A DNA stretch of 64,000 bases. Origin: Candidatus Gastranaerophilales bacterium. GTDB taxonomy: Bacteria > Cyanobacteriota > Vampirovibrionia > Gastranaerophilales > Gastranaerophilaceae. Every line of letters begins with the position of its first letter. Within the stretch, counting starts at the first letter, position 1. The position numbers were made by a program, and so were the translations under genes. The notes under the pieces were generated by a model that saw only the letters and a list, made by a program, of their open reading frames with translations, was not told where the DNA came from and did no database searches. The stretch lies in assembly GCA_944325105.1 (NCBI GenBank), contig CALUYW010000014.1:1-64000 (forward strand), given 5' to 3'. Shown piece after piece: positions 1-64,000 of the stretch.

Positions 1-1084
1 GCAGAACATTAATTGTCTTCTCCATCACAGCACCTGAGGAGCCACCTGCGCCGCTATATCTGTTCATACGATTGAGGGCATGAACACATCGTACAGAAAA
101 GGCATAATTGACTTCTTCAAAGTAAATATCTGGCACTCTTGCTCCTTGCCAAGCAAAAACTGTACTATTTGTACCATTTATATCTCTTCCCCATATAATA
201 TATGGATGACCAGAATTAAAAGTTGCACCATTTGCAAGCTCGGAACCGCACTTTGGAAAATAAGGGTCTTCAAGCGGTATTTCACCAAAATTTCCCGTCC
301 AAAAGTGTGCACACAGTTGCAAACCATTTGAATATCCTCCCTCAGGATATCTAACCCATGAACCAAAATATTTAGCAATTTTATTTAATGTTGCTGTTGA
401 TGGAAGCACATATGTACCGTATAAATTTTTGGCTTCATCTACAAGGTATCCACATATATTCACCGCCGCTTTTTGTTTACATGTAATTCTGCCACAACCA
501 CTGTAATTACTAGGCCCTTTAGTACAATTTACGTTAGGTAATTTATAGCAACAATCACTTGTGCTACATGTACTATCGGGAGACGTTATATTATTCCCTA
601 GGTTGGTATCTAAGTATGAAACATTTGTATTTGTTATGCATAAATCAGACTCATCGTCATTTCCTCTTATAGCTAAGAAATCTTTATTGCCTCTAGGGCA
701 CGAATTGTTCCCTGTACTACCTCCATTACTTCCTCCTCCACCACCACCGGCGCCGGTTATTGTTAATGTAACCTGATTAACACCAACTGGAACAGTCCAA
801 CTTGTATTATTAGTTATACTTATACTCTTATCAACATAAGTAGAACCTCCTCCACCTCCTGCTCCTCCCGAACCTTGAATAAATAATGTATTAATACCGA
901 CAGGAACATCAAATGTATAAGTACCCGGATTGGTATATATCTCTAACCCCTCTCTATTATCAGTCTGTACGGTAATATTATCTTTCATCCTCTTTGTTAT
1001 AACAGGAGCTAACGCCACCATAATAACCGATATCACAAGTACTGCAGTTAAAAGCTCTGCAAGTGTAAAAGCGTATCTTTTCAT
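1..1084 (-). CDS. Type IV prepilin-like surface protein (C-terminus beyond left edge)
   Basis: Read on the minus strand, an open frame of about 361 codons runs off the left edge. The N-terminus (MKRYAFTLAELLTAVLV) is a class III prepilin signal: a short basic leader, FTLAE with the conserved Glu, then a hydrophobic helix. It should be cut by a prepilin peptidase and anchored or assembled by a type IV pilus or pseudopilus machine. Two glycine-rich stretches follow at about residues 75-85 and 110-125, then a Cys-rich segment. Near the visible end lies an FSVRCV motif that resembles the end of Fibrobacter-type major paralogous domains found in surface proteins. I chose the second ATG because GAGG lies six bases upstream of it; an ATG four codons earlier is possible. 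The exact function is unknown. Confidence 0.75.
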   Translation of the reverse strand, partial: MKRYAFTLAELLTAVLVISVIMVALAPVITKRMKDNITVQTDNREGLEIYTNPGTYTFDVPVGINTLFIQGSGGAGGGGGSTYVDKSISITNNTSWTVPVGVNQVTLTITGAGGGGGGSNGGSTGNNSCPRGNKDFLAIRGNDDESDLCITNTNVSYLDTNLGNNITSPDSTCSTSDCCYKLPNVNCTKGPSNYSGCGRITCKQKAAVNICGYLVDEAKNLYGTYVLPSTATLNKIAKYFGSWVRYPEGGYSNGLQLCAHFWTGNFGEIPLEDPYFPKCGSELANGATFNSGHPYIIWGRDINGTNSTVFAWQGARVPDIYFEEVNYAFSVRCVHALNRMNRYSGAGGSSGAVMEKTINVL

Positions 1085-1205
1085 TTCCAGCCTCATTTTT
1101 TTTAATTAAAGTATAGAACATGTTTATTACTTTTGCAAATATTTTGTAGCATATTTATGGTTTAAAAAGTAACAAATACGCTCTATGCTAGTTTAAAAGG
1201 GTAAC

Positions 1206-1541
1206 ATGGAGTTATTAATGATTACCGAAAACAAAAAATTTATAGGGGAAAAAATCAAACAACAAAGAAAACGCTTAAAACTTACCCAGTTTGAACTTGC
1301 AGAAAGGGTAGGAATACATGAGAAACAACTTTCAAGAATTGAAGCCGGCCTGCATTACCCCTCGCTTGAAAATTTCATCAAAATACTTCGTGTACTTAAA
1401 ATCAACCTGTGTGAATTTGAAGAAAATAAAGAAATTAATCCCCTAAAAGATGACATATTTCAGCTTATTAACGAATCGAGCGACAACGAACTAAAGATTT
1501 ACAAAGACATAATCTTGAGCATAAAAAGAAATTTAATATAA
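1206..1541 (+). CDS. XRE-family helix-turn-helix regulator
   Basis: A 111-residue protein with an XRE/Cro-type HTH at about residues 13-70. The recognisable pattern is KQQRKRLKLTQFELAERVGI followed by an SRIEAG turn and a PSLENFIKILRVL helix. The C-terminal 40 residues are charged and may dimerise. An AAAAGGG Shine-Dalgarno precedes the ATG. It sits divergently from the prepilin-like gene and just upstream of the CapA/Mur-ligase operon, so it could regulate either one. The target is not visible in the sequence. Confidence 0.8.
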   Translation: MELLMITENKKFIGEKIKQQRKRLKLTQFELAERVGIHEKQLSRIEAGLHYPSLENFIKILRVLKINLCEFEENKEINPLKDDIFQLINESSDNELKIYKDIILSIKRNLI

Positions 1542-1584
1542 GAAAACGATTTTAAATAAATACAAACACTGTAGAATATGGCGT

Positions 1585-2631
1585 ATGAACGATAGTATAA
1601 AAATATCTTTTTACGGCGATTTTACACTTGGTGAAAATTATCAGGCAAAATATGATTTCAAAGAAAAAGTTAGCCTTTTAAGAACAAAAGGCTATGATTA
1701 TCTCTTTGAAAACGTAAAAAATATACTACAAAGCTCTGATTACAATATAGTCAATCTTGAAACACAAATAACAAATGTGCAATCTTCAAGTCTTGAAGGC
1801 AAAAAAGCAGTACTGCATTGGAATGACCCAAACATAGCGCCAAAAATATTAAAAAAATACAAAATAAGCGCTGTCTCGCTTGGCAACAACCATGGTTATG
1901 ACTTTGAGGATGCAGGTCTAAAGCAAACAATGCACTCTCTTAAAAGCGAAAATATTCCGTATTTTGGCGCCGGCATAAATGCAAAAGAGGCAATTTTACC
2001 GTACAAAAAAGAAATTGAAACAGGCAATAAAAAAATAAACCTATACATCTTTGGCGGCTATAAATACAGAGAGGATTACGATAAAGAGTTCGGATTCTAT
2101 GCAGCAAAAGATAAATCGGGCATAAATCTCTTAACACCAAAAAGAGTTGACCTGCTTATCAGAGAAATAAAAAATACTGACCCTTGCGCCTTTATTGTCG
2201 TATTCCCGCACTTTGGCTTTGATTTACAAAAGACTGTACCAATGCAAAAAGAAATGTCAAGAGGCTTTATAGACTCCGGCGCAGACATAATAATAGGCCA
2301 TGGACCGCATATGATTAACCAAATTGACTACTACAAGTCAAAACCAATAATTTACAGTCTTGGAAATTTTATATTCCCTGCCGACTTTAAAGGGAAGTGT
2401 TCTCCATATAACCTTATTGCAAGATTAAACTTTACTGAAACAGGATATGAGTTAAGGCTTTATCCTATATATATGGAAAACAATTCTAAAACACCTCAAA
2501 CAAGGTTAATAAAACAAGAAGAAATACAAAATGTTTTAGAACTTTTGCTTGAGGGTAATGAAGAACTAAAAAGTAAAATCAAACAAAATAAAGACGAACT
2601 TGGTATATATTTTCAACTTGAGACAAAATGA
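1585..2631 (+). CDS. CapA/PgsA-like metallophosphoesterase-fold protein
   Basis: A 348-residue protein of the bacterial CapA family, the poly-gamma-glutamate capsule synthesis accessory proteins with a calcineurin-like fold. Visible family motifs are SFYGDFTLGE near the N-terminus, SLGNNHGYDFEDAG at about residue 98, VVFPHFGFD, and GHGPHMINQ followed by YSLGNFIF. Classical CapA/PgsA has an N-terminal membrane anchor, and none is visible here. Its stop overlaps the next ATG by four bases, so it is translationally coupled to two Mur-ligase-like proteins. CapB/PgsB amide ligases are also Mur-ligase relatives, so a role in a gamma-linked peptide polymer or wall modification is plausible but unproven. 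No CapC-like membrane gene is present. Confidence 0.8.
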   Translation: MNDSIKISFYGDFTLGENYQAKYDFKEKVSLLRTKGYDYLFENVKNILQSSDYNIVNLETQITNVQSSSLEGKKAVLHWNDPNIAPKILKKYKISAVSLGNNHGYDFEDAGLKQTMHSLKSENIPYFGAGINAKEAILPYKKEIETGNKKINLYIFGGYKYREDYDKEFGFYAAKDKSGINLLTPKRVDLLIREIKNTDPCAFIVVFPHFGFDLQKTVPMQKEMSRGFIDSGADIIIGHGPHMINQIDYYKSKPIIYSLGNFIFPADFKGKCSPYNLIARLNFTETGYELRLYPIYMENNSKTPQTRLIKQEEIQNVLELLLEGNEELKSKIKQNKDELGIYFQLETK

Positions 2632-4040
2632 GAATAAAAGAAGTATTAGAAAAAGTAAACGGTTTTGCTCTTATCTTAAATGACGAAGATAAGTCTTATA
2701 AATTCTGCTCAAGCGCATGCTATGCAAAAAATCTTAACTGCGACTACATATACCTGCCAATTTTAGAAAATGGCGAAGAAATTTTTGAACAGATAAAAAC
2801 ACATCTCAACAACTTAAACTGCAAAGGGTTTTTTATAGATAAAAAAATACTTGATATACCCGAAAATCAGTACAATTACCACAAAATCATGAAAGAATTT
2901 TCTTCTAAAATCGAGGTAATTGTTCTTGTGAGAAACGTATTTAACAGTGCGCTTGCAATATGTGAAGAAAATATGAAAAACTTTTCCCCTGACATTATTA
3001 CGCTTGCAGGAAGTGAGGAAAAAGGTGTACTTGCAAGCATGCTATCCTACATATTGTCACACAAAGGACAAACCTATTCGTCCGTACCTTCAAGCGGGCC
3101 ATGGCAGAAATTTTTTGAACCGCTTTTATTAACCGATGAAAAGACAAAATACTGCATAGTAGATATCGACCCAAAAAGAAAGGGTATTACTCAACACGCA
3201 TCAAAAATTATTAAAAACAATACAATTATTTTCTCTAAAACATCAGCAAATTACACATCCGTATACACGGACATAGAAAACTATATCTATGAAATAACAA
3301 GCATTGCCGATTACCCTGAAAATGTAAAAAATATATTTACATATGATGAAAACGAACTTATTAATGAAAACATCAGCACAAGCAAAAAATTAAACATAAT
3401 TTACGAATCAAAAATAAAAACGAAAATTAAAAAACAAAATTTCTCACAAAAAAAGTACCTTGAAATAGAATATGATAATTTAAAATTAGAAACACAAAAT
3501 TACTCATATTTTATCCCAAGGTGCAGCGTAATAAGCGCGCTTTGCGCTAAAAGCTTAAAAATTGACAATAAAATAATCGAAAAATGCTTTAAAAACTTTA
3601 AAGACATCTCATCTTTATATGTTGAAAACAAGCTTGAAAACAATAACTATAGCGTATTGAGCACAAGTGAACACACACATTACTCAATTAAAAAAAGTAT
3701 TTTTACATTTTGCAAAAAGTATAAAAATTTTAAAAAAATACTTGTGCTTTCAAGAATAACAGGGCTAAAAGAATGTGACAAACAACTGCATAACGACATA
3801 ATCAAGCAAGCTGCAAAAGAAAATTTTGACACCGCGGTTCTCATCGACATGTCAGAATATGGCGCATATTACAGAAAATTCGACAAGTTTACGCATATAA
3901 AGAAAATCTCTTCCAAAAACAACAAGCTCGACGAACGCGAGCTTATGGATATAGGAATATTTTTAAAAGGAAAAATTGACACTAACACTGCCATACTTGT
4001 GTGTACAAATCCAACACTTAATCTGGAGTTCTTATTTTAA
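2628..4040 (+). CDS. Mur-ligase-like protein with a degenerate P-loop
   Basis: A 470-residue protein lying between a CapA-like protein and a clear Mur ligase, with four-base and one-base overlaps. Its layout parallels the downstream ligase: an N-terminal domain of about 120 residues, a strand-turn-helix where the ATP loop would be, then central and C-terminal alpha/beta regions. Where a GTxGKT/S P-loop is expected (about residues 126-137) it reads LAGSEEKGVLAS, without the GKT/S signature. I infer a Mur-ligase pseudoenzyme or regulatory partner of the next gene. Sequence similarity alone is weak, so the family call rests partly on context. Confidence 0.5.
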   Translation: MRIKEVLEKVNGFALILNDEDKSYKFCSSACYAKNLNCDYIYLPILENGEEIFEQIKTHLNNLNCKGFFIDKKILDIPENQYNYHKIMKEFSSKIEVIVLVRNVFNSALAICEENMKNFSPDIITLAGSEEKGVLASMLSYILSHKGQTYSSVPSSGPWQKFFEPLLLTDEKTKYCIVDIDPKRKGITQHASKIIKNNTIIFSKTSANYTSVYTDIENYIYEITSIADYPENVKNIFTYDENELINENISTSKKLNIIYESKIKTKIKKQNFSQKKYLEIEYDNLKLETQNYSYFIPRCSVISALCAKSLKIDNKIIEKCFKNFKDISSLYVENKLENNNYSVLSTSEHTHYSIKKSIFTFCKKYKNFKKILVLSRITGLKECDKQLHNDIIKQAAKENFDTAVLIDMSEYGAYYRKFDKFTHIKKISSKNNKLDERELMDIGIFLKGKIDTNTAILVCTNPTLNLEFLF

Positions 4041-5506
4041 TGAAATACAGCTTAAAAGAAATTTTATCAAATACTTCTTCCTATCTTTTTTATAAAAGAG
4101 GCAATGAAATGTGGGATAAAACATACAGACCCACAATACTTTTAAGCGAAATAAAACCTGACTCGGATATGATTTATTTACCGTTTTACTCGGTAATAAA
4201 CAATGTTCCCACCGAGACCTTTAGCGACATAGAAAGCGCAATAATTAAGGGCGCAAGAGCTTTTGCATTTGACGAAGAATACTTAAGAAAAGAGCGCTTT
4301 CAAAAAATGCTCTACAATATACTAAATAAATATCAAGACGGAATTGACTTTGTAATAATGACACGAAACTGTCTGAAAGCAATGATGGAGCTTGCTCAAT
4401 ATACAAGAGCCAAAAAGTTTTCCAAGGATTTAAAAGTAATTTGCGTAACAGGCTCAATAGGTAAAACCTCAACAACCGAGATGGTATACAGTGTATTTAA
4501 GCAAAAACACAAAATATACCGCGGAGAACCTATGGTAAATTTGAGGCTGAGAATAAATCACAAGTTACTTGAAGCAGACTCGGACTGTGAATATTTACTT
4601 TTTGAGTGCTCAGGGGCAATAAAAGGGTATTTAAAAAACTTCTCCGAACTTTTAATGCCGGATGGCATGATACTTAGTAAGGTTGGAACGGAAAATTTAG
4701 GAAAATACGGAAGCATACAAAACATAGCGGATGAAAAATGTTCTCTTATGACTTGTATGGGAGAAAATGGGATTGCCGTGCTAAACGATAGCAGCGAAAT
4801 AAGAAACGCGGCAGAAAATTATTCCTGCAAAAAAATATTCTCAAAAGAAGGAAATTATAAACTTATTAAGACAGATAATACCGGCTCAAAGTTTGTTTAT
4901 AAAGGTGAAGAATACACTCTCAGTGTTGTTGGAGAACACCAGATTAATAACGCTATCAAAGTTATTGAGCTGGCGCAAAGTTTCAATATAGACAAAGAAT
5001 CCATAAAAAAAGGGTTGTTTGAATTCCACTCCGTAGGAAGCAGGTGGATAAGAGACAAATACAAAGAAGCAACGGTTATAACCGATGCCCCCAACAACCC
5101 AAGCTACGAAACAATAGTATCTTGTGTAAACACTTTTTTAAACATATACAAAGACTATCCGCAAAAAAGAGTTATGATAAGCGGTATAAGAGAGCTTGGA
5201 ACTTACGAAAAGGAAGTTCATTTGAATCTTGCAAAATATCTGTGTGAATTACCGATAGATGAATTAATATGCGTTGAAAAAGAAGCAAAGACAGTATATG
5301 ACTACATCAAAGCAAACTCTGAACGCATTAAAGTTGTGTATTTTGATAAACCAAAAAATCTTGATGAAAATGACCCTTTTGTAAAATATATAATCGATAC
5401 AATAGATACAAAACAGGCACTGCTTATAAAAGGTCAAGGTATCGACCCGATTGTAATGTATGAAAAAGTAAGGCTTGTTTTAAACAGGATACTCAAAGGA
5501 GAATAA
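4040..5506 (+). CDS. Mur ligase family protein (MurF/CapB-like)
   Basis: A 488-residue ATP-dependent amide ligase of the Mur superfamily. The P-loop VTGSIGKTSTTEM (about residues 136-148) is intact. A central domain carrying the LFECSG acidic segment follows, then a C-terminal ligase domain with TDAPNNPSYETI at about residue 347 and a final KGQGIDP segment. It differs from the housekeeping MurF at 27.6-28.9 kb and is the third gene of the CapA operon. Likely substrates are an amino-acid or peptide polymer rather than UDP-MurNAc-tripeptide; this is inferred from the CapA neighbour. The stop is one base from the end of the convergent protease gene. Confidence 0.75.
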   Translation: MKYSLKEILSNTSSYLFYKRGNEMWDKTYRPTILLSEIKPDSDMIYLPFYSVINNVPTETFSDIESAIIKGARAFAFDEEYLRKERFQKMLYNILNKYQDGIDFVIMTRNCLKAMMELAQYTRAKKFSKDLKVICVTGSIGKTSTTEMVYSVFKQKHKIYRGEPMVNLRLRINHKLLEADSDCEYLLFECSGAIKGYLKNFSELLMPDGMILSKVGTENLGKYGSIQNIADEKCSLMTCMGENGIAVLNDSSEIRNAAENYSCKKIFSKEGNYKLIKTDNTGSKFVYKGEEYTLSVVGEHQINNAIKVIELAQSFNIDKESIKKGLFEFHSVGSRWIRDKYKEATVITDAPNNPSYETIVSCVNTFLNIYKDYPQKRVMISGIRELGTYEKEVHLNLAKYLCELPIDELICVEKEAKTVYDYIKANSERIKVVYFDKPKNLDENDPFVKYIIDTIDTKQALLIKGQGIDPIVMYEKVRLVLNRILKGE

Positions 5507-5507
5507 T

Positions 5508-6203
5508 CTAGTATTTTTTGGTATTTTTCGCAAGAGTTATAAACTCTTTTGCATAATTAACAGGCACAGCAAAGCCTATACCTATGTTTGAGCGGTTATT
5601 ATCGGGGTTGTATATCGACTGATTAATACCTATTACCTCTCCGTCAAGATTTAGCAAGGGCCCACCTGAGCACCCGGGATTAATTGCGGCGTCAGTTTGA
5701 ATTTTTTTCCTGTCATAGTCAATTCTTGAAATAATTCCCGTAGTCAAAGTACCTCTAAAGCCGAAGGGATTACCTATGGCAAGCACTCTTTGTCCGACTT
5801 TTACGGTTTCTGAGTCTCCAAGCCTTATAACAGGAAGCTTCTCCTTGGGCAAAATTTTAATAAGCGCTAAATCGTTTTTATCCTTTAATATCGCAAGGAC
5901 ACTGGCTTTATAAGTCTTACCGCTTTGTGTTGTTACTTCAATATTTTTTGATTTATTGATTACATGAGAACTCGTAAGGATAATACCTGACGGGTCTATA
6001 ACACACCCTGTACCTGATGAAATCCCTTGGTCTAAATCCGCATCAATTGCAACAATTGAGGGGGTAATCCTCTCATAAACACTTATACTAGCGCTCTCAT
6101 CGCTTGAGCGTGCTGCATTTGAAGCAAAAACTTCGTTGTTAACATTACTTAACATAACTAAAATAAGGGGCAATATTAGTGCAAAAAATGTTTTTTTAAA
6201 CAT
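5508..6203 (-). CDS. Secreted trypsin-like serine protease (HtrA/Deg protease domain, no PDZ)
   Basis: A 231-residue protein with an N-terminal hydrophobic signal segment (residues 5-20, after MFKK) and a Deg/HtrA-type chymotrypsin-fold domain. The catalytic triad is visible: His80 in TSSHVIN, Asp111 in KNDLALIKI, and Ser179 in NPGCSGGPL. Conserved GNPFGF and GIGFAVP segments are also present. The protein ends right after the protease domain, so the PDZ domains of DegP/DegS-type proteins are absent. It probably acts in the periplasm or at the envelope in protein quality control or processing. It is transcribed toward the CapA operon and ends two bases after it. Confidence 0.9.
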   Translation of the reverse strand: MFKKTFFALILPLILVMLSNVNNEVFASNAARSSDESASISVYERITPSIVAIDADLDQGISSGTGCVIDPSGIILTSSHVINKSKNIEVTTQSGKTYKASVLAILKDKNDLALIKILPKEKLPVIRLGDSETVKVGQRVLAIGNPFGFRGTLTTGIISRIDYDRKKIQTDAAINPGCSGGPLLNLDGEVIGINQSIYNPDNNRSNIGIGFAVPVNYAKEFITLAKNTKKY

Positions 6204-6266
6204 GTAACCACTCCAATGTTGTTTATAGGGATAATAAAAATTTAAATTAGGAAGTTTATTTTTTCA

Positions 6267-6295
6267 TTGCCCAAAGTGCTAGGTTATGATACAAT
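6267..6295 (+). promoter_or_regulatory. Predicted sigma-70-type promoter for the ycf23-like gene
   Basis: TTGCCC (6267-6272) and TACAAT (6290-6295) are separated by 17 bases, with the start codon about 30 bases downstream. It lies in the divergent gap between the protease gene and the Ycf23-like gene. Confidence 0.55.
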
Positions 6296-6323
6296 TCTTG
6301 TGAATTTTAGGAAAGGAAGTAAC

Positions 6324-7115
6324 ATGAGAAGTATTGAAGTTTTCAAAAGACACTTAAGAGAAAAAAGAGCAATTAAAATTATTTCCGGCATAGATAATTA
6401 CAATCTTGATTCTGTCAAAAAAGTTGTAAGTGCTGCTCAAATGGGTCTTGCCAGCGCAGTTGACGTTGCTTGTGATAAAGAAGTTTTTGATGTTGCAGCA
6501 AAAAATACAACACTGCCTATTTTTGTTTCATCAATTCATCCCTTTAAACTTGCTCAAGCTGTTAAATGGGGTGCTGATGCAATAGAAATCGGCAACTTTG
6601 ATGCTTTATACAAAAAAGGTCAAACATTCAGTGCTGATGAAGTATATGAAATCACGCTTGAAACAATGAGCCTTGTCGAAGGCAAAGATATTTTCATTTG
6701 CGTTACAACCCCCGGTAATATTGACATTAAGGAACAAATCGAACTTGCAAAAAATCTTGAACTGCTTGGTGTAGACCTTATTCAAACTGAAGGTATGAAA
6801 CCTCAAGGTTTAAAAACAGTAGGCGCTAAAGCACTTCTTGAAACAGCCCAAGCAACCATCGGCAACACTCTTGAGCTTTCACGCCACGTTTCAATCCCTG
6901 TAATGAGCGCTTCAGGTATCAGTGCACAAACAACACCTCTCGCTTTTGCTGCAGGTGCTTCGGCAGTTGGCGTAGGTTCAGCAGTAAACAAACTTGATAC
7001 TCAAATTGAAATGGTTGCAACGATAAGAAACATCGTAGCTTCTGTAGCATACAGAAATTCAATCAACAAAGAAATTCCAAGAAACCAAAAAGAACTTGAA
7101 CTGTTCAGCAAATAG
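6324..7115 (+). CDS. ycf23: Ycf23/DUF561 family TIM-barrel-like protein
   Basis: A 263-residue protein matching the Ycf23 (DUF561) family of Cyanobacteria and plastids. Recognisable parts are KRHLREKRAIKIISGIDNYN at the N-terminus, the ADAIEIGNFDALY and LLGVDLIQTEGM strands, and a SAASGIS-like turn (MSASGIS) followed by a Gly/Ala-rich AGASAVGVGSAVNKL phosphate-binding-like loop. The pattern suggests a TIM barrel related to phosphate-binding enzymes. The biochemical role is not established. The ATG at 6324 has GGAAGT upstream and matches the usual N-terminus. A strong terminator follows. This gene is the best taxonomic marker in the window. Confidence 0.85.
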   Translation: MRSIEVFKRHLREKRAIKIISGIDNYNLDSVKKVVSAAQMGLASAVDVACDKEVFDVAAKNTTLPIFVSSIHPFKLAQAVKWGADAIEIGNFDALYKKGQTFSADEVYEITLETMSLVEGKDIFICVTTPGNIDIKEQIELAKNLELLGVDLIQTEGMKPQGLKTVGAKALLETAQATIGNTLELSRHVSIPVMSASGISAQTTPLAFAAGASAVGVGSAVNKLDTQIEMVATIRNIVASVAYRNSINKEIPRNQKELELFSK

Positions 7116-7136
7116 TTTAAGATACAAAAATTTTAA

Positions 7137-7161
7137 AGCCGCTCAAATGAGCGGCTTTTTT
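7137..7161. terminator. Bidirectional intrinsic terminator
   Basis: Stem AGCCGCTC/GAGCGGCT with a four-base AAAT loop, followed by a T run on the plus strand and a matching run of A on the other side. It lies between the convergent ycf23-like and GT2-like genes and can serve both. Confidence 0.85.
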
Positions 7162-7166
7162 AATAC

Positions 7167-8741
7167 CTATTCTTGGTCAATCTTTTTTGCCATATTATCA
7201 ATTATATTTTTCAATTCACAATTAAGATAATTTGGGCAACTGTTCCAAATAAGCGTCTGCGCAAGAGAATTTTCATCCGGAGAGGATGCTCTGCACTCAC
7301 CTTTTAGAACATCAACCGTACCGTCCGGCACTGAACAAAAATTACCGCAAGTTTGGCAAATCTTTAGTGTTAGTCCTTTTGATTTTATTTTTTTAGTAAT
7401 ATCCAACATGGCATCATACATTCTTATAAAAGAATCAGACGCGACATGTCTTTTGCCACAGTCAAAAACAACTTTTCTCATACCATCTTCGGACACAAGT
7501 GTAAGTTTACATAGAGTATCTCTTTTACCATCAAAAACTATTGCATTAACTGTAGCTGAGTTTACATTTTCATCTTCATGAATTTTATTCTCAATCCAAA
7601 CAAGGGAGATTTTTTTCATAAATATTTTTGCTCTTTGCCAAAATATACAAGCCGGATAAAAAGATATATAAAGTCTTTCTTTTAAATTAAGCTTTGCAGC
7701 AAATGTTCCTAATATAAAGTTTAGAATCAAGAGCAGACCAAGATGCAGCGTAAACTTAAATTCAAAAGACGTATAATATCTAAAAGCACAGAAAAACAGT
7801 GCGCAGTATGATATCATAACACCCAGAGTATCAGGTTTTAAAATATAAAATACAAACTCCTTAAACGTCCACGGCTTTGAAAAAGATTTTGAAAAATAAT
7901 ACTTAAACATATTCAATCTTTGCATTATAGAGGGGGTTGAAGCATCATAGTTTTCAACATCAACAACCGTAGATATAAAAGGTGAAAATGTAGGGTAAAT
8001 CGAGTTTGAAGCAAGAAAAAGCGAAAACTTAAGTTCATCGTTTTTTGTTTCAAAACAAACTCTCCCCGTTTTCTCAAGTATGTCGGAACTTATAACACAG
8101 TTTTGACCATCAATTAAAACAGGCAGTTCAAACATGGTGCGTACAATGTTTTGCACCTTGTTTTGGTATTTCAAATAAGAGCGTAAAACCTGACACTTCA
8201 GCTGCTTAAGAAACTCGCGGCTTGAAGAAACAACACTCAACTTACCTGTAAGAACACAGGATTTTTGAACAGATTTGTTAACAGATGAAAGATAATTTTC
8301 ATCAACCATTCTATCGGCGCCCAAAAACACAAATGCACTAAATTTACCCTCGGAGACAATTTTTTCAACAAAAAGTGAAACAGCCTTGTCTTTTGAAAAA
8401 TATTCAGGGTTTTCAATTATATGAACACTTGCACCATAAACAAACTCAGGAATTGAAACATTTTCTTTATCCCTTTTAAAAATCACATGGACTTCATAAT
8501 TTTGCCTTGGAAAAGTCTGATTGTCCAAAACTTTCAACAAATCATACAAATGCCTGTTTGTAGAATCAGCCCAAATAATCACACACAGACTGTTAAGGCT
8601 TGAACTCGACTCAAGAAGTGCTTTATTTTCCGATACAAAATCCCTGGCACTAAACGCCTTTATATTAAGAGTAAGGGTGTATATAGAATAAATAATAATA
8701 TATATAAATAATGAAAATAAAATTAAATTTATTATCAGCAT
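7167..8741 (-). CDS. GT2-like membrane glycosyltransferase-related protein with a Cys-rich C-terminus
   Basis: A 524-residue protein. An N-terminal transmembrane helix (residues 3-25) is followed by a nucleotide-sugar-transferase-like domain with an LCVIIWADSTNRHLYDLLKVL start and an AFVFLGADRMVDENYL segment in the place of the DxD region. Two or three hydrophobic segments follow at about residues 315-365. This resembles processive GT2 membrane enzymes but lacks an obvious QxxRW motif. The last 80 residues contain a Cys cluster (CQTCGNFC, a later GEC and CPNYLNC) that could bind metal. Substrate and product are unknown. No clear ribosome-binding site precedes the ATG. Confidence 0.55.
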   Translation of the reverse strand: MLIINLILFSLFIYIIIYSIYTLTLNIKAFSARDFVSENKALLESSSSLNSLCVIIWADSTNRHLYDLLKVLDNQTFPRQNYEVHVIFKRDKENVSIPEFVYGASVHIIENPEYFSKDKAVSLFVEKIVSEGKFSAFVFLGADRMVDENYLSSVNKSVQKSCVLTGKLSVVSSSREFLKQLKCQVLRSYLKYQNKVQNIVRTMFELPVLIDGQNCVISSDILEKTGRVCFETKNDELKFSLFLASNSIYPTFSPFISTVVDVENYDASTPSIMQRLNMFKYYFSKSFSKPWTFKEFVFYILKPDTLGVMISYCALFFCAFRYYTSFEFKFTLHLGLLLILNFILGTFAAKLNLKERLYISFYPACIFWQRAKIFMKKISLVWIENKIHEDENVNSATVNAIVFDGKRDTLCKLTLVSEDGMRKVVFDCGKRHVASDSFIRMYDAMLDITKKIKSKGLTLKICQTCGNFCSVPDGTVDVLKGECRASSPDENSLAQTLIWNSCPNYLNCELKNIIDNMAKKIDQE

Positions 8742-8757
8742 TGCTACATTCTATATA

Positions 8758-8795
8758 AAAATATTGTAAAAATCTAGCTTTTTTTACAATATTTT
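8758..8795. promoter_or_regulatory. Perfect 15-bp inverted repeat in a divergent promoter region
   Basis: AAAATATTGTAAAAA (8758-8772) is perfectly repeated in inverse orientation at 8781-8795 with an eight-base spacer. It abuts an extended -10 (TGCGATAAT, 8795-8803) in front of ilvE and lies between ilvE and the divergent GT2-like gene. Because no gene ends here it is more likely an operator than a terminator. Confidence 0.55.
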
Positions 8796-8836
8796 GCGAT
8801 AATTAACTGGTACACAGATAAATTTTGGAGGAACAA

Positions 8837-9757
8837 ATGAGCCAAGAGTATTACTACATGGACGGCAAATATGTACCATCAAATGAAGCAATGATTCCTG
8901 TAAGAACCCACGCTTTTTTATATGGCACATCAGTGTTTGAAGGTATCAGAGGATACTACAACGAAGAAGAAGACCAAATATATGCATTTCGCATGAAAGA
9001 ACACTTTGAGCGCCTTTTAAACAGCTGCAAAATTATGCATATGGACCCAAAACACACTGTTGAAGAATATATGCAAATTACAAAAGATTTACTAAAGAAA
9101 AATAATTACAGAGAAGACTGCTATGTTCGTCCCGAAGTATACAAAAGCGCTCTTAAAATAGGCCCAAGCCTGCTTGATAACCCTGATTCCGTTTTAATTT
9201 TTACAATCAAATTAGGTAACTATTTTGGCGGAGAAAAGATGCTTAACATTTGCGTTTCAAACTGGGCACGCCTTGAAGACAACACTATTCCTCCAAGAGC
9301 AAAAGTTTCAGGTGCTTATGCTAACACCGCTCTTATGATTACAGACTCAAAGTTAGCAGGTTTTGATGATTGCATATCATTATCAGCCTCAGGTCATGTT
9401 GCAGAGGGCTCTGCTATGAACTTCTTTATAGTTGAAGGTGACACACTTGTTACAACTCAAACCACAAGCAACATATTGGTTGGTGTAACAAGAAACACAA
9501 TTCTTGAAATAGCAAAAGAAGAACTCGGAATGAAAGTCTGCGAAAGAGAAATAGATAGAACAGAGCTCTACACTGCAGATGAAGCTTTCTTCTGCGGAAC
9601 AGGCGCACAAGTTGCTCCAATCGGCTCAATTGACCACAGAACAATAGGTAACGGAAAAGTAGGCGAAAAAACTGCAGCAATATCAAAACTTTATTTTGAT
9701 ATCGTTCGTGGCAAAAACGAAAAATACAAAAAATGGTGTACGCCAATTTATGAATAA
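8837..9757 (+). CDS. ilvE: Branched-chain amino acid aminotransferase (class IV)
   Basis: A 306-residue PLP-dependent class IV aminotransferase that interconverts Val, Leu and Ile with their 2-oxo acids in the cytoplasm. Visible family features are VRTHAFLYGTSVFEGIRGY near residue 25, the PLP-lysine context PPRAKVSGAYAN, the GHVAEGSAMNFF motif and the FCGTGAQVAPIG segment near the C-terminus. The start follows a strong GGAGGA four bases before the ATG. The last eight bases overlap the predicted start of an ABC permease gene. An inverted repeat at the promoter suggests repressor control. Confidence 0.93.
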   Translation: MSQEYYYMDGKYVPSNEAMIPVRTHAFLYGTSVFEGIRGYYNEEEDQIYAFRMKEHFERLLNSCKIMHMDPKHTVEEYMQITKDLLKKNNYREDCYVRPEVYKSALKIGPSLLDNPDSVLIFTIKLGNYFGGEKMLNICVSNWARLEDNTIPPRAKVSGAYANTALMITDSKLAGFDDCISLSASGHVAEGSAMNFFIVEGDTLVTTQTTSNILVGVTRNTILEIAKEELGMKVCEREIDRTELYTADEAFFCGTGAQVAPIGSIDHRTIGNGKVGEKTAAISKLYFDIVRGKNEKYKKWCTPIYE

Positions 9758-10502
9758 TTTAGGTATAAATTTTCTCGGACAATGTGTCGAGAACTTTATA
9801 AGAGCTATGAAATACGCTTTTTTGGGTAATGTTGCCCTTAAAAGCGTTATTTCGCAAGCCGCTCGAATTGGCTTTGACTCGCTAGGCATATCTTTAATGA
9901 TAGTTTTTATTGCAGCCTCAGTTATTGCTCTTCAAGTTTCAAATCAATTCCTTATGAGCGGAGCAGACACCTATATTGGCGGGTTTTTGGCAATAGCGCT
10001 AATTAGAGAAATCGCCCCGGGATTTGCTGCTCTTGCAATAGGCGCTCGTGCAGGAACTGCAATAACGGCTCAAATTGCTAATATGAAAGTAACTTCACAA
10101 GTTGACGCTATGCAAGTCTTAAAAGTCGACCCCATAGGCTATTACTTTGCTCCAAGAATTATAGCGGGCGCTTTTGGAGTAATGTGCGTTGTAGTGCTTG
10201 CAGAGTTTGTGGGTATTCTGGGCGGTATGATAGTGTCATATTTCTCAGTTGGTCTGCACCCTAACAGATACTTTAACTCTGTCTGGCTTATGCTTAATAC
10301 AAAAGATATTTATGTAAGCATTTTTAAAGGATTTTTATTTGGCGCAATTATTGCAACAGTTTGCGCTACAGTTGGATACAACACAAAAGGCGGCGCAAAA
10401 AACGTAGGTGAATCAACCACAAAATCAGCCATATTATGCACAATTTATCTTTTGCTTGCAGATTTATTGATAGGATTTTTATTCTACGCAAGTAATCATT
10501 AA
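9750..10502 (+). CDS. mlaE: MlaE-family ABC transporter permease (lipid transport)
   Basis: A 250-residue integral membrane protein of the MlaE/TrgI permease family, which moves phospholipid or other lipids between inner and outer membrane with an MlaF ATPase and an MCE protein. Diagnostic stretches are SLMIVFIAASVIALQVS, AIALIREIAPGFAAL, the conserved GARAGTAITAQIANMKVT with the VDAMQVLKVDP loop, and a C-terminal TTKSAILCTIY helix. Five or six hydrophobic segments are visible. The predicted ATG overlaps the ilvE stop by eight bases; a longer reading frame further into ilvE is possible but less likely. No ATPase or MCE gene is next to it here. Confidence 0.85.
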   Translation: MNNLGINFLGQCVENFIRAMKYAFLGNVALKSVISQAARIGFDSLGISLMIVFIAASVIALQVSNQFLMSGADTYIGGFLAIALIREIAPGFAALAIGARAGTAITAQIANMKVTSQVDAMQVLKVDPIGYYFAPRIIAGAFGVMCVVVLAEFVGILGGMIVSYFSVGLHPNRYFNSVWLMLNTKDIYVSIFKGFLFGAIIATVCATVGYNTKGGAKNVGESTTKSAILCTIYLLLADLLIGFLFYASNH

Positions 10503-10616
10503 TTTGGTGTATTTTTTTCCAATTCCACTAAATCTTTTCCATATTTTAGACGATGAAGCAAAATTCCCCATGGGGTATCCTTTTAGTAACAAACTTGGTA
10601 TAAGAGGAAATTTAAC

Positions 10617-11066
10617 TTGAGGAGGTTCAACTTTAGACTCCAAAGTTTCTTAAATCTCAAGGAAAAAAATCTTGAAGATGAGAGACTAAGGCTTGCAGGA
10701 ATAATATCTACTCTTGAATCACAAAAAGACGTACTTCTTGAAATGAATGACAAAAAAGAGTATCTGCAAGCACAACTGGAAACAATCACAAACTCACCGG
10801 TGTTGGACATTCAAACTGTTGTAGGCTGCAAAAACTACATGGCACAAGTAGAACAAGACATAAAGATGCAGTTTGAAATAATTAAAAAAACGCAATTTGA
10901 ACTTGATGAGCAGCAACAAAGAGTAAATGAAGCCTATAAAGAAGTTAAAGTCCTTGAAAAACTAAAAGAAAAACAATACAAAAACTTCTTGTTTGAATTT
11001 GAACAAACGCAAATCAAAGAACTTGACGATATCACAATTTCAAGACAAAAAAGGATGAGCAGATAA
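10617..11066 (+). CDS. fliJ: Flagellar export chaperone FliJ
   Basis: A 149-residue, almost entirely helical coiled-coil protein beginning MRRFNFRLQSFLNLKEKNLE, which matches the FliJ N-terminus (basic residues, then FRLQ and LK-E heptads). FliJ works at the flagellar type III export gate with the FliI ATPase. The reading frame has no ATG at the right place; a TTG with AGAGGA eight bases upstream fits both spacing and the family N-terminus. The stop overlaps the next ATG, and fliK, flgD and flgE follow, which supports the assignment. Confidence 0.75.
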   Translation: MRRFNFRLQSFLNLKEKNLEDERLRLAGIISTLESQKDVLLEMNDKKEYLQAQLETITNSPVLDIQTVVGCKNYMAQVEQDIKMQFEIIKKTQFELDEQQQRVNEAYKEVKVLEKLKEKQYKNFLFEFEQTQIKELDDITISRQKRMSR

Positions 11067-12691
11067 TGCAAAATTTCATAGCTGAAAATACTAAAGTTAT
11101 AAACTTTGAGAACTTTATTGGCTCAAATACACAGAATATTCAAAATACCGATGAAAAAGGCAAGGATTTTGCTAAGATTTTAGGTCTTGATAACAAAAAT
11201 GAAGTTAAAAATCATATAAACAAAAATAATAACGCAAACAATGAGCATAATAGGTCAAAAATAAAAGAACAGCACACAAACACTCTTGAGGAAAACAAAA
11301 CACAAAACTTGCAAGACAAGGACAAATCCGGCAACAATAAAGTGCAAGACACCAACAAAGATGAAAACAAAACAGTTGATACGGTTGAAACAAAACCTGT
11401 AATAAAAGAAGCTCAGGAAGCAGCGGACGACACTTCAACTCAAGTTTTAAGTGCAGATGAAGTAATAACCGAAGCAATTGAAAAAATTAACAACCTTATT
11501 GAAAACTCGCTTGACGGGCAACTTAACGCTGAAGATGTGCAAGCTCTAAAAGATACGTTAAATCAAATTAAAGACAAAATTAATAACAATGAAATAATAG
11601 TAAATGAAAATACTAAACAAGAGCTTAAAAATATTCTAAACAGACTTTTAACTCAAAACCCAAAAGACCTTGAAGTAGATGCTCTTTTAAAAGATTTCAA
11701 ACAGTTAATGCAGGACATTCAGGCAAATACCTTTAAGACGGATTCTCAAGTAAAACTTGAAGAGGAAAACTCTAACCCTACAAGAGCCCTTGAGGTAAGC
11801 GTTGAAACACCACAAATAAGTGAAAAAACAGAAAAAAAGATAACGAGTGAAGAAAAAACCACGCTCAAAACAAAAGAAAACCAAAGTACAATACAAGTTT
11901 CACAAAATACTAAAGAAGTTCAAAATGCTGATAACACAACAGATAAAATTGATATAGAACAAGAAATCCTTGATGAAATGGATGTTAAAATTGAAGAAGT
12001 CAGCGATTCTTCAGCAGATACAAACTCGCAAGGGCAAAGCTATACAACAGCACAAGATGAAGTAATTAAACTTCAAATCCAAAATTCAGATACTGATGCA
12101 CCCGCACAGACCTTTGCGTTTGACAAGAGTCTACAAAACATAAATGCCACAAATAAGCAGCTAAGACTTGACGGCGTTACAAAAGAATTAAACGCAAGTG
12201 ACATTCTAAATCAAATAGGGTCTAAATTTGAACAGCTAAAAGACGGAACAAGCACAAAAATTACAATGACGCTAAGACCAAATGACCTTGGCAGAGTGAC
12301 AATTGAGCTTGTTTCAAACGCTAACGGAATATCAACAAACATAATTGCTCAAAATTCTCAGGTAAAAGAACTATTGGATAAAAATATTGATATATTAAAA
12401 CAACAACTTGCTCAACAAGGAATTAACGTACAAAACGTACAGGTTAAAACAGTTGAACAAAACTCTCAAGCAGGCCTAAATAACAGTTTCAACAACAGAG
12501 AAGAAAACGAGCAAAACAATAACAACCAAAACCAAAACAATGGTCAGAGCAACCATAATTCCAGACAAAAACAAGAAAGTTATAAATTTAACCAAAGCAA
12601 TATTATAGAAAATATTGACTTTGAGAACACCTCTGAGAGAACTACCGCAAGCATAAACACCCTTAGGGGCAAAATCAGTTACAACTTATAA
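11066..12691 (+). CDS. fliK: Flagellar hook-length control protein FliK
   Basis: A 541-residue low-complexity protein. The long Asn/Lys/Glu/Thr-rich N-terminal part (about 1-370) is typical of a secreted molecular ruler. The conserved Flg_hook domain at about residues 400-475 includes KITMTLRPNDLGRVTIEL and QQLAQQGINVQNVQV. A Gln/Asn-rich tail follows. FliK measures the hook and switches export specificity from hook to filament subunits. Translation is coupled to fliJ, and flgD starts 17 bases after the stop with an AAGGAG site. Confidence 0.9.
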   Translation: MQNFIAENTKVINFENFIGSNTQNIQNTDEKGKDFAKILGLDNKNEVKNHINKNNNANNEHNRSKIKEQHTNTLEENKTQNLQDKDKSGNNKVQDTNKDENKTVDTVETKPVIKEAQEAADDTSTQVLSADEVITEAIEKINNLIENSLDGQLNAEDVQALKDTLNQIKDKINNNEIIVNENTKQELKNILNRLLTQNPKDLEVDALLKDFKQLMQDIQANTFKTDSQVKLEEENSNPTRALEVSVETPQISEKTEKKITSEEKTTLKTKENQSTIQVSQNTKEVQNADNTTDKIDIEQEILDEMDVKIEEVSDSSADTNSQGQSYTTAQDEVIKLQIQNSDTDAPAQTFAFDKSLQNINATNKQLRLDGVTKELNASDILNQIGSKFEQLKDGTSTKITMTLRPNDLGRVTIELVSNANGISTNIIAQNSQVKELLDKNIDILKQQLAQQGINVQNVQVKTVEQNSQAGLNNSFNNREENEQNNNNQNQNNGQSNHNSRQKQESYKFNQSNIIENIDFENTSERTTASINTLRGKISYNL

Positions 12692-12708
12692 GTTTCAAGG
12701 AGACAATA

Positions 12709-13329
12709 ATGTCGTCGAACATTATAAATGAAATTAACAATATGCAAAACTGGACAGCACAACAAGAAGCACTGAAGTCCAAAACAGAAGGCACCGACAA
12801 TACTTTAGACCAAGATATGTTCTTAAAACTTATGCTTGAGCAGCTGAAGTATCAAGACCCGCTCAACCCTATGAGCAACCAAGATTTCTTGGCCCAACAG
12901 GCACAATTCACGCAACTTGAGCAGCTTCAACAGTTAAACGAAACCATAGAGGCAAACAGCGGACTAACTCAGGGTATGGATTTAATAGGCAAAGAAGTAA
13001 CGCTTATGGACCCTGATGACCCAAAGAATACAATAACAGGAATTGTAGAAGAAGCAGTATTCTACCAAAACGGTTGTGCCGTTAAAGTAAACGGAAAAGA
13101 ATATCCTGCAGGACTTATACTGAGTGCAAAAGAACCTTCTGCCACAACGCCTGAAACACCCCCCGAAGAAGGTGGTTCAACAGAAGAAGGCGACTCAAAT
13201 AATGAAGAAGATAACTCAGTAGCTGAAACTGCAAAAACAGTGTTTTCTAACGCAGCAACAGTATCAAAAACAGCAGCAGCATTTTCATATCTTGGAAATC
13301 TGTTTGGACAATTAACCAATAAAGAATAA
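12709..13329 (+). CDS. flgD: Flagellar hook assembly (cap) protein FlgD
   Basis: A 206-residue protein with the FlgD N-terminal signature: DQDMFLKLMLEQLKYQDPLN at about residues 36-55, NPMSNQDFLAQQAQFTQLEQ, and then a GMDLIGKEVTLMD strand. FlgD caps the growing hook and promotes FlgE polymerisation. The C-terminal half lacks a full FlgD tudor/fibronectin-like domain and instead has an acidic Glu/Thr/Pro linker (about 137-165) and an Ala-rich end. This is shorter than usual and may reflect lineage variation. It lies between fliK and flgE in one operon. Confidence 0.9.
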   Translation: MSSNIINEINNMQNWTAQQEALKSKTEGTDNTLDQDMFLKLMLEQLKYQDPLNPMSNQDFLAQQAQFTQLEQLQQLNETIEANSGLTQGMDLIGKEVTLMDPDDPKNTITGIVEEAVFYQNGCAVKVNGKEYPAGLILSAKEPSATTPETPPEEGGSTEEGDSNNEEDNSVAETAKTVFSNAATVSKTAAAFSYLGNLFGQLTNKE

Positions 13330-13351
13330 CAATCAAGGGAGGAGACAATAA

Positions 13352-14707
13352 ATGTCACAAGCAATGAATACTGCAATGTCAGGTATTAATGCTAACCAAT
13401 TACACATCAACGTAGTAGCCGATAACATTGCAAATATGAACACGACTGCCTTTAAAGAGTCACAAATGACTTTTAAAGATGTGTGGTACCAGACTCGTAC
13501 AACAGGTACGGCGCCAACAGGAAACTTGGGAGGAACTAACCCGTTTCAAATAGGTGTTGGCACAACTGTTGCGGGTATCTCAAGAAACTGGGCAGCAAAC
13601 AACATAAATACAACAGGTAGAGACACTGACTTAGCATTACAAGGGAACGGTTTCTTTACCGTAATGGACGCAGAAGGTAGTATTTTCTTGACGCGTGACG
13701 GCAGCTTTGACCTTGATGCAAACGGAAACCTTGTTACATCAATGGGTTATAAAGTACTGGGCACAAACTCGGACTATTCTATGAGTGCAACGGAAATTCC
13801 CATATACATCCCACAAACCATTCGTGCAGGAGCTTATGCACAACCTCAGGGAATTTTAGCAAATAAAGACGTATCACAATTAAATGGTACTGATGGTGCA
13901 ATAACCGGGGGTACTTTCACCATAACACCAACAGTCGGAGGAGTAGAACAAGCACCGATTGAAGTTACAATTACAGGAACGGGAACTGTTCAAAACATGG
14001 TGAATGAAATTAATGCCAGTCTTGCAGGTCAGAATATCACTTGCGAACTTGTCGATGGCGCATTAACATTTAAAACTCAAGGTGATGTTGAAAAAATAAG
14101 ATTTACATCGGGCACATCAAACTTTGTTGACCAAACAGACATTGCCCTGCAAGCTGATGGAACAGGCGAGTACACGTCTAAAACAATTGACTACAAGGTT
14201 GACATTAACCCCGGTGATGGCAGCAAAGATGCTATGATATTTAAAAGCATGTCAGTTGGCAGCAACGGTATTATAACTGCTACATACAAGAACGGTGATT
14301 CTATTACCGTTTGGGAAGACCCCGACGACGGCTCAAGACTGTTTAAGTATACAACCGCATCAGGCGTTGAAATACTTGGACCAAATGACGTAACTGCACA
14401 CCCTGCAGTACTTGTTCCCGAGAACCTACAAATTCAATGTGCAACAGTACGCAACTACGAAGGTCTTGTCGGGCAAGGAAACAATCTTTATAGCACGGGC
14501 CCTGACACAGGTGATGTAATATTTTCTTGCGGGAATGACAACGGCATAGGTGCAGTTGTAAGCGGAGGGCTTGAAGCATCAAACGTAGATTTATCACGTC
14601 AATTTTCAAATATGATATTGGCACAAAGAGGAATTGAGGCCAACTCAAGGGTATTTGACACGGCAAACAGCATCCTGCAAACTCTTGTATACCTTGGTCG
14701 CGGTTAA
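13352..14707 (+). CDS. flgE: Flagellar hook protein FlgE
   Basis: A 451-residue hook subunit. The N-terminal rod/hook motif (SQAMNTAMSGINANQLHINV, then DNIANMNTTAFKESQ) and the C-terminal SGGLEASNVDLSRQFSNMIL with the AQRGIEANSRVF helix are the conserved coiled-coil ends of axial proteins. The DLALQGNGFFTV block at about residue 94 is the FlgE/F/G-specific segment. The central 160-360 region is the variable surface domain. A GGGAGGAGA ribosome site precedes the ATG. An intrinsic terminator closes the operon. Confidence 0.93.
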   Translation: MSQAMNTAMSGINANQLHINVVADNIANMNTTAFKESQMTFKDVWYQTRTTGTAPTGNLGGTNPFQIGVGTTVAGISRNWAANNINTTGRDTDLALQGNGFFTVMDAEGSIFLTRDGSFDLDANGNLVTSMGYKVLGTNSDYSMSATEIPIYIPQTIRAGAYAQPQGILANKDVSQLNGTDGAITGGTFTITPTVGGVEQAPIEVTITGTGTVQNMVNEINASLAGQNITCELVDGALTFKTQGDVEKIRFTSGTSNFVDQTDIALQADGTGEYTSKTIDYKVDINPGDGSKDAMIFKSMSVGSNGIITATYKNGDSITVWEDPDDGSRLFKYTTASGVEILGPNDVTAHPAVLVPENLQIQCATVRNYEGLVGQGNNLYSTGPDTGDVIFSCGNDNGIGAVVSGGLEASNVDLSRQFSNMILAQRGIEANSRVFDTANSILQTLVYLGRG

Positions 14708-14735
14708 TAAATTTCACATTCCAACTTTTTAATTT

Positions 14736-14764
14736 GTCCGGATAAACATTATCCGGACTTTTTA
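14736..14764. terminator. Intrinsic terminator after flgE (bidirectional)
   Basis: Perfect ten-base stem GTCCGGATAA/TTATCCGGAC with a three-base loop, followed by T-rich sequence. It lies between convergent flgE and the decarboxylase gene. Confidence 0.85.
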
Positions 14765-16213
14765 TTTTGCCAAAACATCAATCTCGCTAAAATCGCTTAA
14801 ATAGGGCATATGTTCTTGTGCTATCAATTCACCCGGTAACAAAACAGAAATCCCCGGAGGGCATAGCGCAATAACTTCAGCTGCTATTCTACCTATAGCG
14901 TCTTCTTTTTTAACTCTTTCTTTTTTTGAAAAATACGCCTCTCTTGGGGTCATGACAACCTTGGGTGCGGTTAGGGGCATAAACTTTATGCCCTCAAGAT
15001 AAGCTAAATCAGGGTAATTACTGGTTGATATTTTTCTTAGAGCATTTAACAAGACATCAAATTCTTCCTGTGTATTACCAATATTTGATAATATCAAAAT
15101 ACCTTCATCTGATGCACTTTCAATTTCTATCGAAAAATCAAGTTCTAATATACTTTCTAATCTTTTGCCGCTAAGACCGTCAACTTTTAAGAAAATCTTT
15201 GTAACGTCAAAAGCAACATTATTCATCGAGTTAAGGACTCTAACGCCTTTGATTTTTGAAGCTTCTTCTCTAAAATAAAGGGCATTATCAATTGCGTTTT
15301 CTATGGCAACTTTACCCATATCAGAAGATAAATAAGCCCTTGCCGCATCAAGACTTGTTAAAAGTAACAATGACGGGCTTGTAGTGTGAAGAAGTTTTAG
15401 AGCATGCTCAACTTTATGCACATCAAATCTTGAATTTTTAGAAATATGGAGCATTGAACTCTGCGTCATTGAGCCACCCGTTTTATGAAGTGAGTGCACA
15501 ACTGCATCAGCACCGCATTTAAGAGCAGGTTTAGGTAAAACATCTGAAAAATTCCACAAGCAGCCATGTGCTTCATCAACTATTAAAGCTACATCAAATT
15601 CATGACAAACTCTTGCTATTGCTTCAATATCGGACACAACACCCTCGTACGTTGGGTTTGTAACCCAGACAAGGGAAGTATCAGGGTTTTTTTCCAGCTG
15701 TTCTCTTAAATCAACAGGGTCAAGCGCACCGTAAATTGCCCAATTATCAAGTTTTTTAGGCATTAACCAGCTTGGATTAGCGCCCGATATTATCATGCCT
15801 GACAACACCGAGCGGTGGCAGTTTCTGCCGATGATTATTTTATCCTGAGGACAAGTTAAACCAAAAGCAAGCGCCAGGTTTGCAATGGTTGAACCGCCCG
15901 TTAAAAAGAATGTTCTTTTTGAACCAAAAACACTTGAGGCAAGTTTTTGTGCTTCATCTATTGCGCCTGATGAAGGAAACAGTGTTCCAAGGTTATCAAA
16001 TTCATCCGTTGTATCAAGATTAAGAGCATCTTCACCAACAAGGGAAGAAAAGTTTTTCAAAACTCCCTTACCTCTGTTGTGCCCGGGGATATGAAAACCG
16101 ACACAAGGGTTTGCCTTATATGCACTCATAGCCTGAACAAGCGGTGCATAAACGTCACTTGAGGACTGAGTGTCTTTAAAACTTATTAAACTTTTATAAT
16201 TTCTGTTTTCCAT
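14762..16213 (-). CDS. Orn/Lys/Arg decarboxylase family PLP enzyme (SpeA/LdcC-like)
   Basis: A 483-residue fold-type I PLP decarboxylase. Family features are GFHIPGHNRGKG near the N-terminus, FFLTGGSTIANLA, IVDEAHGCLWNF, the PLP-binding lysine in VVHSLHKTGGSMTQSSMLH, and a C-terminal CPPGISVLLPGE block. It is short compared with inducible acid-resistance decarboxylases and resembles biosynthetic enzymes of Gram-positives and cyanobacteria that supply polyamine precursors. The substrate (Arg, Lys or Orn) cannot be decided here. The frame extends upstream, but a TATAAT lies at 16224-16229, so the ATG at 16213 with an almost leaderless transcript is the most likely start. Confidence 0.85.
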   Translation of the reverse strand: MENRNYKSLISFKDTQSSSDVYAPLVQAMSAYKANPCVGFHIPGHNRGKGVLKNFSSLVGEDALNLDTTDEFDNLGTLFPSSGAIDEAQKLASSVFGSKRTFFLTGGSTIANLALAFGLTCPQDKIIIGRNCHRSVLSGMIISGANPSWLMPKKLDNWAIYGALDPVDLREQLEKNPDTSLVWVTNPTYEGVVSDIEAIARVCHEFDVALIVDEAHGCLWNFSDVLPKPALKCGADAVVHSLHKTGGSMTQSSMLHISKNSRFDVHKVEHALKLLHTTSPSLLLLTSLDAARAYLSSDMGKVAIENAIDNALYFREEASKIKGVRVLNSMNNVAFDVTKIFLKVDGLSGKRLESILELDFSIEIESASDEGILILSNIGNTQEEFDVLLNALRKISTSNYPDLAYLEGIKFMPLTAPKVVMTPREAYFSKKERVKKEDAIGRIAAEVIALCPPGISVLLPGELIAQEHMPYLSDFSEIDVLAK

Positions 16214-16306
16214 TTGCATAAATATTATACACATAAAAACAAAATAATATAAATTTTTGCGCAAAATTTTTTTTCTACATGTTTTGTATGAAAAAGCGTT
16301 GTATCA

Positions 16307-16335
16307 TTGAACTCTTTTTTTAAAAATGATATAAT
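16307..16335 (+). promoter_or_regulatory. Strong predicted sigma-70-type promoter
   Basis: TTGAAC (16307-16312), 17-base spacer, TATAAT (16330-16335) with a TGA just upstream of the -10. The start codon of the small gene at 16366 is 30 bases further. Confidence 0.75.
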
Positions 16336-16365
16336 CGCAAAAACGAGGTAAAAGGAAGATAGTCC

Positions 16366-16695
16366 ATGGTAGATAACCGTTCGGCAGGTTTCTTCGGGAT
16401 TGGCGGCAGTTTTAATTTCAAATCCGGCGACATCTCGGGAACAGCAGCGAGAACATCCGATGAAAAAAACGGACAAGGCGGTGAATACTTCGCACAAGGG
16501 CAAAATCCGGAAGAAGATGAAAACTTCAGAAAAGAGCCCTATGTTGACCGTTCAGCCGTTCTTCGCGCCTCACTTGATTCTTTAGCCACACTAAATGCGG
16601 CAAGCATAGGTAAAAGAAAAATTAAACCCAAGCTTGAAAAAAAGAAAAATAAAAAGGGTTTATCACTATCAGAAGATGAATCACAAAGAGAATAA
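16366..16695 (+). CDS. Small basic hypothetical protein with its own promoter and terminator
   Basis: A 109-residue protein of unknown family. The first 30 residues are Gly/Ser/Phe-rich (SAGFFGIGGSFNFKSG), the middle is acidic, and a Lys-rich stretch (KRKIKPKLEKKKNKKG) lies near the end. No membrane helix or known motif is seen. Coding is supported by a strong promoter, an AAAAGGAAG ribosome site and a terminator whose stem includes the stop codon. The monocistronic, well-expressed layout suggests a real product. The opposite-strand open frame is rejected. Confidence 0.65.
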   Translation: MVDNRSAGFFGIGGSFNFKSGDISGTAARTSDEKNGQGGEYFAQGQNPEEDENFRKEPYVDRSAVLRASLDSLATLNAASIGKRKIKPKLEKKKNKKGLSLSEDESQRE

Positions 16696-16724
16696 CCGCT
16701 CCAAACAAGGGCGGTTATTCTTTT
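16690..16724 (+). terminator. Intrinsic terminator overlapping a stop codon
   Basis: Perfect stem GAATAACCGC (16690-16699) and GCGGTTATTC (16711-16720) with an 11-base loop, then TTTT. The TAA of the upstream gene lies inside the 5' arm. Confidence 0.75.
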
Positions 16725-17556
16725 AATAAAGTCTTTTATACAACATATAGCTTATACTTGAGTAAAAAGGTATGAATATCAAACAAGCAAAAGTGATGAT
16801 GATATTGTAACACATAAGAAGGGCAGGATTTGACAAGCACAAAAGCTTTACGGGGTAAGTTACAAGCGGAAGTGCAATATTAAAAGCGCTCAAGACCAGC
16901 CCATATAGAAATTGAACCCCAAAAACAAGCAAAAGAGTATTTTTAGTCAATTCAAAAGACCTCTTAATAACATCAAGCGGCTTTACATCCTTCTCCAAAA
17001 CAAAAACAGGCAAAGTCAGAGAAGCCCTTAAGGAATAAAAAATAATTGCAAGCATCATTACAATAACGCTTAATATTGCAAGCATTGCACCTGTTGAGCT
17101 TTTTTGAGAAAGGGTTATACCGATAGCTAAAATTCCTATAATACAAATAATAAAAACAAACAAACTGTACCAAAGAAGCATTTTGACATAGTTGCCTTGC
17201 CTTTTTGATATTTCAACCTTATAAGAATTAAAATCAAGCTCTTTTGAAGAAAAATAATCATCAGATGCCAAAACCATATGACAAGATATCAAAAGACATC
17301 TCCAAAATCCCCAGGCATAAAATACTAACCCTAAAATTAAAAGTAATAAAACAGGTATAATATAGGGCACAAGTTCATCGCCCTTAAGATTTAGGGTTTT
17401 TGTAAGATGAGTAAGCGGTACAAGAGACAAAATTATACCAAAGATTTGCGCCGCAACGGGCAATAAAAGCTCTTTCATAATTGAGGGAAAATTTTTTACC
17501 ATAAAAGCAAAAGATTTATTGAAAATTTCCCAAAATCCATACTTGTGATTATCCAT
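16723..17556 (-). CDS. Polytopic membrane protein (GPDPase membrane-domain-like)
   Basis: A 277-residue protein with about six hydrophobic helices and a repeated FNKSFAFMVKNFP/KRSFELTKNTLLLVFGVQF pattern, in which each amphipathic helix precedes a membrane helix. This is the layout of the membrane domain of glycerophosphoryl diester phosphodiesterases and DUF975-like proteins. No catalytic domain is attached. The role is unknown, possibly envelope organisation. An ATGAGGAG ribosome site precedes the ATG. Confidence 0.6.
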   Translation of the reverse strand: MDNHKYGFWEIFNKSFAFMVKNFPSIMKELLLPVAAQIFGIILSLVPLTHLTKTLNLKGDELVPYIIPVLLLLILGLVFYAWGFWRCLLISCHMVLASDDYFSSKELDFNSYKVEISKRQGNYVKMLLWYSLFVFIICIIGILAIGITLSQKSSTGAMLAILSVIVMMLAIIFYSLRASLTLPVFVLEKDVKPLDVIKRSFELTKNTLLLVFGVQFLYGLVLSAFNIALPLVTYPVKLLCLSNPALLMCYNIIITFACLIFIPFYSSISYMLYKRLY

Positions 17557-17620
17557 ATCAACTCCTCATTTTATGCTATTATATACTAACAGATTGAAAA
17601 GGTGTAAAGCAAAAAACTTA

Positions 17621-18256
17621 ATGAATATTAAAGATAGGATAAAATCTATAGAGAAGAGTCAGTACTTTAAGCAGGCAAATCTGCATATCCACTCAAGCTG
17701 CTCTGACGGAAAATTATCTTTTAGCGAGCTTGTTAAACAGGGGGAAAAGCTCGATATAAAACACATGGCAATATCTGACCACAACACAGTTGCAGGATGG
17801 AAAGATTTTGATTGGCAAAAATACGATTTTTTAATTCCCGCGGTTGAATTTGACTGTTTTTACAAAGGCACGCTACTTCATATTTTAGGCTATGGGATAG
17901 ACCCAAACAACCCTGAAATAGAAAAAATTTGTGCTAAAAGCGAAAAAGAAACAAAATATGATATCATAAGACTTTTTAAATCAAGACACCCGAAAAAGGC
18001 AATTGACGCCATACACTTATCAGGCGGTATAGCAGTTTTTGCTCACCCATGCTGCTGTTGGGTGTTAAATCTTGATAAGTATACAAAAGAGCTAAAAGAC
18101 ATGGGGCTTGACGGAATTGAAGTATATTACCCATACAAAAGACATCGCGGGTTTATCAAATTTCACTCGCGCCACAATATAAAAGCACTTGCTGATAAGT
18201 ACAACCTGATAATAACCGGCGGAACAGATGAACACGGGTCTTTAATTAAACAATAG
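17621..18256 (+). CDS. PHP-domain metal-dependent phosphoesterase
   Basis: A 211-residue PHP (polymerase and histidinol phosphatase) domain. The metal-binding motifs are visible in order: ANLHIHSSCSDGKLS, HMAISDHNTVAGW, VEFDCFYKG, AVFAHPCCCW and GGTDEHGS. Close relatives cleave nucleoside 3',5'-bisphosphates or trim small RNAs (YciV/RNase AM type). The substrate is not decidable from sequence. The frame opens 48 bases earlier, but the earlier ATG overlaps a TGCTATTAT extended -10, so I use the ATG at 17621. The end overlaps the convergent HD-GYP gene by 11 bases. Confidence 0.8.
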   Translation: MNIKDRIKSIEKSQYFKQANLHIHSSCSDGKLSFSELVKQGEKLDIKHMAISDHNTVAGWKDFDWQKYDFLIPAVEFDCFYKGTLLHILGYGIDPNNPEIEKICAKSEKETKYDIIRLFKSRHPKKAIDAIHLSGGIAVFAHPCCCWVLNLDKYTKELKDMGLDGIEVYYPYKRHRGFIKFHSRHNIKALADKYNLIITGGTDEHGSLIKQ

Positions 18257-19364
18257 TTGAGTTAATTTCCTTTTGAAGATAACTGTACTTAGTATAGTAT
18301 TCTTCAGGATTTTCTTTCGCGGCTTTTATTGTATCACCAAGTTTGATAAATAAATCTGCCAAGCTAGGGTCGAATTGAGTTCCCGAGCACCTTTTTATTT
18401 CTTCAATTGCGACTTCATGGTCAAGTGCCTTTCTGTATGAACGGGTTGAAGTCATAGCGTCGTATGTATCTGCAAGGGCAATGATACGAGCAGATACAGG
18501 AATTTCTTCACCCTTCAAGTGTCCGGGGTATCCTGTACCATCCCACTTTTCATGGTGAGCTTTCAGCCAATTAGTTATACCTTGAAGTTTTTTAATACTT
18601 GATATCAGCTTTTCAGAGTTTTCCGGATGAGATTTCATTATAGCAAACTCTTCATCTGTTAATTTGCCAGGTTTGCACAGTATGCTCTGAGGAATAGCTA
18701 TTTTTCCTATATCATGCAAAAGACCTGCAAGTTCTATTTCTTCAAGAGTTTTATCGTTAAGTCCAAGCTCCTTTGCCAAAATAAGAGAATACAAAGTAAC
18801 CCTTAACGAGTGTCCGTGTGTATAGGGGTCTTTAGCATCAAGCGCGGAAGATATAGATTTAATTGTTTTATAAAATAATTCCCTCAAATCGGTCAAAATA
18901 GACGACTTTGAACTTGCAAGGTCAAATTTATCTATGCCGTTTTCTATAACCTGTTCAAGCTCCTCCGGGTCAAAAGGCTTTAACATATACTGAAAAAGAT
19001 TGCACTTATTTACTGCATCAGTAAGAATTTCCATGTCGCTAAAACCCGTAAGCAGAATTTTTATGACATCAGGAGATATCTTATTCGCCTTTTCCAAAAA
19101 CTCCGTTCCTTCCATAACGGGCATTTTATGGTCAGAAACAATTAAAGATATTCTGTCTATATTATTTTGAAGAACTTCAAGCCCCTCTTTGCCGTTTGAA
19201 GCAGTCAGAATATTATATTTACCTCTTAAAGTTCGTTTAAGCAGTTGCAAATTATTAACTTCATCATCTACTAAAAGCACTGTATGAGCTACTTTTGAGG
19301 GTGTAGCTTGCAACATATCGTCTATGTTATTTAAAAAAAGTTCGTTCTCCATATTTAATGACAT
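18246..19364 (-). CDS. Response regulator with HD-GYP output domain
   Basis: A 372-residue two-domain protein. The N-terminal receiver (about 28-150) has the acidic pair in LLVDDEVNNL, the phospho-acceptor context LIVSDHKMPVMEG and the LLTGFSD and MLKPFD segments. The HD-GYP domain (about 175-360) contains LAGLLHDIGKIAIP, HHEKWDGTGYP and ALADTYDAMTS. Intact HD and GYP motifs predict hydrolysis of cyclic di-GMP under phosphorelay control. No sensor kinase lies next to it. The ATG at 19364 is chosen because GAGG lies seven bases before it. Confidence 0.9.
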   Translation of the reverse strand: MSLNMENELFLNNIDDMLQATPSKVAHTVLLVDDEVNNLQLLKRTLRGKYNILTASNGKEGLEVLQNNIDRISLIVSDHKMPVMEGTEFLEKANKISPDVIKILLTGFSDMEILTDAVNKCNLFQYMLKPFDPEELEQVIENGIDKFDLASSKSSILTDLRELFYKTIKSISSALDAKDPYTHGHSLRVTLYSLILAKELGLNDKTLEEIELAGLLHDIGKIAIPQSILCKPGKLTDEEFAIMKSHPENSEKLISSIKKLQGITNWLKAHHEKWDGTGYPGHLKGEEIPVSARIIALADTYDAMTSTRSYRKALDHEVAIEEIKRCSGTQFDPSLADLFIKLGDTIKAAKENPEEYYTKYSYLQKEINSTIV

Positions 19365-19446
19365 AATAAACCTCAAAACATACAAGGGTTTTATCGGCAC
19401 AAAGAGAATTTTCTTTAATTAAATAAGCAAAATGGATTAATTTTTA

Positions 19447-19956
19447 TTAATTTACAGGATTTTGCTTGCCAAGTTTGGGATTTCCTTTTACTTTATTTAT
19501 TCCCATATCCAAAACCTTGGTAAGTATATCCGTTGCAACTTTAACACCAATTATAGAGGCTGCATATACAATAACATTTGATTTATTTGTTTTAATAACT
19601 TCTAAAGCTTCGCTAAAATTAAGTTTTTTAATTTTGTCAAAAGCATTTTCCATCTGTTTTCCATTAGTATTTTTGAAAAAATGCTTAAATGAAGCAACCG
19701 CAAAAGCCACTTGTGCAAAAGTTCCGCTTGTTTTTTCAAGAGACGTTTGCTTGCCATCCTTTTTTCGATTGTTTAAAAAAGCTAACAAACTAAAGCCGCC
19801 GGTGCACACAAGTGCTGCAGGTAATGCAGCTTTTGCATTTTTTCTAACCAAAGGATTGGAAAAAGCGCCGGAAACAGTATTAAAGGCAAGGTTGCCTGTT
19901 TTTTTTGCAGCTTTATATGCAGCATTGCCGGTTTTTCTAATAGTGTCCACTTTCAT
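19447..19956 (-). CDS. Hypothetical basic protein with hydrophobic segments
   Basis: A 169-residue Ala/Lys-rich protein of unknown function. The N-terminus is amphipathic (KAAKKTGNLAFNTVSGAF). Possible membrane segments lie at about residues 44-62 and 127-147 (VIVYAASIIGVKVATDIL). AAAGGGG precedes the ATG. No known domain is recognised. The long open frame on the opposite strand over nearly the same span is judged a shadow because this strand has the better ribosome site. Confidence 0.55.
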   Translation of the reverse strand: MKVDTIRKTGNAAYKAAKKTGNLAFNTVSGAFSNPLVRKNAKAALPAALVCTGGFSLLAFLNNRKKDGKQTSLEKTSGTFAQVAFAVASFKHFFKNTNGKQMENAFDKIKKLNFSEALEVIKTNKSNVIVYAASIIGVKVATDILTKVLDMGINKVKGNPKLGKQNPVN

Positions 19957-20052
19957 AAAAAACCCCTTTGGTTATACATTTATTATAAGGTTCTAAAATA
20001 AGTTTTTGTGCCAATAAAACAAGAAACGATGTCTTATTGTTACAATATTTTA

Positions 20053-20084
20053 CAACAAAAAAGCCCCCTTTGAGGGGCGTTTTT
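20053..20084 (-). terminator. Intrinsic terminator of the coiled-coil gene
   Basis: Read on the minus strand, just after the stop at 20086: a CGCCCC stem start, a short TCAAAG loop, GGGGGC, then TTTTTT. Confidence 0.75.
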
Positions 20085-20085
20085 C

Positions 20086-20505
20086 CTATAGACCTGTAAA
20101 TGTAAACTGTTCTTCCGTTCTCTTATCAAGTGTTTCTTGCAAACTTTCAATATCAGCGTTAACTGCTTTTATTTTTGGCTCACGAGCAGTTATTCTTTGT
20201 TGTATTTCTCTTTCTTTTGCTTGCGTTTTTGCCATTAGATTCTGCAACATGCCCTCAAATTTAGAAGCTACATCGCTCATTTTTTTAAGCATTTCAGTGT
20301 AAGCCTCTGTTGATACATCCTCAGAACCGTCGAGTTCAAGTTGAACAAGCGCCTCTTCATTTGTTTGCTGCTGCATTATTTGAGCTTGTTCGTTTGAGCT
20401 TTGATATTGTACATCTTGAAGCATTTGGCTGTCTTGCATAGCATCTGCCTGCCAAGTGCTTCTTAAATCGATATATGTCAGTATTGTTAAAAGTAAATTT
20501 AGCAT
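20086..20505 (-). CDS. Small coiled-coil hypothetical protein
   Basis: A 139-residue protein. A short hydrophobic start (MLNLLLTILTYI) is followed by Gln/Glu-rich sequence and a long heptad region at about residues 65-130 (EMLKKMSDVASKFEGMLQNL and later IESLQETL). No family is recognised. A strong AAAAGGAAAA ribosome site and a downstream terminator support that it is a real single-gene unit. Confidence 0.6.
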   Translation of the reverse strand: MLNLLLTILTYIDLRSTWQADAMQDSQMLQDVQYQSSNEQAQIMQQQTNEEALVQLELDGSEDVSTEAYTEMLKKMSDVASKFEGMLQNLMAKTQAKEREIQQRITAREPKIKAVNADIESLQETLDKRTEEQFTFTGL

Positions 20506-20638
20506 TTTTTCCTTTTCTCGATTTTATATATATAAAAAAAATACTTTGTATATAAAATTGCCTTTTTGTATATACTATATTAAGAAATATTAAGTTAAAT
20601 TTATTTTTCAGCATTTCTGTTTGTGCTAAATTTAAAAT

Positions 20639-21466
20639 ATGCTTTTAGTTATAGATATTGGAAACACAAACACGAATCTCGGCGTATTCTCAGACGACGG
20701 AACACTTAGTAAAAGCTGGAATATAGCCTCAGACATTAAGCGCTTTGAAGATGAGTATGGTATGCTCATACTCTCGCTTTTACAAAATTCCAATATTATA
20801 GAAGATATAGAAGGTGCTATTATTTCAAGCGTTGTTGCACCATTGTGCGAAACATACAAAATAGCACTTGAAAAGTATTTAAACATCAGCCCTTTTATAT
20901 TGACTCATAAAGCAAAATTGCCCGTTAAAATTGACTTAAAACAGCCAAAAGAAGCAGGCGCAGACAGAATTGCTAACGCCAGCGCCGCTGCTGTTTTATA
21001 CAAATTACCCGCAATTGTTATAGACCTTGGAACTGCAACAAGCTTTGATATAGTTGACAAGAACAAAAACTTTATAGGCGGTATAATTGCCCCGGGGCTT
21101 AAAATACAGGCAAAATCGCTTAGTCAGTTTACATCCAAATTGCCAAAACTAAAAATAGAAGCACCCGAAAATGCAATAGGCAAAGATACAATAAGTGCCA
21201 TGCTATCAGGCATAGTAAGAGGTCATGCCGCTATGATTGATGGAATGATTGAGCAGTGTGAAAAGGAACTCGGTCAAAGGGCAACGGTAATTGCAACAGG
21301 CGGATATTCATCCGTACTTTTTGACAATATGAAAAGAGGTTTTGACCATATTAACCCTTCTTTAACACTTGAAGGACTCAGATGCTTATATATTTTAAAC
21401 TGTGGAGAAAATAGAGATGACAAACAAAATAACGCTAAAAGTACAAAAACTGCCGCATTGCTTTGA
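20639..21466 (+). CDS. coaX: Type III pantothenate kinase
   Basis: A 275-residue ASKHA-fold kinase that catalyses the first step of coenzyme A synthesis. Motifs seen are the N-terminal phosphate-binding VIDIGNTNTNLGVF, KEAGADRIANASAA, VIDLGTATSFDIV and GGIIAPGLKIQAKSL. Length is usual for CoaX. No Shine-Dalgarno is present; an extended -10 (TGCTAAATT, 20624-20632) ends six bases before the ATG, so the transcript may be leaderless. The 3' end overlaps dut by 50 bases. Confidence 0.95.
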   Translation: MLLVIDIGNTNTNLGVFSDDGTLSKSWNIASDIKRFEDEYGMLILSLLQNSNIIEDIEGAIISSVVAPLCETYKIALEKYLNISPFILTHKAKLPVKIDLKQPKEAGADRIANASAAAVLYKLPAIVIDLGTATSFDIVDKNKNFIGGIIAPGLKIQAKSLSQFTSKLPKLKIEAPENAIGKDTISAMLSGIVRGHAAMIDGMIEQCEKELGQRATVIATGGYSSVLFDNMKRGFDHINPSLTLEGLRCLYILNCGENRDDKQNNAKSTKTAALL

Positions 21467-21866
21467 GCTTCCAAAGTATCAAACACCAGGAGCTGCTGCA
21501 ATGGATTTATACGCGGCAATTGAGAGTTCAATTACTCTTAAACCGCTTGAGAGAGCACTTGTTCCCACAGGTATTAAAATAGAGTTGCCCGAAAACTATG
21601 AAGCACAAGTTCGTCCAAGAAGCGGTCTTGCAATCAAAAGCGGCATAAGCCTGTCTAATTGTGTCGGAACAATTGATGAAGACTACAGAGGCGAAGTTTG
21701 CGTAGGGCTTATAAACTTTTCAAATGAAGAATTTACAATTCACAGAGGCGACAGAATTGCTCAAATGCTTATAGCGCCCGTAACAAAAGCCCAAATAAGC
21801 GTTGTTGAAGAATTATCCCAAACAACAAGACAAGAGGGCGGCTTTGGCTCAACGGGGATTAAATAA
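21417..21866 (+). CDS. dut: dUTP diphosphatase
   Basis: A 149-residue trimeric-type dUTPase that hydrolyses dUTP to dUMP and pyrophosphate, keeping uracil out of DNA. The five motifs are visible: PGAAAMDLYA, RPRSGLAIKSG, the GTIDEDYRGE loop with the catalytic Asp, RGDRIAQMLI, and the C-terminal RQEGGFGSTG arm that closes on the nucleotide. The start lies inside coaX, and GGAG is nine bases upstream. Its end overlaps the convergent folC by 18 bases. Confidence 0.95.
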   Translation: MTNKITLKVQKLPHCFELPKYQTPGAAAMDLYAAIESSITLKPLERALVPTGIKIELPENYEAQVRPRSGLAIKSGISLSNCVGTIDEDYRGEVCVGLINFSNEEFTIHRGDRIAQMLIAPVTKAQISVVEELSQTTRQEGGFGSTGIK

Positions 21867-23051
21867 ATTCCCAAGCATATAAAGTGAGCCACAAACTATT
21901 TTGAGATTTTTAGTTGAGTTAATTATCTCAAAGGGATTTTGCGTTTGTTTTGCTATTTTTCTTATATTTTGGGGTAATTCACTAAATTTTAGTGCACAAG
22001 GGTAATTAAACTCATAAAAATAAAGTTCATCATCCTCTGAAACTAGGGTATTTAGCATAGTTTCATAATCTTTATTGTTAAGACACCCAAAAACAAACGT
22101 CTTTTTTTCATTTTTAAAATTCTCATCCAAAAACTCTCTTAAAACCTTAATGCCCGAAGAGTTATGTGCCCCATCAATAAGAAGTTTTTTATCAGCGTCA
22201 TATTCAAGTCTGAATTTCCACCTGACATTTTTAAGAGCAGTTTTTATCACATCCTTATCTATATCAAATGGCAGATGCTTGAGCACTTCAAGCGCGCAGG
22301 AGAGGTTTTTTTGCTGATGTTTGCCAAGCAGAGAAAACTCATATTTTTCATTATTTACATACGCAAAATTATTTTTTCCGTCAAATTTTGTTTTTATATT
22401 GTCATCAACCGTAAAAAGAGGGGATTTAAAATCATCCGCGTATTTTTTTATAACTTCATACCCCTTGTTATCACGCCCGACGACAACGGGGCAATTTTTC
22501 TTTATAATACCTGCTTTTTGATATGCTATTTCATCAATTGTATTACCTAAACGCGCCGTATGGTCAAAATCTATTGTTGAGATAACGCAGCACAAGGGGT
22601 TTTTTATAACATTTGTAGAGTCAAACATACCCCCAAGACCCACTTCCATAATGGCATATTTGACATTTTTTTCTTTAAAATACAAAAACGCTGCAACAGT
22701 TAAAATCTCAAACTCCGTAAGTTCGCAAAATAAATCCGATATTTTTTTAACATAACCGTCAAGTTCATTTTGACAAATACAGACGTTGTTTACTTTTATT
22801 CTCTCACAATATGAAAAAAGATGAGGACTTGTAAAAAGTCCGACATTAATATCTTCTCCCCTAAAATTCTCACATAAAATTTCATTTAATATGGCGCAAA
22901 TTGAGCCTTTGCCGTTAGTCCCCGCCACATGGATAAATTCCATATTATTTTGAGGGTTATTAAGTTTGTCCAGCGCATCTTGAACCCTCTCAAGCCCGAG
23001 TTTTATATGAAATTTACCCGCAGAAGTTAAAATACTCTCAGCGCTTTTCAT
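21849..23051 (-). CDS. folC: Dihydrofolate synthase / folylpolyglutamate synthase
   Basis: A 400-residue Mur-superfamily ligase that adds glutamate to dihydropteroate or folates. Features are the N-terminal LGLERVQDALDKLNNPQNN, the P-loop HVAGTNGKGSICAIL at about residue 42, GLFTSPHLFSYCERI, and a C-terminal LIDGAHNSSGIKVL block. Its ATG overlaps the murG stop by four bases, so it is the last gene of the mur cluster. The C-terminal domain is slightly short compared with Escherichia coli FolC. Confidence 0.92.
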   Translation of the reverse strand: MKSAESILTSAGKFHIKLGLERVQDALDKLNNPQNNMEFIHVAGTNGKGSICAILNEILCENFRGEDINVGLFTSPHLFSYCERIKVNNVCICQNELDGYVKKISDLFCELTEFEILTVAAFLYFKEKNVKYAIMEVGLGGMFDSTNVIKNPLCCVISTIDFDHTARLGNTIDEIAYQKAGIIKKNCPVVVGRDNKGYEVIKKYADDFKSPLFTVDDNIKTKFDGKNNFAYVNNEKYEFSLLGKHQQKNLSCALEVLKHLPFDIDKDVIKTALKNVRWKFRLEYDADKKLLIDGAHNSSGIKVLREFLDENFKNEKKTFVFGCLNNKDYETMLNTLVSEDDELYFYEFNYPCALKFSELPQNIRKIAKQTQNPFEIINSTKNLKIVCGSLYMLGNLFNPR

Positions 23052-24160
23052 TTTTTAGCTGCCTCGTTTATAAGTGCAGCTATTTTTGGTGCAGCGTCAT
23101 ATTTAGCATTGTTTTTGGCACAATTGGAAGCGATTTTTAACTTATCTCTGTCACTGACAAATTCCTCAAACACTCTAAGCAGAGTGTCTTTGTTGCAATC
23201 ATTATCATCAAGATACACTGCAGCTCCGCTTTTGCATACATTTTTAGCATTCACTCTCTGATGGTCTGCCGCAGCATAAGGATATGGAATAAGCACCGCA
23301 GGCAGAGAAGCAGCGCTTAACTCGGATAACGAAAGTGAGCCCGAGCGAGATATTGCAACGTCAGATGCCACAAGAGGTATTGCCATATTTTCAAAATAAG
23401 GCCTTAAAATAAGATTTTGAGGCAGGCAGGAAAACTCTTTTTCAAGATTATTTTTCACATCATCATAATTTTTCTTACCCGTCTGCCAAATAATGGTGGT
23501 ATTTGTATTGTCTTTATATTTCCTTACAATAGAAACTGCAGCCTCGTTAATTTTTTTAGCGCCTGATGAGCCGCCCATAATAAGCACAACAAAGTCAGAT
23601 TTTATACCAAGCAGCTCCCTTGCTTTATTTTTATCAAGAGTTTTAAAGTCATCTCTTATAGGGTTGCCCGTGATATGAACATTTTTGCACCTTGTGTATT
23701 CTCTAGCCCCATCAAAAGCCAACGAGAGAGCTTGAGCATCATGTGAAAATAACCTTGAAACAACCCCCGGATGAGCATCGCAGTCATGAAGAACATACGG
23801 GATAGAAAGTATTTTTGCTGCGATTAAAATAGGAGCACAAACATACCCCCCTGTTGCAAAAACCACGTCAGGTCTGTATCTTAGCGCATAATAAAGCGCT
23901 ATAAAAGAAGCAATAATAAGCTTGTATATAAATACAAAAAGCTTAAATGACATCTTTCTTGGCATTCCTTTAACATCATAAGAGAGAAACTTCAGCCCCT
24001 CATCTTTCATAATCGTGTATTCAAGATTATTTTTATTACCAAGGTAGAAAATATCTTCTTTACTGACACCTTGTTTTATAAGCTCTCTTATAACTGCAAG
24101 CGCAGGATAAATGTGTCCGCCTGTTCCTCCGCCTGTAACAAAATATCTAGTACGGTGCAT
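23048..24160 (-). CDS. murG: UDP-GlcNAc:lipid I GlcNAc transferase MurG
   Basis: A 370-residue GT-B glycosyltransferase acting on the cytoplasmic face of the membrane. It adds GlcNAc to lipid I to make lipid II. Motifs: the N-terminal TGGGTGGHIYPALAVI glycine loop, FATGGYVCAPILIAA, VLIMGGSSGAKKINEAA, and the SRSGSLSLSELSA/PYPYAAADHQRVNA donor-binding region. It overlaps ftsW at its start and folC at its end. Confidence 0.95.
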   Translation of the reverse strand: MHRTRYFVTGGGTGGHIYPALAVIRELIKQGVSKEDIFYLGNKNNLEYTIMKDEGLKFLSYDVKGMPRKMSFKLFVFIYKLIIASFIALYYALRYRPDVVFATGGYVCAPILIAAKILSIPYVLHDCDAHPGVVSRLFSHDAQALSLAFDGAREYTRCKNVHITGNPIRDDFKTLDKNKARELLGIKSDFVVLIMGGSSGAKKINEAAVSIVRKYKDNTNTTIIWQTGKKNYDDVKNNLEKEFSCLPQNLILRPYFENMAIPLVASDVAISRSGSLSLSELSAASLPAVLIPYPYAAADHQRVNAKNVCKSGAAVYLDDNDCNKDTLLRVFEEFVSDRDKLKIASNCAKNNAKYDAAPKIAALINEAAKK

Positions 24161-25301
24161 ATGGTTTTATCCTCTGAACTCTCTTTTTAGATATATTTAA
24201 CAATACACCAAACATACAAAGAGAAACAAATAAAGATGAACCGCCATAGCTTATAAAAGGAAGAGGAATACCGGTTGCGGGCAAAAATGAACTTGCAACC
24301 GATATATTCATTAAAGCTTGGAAACATATCGAAAAAGTAATACCCACGGCAAGCAATTTACCAAACATATCAGGACATCTTTTTGCAACAATAAAGCCTC
24401 TGTACGCAAACATGGCAAAAAGACAGATTATAAAAAAGCACCCTAAAAAGCCAAATTCTTCTGCTATTACGGCAAAAATAAAGTCTGTATGCCCCTCAGG
24501 CAGCCATGAGAGTTTTTGTTTTGAATTACCAAAACCTACACCAAAAAAGCCGCCTCCAGCAAAGGCTACAAGCGATTGTATGATATTATACCCTGCGTTA
24601 TGCGGGTCTTTTTGCGGGTCGAGCCAAACTAAAATCCTTTGTTTTTGGTATCCAAGTATTAAGAAAGGCAAAACAGGCACGGCCACGGCAAAAGCAGCCA
24701 AAATTGTTTTTATTCTGCCGCCGGCAACAAAGTACAGAACCATACTTGTCATACAAAGTAAAATTACCATAGAAAGGTTAGGCTGTTTAAATATTAAAAA
24801 CAACATAGCCGCAAAAAGAAAGTAAAACGGAAATTTCTTTTCATCAAGTATATTAATATTAGCCGAAAAAAGAGTTGCAAAAGCAAGTACTACCGCAGGT
24901 TTAGCAAGCTCTGAGGGCTGAAATTGCAATGGCCCGAGCGCAAGCCACCTTTTTGCCTCATTTACCATCAACCCTAAGGGTGAAAACTGAACCAAAAGTA
25001 ATAAAATAAGGACAAAAACACAAGACGGTATAGCCCAGACCTTAAGGTTTTTGTAATCGTACTTAGATAAAAACGAAGCGACAACAACACCTGCCACAAG
25101 CCAAGCAAGCTGCTTTATCGTAAAAACAAGCGGATTATCCCCGCTTGCAATAGCTCGCGGAGAACCTGCGGAAAATATCGCCATAATACCTATTACAACA
25201 AGAAAAATTACTACTGTCACAAGGGTATTATCGGGTTGAGAAATTATATAATTGCTTCCTGAATCTCTATCGTGATACGAGTTGCTTTTTTGATAGGACA
25301 T
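24147..25301 (-). CDS. ftsW: SEDS-family septal peptidoglycan polymerase FtsW
   Basis: A 384-residue protein with about ten membrane helices, starting at the helix TLVTVVIFLVVIGIMAIFS. SEDS motifs include KRWLALGPLQFQPSELAKPA, QPNLSMVILL, GAGY-like DPHNAGYNIIQSLVAFAGGG, EGHTDFIFAVIAEEFGFLG and the C-terminal TGIPLPFISYGGSSL. It polymerises glycan strands during division with a class B PBP. I use the ATG at 25301; the frame is open further into murD, but that extension lacks FtsW-like sequence. Confidence 0.93.
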   Translation of the reverse strand: MSYQKSNSYHDRDSGSNYIISQPDNTLVTVVIFLVVIGIMAIFSAGSPRAIASGDNPLVFTIKQLAWLVAGVVVASFLSKYDYKNLKVWAIPSCVFVLILLLLVQFSPLGLMVNEAKRWLALGPLQFQPSELAKPAVVLAFATLFSANINILDEKKFPFYFLFAAMLFLIFKQPNLSMVILLCMTSMVLYFVAGGRIKTILAAFAVAVPVLPFLILGYQKQRILVWLDPQKDPHNAGYNIIQSLVAFAGGGFFGVGFGNSKQKLSWLPEGHTDFIFAVIAEEFGFLGCFFIICLFAMFAYRGFIVAKRCPDMFGKLLAVGITFSICFQALMNISVASSFLPATGIPLPFISYGGSSLFVSLCMFGVLLNISKKRVQRIKPYAPY

Positions 25302-26628
25302 AGCGCCTAAAAGCCTCCCCTCTTTCCTCGTAATTTTTAAACATGTCAAAGCTGGCGCAAGCAGGGGACAATAAGACAACATCCGGCTTATCCAGACTTG
25401 CAAGGTCAATTGCCTCTTCAAGCGACTGAGCATGTACTATATTTGTATATCCGCTTGCATAAATCTCATTCATAAAACGCTCTGAAGCTTCACCAATTAG
25501 AACAACTTTTGAAATTCTGTCTTTTATTGATTTTATAAACTCATCAAGCGAAGTGTTTTTATCTCTGCCGCCGGCTATAAGTACTACTTTTTTGCCCTCA
25601 AAAGAGTTAATTGCTACAATTGAAGCCTCGGGGTTAGTTGCTTTTGAGTCATTGTAATAAGCCGTATCATCAAGCGTTCTTATAAATTCGCACCTGTGAG
25701 CAGGGGCTTTAAATGATTTAATAGCATTTCTTATAACATCATTTTCTAACCCTGCTATTTTTGCTGCAATCACACAACACATAACATTTTGCAGGTTATG
25801 ATTGCCGACAATTGGCACATCTTTAACAGCAACAATTTTTTCTTCACCATAAAAAATCGCATCACAATCTATATAGCAATTATCTTTAATATCAGGTAAT
25901 TCTGACTTACTTAGGGCAAAAAAGTGAACTTTTGATTTTAGTTCAGTTGATAATTTTCTAACCATTTCATCATCAAAATTTAATATCGTATGGGAATCTT
26001 CCCCCATGCGCCTAAAAACTGACGCTTTTGCCTCAAAATACCCATCCAACCCACCATGCCAAGAAAGGTGGTCAGGGGTTAAATTTGTAAACACTGCAAC
26101 TTTTGGAGCAAGCTGTTTTGAATAATTCAGCTGATACGAACTTGCCTCAACTACAAGAAAATCACTATTTGACTCTAAATGCTCAACAGGTGACACGCCG
26201 ACATTACCGCAAGCGGGAGCAGCAAATTTTTCTGATAAAATATGCGACATCAAAAGTGTTGTTGTGGTTTTTCCGTTAGTCCCCGTTACAAGATAAATCT
26301 GAGGCTTGTCTGATTTTTTTGTTTCTCTAAAAACAAACTCAATATCTGAGAAATATTCGATAGAGTTTTTCTCAAGAAGTTTTAAAATATCGGCATCCTG
26401 CGGTATTGAAGGGCTAATTATAGCAAATTTTGCGCCTTTTATAAAATCTTCACTGTGTGAGCCAAACTCAAAAGTAACACCCAATGAGCGAAGTTTGTTC
26501 AATAAATCCTTATCCTGCTCGGATTCTGCCTTTGAATCGGTAAGATAAACATCATAATTCTTGCTTAAATATTTCGCACACGCACTGCCTGTTACAGAAA
26601 GCCCTACTACAAGTACCTTTTCACTCAT
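25267..26628 (-). CDS. murD: UDP-MurNAc-L-Ala:D-Glu ligase MurD
   Basis: A 453-residue Mur ligase that adds D-glutamate to UDP-MurNAc-L-Ala. An N-terminal Rossmann-like UDP-binding domain (VLVVGLSVTGSACAKYL) is followed by the P-loop VTGTNGKTTTTLLM at about residue 115, NLTPDHLSWHGGL, and the C-terminal NDSKATNPEASIVAI and LIAGGRDKNTSLDEF motifs with LLSPACASFD. It sits between mraY (three-base gap) and ftsW (35-base overlap). Confidence 0.95.
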   Translation of the reverse strand: MSEKVLVVGLSVTGSACAKYLSKNYDVYLTDSKAESEQDKDLLNKLRSLGVTFEFGSHSEDFIKGAKFAIISPSIPQDADILKLLEKNSIEYFSDIEFVFRETKKSDKPQIYLVTGTNGKTTTTLLMSHILSEKFAAPACGNVGVSPVEHLESNSDFLVVEASSYQLNYSKQLAPKVAVFTNLTPDHLSWHGGLDGYFEAKASVFRRMGEDSHTILNFDDEMVRKLSTELKSKVHFFALSKSELPDIKDNCYIDCDAIFYGEEKIVAVKDVPIVGNHNLQNVMCCVIAAKIAGLENDVIRNAIKSFKAPAHRCEFIRTLDDTAYYNDSKATNPEASIVAINSFEGKKVVLIAGGRDKNTSLDEFIKSIKDRISKVVLIGEASERFMNEIYASGYTNIVHAQSLEEAIDLASLDKPDVVLLSPACASFDMFKNYEERGEAFRRYVLSKKQLVSR

Positions 26629-26631
26629 TGT

Positions 26632-27609
26632 TTAATTCCCAAATATTATCTTTTGAACATAAAAACCGATTATCGCAAGGGCGCCGCCTATTGCACTCAC
26701 AAGGGCAAAAACAAGAACTATTTTTTTCTCCTTCCAGCCGCAAAGCTCAAAGTGATGATGTATAGGACTCATTTTAAAAACCCTTTTACCCGTAAGGCGA
26801 AAACTTGTAACTTGTATCATTACAGATAAAGTTTCGCATATAAATAAAATTCCAATCGGTATCAACCAAAGTTCAAACTTGCCCATAATGGCTATTGTTG
26901 CAAGCAATCCGCCAAGAGCTAAAGAGCCCGTGTCGCCCATAAATATCTTGGCAGGATTTTTATTAAAATACAAAAATCCAAGACAAGCAGCAGACGTTGC
27001 AGCAGAAATTATTGCAAGGTCAGTGTATCCGTTTAGTTTTGAAATTATTGCACAAGCACCAAATGCAAACACCGAACAACCCGCAGCAAGACCGTCAAGC
27101 CCGTCTGTGAGATTCAGCGCATTTGATGAACCTACAATCATAAACACTGCAAAAACAGGATAAAACCAACCTAAATCAATAGAAAAGTTAAGAAAGCTTA
27201 TCTCTGTTCTGCCCGAAAAAATCAGGTAAAACGCCGGAAGCATTGATACTGCAATTTGCAAAAGTAGCTTACCTCTTGCGGATAATCCAAGGTTTTGATG
27301 TGCTTTTATTTTCTTTATATCATCTTCAAAGCCTGTAAAAGCGTAAAATATAAGCGTCATAAGGACAATTAGCGCACCTGTTGTAGTTTCTTGCGCCATA
27401 AAAAGAGTAATTAAAGACGCCGCAAGAATTGATAAAATAAGAAAAACACCGCCTGTTGTAGGGGTTTTATTTTTTTGAGCATGCAGTTGTGCTACCTCTT
27501 CTCTTATGTATTGCCCGTACATTTTCTTTTTCATAAAAGCAAGATACGGTACACCCAGCAAAAGAGCCAAAACTAAGGCAATTAATGCTGAAACACTCAT
27601 CATAATCAT
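26632..27609 (-). CDS. mraY: Phospho-MurNAc-pentapeptide translocase MraY
   Basis: A 325-residue membrane enzyme that transfers phospho-MurNAc-pentapeptide to undecaprenyl phosphate, forming lipid I. About ten helices are visible. Active-site segments are FEDDIKKIKAHQNLGLSARG, ALNLTDGLDGLAAG, FMGDTGSLALGG and the MSPIHHHFELCGW histidine loop. The start overlaps the murF stop by four bases. Confidence 0.96.
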   Translation of the reverse strand: MIMMSVSALIALVLALLLGVPYLAFMKKKMYGQYIREEVAQLHAQKNKTPTTGGVFLILSILAASLITLFMAQETTTGALIVLMTLIFYAFTGFEDDIKKIKAHQNLGLSARGKLLLQIAVSMLPAFYLIFSGRTEISFLNFSIDLGWFYPVFAVFMIVGSSNALNLTDGLDGLAAGCSVFAFGACAIISKLNGYTDLAIISAATSAACLGFLYFNKNPAKIFMGDTGSLALGGLLATIAIMGKFELWLIPIGILFICETLSVMIQVTSFRLTGKRVFKMSPIHHHFELCGWKEKKIVLVFALVSAIGGALAIIGFYVQKIIFGN

Positions 27610-28925
27610 AATCTGCCTACCATTTCAATAATTTCTTCAAATTTCATAGCACGAGATGCTTTAAGTAAAATTGTAGAACCTTTTTCAATGTTATCAATAA
27701 TATATTTTGCGCATTCAAAATTTGTTTCAAATTCAACACCCTCAAGGGTTGAATTTCTTAAAATATATTTAGCCAAATTTCCAACCGTAAGAAGCTTTAC
27801 GCCCTCATACGCACAGAGAAATTCGCCTATTTCTTTATGATACATTATCTCGTCTTTTCCAAGCTCGCCCATATTGCCCAAAACAAGCACTAGCGGAGGC
27901 TTATACACGGATAAAAATGTCTTTAAAACAGCTTTCATTGACTCGGGGTTAGCATTGTAACTGTCGTTTATAAAAGTTAAGCCCTTAATTTCACTGGCTT
28001 CCCAGCGTTTTTCAATAGGTTTATAATTAAGCAACCCTTGTTTTATCTTATCCATGGGAATATCAAGTTTTTTAGCTGCTTCAATTACCAAAAGAGAGTT
28101 TTCAATATTGTAGTCGCCCTCAACATTTAGTTCAAAATCAACACCCTCGTAGGTAAATTCACTGTGAGAAACAGATACTTTTACATTTTTTACTTTAGCG
28201 TAATCAGTAAAGATTTTCTCACCGTCAAACTTAAGATTTTCCTTTATTCTTGATGAATCAGGACTTATAAAAGCACCCTCTTTTTTAAGTCCGCAAGCAA
28301 TTTCACACTTTGCAAGCGCTATATTTTTTAAATTACCCAAACGCTCAACGTGGGCTGAACCTATGTTTGTTATTATGCCGATATCAGGCTCACAGTAGGT
28401 TGAAAGGAGCTCTATTTCTCCAAGATTTCTCATACCCATCTCAACAATTGCTACTTCGCAATCATCATCCATTGCAAACATAGTCTCACAGAGGCCTATT
28501 TCATTGTTGTGATTCAGATATGTTTTGTGAGTTTTATATTTTGTAGAAAAGACACTGTATAGCATCTCTTTTGTGGTTGTTTTTCCTGAAGAGCCGGTTA
28601 TTGCTATAACTTTCGGGTTAATTTTGTTTCTGATAAAGTTTGCAAGTTTTAAATACGCCACAAGAGAATTTTCGACATAAAGCACAAAATCGGCGTCTTT
28701 ATTTACTTTAAACTTATCTTGAGTAAAATATCCCTTTGCACCGACCTCAAGAGCTTTGTTTATAAAATTATGCCCGTCATAATTTTCCCCGCGAAGAGGC
28801 AGGTAAATATTACCTTTTTGCAATTTTCTCGTATCGGTAGATATTTCAAACAAACCAGAGGTATCTTTTTGATAAAGAACCTTAGCATCCGTACACTTTA
28901 TAATCTCATCAAATGTGAACTTCAA
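27606..28925 (-). CDS. murF: UDP-MurNAc-tripeptide:D-Ala-D-Ala ligase MurF
   Basis: A 439-residue Mur ligase that adds D-Ala-D-Ala to the tripeptide precursor. It has an N-terminal substrate domain (ISTDTRKLQKGNIYLPLRGE), the P-loop ITGSSGKTTTKEML at about residue 120, GMRNLGEIELLS, NDSYNANPESMKAVL and LVLGNMGELG. No ATG fits. A TTG with GGAG six bases upstream is the likely start; upstream in-frame codons belong to the divergent promoter region. It is the first gene of the visible murF-mraY-murD-ftsW-murG-folC operon. Confidence 0.93.
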   Translation of the reverse strand: MKFTFDEIIKCTDAKVLYQKDTSGLFEISTDTRKLQKGNIYLPLRGENYDGHNFINKALEVGAKGYFTQDKFKVNKDADFVLYVENSLVAYLKLANFIRNKINPKVIAITGSSGKTTTKEMLYSVFSTKYKTHKTYLNHNNEIGLCETMFAMDDDCEVAIVEMGMRNLGEIELLSTYCEPDIGIITNIGSAHVERLGNLKNIALAKCEIACGLKKEGAFISPDSSRIKENLKFDGEKIFTDYAKVKNVKVSVSHSEFTYEGVDFELNVEGDYNIENSLLVIEAAKKLDIPMDKIKQGLLNYKPIEKRWEASEIKGLTFINDSYNANPESMKAVLKTFLSVYKPPLVLVLGNMGELGKDEIMYHKEIGEFLCAYEGVKLLTVGNLAKYILRNSTLEGVEFETNFECAKYIIDNIEKGSTILLKASRAMKFEEIIEMVGRL

Positions 28926-28996
28926 GTTATTCTCCAAAACAACTAAAATTTTAAAATAATTGTAAATCAAACAGAAAATGATGTAAAATAAATTTT

Positions 28997-30403
28997 ATGA
29001 AAAAAATAGCCGTTATACCAATAGACAACCGCCCTATATGCTATAACCTTATAGAGGATATTTTAGCTCAGGATAATGACATAGAACTTTTTTTACCAAA
29101 AAGAAATCTTCTTGGAGGGCTTACAACAAGTGCTGATATTAACGGTATTTATGATTTTCTGCAAAATCTGTCCAAGGTAGATATTTTGGTTATATCACTT
29201 GATACAATTGCCTACGGAGGACTTGTAAGTTCAAGAAGATGCCCTGAGGATTTTTCGACAATCAAAAATAGAATTTTAAAATTCAAAAATATAATTTCTC
29301 AAAAAGCCTCTTGTGTGTACGCTTTTTCAAGCATTATGAGAATATCAAACAACAATATAAACGAAGAAGAAAAAGACTACTGGTCACAATGGGGCAAAAG
29401 AATATTTGAATTTTCATATTATCAACACAAATCAAGAAAAGAAAAAACCTACAACTGCGTTTATAATCAAATCCCCGAGGATATTTTAAATGATTATCTT
29501 GATACAAGAAAAAGAAATTTTGAAATAAATAAACTCTACCTCGACTGGCTTGAGGATAAAACCCTTGATACACTTGTGTTTTCAAAAGATGACACGGGGC
29601 AGTACGGTCTAAATGTTGAAGAAGCGGAGTTTTTGGCAGATGAAATAAAAAAAAGAAATGTTAACGCTTTTGTAAAAACAGGAGCGGATGAAATCCCCTT
29701 AACTCTTATTACAAGGGCGCTTTGCAAAAATGAAAACATAAAAATAAAACCTCGCTATATCTACCCCAAGCAAACAGATAAAATATCACGCTATGAAGAT
29801 ATAAGTATTAAAGAGTGCATCGAGGGACAATTAAGCCTTGCAGGGTGTGAAATTTCAGATAAATGCGACCTTGAACTTATTGTAAATAACTTTGAAATAG
29901 AACAGGGTGATTATGTCTTAGGTGAGCATGTAAACTGCCTTAAAAAACCTCTAAATCTGCCTAATAGAGCGTATTTTATAGCTGATATAGCAAATGCAAA
30001 CGGAGCAGATTTGGGGCTTGTTGAAGAACTTATAAAACAAAAGCTCGACCCTTATTTATACGGTTTTTGCGCCTATAATACAAGCGCAAATACCCTTGGA
30101 TGTGCGATTTTGAGCGCAGTAACAAAATTTCTTGCGAAAAAAAATAACACATACAACGACATAGCGTTTAAAAAACTTATGTTTATAAGACTTATGGATG
30201 ATTGGGCGTATCAGGCAAATATTAGAAAATATGTAAGAGAAAGCGCTCCTGATTTTTTAGAAGCACTAAATGAAAAAACACAAAACTTAAAAGAATACGA
30301 AAATAAAATCGCAAATTATTTAGATTTTAATTATAATGACACTTGCTATTCGCTTCCCTGGAACAGGAGTTTTGAGGTAGAAATAAATGTACACGGTTTA
30401 TAA
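28997..30403 (+). CDS. DUF4127 family protein
   Basis: A 468-residue protein with the DUF4127 N-terminus (AVIPIDNRPICYNLIEDIL) and further conserved pieces: LVISLDTIAYGGLVSSR, SSIMRISNNN, SKDDTGQYGLN, KTGADEIPLTLITRAL and NTSANTLGCAI. Members of this family are probably metal-independent hydrolases or binding proteins of unknown substrate, often near envelope genes. It is divergent from murF, and its end overlaps waaA by 17 bases, suggesting co-transcription with LPS and DAP genes. Confidence 0.8.
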   Translation: MKKIAVIPIDNRPICYNLIEDILAQDNDIELFLPKRNLLGGLTTSADINGIYDFLQNLSKVDILVISLDTIAYGGLVSSRRCPEDFSTIKNRILKFKNIISQKASCVYAFSSIMRISNNNINEEEKDYWSQWGKRIFEFSYYQHKSRKEKTYNCVYNQIPEDILNDYLDTRKRNFEINKLYLDWLEDKTLDTLVFSKDDTGQYGLNVEEAEFLADEIKKRNVNAFVKTGADEIPLTLITRALCKNENIKIKPRYIYPKQTDKISRYEDISIKECIEGQLSLAGCEISDKCDLELIVNNFEIEQGDYVLGEHVNCLKKPLNLPNRAYFIADIANANGADLGLVEELIKQKLDPYLYGFCAYNTSANTLGCAILSAVTKFLAKKNNTYNDIAFKKLMFIRLMDDWAYQANIRKYVRESAPDFLEALNEKTQNLKEYENKIANYLDFNYNDTCYSLPWNRSFEVEINVHGL

Positions 30404-31646
30404 TTTTTTATACAACTTTATTGTAATCCCTACTATTTACATACTGGGGCTATTTTCAAAGAAAATAAACGCCGGCAAAAAAGAAAAATTTGGCAGATAT
30501 GATTTTAAATTTATAAACCGCACAATCTGGATTCATGCGGTTTCTGTGGGTGAAGTTATGCTTGCAATAACCCTTATTAATAAAATGAATCCAAAATGCG
30601 ATATAGTGCTTACAACCTCAACCCCTCAAGGGCAAGAACTTGCAAAAAACAAGCTCTCAGATAGGTGCAAAGTTATAACATATTTTCCATACGACACAAA
30701 TTATGCCATTAAAAAAGCAGTTGATGCCATAAATCCAAAAATAGTTATAGTTATGGAAACGGAAATATGGCCCAATTTTGCCAAAAAAATGAGAGAGCTT
30801 GCAATACCGCTTTTTATAGTGAATGGAAGAATTTCTGAAAGAACATACAAAAGCTACAAAAAACTCTCATTCTTCTTTAAAAAAGTTCTTGATAACTACT
30901 CTGCAATACTTACTCAAACAGAAGATGACGCAAGGCGATTTGTCTCTATAGGAGCAAATAAAGATAAAGTCCTTACATCAGGCAATATTAAATTTGACCT
31001 TGAAGAACCTGATGAATATGCAAAACACAAATACCAGCTTTTGTTTAAGACTTTTGATAAAAATGTTCTGATTTTCGCCTCAACCCATGGGGATGAAAAT
31101 CAGATGCTTATTGATACATATAAAGAACTGACAAATATAATACCTGATTTAAAGTTAATTATAGCTCCAAGACATCTTGAAAAAGTTGAACAAATAGAAA
31201 AACTCTTTACTTCAAGAGCAATCAAATGGGGTAAAAGAAGTCTTGAAGACACATTTGACGATAAAGACGCCATAATCCTTGATACAACAGGAGAATTAGG
31301 CAAGGTCTACTCGGCGTCTGATGTGTGTGTTATATGCGGCAGTTTTAATAAAACAGGCGGACACAACCCGCTTGAGGCAACCATTTGGGGTAAACCGACA
31401 ATAACAGGGGGCAATATTAAAAACTTCCGCTACATATACAAAAGCCTGTGCGAACTTGATTGTGCTTTTGTAGTTAAAGATACAAAAGAATTAAAAGAAA
31501 AAATATTTGAACTCTTCAGTGACAGAAATTATATGGAAAAAATAAAATCAAATTGTAAATACGCCATAGAAAAAAACAAAGGCGCAACAAATTTTACGGT
31601 AAAATATATAGAAGAATACGACAGGGAGCAATATGAAAGAAATTAA
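30387..31646 (+). CDS. waaA: Kdo (3-deoxy-D-manno-octulosonic acid) transferase
   Basis: A 419-residue GT-B glycosyltransferase that attaches Kdo to lipid IVA at the inner membrane. An N-terminal membrane helix is followed by WIHAVSVGEVMLAITLI, ETEIWPNFAKKM, LVVNGR-like FIVNGRISERTYKSY, and the C-terminal CVICGSFNKTGGHNPLEATIWGKP nucleotide-binding motif, written here in two parts. It implies that the cell makes LPS. It overlaps dapF by 14 bases. Confidence 0.92.
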   Translation: MYTVYNFLYNFIVIPTIYILGLFSKKINAGKKEKFGRYDFKFINRTIWIHAVSVGEVMLAITLINKMNPKCDIVLTTSTPQGQELAKNKLSDRCKVITYFPYDTNYAIKKAVDAINPKIVIVMETEIWPNFAKKMRELAIPLFIVNGRISERTYKSYKKLSFFFKKVLDNYSAILTQTEDDARRFVSIGANKDKVLTSGNIKFDLEEPDEYAKHKYQLLFKTFDKNVLIFASTHGDENQMLIDTYKELTNIIPDLKLIIAPRHLEKVEQIEKLFTSRAIKWGKRSLEDTFDDKDAIILDTTGELGKVYSASDVCVICGSFNKTGGHNPLEATIWGKPTITGGNIKNFRYIYKSLCELDCAFVVKDTKELKEKIFELFSDRNYMEKIKSNCKYAIEKNKGATNFTVKYIEEYDREQYERN

Positions 31647-32430
31647 ATTTGAAAAATGGCAGGGGCTTGGCAACGATTTTGTAATTTTAAATGAAGAAAA
31701 AGCAACCTCGGAGCTTGCTAAACTTATGTGCGACAGAAATTTTGGCGTAGGCGCCGACGGTATATTTTCACCGGTTAAAACAGATGATACGGATATCGGC
31801 TGGGAGTTTTTCAACTCTGACGGGTCAATTGCACAAATGTGCGGAAACGGCATTCGCTGCTTTGCAAAGTTTGCCCGCTCGCATAATTTGGTTAATAAAG
31901 ATAAATTCTCCGTTAAAACCCTTGCAGGTACTATCATACCTGAGGTTTTAGCAGATGGCAGAGTGCGAGTTGATATGGGTAAACCAATTCTTGAAGCACA
32001 AAAAATCCCCGTTGACTCACAAACTCCGCAGGATTTTATTGTAGAAGGATTTAGCGCAAGCGCTGTTAGTATGGGCAACCCTCACTGTGTAATTTTTACA
32101 GAGCACGACAGTGCAAAACTTGCTCGCGAGTACGGGCCTAAAATCGAATCACACAAGCTTTTCCCTCAAAAAACAAATGTTGAATTTGTAAAAATTAAAA
32201 CCCGAAACAGAATGCAACTTGATGTATATGAAAGGGGCTGCGGCATAACTCTTGCTTGTGGAACCGGCGCATGCGCCGCAACTGTCGCAGGGATTTTAAA
32301 AGGACTTTTAGATGATACCGTAACGGTTGAATTGCCCGGCGGAGAGCTCACCATTGAATACAAAGGCGAAAACGTCTATATGACAGGCCCGGCCAAAAAA
32401 GTCTTTGAGGGCGTATATTATCAAAAATAA
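31633..32430 (+). CDS. dapF: Diaminopimelate epimerase
   Basis: A 265-residue enzyme that converts LL-DAP to meso-DAP for lysine and peptidoglycan. The two catalytic cysteines are in AQMCGNGIRCFAKF and LACGTGACAATVAG. The N-terminal FEKWQGLGNDFVILN motif is also typical. A GGGAG site precedes the ATG within waaA. Together with the mur cluster it shows meso-DAP-type wall synthesis. Confidence 0.96.
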   Translation: MKEIKFEKWQGLGNDFVILNEEKATSELAKLMCDRNFGVGADGIFSPVKTDDTDIGWEFFNSDGSIAQMCGNGIRCFAKFARSHNLVNKDKFSVKTLAGTIIPEVLADGRVRVDMGKPILEAQKIPVDSQTPQDFIVEGFSASAVSMGNPHCVIFTEHDSAKLAREYGPKIESHKLFPQKTNVEFVKIKTRNRMQLDVYERGCGITLACGTGACAATVAGILKGLLDDTVTVELPGGELTIEYKGENVYMTGPAKKVFEGVYYQK

Positions 32431-32456
32431 AATATTTCAATATGTTAAGTTTTTTG

Positions 32457-32495
32457 TTGTTTCAAAAATATGTTTGTGCTAGCATTTTGAAACAA
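32457..32495 (+). promoter_or_regulatory. rpsF promoter embedded in an 11-bp inverted repeat
   Basis: TTGTTT (32457-32462), 17-base spacer and TAGCAT (32480-32485) preceded by TGC form an extended -10 promoter. The perfect inverted repeat TTGTTTCAAAA (32457-32467) and TTTTGAAACAA (32485-32495) starts on the -35 box, and its second arm begins at the end of the -10. It could be an operator. If transcription starts further upstream it could also form a leader hairpin. Confidence 0.5.
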
Positions 32496-32519
32496 ACATA
32501 AGTACAATAAGGAGAAACC

Positions 32520-32816
32520 ATGAAAAAATACGAACTGCTTGCAACAATTAAACCAAATTTAGATAATGATGAAGCAGATAAAGTTATTGCCAAAATCGAA
32601 GAATCAGTTAGCTCATTAGGCGGAAGTGTTGTAGACACTGACAAAATGGGCAGAAAAAAATTAGCATATGATGTTAAGGGCTTTAGAGACGGCTTTATCG
32701 CTGTATTAAAAATAAATCTTGAACCCGACAAAGTTGTTGAATTCAAAAGACAACTGAAATTGAACGAAAATGTAATCAGAACAATGTTTACAGAACAAGC
32801 AGCCGTGAAAGCGTAA
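32520..32816 (+). CDS. rpsF: 30S ribosomal protein S6
   Basis: A 98-residue bS6 protein: MKKYELLATIKPNLDNDEA, a VDTDKMGRKKLAYDVKGF strand pair and a LNENVIRTMFT end. It binds S18 on the small-subunit platform. An AAGGAG site precedes the ATG. It heads the classic rpsF-ssb-rpsR operon. Confidence 0.96.
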   Translation: MKKYELLATIKPNLDNDEADKVIAKIEESVSSLGGSVVDTDKMGRKKLAYDVKGFRDGFIAVLKINLEPDKVVEFKRQLKLNENVIRTMFTEQAAVKA

Positions 32817-32820
32817 GAAA

Positions 32821-33219
32821 ATGACTTTAGCAAAAATCTTTATCACAGGAAAAGTTGTTAAAAACCCTGAAAAAAGGTTTACACAAAATGACCTGCCCAT
32901 AACAAGCTTTACAGTGGATGTTAACCCGCAGGATGAAAGCCTTGTAAGAGTCTTTATTATGGGTAATGCTGCAGAAACCGTTGAACAAACGGTAAAAATG
33001 GGAGATAACGTACTTGTTGAGGGCAGACTTCAAACAAATACCCTAAAAACAACGAGCGGCAAAGATAAAAAGATTTTTGAAATCAACGCTTCAACTGTAG
33101 AAAAAATATCAGGCGGCGCTCAAGCACAGAGCGCACCCGCAAAAGACACCAATCTTGTTCAATTTGCTACAGAAGAAATTTCTGAGGATTTAATTGACGA
33201 AGACGAAATACCATTCTAA
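32821..33219 (+). CDS. ssb: Single-stranded DNA-binding protein
   Basis: A 132-residue OB-fold protein located between rpsF and rpsR, as in many bacteria. The N-terminal [20 protein letters not shown] and [12 protein letters not shown] segments fit SSB, and the C-terminus ends [11 protein letters not shown], the acidic tip that recruits repair and replication partners. It is slightly short and its N-terminal half is divergent. Confidence 0.9.
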
Positions 33220-33244
33220 GAAAAATAAAGAAAAGGAAATAAAA

Positions 33245-33481
33245 ATGGCAAAAGAATCACTAAAAGACAGCAAAAAAAGAAAAAATTGCAGCTTCTGTGC
33301 CGACAAGGTAGAAGCTCTTGATTACAAAGATACTTCTAAATTAAAAAGATTTTTATCTGAAGCAGGTAAAATTCTTCCAAGAAGAATCACAGGTAACTGT
33401 GCATACCACCAAAGAATGCTTGCTAAAGCGGTTAAACGCTCAAGAGAAGCAGCTCTTATAGGTTATGTATTTGAAAACTAA
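33245..33481 (+). CDS. rpsR: 30S ribosomal protein S18
   Basis: A 78-residue bS18 protein with [39 protein letters not shown] and [12 protein letters not shown]. The CxxC and later Cys/His residues are the zinc-binding (C+) form. AAAGGAAAT precedes the ATG at 33245. An earlier in-frame codon inside ssb is rejected. A strong terminator follows. Confidence 0.96.
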
Positions 33482-33486
33482 GCTTT

Positions 33487-33514
33487 AAAACCGCCCAAAA
33501 AAGGGCGGTTTTTT
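33487..33514. terminator. Bidirectional intrinsic terminator after rpsR
   Basis: Stem AAAACCGCCC/GGGCGGTTTT with a six-A loop and a T run. The convergent purD ends at its edge, so it serves both operons. Confidence 0.9.
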
Positions 33515-34739
33515 ATATCCTTATATCTTCCCTAAAAATTTTTCCCTCAAATTTTATTTCATCTGCGACACGATAAATATCATTCAACACCCCATAACCG
33601 TTTTTTACAAGACTTAAAACCCTGCCGCCATTTGTGTAGAAACCATCATCCGTTTTTTTTGCACCTGCAAAAAACACTTCAACTCCGTATTTTTTAGCAG
33701 CATCTAAGTTTTGAATTTTTTTACCCTTTAGAGGATTAAAAGGATAACCGCAAGAAGCTAAAACCACACAATAGCTTGGCGCATCAGCAAATTTTAGCTC
33801 AATTTCATCCAGCCTCTTTTCTTTTGCTTTTGAAAAAATCTCTAAAATATCATTTTTACAAGATGACATAACAGATTGCACCTCAGGGTCGCCAAATCTC
33901 ATATTGTATTCAAGAACATACAATTTGCCACAGCTTAGCATAAGCCCCGAGTATACAACCCCACAAAAATCCGCCTTCTCCTCTTTTAGAGCTTTTTTTA
34001 ATTTTTCAAGATAATCATCTAAAAGCTTTTGCTCTGTTTTTTCCAAAATAAAAGGAAAAATTGAGCCCATACCGCCTGTATTTGGGGCGTCAGGGGATGA
34101 ATTTAACCTTTTAAAATCAATAGCGGGAGGAAAATTCAATAAATTTTTACCGTCCCATATAGAAAATACTGAAATCTCGCGCCCAAAAAGCCTTTCTTCA
34201 AGAATAATTTTCTTTGACGAGTCATTAAATTTACCCTCTAAAAAATCACGCGCAACAACTTTTGCCTCATCAAAATTATCAGGCACAAAAACCCCCTTGC
34301 CCGCAGCAAGCCCGTCAGCCTTTATAACAGGCGGATTTAAAAACTTTCCTATAGCTTCATCTATTTTATTTTTATCCTCAATTACCATATAAGGCGCCGT
34401 ATTTATGCCGTGGTTTACCATAAATTCTTTGGCAAAAACCTTTGACCCCTCAAGCCTTGCCCATTTTGAATCTGCCCCGAGCGAAAAAATTCCCTCTTTT
34501 CTAAACTCATCACAAATGCCCTTAACCAAAGGCTCTTCAGGCCCTACAATAAGCATGTCAATGGCAAGTTTTTTTGCTTTTTGCGCTAAATCCTTAAAAT
34601 CACTAAACTCAACCACCTCACCCAGTTCAAAAAAAGCTCCTGTATCAACCAGATACAATTTTTCCAAATGCGCCGATTCAAGTATTTTTTTTGCAAGCGA
34701 GTGCTCGCGTGCGCCCGAGCCGTATAAAAGAACTTTCAT
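33513..34739 (-). CDS. purD: Phosphoribosylamine-glycine ligase
   Basis: A 408-residue ATP-grasp enzyme that makes GAR from phosphoribosylamine, glycine and ATP. Features: the N-terminal VLLYGSGAREHSLAKKIL, VGPEEPLVKGI, PPVIKADGLAAGKGVFV, LEERLFGREISVF, NTGGMGSIFP and EYNMRFGDPEVQSVM. It is the last gene of the purine operon and overlaps purN by four bases. Confidence 0.95.
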   Translation of the reverse strand: MKVLLYGSGAREHSLAKKILESAHLEKLYLVDTGAFFELGEVVEFSDFKDLAQKAKKLAIDMLIVGPEEPLVKGICDEFRKEGIFSLGADSKWARLEGSKVFAKEFMVNHGINTAPYMVIEDKNKIDEAIGKFLNPPVIKADGLAAGKGVFVPDNFDEAKVVARDFLEGKFNDSSKKIILEERLFGREISVFSIWDGKNLLNFPPAIDFKRLNSSPDAPNTGGMGSIFPFILEKTEQKLLDDYLEKLKKALKEEKADFCGVVYSGLMLSCGKLYVLEYNMRFGDPEVQSVMSSCKNDILEIFSKAKEKRLDEIELKFADAPSYCVVLASCGYPFNPLKGKKIQNLDAAKKYGVEVFFAGAKKTDDGFYTNGGRVLSLVKNGYGVLNDIYRVADEIKFEGKIFREDIRI

Positions 34740-35251
34740 AATATCTCCTCAATTACTCTGGGGTAGAGTTTATGCTCTATTGAGTGAATTTTTTCTTCCA
34801 AGTCTTTAAGTGTCATATCAGGTTCAATTTTACACTTTTCGCTTGTAATAATTTCACCTGAATCCACCTTGTCATCAACATAGTGAACTGTTACACCCGT
34901 TTCTTTAGCGTTTGACAAGTAAGCTCTTTTAATCGCGTCAATTCCTTTAAACTGGGGCAAAAGCGAGGGGTGAATATTCACAAATCTGCCAAGCGCAAGG
35001 ATATTATGCGGCAAAATTCGCATATAGCCCGCAAGCACATAAAGGTCGTATTTTTTCTCTTTTAAAAATTCATAAGTATCACAAAAACCTACTCTATAAT
35101 ATTTTATATTAAGCCTTTTTGCCCTGTTTATAACATTTGCGCCCTCAATGTTGCATAAAAGCTCGATTTCAACATCTTTATTTTTAAAATATTCAACAAT
35201 AGCTTCAAAATTTGAACCGTTACCTGAAGCCATTACAAGGATTTTTTTCAT
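34736..35251 (-). CDS. purN: Phosphoribosylglycinamide formyltransferase
   Basis: A 171-residue enzyme that transfers a formyl group from 10-formyl-THF to GAR. The N-terminal ILVMASGNGSNFEAIVEYF, the catalytic NIHPSLLPQFKGIDA (Asn and His) and GVTVHYVDDKVDSGEI (with the key Asp) are present. It is a little shorter than usual (about 190) because of a trimmed C-terminus. Four-base overlaps link it to purM and purD. Confidence 0.95.
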   Translation of the reverse strand: MKKILVMASGNGSNFEAIVEYFKNKDVEIELLCNIEGANVINRAKRLNIKYYRVGFCDTYEFLKEKKYDLYVLAGYMRILPHNILALGRFVNIHPSLLPQFKGIDAIKRAYLSNAKETGVTVHYVDDKVDSGEIITSEKCKIEPDMTLKDLEEKIHSIEHKLYPRVIEEIL

Positions 35252-36180
35252 ACAACTTCACCCAAAATAAAAGGATTATAATCAGCGCATATTTTATTTA
35301 CTTCATCTAAATTACAAGGAGAGCAAATAACGCAGAACCCAACCCCCATGTTAAAAGTTGAATAAGCTTCTTTTTCTCCCACAAGTTCTAAAAGCCTTTT
35401 AAACAAAGGAGTGAGTTTAATTTTGTCGTAGTTAATTTTTAAATCCAAACCCTTTGGAATACTTCGCTCCAAATTAGCTAAAATACCTCCGCCTGTTATA
35501 TTAGCGCAGGATTTAACAAATTTTTTATCGTTTAATTTTTGAACGGTATCATAATAAATCCTTACAGGCGCAAGAGATTTTTCAAACAAATCATCACTTA
35601 AAAGCCCGTCTTTATAGAGCTTTCTAATTAAACTAAAGCCATTTGAATGCGCTCCGCTTGATTCAAGGGCAATAACTAAATCGCCTTTTTTTACATTATT
35701 TTTATCAATTAATTTATCTTTTTTAACCGCGCCTACAAGAAAGCCTGAAATATCAAAGTTGTTTTTTAATATCAAATCTCCAAGCTCGGATGTCTCACCG
35801 CCCAAAAGCGTGCAGGAATATTTTTCTAAAACCTTATTTAACTCCCCGACAAGATTTGAAACCAAATCCACATCAAGCTTGTTTAGTGCAATATAGTCAA
35901 GAAAAAACAACGGTTTTGCCCCGCAGCAAACAAGGTCATTTATATTCATTGCAAAAAGGTCATTTGCTATTGTTTTTGTATCTCTTTTTTTAATCAAAGG
36001 AATAATTTTTGTCCCGACACCGTCAGTGCAGGCTGCAAGGTAATAATCCTCAAAAATCGGATGTTCAAAAATACCTGCAAAGTCGCCTATTACTTGCTTT
36101 TTTACAATGCCTTTAATGTTTTTTACAAGCATATCAGCACCAAAGACATCTACGCCGCTGTTAAGATAAGTGTATTTCAC
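35248..36180 (-). CDS. purM: Phosphoribosylformylglycinamidine cyclo-ligase
   Basis: A 310-residue AIR synthetase with the N-terminal YLNSGVDVFGADMLVKNIKG, LAACTDGVGTKIIPL, DLFAMNINDLVCCGA and LLGGETSELGDLIL motifs, then SGAHSNGFSLIR and ITGGGILANLERSIP. It closes the imidazole ring of the purine precursor. It belongs to the PurM/PurL/ThiL ATP-binding superfamily. It is coupled to purF and purN by ATGA overlaps. Confidence 0.95.
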   Translation of the reverse strand: MKYTYLNSGVDVFGADMLVKNIKGIVKKQVIGDFAGIFEHPIFEDYYLAACTDGVGTKIIPLIKKRDTKTIANDLFAMNINDLVCCGAKPLFFLDYIALNKLDVDLVSNLVGELNKVLEKYSCTLLGGETSELGDLILKNNFDISGFLVGAVKKDKLIDKNNVKKGDLVIALESSGAHSNGFSLIRKLYKDGLLSDDLFEKSLAPVRIYYDTVQKLNDKKFVKSCANITGGGILANLERSIPKGLDLKINYDKIKLTPLFKRLLELVGEKEAYSTFNMGVGFCVICSPCNLDEVNKICADYNPFILGEVV

Positions 36181-37559
36181 CCTCTATCCTCCAAAAAACA
36201 TTCAAGACACCAACTGTCACCCTCAAAAACCTCTTTTATCATATCAAGGGGCAGAAACTTAACACTATCGGCGCCGATTTTCTCTGCTATTTCACTATCA
36301 GAAATACCGTGGCAGATAAGCTCTTCTTTAGTCGGTATATCCACACCCCAAATGCAGGTATTTAAAATTTTAGGAGAAACAGAGCGCATATGAACCTCTC
36401 TTGCGCCTGCGTTTTTAAGGATTTTTATAATATGAGATGACGTTGTACCCCTGACAAGAGAGTCGTCTACAAGGACAACTCTTTTTCCCTCAACAACAGA
36501 TTTTATAGGCATAAATTTTTGTAAGACATTATTTTTTCTGTTTTTTTGCTCCGGCTGAATAAACGAGCGTTCAGCCCAGGAATTTCTAACTAAGCCCAGA
36601 TGAAAAGGCATACCTGACTTTTGTGCGTAACCTATAGCGCAGCCTAAACCACTGTCCATAACAGGAACTACGACATCAGCGCAAAAATCGCTATCCTCAC
36701 ATTGCGCCAAAAGTTTACCTAAACGCACTCTTGTCTGATAAACATTTTTTGAGAATATGTTTGAGGCTGCAGAGGCAAAGTAAATCTGCTCAAAGACACA
36801 TTTTTTATGTTTTTTTGTTATATCAAAAGTTTTATACTCAACCCCGCCCGATGTTATCTCAACACCGCAGCCCGGTTGAATTTCAACAATATCTTCAACA
36901 TCTAAGCCCCAAAAAGCAACATCTTCCGATGCCACAAAGTACCCTTGAGCAGTCTTAGCAAGCATTAGCGGCCTATATCCCCAAGGGTCTCTAAAAGCCA
37001 TAATTCTGTTTTTCGTATAAATTACAATGCAGTATGAACCAAGGGAAAAGTTGTCATTTAAGCATTTTGCAACTTCATCGTATGTCCACTCTGAGGGCTT
37101 TTTTTTAAGAGAAAAAACTATGCGTTTTAAAATTACCTCAGAATCGGAAGCACTTAAAAACACCTCTCCTATTTTTTCAAATTTTTCCCTTATTTGCGCT
37201 GCCTGAGAGACATTCCCGTTATGCGCAAGCGATACATCTTCTCCCATGTAGCGAATTTTTAGAGGCTGGATGTTTTCTTTTCTGTCATCTCTAAAGGTTG
37301 AATACCTTACATGACCTATGCCAAAAGCGCCTTTTAGATTTGAAATCTCATAATCTTTAAAAACACTGTTTACCAGCCCAAAATCTTTATATAAATTCTG
37401 CACCTCATCGCCGCAGCATATACCTGCGGATTCTTGTCCTCTGTGTTGAAGTTTTAAAAGTGCGCATTTTACATAAGGAGCAATATGCCCGCAAAAGGCA
37501 TAACCGCCAAATATACCGCATTCTTCCCGTATTTTTTTATATTCAATCTTCAAGTGCAT
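36177..37559 (-). CDS. purF: Amidophosphoribosyltransferase
   Basis: A 460-residue enzyme that commits PRPP to purine synthesis. The glutaminase domain starts at Cys14 (REECGIFGGY), so a 13-residue propeptide must be removed. RGQESAGIC, GHVRYST and ASDSEVI follow. The phosphoribosyl-transferase domain has VVPVMDSGLGCAIGYA and the PRPP loop RVVLVDDSLVRGTTS. The propeptide and a C-terminal CLEC pair suggest the iron-sulfur-containing Bacillus subtilis type. The ATG is inside the end of purL. Confidence 0.95.
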   Translation of the reverse strand: MHLKIEYKKIREECGIFGGYAFCGHIAPYVKCALLKLQHRGQESAGICCGDEVQNLYKDFGLVNSVFKDYEISNLKGAFGIGHVRYSTFRDDRKENIQPLKIRYMGEDVSLAHNGNVSQAAQIREKFEKIGEVFLSASDSEVILKRIVFSLKKKPSEWTYDEVAKCLNDNFSLGSYCIVIYTKNRIMAFRDPWGYRPLMLAKTAQGYFVASEDVAFWGLDVEDIVEIQPGCGVEITSGGVEYKTFDITKKHKKCVFEQIYFASAASNIFSKNVYQTRVRLGKLLAQCEDSDFCADVVVPVMDSGLGCAIGYAQKSGMPFHLGLVRNSWAERSFIQPEQKNRKNNVLQKFMPIKSVVEGKRVVLVDDSLVRGTTSSHIIKILKNAGAREVHMRSVSPKILNTCIWGVDIPTKEELICHGISDSEIAEKIGADSVKFLPLDMIKEVFEGDSWCLECFLEDRG

Positions 37560-39705
37560 TTTGTAATGTATTTAAGTATTTTTCTCTAAACTTGGCCAAC
37601 TCAAATTCATAGCCGTCAAATTTTATTTTATCACCAATACACTTACCAAGATACAAATATGGAATATTATTCTCTGCAAAATAACTCTCCAGCTCTTTTT
37701 TGTTTTGAGATGAAATTATATACCTTGTTTGAATCTCCCCGAACAATAGCTTTAACTTAAGCTTGTCATCTACATTTTCTTCATTAATTAATTTTCCTGT
37801 AAACCCTGTATTTGAAGCACACAAGACCCTAAATAGCGTGCCTAAAACCCCGCCCTTTGAAACATCAACTGCGCTTTTTAGGATTTTTTTATCCCTTAGG
37901 GAAAATATTGTTTTTTTAAGAATATTCTCCAGCTCAAAATCAGGCTCATCGACACTGCCGCCCATAAAATCAAACAATTCTTTTTGATATAAAGACCCTC
38001 CGATATTTGAGTTTTTATTAATCATTTTTCCTATAAGATAAATTTCATCTTGCAGGGCAAAATTAGATTTGATTACAGGTTTATTAATATCTAAAAACCC
38101 GCACATACCAACAGTTACAGAGGGGTATATTTTTTTATCTTTTGCCTCATTATAAAAAGAAACATTACCTGAAACCACTGGTGTATTGAGCATTAGCGAG
38201 CAATCCCTGAGCCCTTCTATTGATTTTACAAAAGAATACTTTGTATCATCACCCTTTGGACTTGCAAAGTTTAGACAATTTGTAAAGCCAAGCGGCTCAA
38301 AGCCTGATGAAACAAGATTTCTATAGCTTTCAAGAAGTGTATTTTGAGAGCCTAAATAAGGGTCAAGCGCACACATCAGAGGATTTGTATCCATACAAAA
38401 AGCCACAAAGCAATTTTCTTCTTCAAATTTTAATACCCCTACACCCGTGCTCTCCGGTGCAACACAGGAGCGCCCGCCTACAAGATAGTCCCACTGCTCA
38501 TAAAACCACTTTCTTGAAACAAGATTATACGAAGATGTCATTTTTTCAACAGCACTTTCTATATCCATAGACAGTTCGCATTTTTTATCTTTTAAATTCT
38601 TAATTTCATCTGGTTCAAAAACAGGCTCTAAGTCATAACAATAAGGGTTGCACAGAACATCAAGAGGAGTTGATGAGAGTATTTTTGAATCTTTTTTAAT
38701 AACATAATCGCCACCCTCAAAGGTTCTACCTATACAAGAAGCCTCAAGCTCGTATTTTTGTGCAATTTTAAATACCTCGGGCAATGCTTCTTTTTTAAGC
38801 GCAAAAACCATTCTCTCTTGAGTTTCACTCAGCATTATCTGCCAAGGTTCAATATTTTTTTGTGCAAGGTGCACCTTATCAAGCTCAAGCTCAAAAGAGC
38901 AATTGCCCTTATATGCCATCTCTGAAGTTGAACTTAAAAGCCCTGCAGCTCCACAGTCCTGACAAGATACAACACCGTCAAGGTCTAAAATCTCAAGTGT
39001 AGCCTCGATTAAGAGTTTTTTTATAAAAGGGTCACCTATTTGAACATGGATTTTTTCTTCGTTTTTATTTTTTGCAAGTTTTTTTGAAGCAAAAGCTGCG
39101 CCGCCAACACCGTCAAGCCCTGTTGCAGAGCCTAAAAGCACTACCTCTAAATTTTCCTTAAAAGCTGATAATTTAACCTTATCAAGAGCTGCTACCCCCG
39201 CTGCCATAACATTTACAAGGGGCAAATCTTTATAGCATTCATCAAAAATAACTTCTCCTGCAATATCGGCTATACCGCATGAGTTGCCATAATCACTTAT
39301 GCCTTTTGTGACACCGTTTATTATATGTCTTGCTTCTTTTGTATCGGGATAAGCAAACTTTAGTGAGTTTAAAAGTGCAACAGGTCTTGCATTAAGCGCC
39401 AGAATATCTCTTATAATCCCGCCGATTCCCGTTGCAGCACCCTGATAAGGTTCGACCGCACATGGGTGGTTATGAGATTCAACCTTAAAAAACACACCAT
39501 GGTTGCCTATTTTTACACCGCCTGAGTTTTCATCAGGCAAAAAAGAGCCTTTAAAGTTTAGTTTTTTAAGTTGTTTTTTTGAGTGCAAATATCCGCAATG
39601 CTCGCTCCAAAGAGCCTCAAACAGATGATTTTCAAGCTCGTTTGGAGTTCTTTTTAATCTTTTTTCTATCTCTTTTTTTAAAAATTCATCCACGCTTGAG
39701 CTCAT
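37543..39705 (-). CDS. purL: Phosphoribosylformylglycinamidine synthase subunit PurL
   Basis: A 720-residue synthetase subunit of the small-PurL type that works with PurS and PurQ to make FGAM using ammonia from glutamine. Motifs: LWSEHCGYLHSKKQL, VESHNHPCAVEPYQGAATG, GIGGIIRDIL, DCGAAGLLSSTSEMA, CMDTNPLMCALDPYLGS and VDVSKGGVLGTLFRV. It overlaps purQ by 20 bases and purF by 17. Confidence 0.96.
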   Translation of the reverse strand: MSSSVDEFLKKEIEKRLKRTPNELENHLFEALWSEHCGYLHSKKQLKKLNFKGSFLPDENSGGVKIGNHGVFFKVESHNHPCAVEPYQGAATGIGGIIRDILALNARPVALLNSLKFAYPDTKEARHIINGVTKGISDYGNSCGIADIAGEVIFDECYKDLPLVNVMAAGVAALDKVKLSAFKENLEVVLLGSATGLDGVGGAAFASKKLAKNKNEEKIHVQIGDPFIKKLLIEATLEILDLDGVVSCQDCGAAGLLSSTSEMAYKGNCSFELELDKVHLAQKNIEPWQIMLSETQERMVFALKKEALPEVFKIAQKYELEASCIGRTFEGGDYVIKKDSKILSSTPLDVLCNPYCYDLEPVFEPDEIKNLKDKKCELSMDIESAVEKMTSSYNLVSRKWFYEQWDYLVGGRSCVAPESTGVGVLKFEEENCFVAFCMDTNPLMCALDPYLGSQNTLLESYRNLVSSGFEPLGFTNCLNFASPKGDDTKYSFVKSIEGLRDCSLMLNTPVVSGNVSFYNEAKDKKIYPSVTVGMCGFLDINKPVIKSNFALQDEIYLIGKMINKNSNIGGSLYQKELFDFMGGSVDEPDFELENILKKTIFSLRDKKILKSAVDVSKGGVLGTLFRVLCASNTGFTGKLINEENVDDKLKLKLLFGEIQTRYIISSQNKKELESYFAENNIPYLYLGKCIGDKIKFDGYEFELAKFREKYLNTLQNALED

Positions 39706-40312
39706 CCTTTATAATTTTAAAAATCTCTCTTCCGTCAAATCCAAAATTTTCATTAAAAAACGCCCGCTCAGGGTGCGGCATAAGCCCCATAATACGTTTT
39801 TTATTATCGTAAAGCCCTGCAATATTGTCTTTTGAGCCGTTAGGATTTTCAAGATATCTTAAAAAAACTAGCTCACCAACATCACCCCTGTAAAAATACT
39901 TACCCTCTCTGTGTGCTACAGGCAGATTAATTTTCTTTTTTACGCCGTTAAAATCAAGCTCAAGGGGGGTATTTTTGCAGACAAACTTTAAACAGTCATT
40001 TTCTATAAGCGCACCGGGGAGCAAATGCGCCTCACATAGTATCTGAAAACCGTTACAAATGCCAGTTATCACCCCCCTTTGTTTTTCAACATAACCGTAA
40101 AGCGACTCAACCAAAGGGGTAAACTTTGCAATTCTACCCGAGCGCAAGTAATCTCCATAGGAAAATCCGCCGCTTAAAAAAATACAATCAAATTCATCGA
40201 GATTTTTTGTGTTTGAATCAACATATTTTGCCTCAAAACCACTTGCCTCAAGTGCTGCTTTTGTTTCAACCTGACAATTGGTGCCGGAAAAGACTACAAC
40301 CGCAGCTTTCAT
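39686..40312 (-). CDS. purQ: Phosphoribosylformylglycinamidine synthase glutaminase subunit PurQ
   Basis: A 208-residue class I glutamine amidotransferase. The catalytic Cys lies in GVITGICNGFQILCE, and the His/Glu pair in GLMPHPERAFF. The N-terminal AVVVFSGTNCQVETKAAL and LSGGFSYGDYLRSG segments are also typical. It supplies ammonia to PurL. The start overlaps purS by four bases. Confidence 0.96.
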   Translation of the reverse strand: MKAAVVVFSGTNCQVETKAALEASGFEAKYVDSNTKNLDEFDCIFLSGGFSYGDYLRSGRIAKFTPLVESLYGYVEKQRGVITGICNGFQILCEAHLLPGALIENDCLKFVCKNTPLELDFNGVKKKINLPVAHREGKYFYRGDVGELVFLRYLENPNGSKDNIAGLYDNKKRIMGLMPHPERAFFNENFGFDGREIFKIIKDELKRG

Positions 40313-40569
40313 TTTAGCTCCTCAAGGTCAATTATTTCATACTTTTCAACAACCTTATTTGATAAAATTTCACTGCATATAAAATTCAGTTTTTCTTTTG
40401 CGCCGTCTAAATTTTTAGCACCTATTTTAAAAGAGTAAAACTTGCCTGTCCTAAAGTTTGCGTTTTCTTCAATATTAAGACGCTTTAACATTTTATCAAC
40501 GCTAAGACCTTGGGTGTCTTTTACATCATCTCTAAGACTTACAACAACTTTTGCCACGTAGTTTTTCAT
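40309..40569 (-). CDS. purS: Phosphoribosylformylglycinamidine synthase subunit PurS
   Basis: An 86-residue small subunit that bridges PurL and PurQ. KVVVSLRDDVKDTQGLSV followed by an FRTGKFYSFKI strand and a helical LNFICSEILSNKVVEKYEI end fits the family. The ATG at 40569 is preferred over earlier in-frame codons because a -10-like TGTGATAAT (minus strand, 40580-40588) lies just upstream. It is the first gene of the seven-gene purine operon. Confidence 0.9.
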   Translation of the reverse strand: MKNYVAKVVVSLRDDVKDTQGLSVDKMLKRLNIEENANFRTGKFYSFKIGAKNLDGAKEKLNFICSEILSNKVVEKYEIIDLEELK

Positions 40570-40579
40570 ACTTTTTAAA

Positions 40580-40588
40580 ATTATCACA
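40580..40588 (-). promoter_or_regulatory. Extended -10 promoter element of the purine operon
   Basis: TGTGATAAT on the minus strand ends 11 bases before the purS ATG, which would give a 5' leader of only a few bases. The -35 (TTAAGC at the right spacing) is weak. No purine-riboswitch-sized leader exists between this element and the gene. Confidence 0.5.
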
Positions 40589-40642
40589 AAAACAAGTGCC
40601 CTGCTTAAAAATTTATAATATTATTTTATTGTGAGGTAAAAT

Positions 40643-41209
40643 ATGCAAAATCAAACTTTATACAGTGAAAAATTTCTTGAACTGAAAGCCTGTATCAGGC
40701 AAAACGGCTCAAAGTGGGTCTATGCTCACAGGCCAAACGCTAAAGATATAGCAGTCATTGTACCTGTTGTAAAAAAAGACAATGAAGAGTTTGTGCTTTT
40801 TTTAATAACAAAAAGACCGCCTCTGATAAGTGAAAACAGGGCAAAATTTTGTCTTGAAATGCCTGCGGGACTTGTTGGAGATATAAACAAAGACGAGGAT
40901 ATTTTATCTGCTCTTAAAAGAGAGCTGAAAGAAGAAAGCGGCTATGAAGCGCAAGAGATAAAAATCGCTTCAAGAAATATCTCAAGTTCTGCCGGCATGA
41001 CATCTGAAACCTCAACCGTTGCCATTGCTTATATTGATGGAAATAAGACATACGACAAACCAAGCGACAATGACGGCGGGGTGATAGTTGAGAGAAAATT
41101 AGTAAAAAAAGATGATATTTTAGACTTTATAAAAAACTTTGAAAAACAAGGCAATGCCATAGGCGCACAAACGCTTAGCGGCTTGTTTTTCTACCTTTTT
41201 GATAAATAA
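40643..41209 (+). CDS. Nudix hydrolase (ADP-ribose pyrophosphatase-like)
   Basis: A 188-residue protein with the Nudix box at about residues 73-96: MPAGLVGDINKDEDI and then ALKRELKEESGYEA, which preserve the G...E...REL.EE.G pattern. RPPLISENRAKFCLE and SSAGMTSETSTVAI are segments seen in ADP-sugar pyrophosphatases. The substrate is not certain. GAGGTAAA precedes the ATG. It is divergent from the purine operon. Confidence 0.85.
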   Translation: MQNQTLYSEKFLELKACIRQNGSKWVYAHRPNAKDIAVIVPVVKKDNEEFVLFLITKRPPLISENRAKFCLEMPAGLVGDINKDEDILSALKRELKEESGYEAQEIKIASRNISSSAGMTSETSTVAIAYIDGNKTYDKPSDNDGGVIVERKLVKKDDILDFIKNFEKQGNAIGAQTLSGLFFYLFDK

Positions 41210-41260
41210 TTTATTTTTATGCAATAATCTATAAAAGAGGAAAATAAGGATAGCATATTA

Positions 41261-43072
41261 ATGAGACTTGATGTTATAAGCACAGACAGAGCGTTTGACT
41301 ACGGGTATCTGTTAAAGAGAATTTGGCCATATATAAAACCTGTAATGTTTAGAATTATTATAGGTTTTGCCCTTGCAATACCTCTTGGTCTGCTCGACGG
41401 CGCAACGGCTTTTGCGCTTAAACCATACATTGATGTTGTAATAAACAATAAACCCTATGTTTTTAAAACATTTGAACTTACAAGAGAGTTGCTTGTTGTT
41501 GTTATTCCTTGGGCAATTATGCTATTTGCCATTATCCAAGGTCTCCTAAAATACGCAAACTCATATCTTACCGATTGGATAAGCATTAAAATATCAAACT
41601 CGGTTAAAGAAGATTTATTTAAAAAACTGATTTATCTTGACTCAAAATTTTACGATGAAAATAGCTCAGGACTTGTTATTTCAAGATTTTTATCTGACCC
41701 TGACACAGCATCAAAAAATGTTGTTGAATCAATTAAAACTTTAATTACCGCATTTACAGGCTCGCTTGGACTTATAGCGGTACTTCTTTACAACTCTTGG
41801 AAGTTAGCTTTTGTTGGGGTGATAGTTCTTGTTTGTGCTTTTATCCCTGTTTCATTAATCAGAAAAAGAGTTAAAAAAGTTTCTAACGCTTCTATGGTTG
41901 TAGGCAGCGGCATGACAACAAATGTAAATGAAACATACCACGGTAACAAAATAATAAGCGGATATTGCTTACAGGAAGATATTTATACAAAATTTACAAC
42001 ACAGATAAGAGAGCTTTTTACGCTTTCTATGTCACTTACAAAGCGCTCGGGCTGGCTCTCTCCGATTATGTATTTTATTGCAAGTATTGGTATAGCAATC
42101 GTTATGGTAGTTGGCAATCACCTTATCATAACGGGCGAAATGTCCACAGGTTCGCTTGCAAGTTTCATAACTTCACTTTTACTTTTGTATAAACCCGTTA
42201 AAACATTGGGCTCAACTTTAACTAATATGCAAAATATCTTTGTTTCCATGAACAGAGTGTTTGAACTGTTCGACCTGCAACCCGAAATCAAAGACAAGGA
42301 AAATGCAAAAGAGTTAAAAGGAATAGAAAACAACCTTACATTTAAAAATGTATTTTTTGAATATAAAGAAAACAAGCCCGTACTTAAAGATGTTTCTTTT
42401 GAAGTTAAAAAAGGAGAAATGCTTGCTCTTGTGGGTAACTCAGGCGGCGGAAAATCTACCATAGTAAACTTGATACCAAGATTTTATGATATTAAAGCAG
42501 GCAGTATAAAAATCGATGGGCAAGATATCAGAGATTTTTCTCTAAAATCACTAAGAAATCATGTTAGTGAAGTATTTCAGGATAATTTCTTGTTCTCGGG
42601 AACCATAAGAGACAACATTATAATGGGCAAAAAAGATGCTACAGAAGAAGAAATAATGGAAGTGGTGCGTGCAGCTCATCTGGATGATTTTATTGGCACA
42701 CTTAAAGACGGTATTGACACCGTGATTGGCGAAAGAGGAACAACGCTATCAGGCGGTCAAAGACAACGTGTTGCAATTGCCCGCGCCATGATTAAAAACG
42801 CACCAATACTGATTTTGGACGAAGCAACTTCTGCACTTGATAATAAATCTGAAGCAATTGTTCAAAAGGCGCTTGAAAACTTGATTAAGGGCAGAACAGT
42901 ATTTGTTATAGCCCACAGATTATCTACGATTAAAAATGCAGATAAAATTGCCGTTATTAATGACGGACAACTGGTAGAACTCGGCACACATAACGAACTT
43001 ATGCAAATTCCAACCGGACAGTATAAGTACCTTTATGAAATGCAATTTGCAAAAAACGAAGTAGAGGTATAA
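41261..43072 (+). CDS. msbA: MsbA-like ABC exporter (lipid A flippase candidate)
   Basis: A 603-residue half-transporter. Six membrane helices (about residues 25-320) are fused to an ATPase domain with Walker A LVGNSGGGKSTIV, Q-loop VSEVFQDNFLFSGTI, signature LSGGQRQRVAIARA, Walker B ILILDEATSALD and the H-loop IAHRLSTI. It resembles MsbA and related lipid or peptide exporters. WaaA in the same window makes a lipid A transport role reasonable. An AAGGA ribosome site lies upstream. Confidence 0.8.
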   Translation: MRLDVISTDRAFDYGYLLKRIWPYIKPVMFRIIIGFALAIPLGLLDGATAFALKPYIDVVINNKPYVFKTFELTRELLVVVIPWAIMLFAIIQGLLKYANSYLTDWISIKISNSVKEDLFKKLIYLDSKFYDENSSGLVISRFLSDPDTASKNVVESIKTLITAFTGSLGLIAVLLYNSWKLAFVGVIVLVCAFIPVSLIRKRVKKVSNASMVVGSGMTTNVNETYHGNKIISGYCLQEDIYTKFTTQIRELFTLSMSLTKRSGWLSPIMYFIASIGIAIVMVVGNHLIITGEMSTGSLASFITSLLLLYKPVKTLGSTLTNMQNIFVSMNRVFELFDLQPEIKDKENAKELKGIENNLTFKNVFFEYKENKPVLKDVSFEVKKGEMLALVGNSGGGKSTIVNLIPRFYDIKAGSIKIDGQDIRDFSLKSLRNHVSEVFQDNFLFSGTIRDNIIMGKKDATEEEIMEVVRAAHLDDFIGTLKDGIDTVIGERGTTLSGGQRQRVAIARAMIKNAPILILDEATSALDNKSEAIVQKALENLIKGRTVFVIAHRLSTIKNADKIAVINDGQLVELGTHNELMQIPTGQYKYLYEMQFAKNEVEV

Positions 43073-43077
43073 AGTAC

Positions 43078-43108
43078 TTGACTTTAGTTTTTGAGCAGGT
43101 ATTATAAT
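43078..43108 (+). promoter_or_regulatory. Predicted promoter of the tRNA-Val transcription unit
   Basis: TTGACT (43078-43083) and TATAAT (43103-43108) with a 19-base spacer, or TATTAT (43100-43105) with 16. It begins six bases after the msbA stop and would transcribe the two 92-bp repeats before the tRNA. Confidence 0.6.
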
Positions 43109-43144
43109 AATACCCTGAGGGTGCTACAAGCCCGAAGGATGTCT

Positions 43145-43328
43145 AAATGACAATTGAATATTTTTAGGGCGTTTAGCTCACTCGGCGAAGCCGATGTGCG
43201 GATGCACACAATATACCAACTGAGCTAAACAAAGTAAAATGACAATTGAATATTTTTAGGGCGTTTAGCTCACTCGGCGAAGCCGATGTGCGGATGCACA
43301 CAATATACCAACTGAGCTAAACAAAGTA
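43145..43328 (+). repeat. Two perfect tandem 92-bp repeats containing a folded-back tRNA-Val 5' segment
   Basis: Units 43145-43236 and 43237-43328 are identical. The first 36 bases (an AATTGAATATTTTTA leader plus GGGCGTTTAGCTCA) recur a third time at 43329-43364 as the leader and 5' end of the real tRNA. After that each unit has two small hairpins (TCGGC-GAA-GCCGA and TGTGC-GGAT-GCACA) and then ACCAACTGAGCTAAAC, the reverse complement of the tRNA D-arm region. The whole folds as a ten-base stem closing a three-way junction. Confidence 0.9.
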
Positions 43329-43350
43329 AAATGACAATTGAATATTTTTA

Positions 43351-43426
43351 GGGCGTTTAGCTCAGTTGGTAGAGCGCTTCCCTTACAAGGAAGATGTCGG
43401 GAGTTCGAGCCTCTCAACGCCCACCA
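43351..43426 (+). tRNA. tRNA-Val (anticodon UAC)
   Basis: A full cloverleaf can be drawn. The acceptor stem is GGGCGTT/AACGCCC, the D-arm GCTCAGTTGGTAGAGC, the anticodon stem CTTCC/GGAAG around loop CTTACAA (anticodon at 43384-43386), and the T-arm is GGGAGTTCGAGCCTCTC-like. The terminal CCA is encoded at 43424-43426. A terminator hairpin follows directly. Confidence 0.95.
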
Positions 43427-43430
43427 TTTA

Positions 43431-43458
43431 AAAAGAAGTCATTAAGACTTCTTTTTTT
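43431..43458 (+). terminator. Intrinsic terminator of tRNA-Val
   Basis: Perfect ten-base stem AAAAGAAGTC/GACTTCTTTT, five-base loop, followed by further T. Confidence 0.85.
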
Positions 43459-43504
43459 ATTGTCAAAATGCGGCTTTTGTGCTCTGCACCTGTTCAAACA
43501 AGGC

Positions 43505-43590
43505 TGTCGTGTATCAGGGATTTTGAGAAAAAGTGTTTTGTATCAGGGATTTTGACATAAAGTATCGCGAGTTTGACATATTAGTCGGAA
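43505..43590 (+). mobile_element. Candidate transposon end with multiple transposase-binding-like repeats
   Basis: The gene-free stretch 43459-43766 contains TGTCG at 43505, then the 17-base repeat TGTATCAGGGATTTTGA at 43510-43526 and again at 43539-43555, and a diverged copy GTATCGCGAGTTTGACA at 43562-43578. TTAGTCGGAA (43581-43590) follows and recurs at 63204-63213 in front of the transposase gene. Repeated short sites near a TGT terminus are typical of Mu, Tn7 and IS21-like ends. Nothing else is recognised between 43591 and 43766. The exact end and any target duplication are not resolved. Confidence 0.5.
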
Positions 43591-43766
43591 GTTTTTGAAA
43601 GTTTGGCAAAAATTTAAACGGCGTTTAAATGCCGTTTAAAAGGTGTTTTATTAGAGCTCAAATTTTACATTCTTTCAATATACCAGTTAGACATTCCAAA
43701 ATGATTGAAATTCCAATGTAGTTCAAAATAAAAATTAAACTCTAAAGAATTGTCATCTTTGAAGTT

Positions 43767-43898
43767 TCAAGAATATTTATTTAATTGTGTTTTGCGGTAA
43801 CTTTCAAACGCATCCTGAATTTCTTTTGCAAATTTTTTTCTGAATTCTGAGTACGGAATATCCAACGTTTCTTTAGTTAATTTATTTTTCAAAATCAT
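43767..43898 (-). CDS. Small hypothetical protein (43 residues)
   Basis: A short frame whose ATG overlaps the stop of the preceding gene by 17 bases. The product (beginning MILKNKLTKETLDIPYSEFR) is basic and likely helical in its second half (KKFAKEIQDAFESYR). No family is recognised. The coupling to the neighbouring small gene suggests a two-gene unit at the edge of the island. It may be an antitoxin-like or regulatory peptide, but nothing shows this directly. Confidence 0.4.
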   Translation of the reverse strand: MILKNKLTKETLDIPYSEFRKKFAKEIQDAFESYRKTQLNKYS

Positions 43899-44082
43899 CT
43901 TCAAACCCTCTTATATTATCAAGTTCAATGTTGTAGCGTTTACCGGTTTTATCAACGCAAGTCGCAAAATCTACTGTTTTATCGGTAAATTTGTTCTCAC
44001 ATAAACAAATCAGCAAACCAATTTCTTGTGTTTTTAAGTTTAAAATCTTTGTTCCGTATAACTTGTAATCTTTTTCTGTCAT
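43882..44082 (-). CDS. Small hypothetical protein (66 residues)
   Basis: The product begins MTEKDYKLYGTKILNLKTQE and appears to be a small beta-rich protein: ILNLKTQEIGLLICLCENKF and TVDFATCVDKTGKRYNIEL look like paired strands. AGGAG seven bases before the ATG at 44082 marks the start; a longer frame with an upstream codon is less likely. Function unknown. It lies downstream of the NERD-helicase gene on the same strand, next to the candidate transposon end. Confidence 0.55.
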   Translation of the reverse strand: MTEKDYKLYGTKILNLKTQEIGLLICLCENKFTDKTVDFATCVDKTGKRYNIELDNIRGFEDDFEK

Positions 44083-44180
44083 AGCAAAACTCCTTTCTGC
44101 TATGACATTAATCACTTGCATTAATCAAATAATCAACTTTATATGACTAAACAGAAACATTCAGATATAATTTATGATTA

Positions 44181-45845
44181 CTAATCATTTAATATAAAAT
44201 TGTAAAAATCTTTTTTAACGCTTTCTTTGTAATAAGCATATAATAATGATTTTGCTCTTGATAGACCAACATAATTCAACATCCGATTATTAACATCGCT
44301 AAATCCATCAATATCTATATAAAAAATTATGTCTTCGTCTAATCCTTTAAAGGACTGCACTGTATAGTATTTTATTGAATTTCTGTCGGTTTCAGGTAAA
44401 TCGTGCATTTCTTTTATACTATAATTACATATAGATGGAGTATTTTTTAATCCTGAATTTTTTAATTTGTATTTTGACAAAATTATAATATTATGAGGTC
44501 TTATTCCACCTGTAATTAGAGATTGTATTCTATATTTCAATTTTGATACTAATTCTTTATCATCTTCATATGGCTCAATCACGACATCTTGGCCTGATAT
44601 ATTCATTATGTGAGCAGCACCTGTCTTTGTTATTGCAGCAACCTTCGAGGCAATTTGTTTTGTATTTCTACAATTGGTATTAAGTTTATAAGAAAAAGCC
44701 CCGCAACCTTTTTTCAGATATTCTATGGTTTCATTAAAATCGTGCGAAGATTTAAATATATTTTGATTAGGATCATATAAGAAAACCCATTTCCCTTTTT
44801 CAATACCATCATTAAGAAATAGAGACAATGCTTCAATAATATTTAAATCCATTAAATCCTGTGCTTCATCAACTATTAAAATATCGTATTTATTTGTAAC
44901 AATATTATTTTTAAGGAAGTTTTTACACGATTCAGATAAATTTATATTATTGTTAAAATCAATACCCAATAAATGGTTAAAAGTACCAACGTAAGATTCT
45001 TTGGAGATATTACCAATTACGCGTTGTGCATACTTTGCCATGTTTGAATTAAAACAAATGTAGGCAACCTTCTTTCCTGAAACAATAAGTTTTTGTACTT
45101 GTTCCATGGCAATTATGCTTTTACCAGTCCCGGCAACACCTTGAATGAGCAAGCGATCATTTTCATTTATCAAATCATTTAAAATGAAACTTTGTTCCTT
45201 GGTCAATTGAATTATTTGTTTATCTAAATATTCAATTTCAGTATTTAATACTGGAATTGCATTAATGTCAGACCTTAATAATACTTGTAAATCAATAATA
45301 TCCTTATCAGATAATATTTTCCCTTGAATATTCTGTGTTTTCAGATATTTATCTTCCCAATATTTATATGTTGCTGAAATGTAATCTTTAAAACTTCCAT
45401 TATAACCATAGTCAAATTTTACTTCCGATACTATATCGTTTCCTGTAACATTAAATATACATTCTGGGAAAATTACTCCCATTCCAACAATAACATCTTT
45501 GAATTTAGGGATACTTTTTATGTGTTTTATTAGCGCATACATACAATCTTTGGCTTGATTGAACGGATTCTTGATTTTATTTTTTTTGTCGTTTTTATCG
45601 GTTGAAAACCATTCTCCTGCTTCGCGACTTATTACACCGCCTTTAACCTCAAAACATATTAGCCCTCTTTTGGTAATCAAAAGAAAATCAATTTCCCCAA
45701 ATAATTTATGTTCTTGATTTTTTTGCCACACAGAATATAAAACGATACCATTGCTTTCAAGATTTGAAAACATGTTAAAGACAAGCCTTTCACCATTTAG
45801 TTTTGGATTTTCTTGATCTATGCAATTAGGGATTATGGTAGTCAT
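44181..45845 (-). CDS. NERD nuclease-related domain fused to an SF1 helicase
   Basis: A 554-residue protein. The N-terminal NERD domain (about 18-130) keeps a PD-(D/E)XK-like core: FGEIDFLLITKRG (Glu51, Asp53) and ICFEVKGG (Glu66, Lys68). A helicase domain follows with Walker A LIQGVAGTGKSIIA (236-243), Walker B ILIVDEAQDL (326-330), WVFLYDPNQNIF, VQSFKGLDEDI and LSRAKSLLYAYY. Such fusions occur in defence and repair loci. AGGAG at the drmB-like stop is its ribosome site, so it is the last large gene of the minus-strand defence operon. The acidic NERD residues suggest active nuclease chemistry, but this is inference. Confidence 0.85.
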   Translation of the reverse strand: MTTIIPNCIDQENPKLNGERLVFNMFSNLESNGIVLYSVWQKNQEHKLFGEIDFLLITKRGLICFEVKGGVISREAGEWFSTDKNDKKNKIKNPFNQAKDCMYALIKHIKSIPKFKDVIVGMGVIFPECIFNVTGNDIVSEVKFDYGYNGSFKDYISATYKYWEDKYLKTQNIQGKILSDKDIIDLQVLLRSDINAIPVLNTEIEYLDKQIIQLTKEQSFILNDLINENDRLLIQGVAGTGKSIIAMEQVQKLIVSGKKVAYICFNSNMAKYAQRVIGNISKESYVGTFNHLLGIDFNNNINLSESCKNFLKNNIVTNKYDILIVDEAQDLMDLNIIEALSLFLNDGIEKGKWVFLYDPNQNIFKSSHDFNETIEYLKKGCGAFSYKLNTNCRNTKQIASKVAAITKTGAAHIMNISGQDVVIEPYEDDKELVSKLKYRIQSLITGGIRPHNIIILSKYKLKNSGLKNTPSICNYSIKEMHDLPETDRNSIKYYTVQSFKGLDEDIIFYIDIDGFSDVNNRMLNYVGLSRAKSLLYAYYKESVKKDFYNFILND

Positions 45846-45856
45846 AATATATTCTC

Positions 45857-47677
45857 CTATGATACTTTATCCTTAAAAAAGGCTATGTTTCTATTATCTG
45901 GTTCACCAATAATCGCAGCCCTATCGAGTAAACAGTTTCTTGATACACAACTTGTTTCGGGTAATAAGGTACAAGCATGACATGCTGCATAATTCAGAGA
46001 ATTAAACCCTTGAGATTTCGATTCTATGCATATCGGGTCATTTGAACACCAGTACGCGGTTTGCAACATTTCATCAATGAGTTTTTTTAAGTTTTCTTGT
46101 TTTCCTTCTCTGACCAATCCTCCTAAACTTCCGTCACAATCGGTTGCTGCGGTATAAATTAAAATTCCAAACATTTCATCATTTTCATCGTCTCTAAATG
46201 TACTGTATATTTTTTCTTTTAATGATGTTGTATTGTACCCGCATGTATATGCTAACTGTCGAATCAGTAAATGTGATAATGTATGTAATAAAACATACTG
46301 AGATGAAAACATTCCTTTTGCTATATCAAAAGGCATTCTTTTACCCATATCCTCATATCTGTTTTCGACTTCAGAAACCCATTTTTGAACCGTTTCTTTT
46401 CTTAATTTTATAAAAATACCTTCCCCGAATAATTCAACTGCCGGTAACCATTCTATGTTAGGATTTAAAGATAATGGTGTAAATTCACGATCCATTAATC
46501 CTAACTTTTTGATTGTCTCTTCACTATGCTCAATTTCCGGGAATATTCTTCTAAAACCTTTTAAGACCTGTACTTCCCTCAAACGCTTTACTAATTTTAT
46601 TTCTTCAATATATTCGGAATATTCTTCGGGAACGGTCTCTTTGACAGTTTTGAAATATTTGTGATTAACGTCCGGCATACATAAAGCATAATACTCATTT
46701 TTGATTAAGTCTTTTTCAGTAGGAGTATCTCCTTCATCAGAAAAACATTTTTCGATTGCTTTTTTTAGCATTTCTATACTTAAGCCGAATTTATTTTTTA
46801 TATTTTGCATTGAATAAAAAACATTAAGCCAATTTGGTCCGCTTTGTTTCATCATATCTATATTATCTTTATTGTTTTGCAAGAAATAATTAATATCTTC
46901 ACTCCAAGGCGGAATCGTCAAGGCACTTACATTGACCGAATAGTACACATTGTTTGCCGTTCTTTGAAGGGTTCTCAGGTCAGCATTACATTTCTCTTTT
47001 TGAGATGTTTTATAGTTGTTTCCATCAATCCATGGCATATTACCTTTGCATTTACCAAACTGTTTTAATGCTCCTTCATTCATGCACCCTGCCATAGATT
47101 CCCATACTCCACAAGTTTCGCATGCAATAATTATACCGTCTAAACCTGCCGTTTCAGGTTTATATTTTAATGTCAACCTATGATTTGTGCATTCGGGATG
47201 CTTGCGTCTGTGCACCCACTTCCCATATGGAAAATCTTCCAGATGTCCATTCGGACATGCTGCCAGAAATCTTGAAGGGACCAGTTGCGTTCCGCAATTG
47301 TTACAATATAATTTCCCTGAACCGGATTTGCTAATTTCCCAATATTTATCGAGCTGTCCGCAGTTAGGACAATAATAATAATATGGAAATCTGAATATAG
47401 GTATTCCAAAATAACCATCATTGACCTTATCTCCCGCAGAAACAGGCTGAATAAAGAATTTCTTACCTAACATTTTCGATAAATTTGGTTCTCGAATTTT
47501 AAGTATTCTATATTCAAAATCTTCTTTGCAATTAATATTCCAATTATCTATTCCCGATATAATTCCGGATATGTCAGGTAAATCCACTATTGCCCCACAT
47601 CCAAATGTTGTAACAAGTTGGGATCTTCTTAATTCACCTCTTTTTTTATTTTTATCTTTATTTTTTTGTTTTAACAT
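45857..47677 (-). CDS. drmB: DrmB-like DUF1998 protein (DISARM family)
   Basis: A 606-residue protein matching DrmB. The N-terminus (RRSQLVTTFGCGAIVDLPD) is characteristic. A zinc-ribbon-like cluster (YYCPNCGQ, then YCNNCGTQ and ACPNGHLEDFPYG) lies at about residues 105-165. The C-terminal DUF1998 region holds LLHTLSHLLIRQLAYTCGY and a Cys-rich NYAACHACTLLPETSC...NCLLDRAAIIG end. In DISARM, DrmB forms a complex with DrmA to recognise and block incoming phage DNA. Its AAGGAG site overlaps the stop of the drmA-like gene. It is slightly shorter at the N-terminus than some DrmB proteins. Confidence 0.88.
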   Translation of the reverse strand: MLKQKNKDKNKKRGELRRSQLVTTFGCGAIVDLPDISGIISGIDNWNINCKEDFEYRILKIREPNLSKMLGKKFFIQPVSAGDKVNDGYFGIPIFRFPYYYYCPNCGQLDKYWEISKSGSGKLYCNNCGTQLVPSRFLAACPNGHLEDFPYGKWVHRRKHPECTNHRLTLKYKPETAGLDGIIIACETCGVWESMAGCMNEGALKQFGKCKGNMPWIDGNNYKTSQKEKCNADLRTLQRTANNVYYSVNVSALTIPPWSEDINYFLQNNKDNIDMMKQSGPNWLNVFYSMQNIKNKFGLSIEMLKKAIEKCFSDEGDTPTEKDLIKNEYYALCMPDVNHKYFKTVKETVPEEYSEYIEEIKLVKRLREVQVLKGFRRIFPEIEHSEETIKKLGLMDREFTPLSLNPNIEWLPAVELFGEGIFIKLRKETVQKWVSEVENRYEDMGKRMPFDIAKGMFSSQYVLLHTLSHLLIRQLAYTCGYNTTSLKEKIYSTFRDDENDEMFGILIYTAATDCDGSLGGLVREGKQENLKKLIDEMLQTAYWCSNDPICIESKSQGFNSLNYAACHACTLLPETSCVSRNCLLDRAAIIGEPDNRNIAFFKDKVS

Positions 47678-47685
47678 AATGATAA

Positions 47686-50600
47686 CTACTCCTTAACATA
47701 TAGATTTGCAGTTGTTTCGACACTTCTCATTGAATTTAGAGCTCTAAAACGACTCTCCTCATCACTATCCATGTCAAAAAGTGCTTTATCTGTACAAAAA
47801 TAGTCTTTATATATCAGTTCATTTTTTGTACGTGCCAATCTGTTCCACTCTTCTTCTATTTCTTCGATTTCACTTCTTACATTATCAAGTTCATTTGGGT
47901 CAATGTTTTGCACATATTCGAAAATATAATCTCTTATTTCTCTTAACTCCAAAGCATTTTTATCGTGCTTCTTATAGTTTATAGCAGCATCATTTGCTCG
48001 CAAATCATCAATCAAATAACGACAAAGCATAATATATATTGTCTGCAAGGCACGATCTCTTGCTCTGTCTGCAAACGGTGTTATACTTGTTGCTTCGACA
48101 TATTTATAAAAACTTTGATGATATTGTGTAAACTGTTCAAAGTGTGATCTATCTCTTGATTTCGCCTGATTATATGTAGCAATTACCAATCCGGGATTAC
48201 TTCTCCCGACTCGGCTGGTTGCTTGTATATATTCTGCTGTCAATTTAGGTTGTCCGACAACAACCATAGTACCGAGCCTTCCTACATCTACACCAACAGA
48301 TATCATATTAGAAGCCAATAAAAAGTCGTATGGATTAGTCGTATTATCTTTTCTGTATTTGCTTTCTAATTCATGTAAACTTGCCCCGATTTGTTCACTT
48401 GGAATCCGACTTGTAAGTTCCATATATTTCTTATATGTTTTTTCATCATTTATCGGATATAAAGATTTAAATTTTGTATCTCTGAGATATTTATATCTGT
48501 CCTGAATGTCATCTATGACCCTTACAATTGCACCACCCAACTCTCGCAATGTATTAAAGTATGAAGTAATTGTCCAATATGCGTCTATTACATCTTCACT
48601 ATATGTTCCTTTTGATTCCAAATATCTGGTTGCAAACAATAGCGAGGTCATAACCCTTATCATCATGGTGGTAGGGCTTGTTCCGATTCCCATACAACCA
48701 AGATATTTTCTGGATGGTTTATCTTCAGGTTTTGAAATAACAGCGAAAAATGAATCTTCTATATCAATACCTTGTGCAGGGAATTGTTTATAGTCTGCAG
48801 CATAAAGTTTTTCTATTTGATCTTTTGCATTTTTAATTGTTGCAGTGGATGCAATAATTTTAGGATAATAACCTTCTTTTGAAGTTGTCAACTTTTTTAT
48901 TGCACATTCGTATAACCCTGCTATTGTACCTAATGGCCCAGAAATTAGGTGTAGTTCATCTTGAATGATTAAATCAGGAGGATTGAAAGTTTTTCCGTTT
49001 GTACAATTACCAAATAATGCTCCTGCATCATCATTTAACGCAATTTGTGCAAATTTATCTATAGTAGCAACCACAAAAGTTGGAGGATATTGATATATTT
49101 CTTCATCAATTAAAATAATAGGCAAACCTGAATGAAAATTACAATCTTGATTTGGACATTTAATAATCATTTTATAGTTTTTAATTTCATAATTTTCTTC
49201 TTTTATATCTGCACCACACCAGGGACATTTTTTGATTTGAGCAGGATTCCCTATTTTTCTTATCGTTTCATCATATTTCCGGCTTGAATCGTCTGCGTTT
49301 AAATATTTTTCAGCATCCTTTATTTTGTTTGGCGTAAGCGCTTCTCCTGCCCAAAGACCAATTGTTATAGATTCACCGGGAATGTTTTCAGCTTTTCTTA
49401 TTTGCTCACATGCACATATTAACGCAGAAGCTCTTTCAAATTGCTGGAAAGTAAGCAACCTTAATGTGTAACGCATAAATACAGCAACACCATTACCATC
49501 CGTACCATATTTTAAACGTCTTAAAAATATGGTAAATGCTGCAATTCCAAGATATGCCTCTGTCTTACCACCACCTGTCGGGAACCAAAGTAAGTCTACA
49601 AGTTTTCTTTCATCGCTATTTGGCAATGCAATTGATGGTATTTCTTGCAAAAAGAATGCTAACTGAAATGGATACCATTCTATCGGCTCTTCTTTCTTTT
49701 TTATTTCCAGTTGTTTTCTACGTTGCAAATACATTGCTTTATTGGCTAATTTGAATGCCCTCTCAATGGTTTTATCTTTATCTATCAATTCTCCTGCGAC
49801 TTTTATTCTTTCGCAAGATTCTCGGCATTTTTTAAGATTATCTTTTGCAATTTTTTCAAGTTTTTTAGGATAATTAGCAATTTCGCTTTCTCTTTTTGAT
49901 ATCCACCCAGAATATTCATTACATAATTTATTTATTCCTGTGACTATATCTTCTTTTTTTGCTTCAGAAATAAACTTCATCGATAATATATCACTTTTAA
50001 AATCATCTGAAGGTTTCATTTGTCGGACTGTATATTCAGGCAAAAATTCTGATTTTATTGATTTTATATATTTTTTATTTTCATCAAAATCCCAACTTAC
50101 CGCACAACCATGTCCTTGTGCATAACTTTGCATTTTATAATACAGTAAATCCATTTCTTCGGGTTCAGCTAAATATATATTCCTTTCTATCGGACTGAAG
50201 GTATTTTTATCAATTGCTTCTATTCTGATTTCAGGTTGAAATAACGTAAATATTGATTTTTCTTCTATATCTTCACATTTACTTTTCATATTTGACAGAC
50301 TTACCGTTATTGTTGTATTAGTATCATCATAAGTTTTTCTACGATTTACTCTTAGCAATACATTTGAATCTTCTATTGGTGGTTCAATTTTAGGGTTTTT
50401 AACACTTAATATACGCTCATATTTATAAAATTCTCTCTTATATTGCTTCCTCTTTTTCTTTGGTGTTTTATCTTCTTCGGATTCTTCATCTGACATTTCT
50501 AAGGTTTGTTCAGTTTCCTCCTGTTCAAAAGGTAAATATTTAGCATAACTGACAATCACTTTTATTTTTTCAATATCATTATTTACTGAAAAGGATATCC

Positions 50601-50883
50601 CCATTGAAGATGGATTTGAGGTATTGCATAATGCAATTTCATCAAATGTTTCGGTGAAATCACTTTTTTCCATATCGTTTTCTTTATATTCCGACATTGA
50701 TTGAACAATATCGGGATTATCATATTTAATTGCATCTTGCGGATATAATTTTCCTACCAGGTAGCAATTTACAGGCAGTTCACTGGTAATTTTTTCATCT
50801 TCCGTTACAGGACCTAATAAGTCTTGTTTTATTATATTTGTAATTTCATTTCTGGCATTATAATACTCATTAAATTTGTTCAT
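47686..50883 (-). CDS. drmA: DrmA-like SF2 helicase (DISARM family)
   Basis: A 1065-residue protein with the DrmA layout: an N-terminal region of about 400 residues, then a helicase core with Walker A LLWFPTGGGKTEAYLG (435-441), a zinc-knuckle-like insertion (C553, C556, C576, C581), and Walker B IIQDELHLISG (642-645). Motif III-like IIASTATIKNA, GVDVGRLGTMVVVGQP and IQATSRVGRS (motif VI) follow. The core translocates on or unwinds DNA. I use the ATG at 50883, which has GAGGGA upstream, 13 bases after the preceding gene. drmB follows directly, which supports the family call. Confidence 0.9.
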   Translation of the reverse strand: MNKFNEYYNARNEITNIIKQDLLGPVTEDEKITSELPVNCYLVGKLYPQDAIKYDNPDIVQSMSEYKENDMEKSDFTETFDEIALCNTSNPSSMGISFSVNNDIEKIKVIVSYAKYLPFEQEETEQTLEMSDEESEEDKTPKKKRKQYKREFYKYERILSVKNPKIEPPIEDSNVLLRVNRRKTYDDTNTTITVSLSNMKSKCEDIEEKSIFTLFQPEIRIEAIDKNTFSPIERNIYLAEPEEMDLLYYKMQSYAQGHGCAVSWDFDENKKYIKSIKSEFLPEYTVRQMKPSDDFKSDILSMKFISEAKKEDIVTGINKLCNEYSGWISKRESEIANYPKKLEKIAKDNLKKCRESCERIKVAGELIDKDKTIERAFKLANKAMYLQRRKQLEIKKKEEPIEWYPFQLAFFLQEIPSIALPNSDERKLVDLLWFPTGGGKTEAYLGIAAFTIFLRRLKYGTDGNGVAVFMRYTLRLLTFQQFERASALICACEQIRKAENIPGESITIGLWAGEALTPNKIKDAEKYLNADDSSRKYDETIRKIGNPAQIKKCPWCGADIKEENYEIKNYKMIIKCPNQDCNFHSGLPIILIDEEIYQYPPTFVVATIDKFAQIALNDDAGALFGNCTNGKTFNPPDLIIQDELHLISGPLGTIAGLYECAIKKLTTSKEGYYPKIIASTATIKNAKDQIEKLYAADYKQFPAQGIDIEDSFFAVISKPEDKPSRKYLGCMGIGTSPTTMMIRVMTSLLFATRYLESKGTYSEDVIDAYWTITSYFNTLRELGGAIVRVIDDIQDRYKYLRDTKFKSLYPINDEKTYKKYMELTSRIPSEQIGASLHELESKYRKDNTTNPYDFLLASNMISVGVDVGRLGTMVVVGQPKLTAEYIQATSRVGRSNPGLVIATYNQAKSRDRSHFEQFTQYHQSFYKYVEATSITPFADRARDRALQTIYIMLCRYLIDDLRANDAAINYKKHDKNALELREIRDYIFEYVQNIDPNELDNVRSEIEEIEEEWNRLARTKNELIYKDYFCTDKALFDMDSDEESRFRALNSMRSVETTANLYVKE

Positions 50884-50896
50884 TATCTTCCCTCTT

Positions 50897-53356
50897 TTAA
50901 AATTCACCAAATCCTGTAAATGATATTCCGGTTACTGGTGTGATTGTACCATTTTTATCTTTATTTCTTCTTAAATATGTAAACTTTTTATTAACATATA
51001 ATTTACTAATAACCGGCAATGTCAGATTATTTTTTTTGTGATGTAATAAATCTTTAACACTATCTGTTAGTTCGCTTGTCATTTTTCCTATATCTATCCA
51101 ATTTCTATTAATTTTACATTCAATATGATAAAAATTATCCTTTGAGCTTCTGGTTAATCGTATTTCCGTATTATTTTTAATTTTTTGACGAACAATCTCA
51201 TAATCATCGCTAAATTCGTCATAGCTAATATATTTTTCTAATATACCAATGGCCACAGGATGCATTTCAGGTCCTTTATACCATATTTTTTTATTTTTTT
51301 TATACCCTACTTTTTCCAACGTTTCAGGTTCAAGTAATAATGATATATTTTTTTTAGGTCTTGTTAATGCTACATACATTTTTCTATGTTGATAAGGATC
51401 TCCTTCCGGTTTATAAATTCTTTCTGATGAACCAGTTATAAACTTATAAAAATTCATATCAACAGCAACCTGATCAAATTCTCTGCCTTTTGCTTTATGA
51501 ATAGTTGATACTTCCAATAATGATGGTTTAGGTAAATACATTGCTGTTTTAGAATCAATCTCTTTAGATTTTATATACAGTTTTTCTAAAAAATCTTTAA
51601 TATTTAATACATTAGATGATTTAGTCAGGCTATCCCAAAAGACTTCAATATAATCTTTTCCTATTTCTTTGTTGTTTGCATCAGATAGTTGTATCTTTTT
51701 ATTTTGTACTATTTGTACAAAATCATCAAAATACATATTTTCTTTTTCATAGCCATAAAAGACACTCGCAATCCAAGGGGCATATGTAAAACTCCTCCTA
51801 TCATTTTCTCCGGATGGATTTATTGTAAAATTAACTTTCTTTTTTCTTAATGCGGATGCGTAATTTAATGCTTGGCCATTGTTACTTGTTAAAATGGCGA
51901 ATTTTTGATTATCCGTACAACTTTCTATTGCTATGCATATTTCATTTAATGGTCTTTTTGCTATATCATTGCTAATATCTCTCAAAACATATTTTAATTC
52001 GGATTTATTATCATTAAGAATTTCTTTTCTATAATCCGAGGTTAAGTTTGCTAATTTTTCAGTTTGTCTGTGATTTATATTTCTTAATTCAACTAAATCT
52101 TTGGCCTCAAACATCTCTTTAGCTGCACTATAAAAATCGGAAGAAGTCATTTTAATATTTGTTACAGTATCATCCTCAAAATCATATATTGCCTGACATG
52201 TATCACCAAATAGCGTGAATGAAATTTTTTGTTTTTTGCAAGCCTTCAATATTTCCAATACAAAATATGCTAAAGAATTTGTCAAATCTTGAATTTCATC
52301 AATAAGAAAATATTTATTACCTTCCAATATATCAGGATTATTTTTCAAAAATTCAGCTGCCTGTATTACAGATTCTGTATACGAGGAACTTCTATGATAT
52401 TTTTTGTTATTATCTTCATTGCTATCATATTCACAATAATTTATTCGCCCTGCAAAAGAATTAAATGTACATATATCAACATTATTTAACGATCTTTTTC
52501 CTCCTGCCCTGACAAAATCTTTGAGTCTTGTTTTTATTTCATTCACAACTGCATTTGTAAAACTTAAAACAACAATTCCTTCCGGATCGGCATCTTGATT
52601 TGTTACTAAATCATTAATCTTTTGTATAAGTGTATATGTTTTACCAACTCCGGGACCAGCATTAACAAGAAAACCTTTATCAATACTTGCCTTAATAATT
52701 TCCTCTTGCTCAACAATCCTAAATTCACCGGCCTGCTGTTCAAAACTTATATCCAGAATTTCATCTTCAGGTTCGTTTTCATTTGCATAATTATATTCTT
52801 CAATTTCTTTCGCTGATTCTTCTTGAACATTAACCAGCTCAGGAGAGTCATCCCATATAACAGAATTTTTATCGGTATTTACTGTTTGTTCATATTCTTC
52901 ATATGGTATTTCAATCGGATTATATGAATCATATTCATCAGCAAAAGAAGTCTTAACAGGATAATAAAAAATATCCTTTGCGACTCCAGTATATTCATAA
53001 TCAATTGGAACTTTTTTTTCGGGAGCAAAGTTTTTATATTCCTCATCTTCTAATGGGATATTTTTTCGACAGTTATCTAATTCTTTACAATCAATATTTA
53101 CACACTTGCATATATAATCATCGCCCTTCTTTCCCCAACACGGATCAGGATATTTTAAATTTGAACATATTGATCGTTCAGCAACTATTCTTTTTTGCAT
53201 TTCTGAAAAGCAATGAGTATCCAACTGTTTTCTATATTTATAAAAATATAATAAATCAGGGTCATCAATTTTAGAAAAGAATTCCTTGTCGTTATGACGA
53301 AAATCTTCTTTCAAAACATATAAATTACTTTTGTATTTCAAATTTGATTTATGCAT
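50897..53356 (-). CDS. UvrD/Rep-type SF1 helicase with Cys-rich N-terminal domain
   Basis: An 819-residue protein. The first 230 residues are not helicase; they include a Cys cluster (CWGKKGDDYICKCVNIDC and a following DNC) that may bind zinc or an iron-sulfur group, and an acidic stretch. The SF1A motifs then come in order: FLVNAGPGVGKTYTLI, VLSFTNAVVNEIKTRL, FLIDEIQDLTNS, FTLFGDTCQAIYDFE, NHRQTEKLANL, VSTIHKAKGREFDQV and YVALTRPKKNISLLL. All catalytic motifs appear intact. The ATG at 53356 overlaps the Hsp70-fusion stop by eight bases and has AGGGG upstream. Its place between a chaperone-like gene and drmA suggests a shared system. Confidence 0.85.
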   Translation of the reverse strand: MHKSNLKYKSNLYVLKEDFRHNDKEFFSKIDDPDLLYFYKYRKQLDTHCFSEMQKRIVAERSICSNLKYPDPCWGKKGDDYICKCVNIDCKELDNCRKNIPLEDEEYKNFAPEKKVPIDYEYTGVAKDIFYYPVKTSFADEYDSYNPIEIPYEEYEQTVNTDKNSVIWDDSPELVNVQEESAKEIEEYNYANENEPEDEILDISFEQQAGEFRIVEQEEIIKASIDKGFLVNAGPGVGKTYTLIQKINDLVTNQDADPEGIVVLSFTNAVVNEIKTRLKDFVRAGGKRSLNNVDICTFNSFAGRINYCEYDSNEDNNKKYHRSSSYTESVIQAAEFLKNNPDILEGNKYFLIDEIQDLTNSLAYFVLEILKACKKQKISFTLFGDTCQAIYDFEDDTVTNIKMTSSDFYSAAKEMFEAKDLVELRNINHRQTEKLANLTSDYRKEILNDNKSELKYVLRDISNDIAKRPLNEICIAIESCTDNQKFAILTSNNGQALNYASALRKKKVNFTINPSGENDRRSFTYAPWIASVFYGYEKENMYFDDFVQIVQNKKIQLSDANNKEIGKDYIEVFWDSLTKSSNVLNIKDFLEKLYIKSKEIDSKTAMYLPKPSLLEVSTIHKAKGREFDQVAVDMNFYKFITGSSERIYKPEGDPYQHRKMYVALTRPKKNISLLLEPETLEKVGYKKNKKIWYKGPEMHPVAIGILEKYISYDEFSDDYEIVRQKIKNNTEIRLTRSSKDNFYHIECKINRNWIDIGKMTSELTDSVKDLLHHKKNNLTLPVISKLYVNKKFTYLRRNKDKNGTITPVTGISFTGFGEF

Positions 53357-55694
53357 ATTCCCCTGAATCCTCAATTTGATAATACACATTTAATTTATCA
53401 TGTACCCATAATGATTCTGAAAGTTTTTTATTCGTTTCAATTTTAGCTTTAAATGTAAAATTAGGATCAACATAATATGATAATGTTATTTTTTCATCAT
53501 CAAAGGCTCTTACAGGTACTGTTTTATATTCGTTAAAGGTCCTATCCGCTTCATATTCGGCATCGGCAAAAACAAATTTTGCATTTTTATCTTCATTGGG
53601 ATTGCCCTCAGTAAGTGCCAATGTTATCGGAGGAGAACCTTTACATGGAATTGGTTGTCCTTCTTCAAGTAAGGGTAAAAAAGAACCGTCGCTCAATACA
53701 AGACCTATTGGTCTGCTCAATGCAAATTTACCCGGTTTTGTTGCAATGACTGCAGCACCTTTTGCAATATTCCACCCTGTTGATTCCGGAATAAGAAGTT
53801 TACTTCCATATTTTGTCAATAATTTGTCTTTTAATGGTCTTAAATTACTTGAACCACCTACGCAAAGGACACAATCCAAAGTTTCTGTATTCAAATTTGC
53901 TTTTGTTATGGTCTTTTCAAGACATTCAATAGCCTTATCTATTTCATTATCAATAAGATTTTTAAATTGATCATACGAAATATCATATCTTAATTGAGAA
54001 CCTAAATAATTATTCAATTTTATACTAACTTCATTCTGATCACTAAAATTGCATTTTGCTCGTTCGCTTCTTGCTAACAATAAAAATTTCATTTCATCGG
54101 GAACTTCATCAAATAACGTATTTAAATTATTCTTTTCACAAAAAGATTTATGTGCTTGTTCGGCTAGCTTTTTATCAATATCATCTCCTGCAAGCTTTAT
54201 TCCTCCTGTTGCAATCTCGCTTACACGACCGTTTCTCACATTTAAAACTGATATATCTAAAGTCCCACCGCCCCAATCAAATACTGCAATATTGTTCTTT
54301 GCTCTTAAATTGTTATAGTTGCAACAAAAGGCAGCAGTAGGTTCACTAACAAACATTGTTATTTCAAAGCCTGCATTTTGAGCTGCTTGACGTAAGCATT
54401 CTTTTTCTTTTGATGTAAAACCTACAGGAATGGCAACAACTGCTTTATTCATTTGATCGCCGCGTTCTACTACTTTATCACACAATGCTTTAAATAGCAC
54501 AGCCGCAATATCTATGGGTGTATAAAGTTTATCGGCTATCTTCCATTCTTTATTACTGTTAATTATTGATTTTATGGATTCAAAATAATAATAATCATCC
54601 GAAAGGTATTCAGTCAGATTATCTTTAATGTCACTCCCTGTAATAATTTCTGTACCGTCTTTTTTTATTGCAACAAGTGAGGGCATAGGATAACCTGTTT
54701 CATCTCCGTACATTAAAGTTTTAATATGAGAACCCGTTCCCGTAACAGAAGCTAATGCACTATTTGTAGTTCCAAAATCTATACCAAACCAACTATATTC
54801 ATTCCCCTTAAGGTTGTTATCAGTATTCTGATTTTCATTGTATAAATCATTATCTTCGGTCGATTCATCTTGAGAATCTTCGTAAGGTTCTTCGTTATCA
54901 GTTATTTCGTAGTTTTCCTCAATATTGTCTAAATCTGAGATTTTATTGTTAATCAAACTTTTCTGATCATCATTTTCTGCATTTTCAAGAGCCAATTCAT
55001 AATATTCACGTGCAGAATCATAATCATTTGTTTTTATTTTTAAATCGGCTATTGCTTTATAATAATAGTAAACGTCATCAGGATTTAAATCTATACCTGA
55101 AAGAAAATTATCCTCTGCATCAGTATATTGTTCCGATAAATAGTATGACATTCCGCACCAATAGAAATAGTCGGGATTTGTATCATCAAATTCTAATGTT
55201 TTTTCAAACATTTCTATGGCTTTATCATAATTGTCGTTATGATAATATGCCAATCCGCACCAATAAAAATATTTTTCATCATTAGAATTTATCTTTATGG
55301 ATTTTTCAAATTTTTCTACAGCATCTTCATATTCTTCTTTATTATAGTATGCTTTGCCACACCAATAAAAACATTCGTCATCGTTATCATATATTTCTAT
55401 TGATTGTTCAAAATTCTCAATAGCATTGTCATAGTCTTCATTTTTATAATATGCTAACCCGCATTGATAATAAAAATCTTCATTTGTGTCATCTATTTCT
55501 ATAGTTTTTTTAAATTTTTCTATTGCTTCTTCATAATCTTCATTTTCATAATATGCCAAACCACACCAATAGAAATAATCTTCATTTTGACGATCTAACC
55601 GTATAGCATGTTCAAATTCTATTGCCGCATCTTCAAATTCATTATTATAGTAATAATCTTTTCCTTGTTTAAAATGTTCTCCAGCAGTATCCAT
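53349..55694 (-). CDS. TPR-Hsp70 fusion protein
   Basis: A 781-residue protein. Residues 4-241 are seven tandem 34-residue TPR units, each like EDYFYWCGLAYYENEDYEEA. An acidic linker (242-300) leads to a complete Hsp70-type nucleotide-binding domain: phosphate-1 WFGIDFGTTNSALA (304-312), SEPTAAF (450-456), phosphate-2 VFDWGGGTLDISVL (472-482), and the adenosine motif CVGGSSNLRPLKDKL. The last 120 residues form a short beta-rich region, like a reduced substrate-binding domain, without the helical lid. It probably couples ATP-driven conformational change to protein-protein contacts made by the TPRs. Housekeeping DnaK is unlikely given the fusion and the defence neighbours. Confidence 0.88.
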   Translation of the reverse strand: MDTAGEHFKQGKDYYYNNEFEDAAIEFEHAIRLDRQNEDYFYWCGLAYYENEDYEEAIEKFKKTIEIDDTNEDFYYQCGLAYYKNEDYDNAIENFEQSIEIYDNDDECFYWCGKAYYNKEEYEDAVEKFEKSIKINSNDEKYFYWCGLAYYHNDNYDKAIEMFEKTLEFDDTNPDYFYWCGMSYYLSEQYTDAEDNFLSGIDLNPDDVYYYYKAIADLKIKTNDYDSAREYYELALENAENDDQKSLINNKISDLDNIEENYEITDNEEPYEDSQDESTEDNDLYNENQNTDNNLKGNEYSWFGIDFGTTNSALASVTGTGSHIKTLMYGDETGYPMPSLVAIKKDGTEIITGSDIKDNLTEYLSDDYYYFESIKSIINSNKEWKIADKLYTPIDIAAVLFKALCDKVVERGDQMNKAVVAIPVGFTSKEKECLRQAAQNAGFEITMFVSEPTAAFCCNYNNLRAKNNIAVFDWGGGTLDISVLNVRNGRVSEIATGGIKLAGDDIDKKLAEQAHKSFCEKNNLNTLFDEVPDEMKFLLLARSERAKCNFSDQNEVSIKLNNYLGSQLRYDISYDQFKNLIDNEIDKAIECLEKTITKANLNTETLDCVLCVGGSSNLRPLKDKLLTKYGSKLLIPESTGWNIAKGAAVIATKPGKFALSRPIGLVLSDGSFLPLLEEGQPIPCKGSPPITLALTEGNPNEDKNAKFVFADAEYEADRTFNEYKTVPVRAFDDEKITLSYYVDPNFTFKAKIETNKKLSESLWVHDKLNVYYQIEDSGEYA

Positions 55695-55707
55695 TTAATT
55701 CCCTTAA

Positions 55708-56874
55708 TTATTTTTTTACTATTTCTTTTTCTTTTGATCCTTCCTTTTCTTTCACGCTAATACCGTTTTTTTCAAGTAGTTGAAAAATTGTATTTATTTG
55801 ATCCCTTAAATTTTCGCCTAAATCAACGGTCATTGGCATATTTTTTGCGCTCTTAAAATCTATATATTCGCATTTTAACTTTGAAGCTATTGAATTTAAC
55901 AACTCTTTTTGTGAATTCTGTGCATTTTTTTCAAATATGTTGAGGATATCCATATGCTTTTTTAAATCATTTTGCAAAGTATTGCATCTATGCATAAGTT
56001 CTTCATTGTATTTTTTAGATTCTTCCAACTCCTTAGACATACTATGCAGTTTGTCACTTATAATTTTATTTTCATCCTTACTCATTTCTATTATTGATTG
56101 GAGCTCTTTTACCTTATTTTCTAATTCAGTTATTTTATGATTGTCAACTTCATCTTTTTTTATTGTTTGATTTTCATTTTTCTTGTGCAAAACAGTTTTT
56201 TTATTTTTCTTTTTATTATTTGTTTCCGGTTGTTTTTTCTTTTCAGTTATCTTGGTATCCGGTTCTGCCTTTGCATTTAAACTTTTTAGAACATTCTCTA
56301 TAACTTGTTTTTCACTTTTTGTAGGATTTTTTATTTCACTTACAGCTTTTGTAAATATTTTTTCAAATTGGAAAATTACCTCATAATCAATATCTAATTG
56401 TTTAAATTTCGGGATTTTAGCTTTAGGATTAAGTATTTGAATAAAGTATTTCTTTATTGTAATATTTATATCCCCAAATTCTTTACCCTCTTTATTTTTG
56501 ATATTCTTTGGTATTACCACAATGATTGTTCTTATTATTTCTTTATTATCCGAATCAAATGCAGACATTAATTCAGCAAGTATTGATATTAAAAATTTAA
56601 AGGCTATACCCTTATTATTATTTTTAAAAGTTTTCGTTTTGAATAAAGCATTGATTGCATTCACTTTTTCTCTATTTTGTAGAGTGTTGATGTGTAGTAC
56701 AATCGCTTTAGCTCCTTCAAATGAAAAACCTTTATCTAGCATGGTTACAGTATTTTCATTTATTCCTTGTTTTGAAAACTCTTTGGAGAGTAATTCCGTA
56801 AAGTTTTTCTTTTTTTCAATTGAAGCTTCGCCTTTTTTCTTTATATTCAAAAGTTCGTCTAATTTTTTATCCAT
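55708..56874 (-). CDS. Coiled-coil protein, possible partner of the TPR-Hsp70 protein
   Basis: A 388-residue protein of unknown family. Residues 1-200 are a mixed alpha-helical domain; a Lys-rich linker lies at about 205-245; a long coiled coil (ITELENKVKELQSIIEMS and later heptads) covers about 248-320. The conserved-looking C-terminus has the segments EYIDFKSAKNMPMTVDLGEN and LRDQINTIFQLLEKNGI. Coiled coil plus compact tail, 13 bases upstream of an Hsp70 gene, recalls GrpE-like exchange factors, but I see no clear GrpE signature. The partner idea is inference. Confidence 0.6.
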   Translation of the reverse strand: MDKKLDELLNIKKKGEASIEKKKNFTELLSKEFSKQGINENTVTMLDKGFSFEGAKAIVLHINTLQNREKVNAINALFKTKTFKNNNKGIAFKFLISILAELMSAFDSDNKEIIRTIIVVIPKNIKNKEGKEFGDINITIKKYFIQILNPKAKIPKFKQLDIDYEVIFQFEKIFTKAVSEIKNPTKSEKQVIENVLKSLNAKAEPDTKITEKKKQPETNNKKKNKKTVLHKKNENQTIKKDEVDNHKITELENKVKELQSIIEMSKDENKIISDKLHSMSKELEESKKYNEELMHRCNTLQNDLKKHMDILNIFEKNAQNSQKELLNSIASKLKCEYIDFKSAKNMPMTVDLGENLRDQINTIFQLLEKNGISVKEKEGSKEKEIVKK

Positions 56875-56948
56875 GGAACACCTACAATTCTTATCTTATG
56901 ATTATAATAGCATAAACAATTTAATAATTATTTTGTATAGCAGATTAG

Positions 56949-57191
56949 TTAATCCTTAATACATTGACAATCAATTTTCAGCTTCTTTTTCGTTATCGAT
57001 AAGAATGCATTCAAGACATCCGCATCATTTCGCAACTGTTTAACAACTGGTGCAAGATTGTAGCATTCTTCAATCTCCGGCTGATTTGCGACAAAATAAT
57101 CTATAACAACAGCAGTGTTATAAATATTTTCCGACCACTTGCTTAGCTGCTTGAACTCTTTTGGAGTGATATTCAACCCGACTTTTTCCAT
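56949..57191 (-). CDS. Small helical hypothetical protein
   Basis: An 80-residue protein (MEKVGLNITPKEFKQLSKWS and onward), rich in helices, with a final IDCQC pair of cysteines. The ATG at 57191 is preferred over one three codons earlier because AAAGGA is properly spaced only for the second. Unknown function. It lies between the vsr/methyltransferase pair and the coiled-coil gene and reads in the direction of the large minus-strand operon, so it may be its first gene or a small regulator. Confidence 0.55.
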   Translation of the reverse strand: MEKVGLNITPKEFKQLSKWSENIYNTAVVIDYFVANQPEIEECYNLAPVVKQLRNDADVLNAFLSITKKKLKIDCQCIKD

Positions 57192-57270
57192 ATTTAACAT
57201 CCTTTAACGTGTCGTAATTAATCACTCTAAGACACAAGAAAATCAAGTTATTTTGTATTAAAATCTTCTT

Positions 57271-57687
57271 ATGGACAGACATACTAAAGAACAACGGCAT
57301 AAAAATATGCAAGCGGTAAAAGGCAAAAATACCAAACTTGAAAACAAGGTTATGACTTATTTATGGCAGCAAGGTTATAGATTCAGGAAAAATGTAAAAG
57401 ATCTTGAGGGAAAGCCCGATGTGGCAATTAAGAAATACAAGTTGGTAATTTTTATTGATTCATGTTTTTGGCACAAATGTCCAATTCATTATAAATCACC
57501 TTCTACAAATTTTGAATTTTGGGAAAATAAAATATCAGGGAACCAAAAAAGAGATATTCAGGTAACAGAATATTACAAATCAAATAATTGGAACATCCTC
57601 AGAATTTGGGAACACGAATTAAAAAATGATTTTGAAAAGACAATGCATAAAGTCATAAATTTTATTGAAATGTCAAAAGGCACTTAG
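57271..57687 (+). CDS. vsr: Very short patch repair endonuclease (Vsr)
   Basis: A 138-residue Vsr nuclease. Family features: TKEQRHKNMQAVKGKNTKLE at the N-terminus, the catalytic Asp50 in EGKPDVAI, VIFIDSCFWHKCPIH with His68 and zinc ligands, and NNWNILRIWEHEL at the end. Vsr nicks next to T:G mismatches that arise when 5-methylcytosine deaminates, so it protects methylated sites from mutation. It converges on, and overlaps by four bases, a C5-cytosine methyltransferase, which is its expected partner. No strong ribosome-binding site is visible. Confidence 0.93.
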   Translation: MDRHTKEQRHKNMQAVKGKNTKLENKVMTYLWQQGYRFRKNVKDLEGKPDVAIKKYKLVIFIDSCFWHKCPIHYKSPSTNFEFWENKISGNQKRDIQVTEYYKSNNWNILRIWEHELKNDFEKTMHKVINFIEMSKGT

Positions 57688-58772
57688 CTATACTTTTTAT
57701 TATGTTCTATAAACATTTTTCCAAAAGTTTTGGCAAGTAATACCGGAACCGCATTACCGACTTGTCTTGCTAAAGCTCCAAGACTATTGCCTTCAAATAC
57801 AAAATTATCAGGGAAAGTTTGCAGTTTAGCTGCTTCTCTTACACTTAAAGCTCTGTCTTGTTCAGGATGACCATATCTGCCGTTAGAAATATTTGTACAC
57901 TTAGTGGTAAGGGTTACGGAAGGTTTGTCCCATTCAAGTCTGCCATATACATCTGAATGTCCCTTATGCTTCTTATGACATTCAAGCATTAATTCTTCAG
58001 GCCAATCTTTTCTTCCCTGCCCTTCTTTAATACATTTTATTCTTTCTAAATTTAATTCGGATAGGGCGGCAGCTCTGTGATTAGGGAAATTTGTATTTTT
58101 GCATTCTTCACCATGTTTTAATACTGGGTATTGCCCGTTTCCGATAGCATCTCTAACGGTTTTAAACGGTAGCAATCCCGGATTTGTACCGTATTTTTTC
58201 TCAGGATAAGTTAATTCACCGAGTTGGCTTGCAATTAATACCAATCTTTTTCTTCTTTGTGGTACACCATAATCTTCGGCGTGTACTACCTGAGGAACGG
58301 GAACATGATAGCCCATGCTTTCAAGTTTATTGATAAAGTTTGGTAAAGGACCGTCTTTATCAATTTTTTGCAATCCCGGTACATTTTCGCATAATATAAA
58401 ATCCGGTTGACAGTCTTCTACAAACCTTAAAAACTCACTTAAAAGATTTATGCGTTCATCTTTTGAATCAAATCGTTTTTTATTCTGTGTTGAAAACGGC
58501 TGACATGGTGCACATCCACAAAATAAAATACGATTTCCGCTATTTCTGTATTTATCTACTATATTTTTAATTCTGGTTGTTTCTACAAATGTTATATCAT
58601 CAGGTATTGTACCACATTCCGGTTTAATATTTCTTTCAAAGGTTTTTAATGCTTCTTTATTATTATCCAGACCCAAAACTATATCCATACCTGCTTCTCG
58701 AAGGCCTTCGCTTGTCCCTCCACAGCCCGAGAAGAAATCAAATACTTTAATTTTGCTCTTTTCTTTATGCAT
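57684..58772 (-). CDS. DNA (cytosine-5)-methyltransferase
   Basis: A 362-residue C5 methyltransferase. Motif I FDFFSGCGGTSEGL binds AdoMet; motif IV GCAPCQPFS holds catalytic Cys90; motif VI CENVPGL has Glu129; motif VIII is QRRKRLVLIAS, and motif X VGNAVPVLLAKTFG closes the domain. It is comparable to DrmMII of class 2 DISARM and to methyltransferases of other restriction-like systems, and would mark host DNA as self. The recognition sequence cannot be read from the protein. An AGGAAGG site precedes the ATG. Confidence 0.94.
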   Translation of the reverse strand: MHKEKSKIKVFDFFSGCGGTSEGLREAGMDIVLGLDNNKEALKTFERNIKPECGTIPDDITFVETTRIKNIVDKYRNSGNRILFCGCAPCQPFSTQNKKRFDSKDERINLLSEFLRFVEDCQPDFILCENVPGLQKIDKDGPLPNFINKLESMGYHVPVPQVVHAEDYGVPQRRKRLVLIASQLGELTYPEKKYGTNPGLLPFKTVRDAIGNGQYPVLKHGEECKNTNFPNHRAAALSELNLERIKCIKEGQGRKDWPEELMLECHKKHKGHSDVYGRLEWDKPSVTLTTKCTNISNGRYGHPEQDRALSVREAAKLQTFPDNFVFEGNSLGALARQVGNAVPVLLAKTFGKMFIEHNKKYS

Positions 58773-58894
58773 AGCTATACCTTCCTAAATCTACTTTATA
58801 TCAAAAATGGCGAAATAGCCAGCCTCTTTATAATTTCCTATATTTGAAAAATATAGGCTTTATATATATAAACTTAATGTATATTTACAAAATA

Positions 58895-58923
58895 TTGACA
58901 AAATGTTTTAAATATAAAATAAT
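58895..58923 (+). promoter_or_regulatory. Predicted promoter for the GHKL-ATPase operon
   Basis: TTGACA (58895-58900), 17 bases, AATAAT (58918-58923), then AAAAGGGG and the ATG at 58949. It lies in the 176-base divergent gap between the methyltransferase and the small first gene. Confidence 0.6.
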
Positions 58924-58948
58924 TAATATGAAATAAAAGGGGTATTGC

Positions 58949-59167
58949 ATGGAAGAAACCAGACGACAACGCTTTAAAAGAATTGCAGGTGCAAGAACAA
59001 ATAAAATTTTAGATATGTTAAAATTGCTGGGCAATTGCTCTAATACAGGAAATTATGAATATTCAGAAAATGATGTTAAAAAAATTTTTAATGCAATCGA
59101 AGCAGAAGTAAAAGCATCAAAGGCTAAATTTATAAAAAGCACAAAAAAGAATAAGTTTGAACTGTAA
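58949..59167 (+). CDS. Small basic hypothetical protein, first gene of GHKL operon
   Basis: A 72-residue helical protein starting MEETRRQRFKRIAGARTNKI, with an IFNAIEAEVKASKAKF helix. The Arg-rich start could bind nucleic acid, but no known fold is recognised. A good AAAAGGGG ribosome site and the nine-base gap to the GHKL gene support a real, co-transcribed gene. Its regular presence ahead of such ATPases would be worth testing. Confidence 0.65.
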   Translation: MEETRRQRFKRIAGARTNKILDMLKLLGNCSNTGNYEYSENDVKKIFNAIEAEVKASKAKFIKSTKKNKFEL

Positions 59168-59176
59168 GGAGAATAT

Positions 59177-61102
59177 ATGGCGAATGCAAGATGGGATTTT
59201 CCCAAATTAGGCGGCGGGCAAAAGCAAGGTTATACAAACAGCGGTATAGAAACATTTAAAGGGACTGAATTACTTGATAATTTAGCAAGAGAAATATGTC
59301 AAAATTCATTAGATGCAAAAGATTCTGATTCCTGTGAACCCGTAACTGTTGAATTTAAATTAACCACGATCCAAAAAGAAGATCATCCGTTTTTACGTGA
59401 ATATTCCGAATATTTAAAAGGCGGTAAACGTTTTTGGCAAGATAAAAATGATAAAAGGGTAATGCAATTTCTGGATAGGGCAGAAAAAGTAATTGCGGAA
59501 AATCAAATAAAGGTGCTATCTGCAAGTGATTATAACACTACGGGATTAATTGGCTCTGATTGTGGGATGATGGAATCATCTATATGGAGTGCTCTTGTAA
59601 ATTCTGATGGTATATCGGATAAATCTGACGGTTCAGGCGGATCATACGGTATAGGTAAAAATGCACCCTTTGCTTGTTCGGATCTTAGTCTGGTTTTTTA
59701 TAATACTTATGCAAAGGATGGGAAAAAAGCTCTTGAGGGAGTTGCAAGAGCAGCAACTTTAATGGATGATAATGACGAGCTTACTCAAGCTATCGGGCAT
59801 TATCGTTCTGATATAGGCTATAAACCTATAACAGAAGATATTGCTTGTCCTATACGTGATAAATTTGCAAGAGACAGGTATGGTACAGACATAATTATTG
59901 TCGGGTGCAATTCTTTCATTGAAAAAAATCGTGATTGGCAAGATAAACTGGTTCAAGCGGTATTACATCATTTTCTTTTGGCAATAAAGGAAAAGAAGCT
60001 GATTGTAAAAGTAGAAACTGACGTTATTAACAATGAAACTCTCCCTGTACTGATTGAAAAGTATAAAAATGTCAATACAAATTCTTTTTTAACATCTAAT
60101 TTTTATGAAACACTAACTTCTCCTGAAGGTGGGGTTATTTATAAAACAATTATTGATGAAAACGATTTGGAAATTTATCTTAAATCTAAGCCTGATTATA
60201 AAAGAAAAATAGCAAAATTTAGATCTTCGGGGATGCTTGTTTGGGAGCATGGGAAACGCACATATCAAAATTTTACGGCTGTCGTAATTGTTAGGGGTAA
60301 AAATTTAAATGAAATATTAAGAAAAACAGAACCTCCAAAGCACAATATATGGGACGCAAAAAGAATAGAAGATAAAGAAGAAGCAAGGCAAGCACAAAAG
60401 TACATTGAACAAATCGATAATGAAATTTTATCTTCAATATCGAATATATACAGCGAAGAAATTTCTGACAGTGTTGATTCAGGAGTGGGTGAATTTTTAC
60501 CTGATGATTTGAGCAACTTATCGGAAAAGAAACCGGGAACTGATAAATTAAAACCAGTTATAAAAATCGTAGAAAAACCCAAATTACAAAAAATATTTAT
60601 GAATGAAAACATAGACGTAGCAGGAACTGATGAAGGCAAAGAGATCCATGACGAAAGTTTAATAAATAATTCTTCAGATTCAGCTTATAGATTCCCGGAA
60701 TATAAACCCAAAAATAAAGTAGAGAGATATAACGATCCAGATGAAAATAAAAGTGAAGGTATTTCCCCGCAAGAAGGTACTAAAAAACTGACCACCTATC
60801 CAAACATAAAATACCAACGTATAACTGCAGTAAGTCAAAATGCAGGTCTATATAAGATAATTTTATGTCCGACAGAAGATTGCAACTCTCTATATATTGA
60901 ATTTTCTGCCATTGGAGAAGGTGATTCAAACGATAAGATTGTTGTTGAAAAATATACTATAGATAAGCAAACAACGCCTTGTAATAATACTAAAATCGGA
61001 CCTGTTGTAATCGAAAAAGATGAAGCTAAAGAAATATTTGTAACGTTTGAAAATAAAGAAAAAATGTTGATAAATATGAATATCACAGAGGAGGTTGAAT
61101 AA
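59177..61102 (+). CDS. GHKL-type ATPase (MORC/MutL/Hsp90-like)
   Basis: A 641-residue protein with a Bergerat-fold ATP site. The N-box is AREICQNSLDAKD (Glu39, Asn43), a G1-like SASDYNTTGL follows at about 116-124, and the glycine-rich GSGGSYGIGKNAPFA lid at 152-165. The middle has a YGTDIIIVG strand, and the last 200 residues are a separate, poorly conserved beta-rich domain. GHKL ATPases of this kind occur in predicted restriction-like systems with C5 methyltransferases and helicases (Iyer, Abhiman and Aravind, 2008, recalled from memory). ATP binding could clamp DNA. AAGGAG precedes the ATG. Confidence 0.85.
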   Translation: MANARWDFPKLGGGQKQGYTNSGIETFKGTELLDNLAREICQNSLDAKDSDSCEPVTVEFKLTTIQKEDHPFLREYSEYLKGGKRFWQDKNDKRVMQFLDRAEKVIAENQIKVLSASDYNTTGLIGSDCGMMESSIWSALVNSDGISDKSDGSGGSYGIGKNAPFACSDLSLVFYNTYAKDGKKALEGVARAATLMDDNDELTQAIGHYRSDIGYKPITEDIACPIRDKFARDRYGTDIIIVGCNSFIEKNRDWQDKLVQAVLHHFLLAIKEKKLIVKVETDVINNETLPVLIEKYKNVNTNSFLTSNFYETLTSPEGGVIYKTIIDENDLEIYLKSKPDYKRKIAKFRSSGMLVWEHGKRTYQNFTAVVIVRGKNLNEILRKTEPPKHNIWDAKRIEDKEEARQAQKYIEQIDNEILSSISNIYSEEISDSVDSGVGEFLPDDLSNLSEKKPGTDKLKPVIKIVEKPKLQKIFMNENIDVAGTDEGKEIHDESLINNSSDSAYRFPEYKPKNKVERYNDPDENKSEGISPQEGTKKLTTYPNIKYQRITAVSQNAGLYKIILCPTEDCNSLYIEFSAIGEGDSNDKIVVEKYTIDKQTTPCNNTKIGPVVIEKDEAKEIFVTFENKEKMLINMNITEEVE

Positions 61103-61998
61103 TGAAAAATTTAAATAACTTTCCAAATCCTGTGCTTATAAACAATAACATGGACTACGATAACTCGTCGTTTGATATTATATTTGAAAATTTTTCTTAT
61201 GAAAATGATTTATTAAAGTTAAATCTTAAATATGAACTTGAATGCGATAGCCTTACAGAATTTATAAAAGAAGGAAAAGCAAAAGTAATTATTAAGATTC
61301 AAAGTGTTGGTACACCTTATCGTGAAATATTTGAATTTGGCGGCAAACAAGAGATGCATATAAATATAAAGAAAAATGATTTGGCAAAAAAGATATCAAT
61401 AGAAGGGTATGTCATCGCATCAGATAATATTAAGAATTTTCACCCTTCTGAATTAAATGAGTTATTCTTTAGATCCCAAATCTTTGATATAAGAAAAGGT
61501 GATATATTAGCATTGCATCCTGGGTATTCGTTGCCATTAGACTCAAGTGAACTGGAGGGACCGGTTGCATCTATTTTTCAGATTATAAAAAATGAAGAAT
61601 TAAAAGAATCTATAGATGTAATATTGGATACTGATACAGAAAAAATAAACATACATTTAAATAAAATGGCGTATGAATCTTATATAAAAATAAGGTCACA
61701 AAAAGTCTTAGATAAATATTTGGCTGCGGCAATAGTTTTACCTGCATTAACAGAAGCTCTTTATTATATTGCATCAGATGAACAAAACCCTGATAAACCA
61801 TCAGGTTATGAAGATAAACGCTGGTACCGTCAAATTAAAAATAAAATAGAGGAAAAGAAATTATCTTTTGAAGAAAAATCAATGACATCGGTTGCAAGTT
61901 CTCTACTGGGGGAAATAGTTTCAACGGCATTAATTGATTTTGAGGAAACGCTAAGCGGTCTTGCTGACGGTTCAAATGAAATAGGGAGTGTTGATTAA
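61102..61998 (+). CDS. Hypothetical protein, GHKL operon middle gene
   Basis: A 298-residue protein that starts one base inside the GHKL stop and ends one base inside the next ATG, so it is translationally coupled on both sides. The first 130 residues look like a beta-sandwich (alternating strands such as KVIIKIQSV and FEFGGKQEMHINI); the second half is helical with a conserved-looking YLAAAIVLPALTEALYYIAS segment and RWYRQIKNKIEEKKLSF. No known family is recognised. Context suggests a structural or effector subunit of the GHKL module. Confidence 0.7.
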   Translation: MKNLNNFPNPVLINNNMDYDNSSFDIIFENFSYENDLLKLNLKYELECDSLTEFIKEGKAKVIIKIQSVGTPYREIFEFGGKQEMHINIKKNDLAKKISIEGYVIASDNIKNFHPSELNELFFRSQIFDIRKGDILALHPGYSLPLDSSELEGPVASIFQIIKNEELKESIDVILDTDTEKINIHLNKMAYESYIKIRSQKVLDKYLAAAIVLPALTEALYYIASDEQNPDKPSGYEDKRWYRQIKNKIEEKKLSFEEKSMTSVASSLLGEIVSTALIDFEETLSGLADGSNEIGSVD

Positions 61999-62756
61999 TG
62001 GCTAATTTAAGATATTTTGATGAAACAGTATATGGCAACTTATTTGCAGATATAAAAAACAATATTGATTTTTATACAAATTCTGACGGCGAATTAAAAA
62101 ATATATTGCCGGATATACAATACTATGGAGAATCGGCTATAAGTGCAAATTTGTCTGATTTAGAGTTTAAAAATAATATGACCACAGAAGAAAAAAATGC
62201 ATCAGATGTTGTAAATACATGGATTATATATGACTCTTTAAAAATGTTGTCGCCGATAGTAGCAACTAACGGCTACCTATGGTCGTATCTATGCCATACA
62301 AAATACAGAGAATATATTATGGCACGTTGGATAAAAAATCCTGAAGACGAAGACAAGCAAGAAGACACTATTAAAACTATCAAAAAACGTTTTTTCTGTT
62401 CTTCAAACAAAAAAGACATAATGAGAATGAATGCAATTTCAAGATTATGGTGGGCAGGTTATCTTACATACGATGAAAATCACGGCGATCCTTACCACTT
62501 AACAAAAATATTATTTACAGGACAACAAATATGTGCAGATATTCTTGATACACCATTCTGCGGTAATAAAACGGTAATAACCGGGATACTGCTTGCAATA
62601 GAGAAATATAAAGAGGAAGTTGATGAAAATATAAGTTCTGAATTGGTCAGAAAATGTATAAAATATTTTCGTCGATATGCAGCTGTAACAAGTGTTGATT
62701 TTCTTTCTGAAATGGAAATACATAATATTATTTTTAAATATTTATCTGAAAATTAA
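61998..62756 (+). CDS. DUF6339-like protein
   Basis: A 252-residue helical protein. The central and C-terminal pattern (LWSYLCHTKYREYIMARW, then MNAISRLWWAGYLTYDENHG and PYHLTKILFTGQQI) matches my memory of DUF6339, a family found in mobile and defence contexts with no known activity. The conserved Arg, Trp and Tyr residues around NAISRLWWAGYLTYD look functionally important. It is the last gene of the GHKL operon, and it overlaps a convergent HTH gene by four bases. Confidence 0.65.
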   Translation: MANLRYFDETVYGNLFADIKNNIDFYTNSDGELKNILPDIQYYGESAISANLSDLEFKNNMTTEEKNASDVVNTWIIYDSLKMLSPIVATNGYLWSYLCHTKYREYIMARWIKNPEDEDKQEDTIKTIKKRFFCSSNKKDIMRMNAISRLWWAGYLTYDENHGDPYHLTKILFTGQQICADILDTPFCGNKTVITGILLAIEKYKEEVDENISSELVRKCIKYFRRYAAVTSVDFLSEMEIHNIIFKYLSEN

Positions 62757-63028
62757 ATACAGCAATAATTTACATCCAAAATATGAATAATGTACCTTTC
62801 AAAATCTTTATTATATCGTTCGCCGGTAATTAGTTTTGAGATATAGCTTTCAGTCAAATTTAACCTTTTTGCTAGCATTTTTTGTGGCATATTTTTCTGT
62901 AACATTTTAAAACGTATCATTCTTTCTCTGCGATACAGAAAATGACTACCGCCATTTTTCATATTATTTGGGCTCTTTGACATTTTTTGTTCAAGTAATT
63001 CAATCTGTTTTCTTAATTCTTTACGCAT
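62753..63028 (-). CDS. Small HTH (XRE/Cro-like) regulator
   Basis: A 91-residue protein. After a charged helical N-terminus (LRKQIELLEQKMSK), residues 37-80 form a Cro-like helix-turn-helix: RFKMLQKNMPQKMLAKRLNL followed by TESYISKLITGERY. AAGGAG precedes the ATG. It is divergent from the Mu-type transposase gene, the position of a repressor in Mu-like elements, and may control transposition or the island. Confidence 0.75.
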   Translation of the reverse strand: MRKELRKQIELLEQKMSKSPNNMKNGGSHFLYRRERMIRFKMLQKNMPQKMLAKRLNLTESYISKLITGERYNKDFERYIIHILDVNYCCI

Positions 63029-63253
63029 AAAAACTCCTTAAAATTAGTTGGGGTATGTGTTGGGGTACACACATTTTAACTCGTTTTGCAGAAACATCAA
63101 GTCCAGATTTACTTCCAACTATTCTTGCTTCGTTCGCGTTAAACGGGTGCACCTTACGGTTTTCACCCTCTGCTCACACGCGCTGTGTCGAAATGATACA
63201 AAGTTAGTCGGAAACAGTTCCATTCTTCCGAGTTCAGAGTCATTAATGGTGGT
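63029..63253. other. Non-coding gap before the transposase, with terminus-like sequence
   Basis: The gap holds two GTTGGGGTA copies (63047-63055 and 63059-63067), a segment with higher GC at about 63125-63190, and then TGTCG (63186-63190), an inverted TGATACA (63194-63200) and TTAGTCGGAA (63204-63213). The last three resemble elements at the candidate end near 43.5 kb. No gene is seen here. Confidence 0.5.
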
Positions 63254-64000
63254 ATGGATAATGAAAAATACATTACAATCAAAGAATTAGCAGAACTAAA
63301 AGGTGTGAGTACCCGTGCTATTCGGTTATCAAAGGAAAAATACATTACCAGAGAAATTACAGTTAAAGGCGGAAAAAGTTTTGAGATTCTGCTATCAAGC
63401 ATTGAATCGGAGCTTCAGGAAAAGTATTACTCAAAAATTGTCCCGACTTATGAAGTTAAACAACTTCCGGCACCTATAGATTTTCACAAACCCAATAAAG
63501 CAAAAGTTATTGCACTTGCAAGATTGGATTTAATACATATATGGAAAAACGAACGCAAATATCAGCAGAATAAAACGCGGTTTGATACAGATTTTTTAGG
63601 TGCATACAACGCACAAGTTTTGTATCCGGAGATTTATGCAAAACTCGGAAGTGTTTCAATAGGCACACTTCAGCGATGGAAACGAATTTTAGGAAATAGT
63701 AATAATTATGAACTTTTAATTCCAAACTATCATTATGAAGATTATTCAAGAACCTGTTTAACGGATTATGAAAAAAAGATATTTATGAAGCTGCTTCTGC
63801 ACCCAAATAAATTCAGTATCGGAAAAGCAATATCTTTAACTCAGTACGTTCTAAAAACTCAGAGTGCGGAATATATCCCTTCTCCTTCAACATTCAGAAA
63901 ATTTGCTAATTGGTATAAATCAAATTATTTTGATAAATGGACTCTTTTAAGGGATGGTGAAAAAGCGTTAAAAGAAGATGTTATTCCGCATATTAAAAGA
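63254..64000 (+). CDS. Mu-type DDE transposase, N-terminal part (continues beyond right edge)
   Basis: An open frame of 249 codons runs off the right edge. The N-terminal 60 residues match the Mu-type DNA-binding HTH: YITIKELAELKGVSTRAIRL, then ITREITVKGGKSFEILLSSI. Helical DNA-binding regions follow, including SVSIGTLQRWKRIL and IPSPSTFRKFANWYKSNYF. The DDE catalytic core should lie beyond the window. The ATG at 63254 has only a weak, very close GGTGG, so the start is uncertain. Transposases of this class act with a MuB/TnsC-like ATPase, which would be expected next. Its location beside a defence cluster points to transposon-borne cargo or to a separate Mu-like element. Confidence 0.82.
   Translation, partial: MDNEKYITIKELAELKGVSTRAIRLSKEKYITREITVKGGKSFEILLSSIESELQEKYYSKIVPTYEVKQLPAPIDFHKPNKAKVIALARLDLIHIWKNERKYQQNKTRFDTDFLGAYNAQVLYPEIYAKLGSVSIGTLQRWKRILGNSNNYELLIPNYHYEDYSRTCLTDYEKKIFMKLLLHPNKFSIGKAISLTQYVLKTQSAEYIPSPSTFRKFANWYKSNYFDKWTLLRDGEKALKEDVIPHIKR

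What the first reader, a model, noticed from the sequence alone, without database searches (positions are those of the whole stretch)
53349..56874. Hsp70 recruited to a defence operon, with seven TPRs fused in front and a coiled-coil gene before it
The Hsp70 nucleotide-binding motifs look complete, the lid is missing, and TPRs replace the usual DnaJ-dependent targeting. The upstream coiled-coil protein could be an exchange factor or client. A chaperone ATPase between a methylase and DNA helicases suggests a conformational switch or sensor of phage proteins.
Basis: partly seen in the sequence, partly recalled or inferred. Interest (0 to 1): 0.8.

Follow-up and report, generated by a model that had tools for sequence, protein, structure and literature searches.

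The report
DISARM class carrying a dedicated Hsp70
A bacterial anti-phage defence operon of the DISARM kind carries its own stripped-down Hsp70 chaperone, always with the same coiled-coil and helicase partners in relatives found mostly in Clostridia, which suggests that a chaperone-type ATP switch has become a working part of a DNA-targeting immune system.

Summary
In detail: seven TPRs, a complete Hsp70 ATPase domain, a beta-type substrate domain and no lid, behind a coiled-coil gene, inside a DISARM operon (DrmA, DrmB, C5-methylase). The association is not random. The same Hsp70 subfamily was found in 14 other loci, mostly Clostridia. In all 15 it is flanked by the same coiled-coil protein and by the same third protein: a UvrD-type helicase with a new Cys-rich N-terminal domain. 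Thirteen of the 15 sit in DISARM operons. All 12 testable DrmAs form one clade that excludes every Hsp70-free DISARM sampled. DrmE sits in that slot in class 2; DrmC, DrmD and DrmE were not found here. This looks like an undescribed DISARM class. The TPRs are not general: only the Gastranaerophilales copies have them. The J-protein-binding arginine and linker are lost in the whole family, also in TPR-less members, so the TPRs did not replace DnaJ targeting. Twice the trio left DISARM, keeping both ends of the third protein while its helicase core decayed. Best reading: a dedicated Hsp70 switch that, with the coiled-coil protein, gates the helicase-nuclease machinery. Mechanism is inferred; no interaction could be modelled.

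The parts
53349..55694 (-). TPR-Hsp70: seven TPRs (about residues 1-245), acidic linker, Hsp70 ATPase domain (about 300-655), SBD-beta-like domain (about 660-781), no lid
   Evidence: Pfam; alignment with 16 relatives and own DnaK
55708..56874 (-). Partner protein: helical-repeat-like domain, 99-residue helix (coiled coil), conserved C-terminal block (EY-DF...DLGENLR...IF..L...GI)
   Evidence: Alignment of 14 relatives; AlphaFold model; HMM
50897..53389 (-). UvrD-type SF1 helicase with N-terminal Cys-rich 'adaptor' (invariant Cys at 75, 96, 101, 107) and conserved C-terminal block; likely start ATG at 53356, overlapping the Hsp70 stop
   Evidence: Pfam; alignments; Foldseek
47686..50910 (-). 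DrmA, DISARM SF2 helicase
   Evidence: NF038325 1015 bits (cut-off 950); PADLOC DrmA 3.7e-238
45857..47677 (-). DrmB, DUF1998/MZB-type partner of DrmA
   Evidence: NF038324 482 bits (cut-off 240); PADLOC 2.3e-87
44181..45845 (-). NERD nuclease + SF1/Schlafen-type helicase; nuclease motif GEID...CFEVKGG present; candidate effector nuclease
   Evidence: Pfam NERD 4.5e-12; PADLOC RTasNERD-Hel 4e-56; motif read from the sequence
57684..58772 (-). C5-cytosine methylase (DrmMII-like)
   Evidence: PF00145 2e-60; PADLOC MTase_II 2.2e-92 and DrmMII 1.1e-58
57271..57687 (+). Vsr endonuclease, found beside DISARM in several relatives too
   Evidence: TIGR00632 140 bits; loci L075, L081, L100
56949..57200 (-). 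Small 83-aa ORF upstream of the coiled-coil gene, no family
   Evidence: not found in Clostridial relatives, so probably not core
43534..43562 (.). Left edge of the transferred block: homology with the second genome starts at 43534, in a 29-bp direct repeat (43505/43534) about 0.1 kb past tRNA-Val 43351-43426

Best explanation
This is a distinct DISARM class in which a three-protein chaperone module (coiled-coil partner, lidless Hsp70, adaptor-bearing UvrD helicase) occupies the place of DrmE. SHOWN by sequence: the fixed trio, intact Hsp70 ATPase residues, loss of lid and of J-protein contacts, one origin with DrmA, and conservation of the two ends of the third protein even where its helicase core has decayed. 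INFERRED: the Hsp70 is not a general chaperone but an ATP-driven clamp. The coiled-coil protein is its constant client or cofactor, standing in for the J-protein/exchange-factor cycle. The Hsp70-coiled-coil unit docks on the Cys-rich and C-terminal ends of the third protein and, through ATP binding and hydrolysis, holds or loads the helicase-DrmAB-NERD machinery, so that it fires only on unmethylated or single-stranded phage DNA. In Gastranaerophilales a TPR array was added later as an extra protein-binding platform.
For: Same gene order CC-Hsp70-UvrD-DrmA-DrmB in 11 loci besides the window (one of them, L102, cut at the contig end before DrmB), plus L099 cut before DrmA. HMMs of coiled-coil, Hsp70 and adaptor hit the same 15 loci and none of 57 Hsp70-free DISARM loci. 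DrmA tree: 12/12 Hsp70-linked DrmAs in one clade, SH-aLRT 98-99, 1 change versus 10-11 in shuffles, 0 of 500. Hsp70 clade 100/99. Distance correlation Hsp70-DrmA 0.959 and Hsp70-DrmB 0.962, close to DrmA-DrmB 0.971. Catalytic residues conserved in all aligned members; the position of DnaK R167 is never R; the VLLLDVT linker is gone. In L101 and L106 the third protein keeps both ends without a working helicase core. DrmE (NF038316, 271 bits) fills the slot in a same-class relative.
Against: No physical interaction is shown or modelled. No phage resistance is tested. The coiled-coil protein has no known fold. With 11-15 sequences co-variation between partners cannot be measured. Similar distances also arise from vertical descent of a linked operon without contact. 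The module is rare: adaptor in none of about 390 other genomes of the Clostridial sample.
Confidence: 0.55

Rival explanations
1. Dedicated assembly chaperone: the Hsp70 and coiled-coil protein only help the large helicase complex fold or assemble and take no part in sensing or firing.
For: A lidless Hsp70 suits large native-like clients (general knowledge); the partners are fixed. The module can serve other large operons (L106).
Against: Other DISARM classes assemble without it (57 Hsp70-free DISARM loci); loss of J-protein contacts in all members argues against a normal folding cycle.
Confidence: 0.22
2. Sensor of phage proteins: the SBD (and TPRs) bind unfolded or specific phage proteins, and the Hsp70 cycle then releases the helicase-nuclease.
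For: The SBD-beta region is retained. A chaperone (DnaJ) is needed for phage sensing by bNACHT25 (PMC12169576). The TPR array in the window could add a binding surface.
Against: DISARM's known trigger is DNA structure (PMC9142583). A constant partner is already present that could fill the SBD. TPRs are absent from most members.
Confidence: 0.15
3. Nucleic-acid targeting subunit, as proposed for CnuD of CoCoNuT systems, where an Hsp70-like protein with HEAT-like repeats and coiled coils is thought to bind RNA.
For: Similar parts list: Hsp70 NBD/SBD, helical repeats, coiled coils (PMC11090510; model).
Against: CnuD's Walker A-like motif is degenerate whereas here all catalytic residues are intact; no McrBC and no HEPN RNase was detected in the operon.
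Confidence: 0.08

Closest known systems
DISARM class 2 (DrmA, DrmB, DrmE, DrmMII, often DrmC)
   Same: DrmA, DrmB and a C5 methylase; in the DrmA tree the Hsp70 clade lies outside but near the DrmE-bearing group; a same-class relative (L075) has DrmE in the slot
   Different: No DrmE, DrmC or DrmD found; instead coiled-coil protein, Hsp70 and adaptor-bearing UvrD helicase, plus a NERD-helicase in part of the loci
CoCoNuT type III CnuD (Hsp70-like, PMC11090510)
   Same: Hsp70-like NBD/SBD with helical repeats and coiled coils in a predicted restriction system
   Different: CnuD goes with McrBC, has degenerate Walker A motifs and is proposed to bind RNA; here the system is DISARM with intact catalytic residues and separate genes
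GTPase-centred conflict systems with HSP70 and GrpE or TPR/DnaJ proteins (Kaur et al. 2020, PMC7159879)
   Same: HSP70 used as a part of a predicted conflict system, sometimes with TPR proteins
   Different: No GTPase, GrpE or DnaJ here; DNA helicases and a methylase instead
Gabija GajB / ARMADA ArmD UvrD-type helicases
   Same: SF1A core (GajB among Foldseek hits; PADLOC GajB 9e-27)
   Different: New Cys-rich N-terminal domain and C-terminal block shared only with the Hsp70 loci sampled; ArmD carries a RelE-like domain instead (PMC12458937)

Membership tests
DISARM | DrmA helicase | tested here: met
   NF038325 1015 bits, cut-off 950
DISARM | DrmB (DUF1998-type) | tested here: met
   NF038324 482 bits, cut-off 240
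DISARM | DNA methylase beside DrmAB | tested here: met
   C5 methylase 57684-58772, PF00145 2e-60; DrmMII model 1.1e-58 but an MTase_II model scores higher
DISARM | DrmC PLD nuclease (frequent, reported dispensable in PMC9142583) | tested here: not met
   No PLD hit among the operon proteins
DISARM class 2 | DrmE | tested here: not met
   No DrmE hit in the operon; none in unassigned ORFs of seven Hsp70 loci tested with NCBIfam; DrmE relatives are found in L075, L082, L088, L139-L141
DISARM class 1 | DrmD SNF2-type helicase and DrmMI adenine methylase | tested here: not met
   No SNF2 or DrmMI hit in the operon
DISARM | Anti-phage activity | not testable with these tools
   -
Hsp70 (DnaK) family | Complete NBD with catalytic Asp/Lys/Glu/Asp/Thr | tested here: met
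   PF00012 1.2e-38; alignment with own DnaK
Hsp70 (DnaK) family | SBD-beta plus alpha-helical lid | tested here: not met
   SBD-beta-like region aligns, lid absent in the whole clade
Hsp70 (DnaK) family | J-protein contacts (R167, VLLLD linker of DnaK) | tested here: not met
   Absent in all aligned members, present in own DnaK; which residues matter is from general knowledge
GrpE-type nucleotide exchange factor (coiled-coil gene) | GrpE fold or sequence | tested here: not met
   No Pfam/NCBIfam hit; Foldseek shows no significant match, best E 0.05
CoCoNuT | McrB GTPase / McrC | tested here: not met
   No such protein in the operon
CoCoNuT CnuD | Degenerate Walker A-like motif | tested here: not met
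   DFGTT intact in all aligned members; definition from PMC11090510

The most novel reading that the evidence does not exclude
The coiled-coil / lidless Hsp70 / adaptor trio is a portable, J-protein-independent ATP switch that different defence systems plug into: into DISARM with a helicase core in the third protein, and into other operons (Thermosyntropha L106 with PLD nuclease, UvrD and BrxP-like genes; Lachnospiraceae L101) with the core lost, so that the same Hsp70 gate can control different DNA-destroying machines.
Probability: 0.4. Interest if true: 0.87.

Novelty: new variant of a known kind. Interest (0 to 1): 0.73.

Why it matters
DISARM's control is unclear: its core senses DNA structure, but the role of the class-specific subunits (DrmD, DrmE) is unknown (PMC9142583). 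A class in which that slot is held by a dedicated Hsp70 with intact catalytic residues, a fixed partner and a recognisable docking domain makes the question testable: mutate the ATPase, the partner or the adaptor and see whether DrmAB still fires. It would also be an Hsp70 that works without J-protein contacts and without a lid, as a switch in an immune complex rather than as a folding machine.

Tried and rejected
TPRs as a replacement for DnaJ targeting: rejected, since TPR-less members lack the same contacts. TPR array taken from the host: own-genome TPR proteins are only 22-33% identical, so no source is named. Coiled-coil protein as GrpE-like: no support. Coiled-coil + Hsp70 pairs in Paenarthrobacter plasmid L004 and viral contig L080 looked like the same module, but their coiled-coil proteins are not detectable homologues (hhalign probabilities 0.4-1.2) and their Hsp70s fall outside the clade: analogous at most. 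Hsp70 as a recent copy of the host DnaK: rejected, long separate clade. Search of phages found only DnaK-like proteins; single-protein viral scans found nothing; coiled-coil protein absent from plasmids and from all but two genomes of the order sample.

Full report
WHAT IS THERE. The operon reads on the minus strand from the coiled-coil gene (55708-56874) through TPR-Hsp70 (53349-55694), a UvrD-type helicase (50897-53389), DrmA (47686-50910), DrmB (45857-47677) and a NERD-helicase (44181-45845), with a C5 methylase and Vsr upstream (families). Gene gaps are -41 to +13 bp, so it reads as one transcription unit (inference). DrmA and DrmB pass NCBI's curated cut-offs. No DrmC, DrmD or DrmE was found.

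THE Hsp70. Aligned with 16 relatives and the host's own DnaK, the catalytic positions are kept: DFGTT, the lysine of S-[IVPF]-K, the glutamate of [SNH]E[PS], and D/T of D[WF]GGGTLD. The C-terminal part aligns with SBD-beta; the protein stops where the lid would start. The arginine four residues before the catalytic glutamate (DnaK R167) is present in the host DnaK and absent from all members; so is the VLLLDVT linker. From general knowledge these bind J-domains, so the family most likely does not use DnaJ. Because the TPR-less members lack them too, the TPRs are not the cause. TPRs occur only in the Gastranaerophilales copies (window; L098, the same block in another genome; L099).

NEIGHBOURHOOD TEST. 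A DrmA-based viral scan, blind to Hsp70, found L081 with the whole operon in the same order and a 491-aa Hsp70 without TPRs. An Hsp70-based scan of 84,980 species found 14 Hsp70s of the subfamily, one of them (L098) the transferred copy of the window's block. With the window and L081 that gives 15 distinct members: 13 in DISARM operons and 2 not (L101, L106). Order and strand are constant and gaps mostly under 20 bp. DISARM itself is uncommon: DrmA over the cut-off in 26 of 386 genomes of the phylum and in 5 of 391 of a Clostridial sample, so 13 of 15 cannot be chance. HMMs of coiled-coil, Hsp70 and adaptor hit the same 15 loci and none of 57 Hsp70-free DISARM loci, a few of which are truncated or near-duplicates. 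The HMMs were built from most of these sequences, so the positive half is partly by construction; the negative half is not.

ONE CLASS, ONE ORIGIN. In DrmA trees the 12 Hsp70-linked DrmAs form one clade (SH-aLRT 99; 98 after adding eight Clostridial DISARMs found by DrmA alone). DrmE-bearing DISARMs form a different group. The Hsp70 clade has 100/99 support. Distances correlate at 0.96 between Hsp70 and DrmA or DrmB and 0.97 between DrmA and DrmB (11 loci); linked inheritance alone could give this. In L075, same class as the window, a DrmE-family protein stands between the methylase and the NERD-helicase-DrmA-DrmB block, the slot that coiled-coil, Hsp70 and UvrD occupy in the window.

THE THIRD PARTNER. 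All members share about 110 N-terminal residues with invariant cysteines, not found in the UvrD helicases of Hsp70-free DISARMs (L083, L084, L086, L094). In L106 (Thermosyntropha lipolytica) and L101 (a Lachnospiraceae MAG) the third protein keeps this end and the C-terminal block, but the helicase core is gone or decayed. L106 continues with a PLD nuclease (weak DrmC match), an unknown 1019-aa protein, a separate UvrD and a BrxP-like protein. The simplest reading is that the ends are what the Hsp70-coiled-coil unit needs. This is the main clue to mechanism, and it is inference.

THE COILED-COIL PARTNER. The model (mean pLDDT 79) has a helical domain, a disordered linker, a 99-residue helix and a short helix that carries the conserved block DLGENLR...IF. 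No solved fold matches. GrpE is not supported. Client, scaffold and cofactor remain open.

MOBILITY. The block is 99.7% identical over 13,990 bp in a MAG of another genus of the family, starting at window 43534 about 0.1 kb past tRNA-Val, with a tRNA-like match at the same place in the other genome. The record titles of close copies read Candidatus Gastranaerophilales. Recent transfer is likely; MAG contamination is less likely because the flank next to the edge differs, but it is not excluded.

LITERATURE. Full-text searches for Hsp70 or DnaK together with DISARM genes returned no description. The 2025 survey of YprA helicases (PMC12458937) does not contain the words Hsp70, DnaK or chaperone. 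The library holds open-licence papers only, and the original DISARM paper is not held, so prior description elsewhere is possible. Closest precedents are CnuD in CoCoNuTs (PMC11090510) and HSP70 in GTPase-centred systems (PMC7159879).

VERDICT. Real, conserved, and best described as an undescribed DISARM class with a dedicated Hsp70 module. The identification is strong (about 0.9); the switch mechanism is the most likely of several (about 0.55).

Noticed in passing
window 59177-62756 (+): Three-gene candidate defence operon next door: PADLOC PDC-M33A, B and C (4e-154, 1e-52, 4e-51).
   Followed up: partly
window 43145-43426: Tandem 92-bp units that repeat the start of the tRNA-Val region just outside the island edge, plus a 29-bp direct repeat at 43505/43534; looks like traces of repeated integration.
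   Followed up: partly
window 63254-64000 (+): ORF running off the window that reads like the N-terminus of a Mu-type transposase (by eye); Pfam shows only weak HTH/MerR.
   Followed up: no
L111 479-17792 (Lachnospiraceae MA2020): Operon with four Hsp70s (one fused to a PIN nuclease domain), unknown proteins and an SNF2 helicase: another chaperone-helicase operon, outside the DISARM Hsp70 clade.
   Followed up: partly
L106 485-12930 (Thermosyntropha lipolytica): Tight operon of the Hsp70 trio, PLD nuclease, 1019-aa unknown, UvrD helicase and BrxP-like PAPS-reductase protein; possibly an undescribed defence system.
   Followed up: partly
L004 13862-18106 (Paenarthrobacter plasmid) and L080 8997-11473: Short Hsp70 preceded by a non-homologous coiled-coil gene; in L004 next to restriction genes.
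   Followed up: partly
L107 15748-17859 (Anaerosalibacter bizertensis): Reverse transcriptase of defence type RT_UG19 directly after DrmB.
   Followed up: no
L108 3856-5514: A TPR protein is encoded a few genes upstream of the coiled-coil gene in a locus whose Hsp70 has no TPRs; perhaps the same function unfused, but the similarity is only generic.
   Followed up: no
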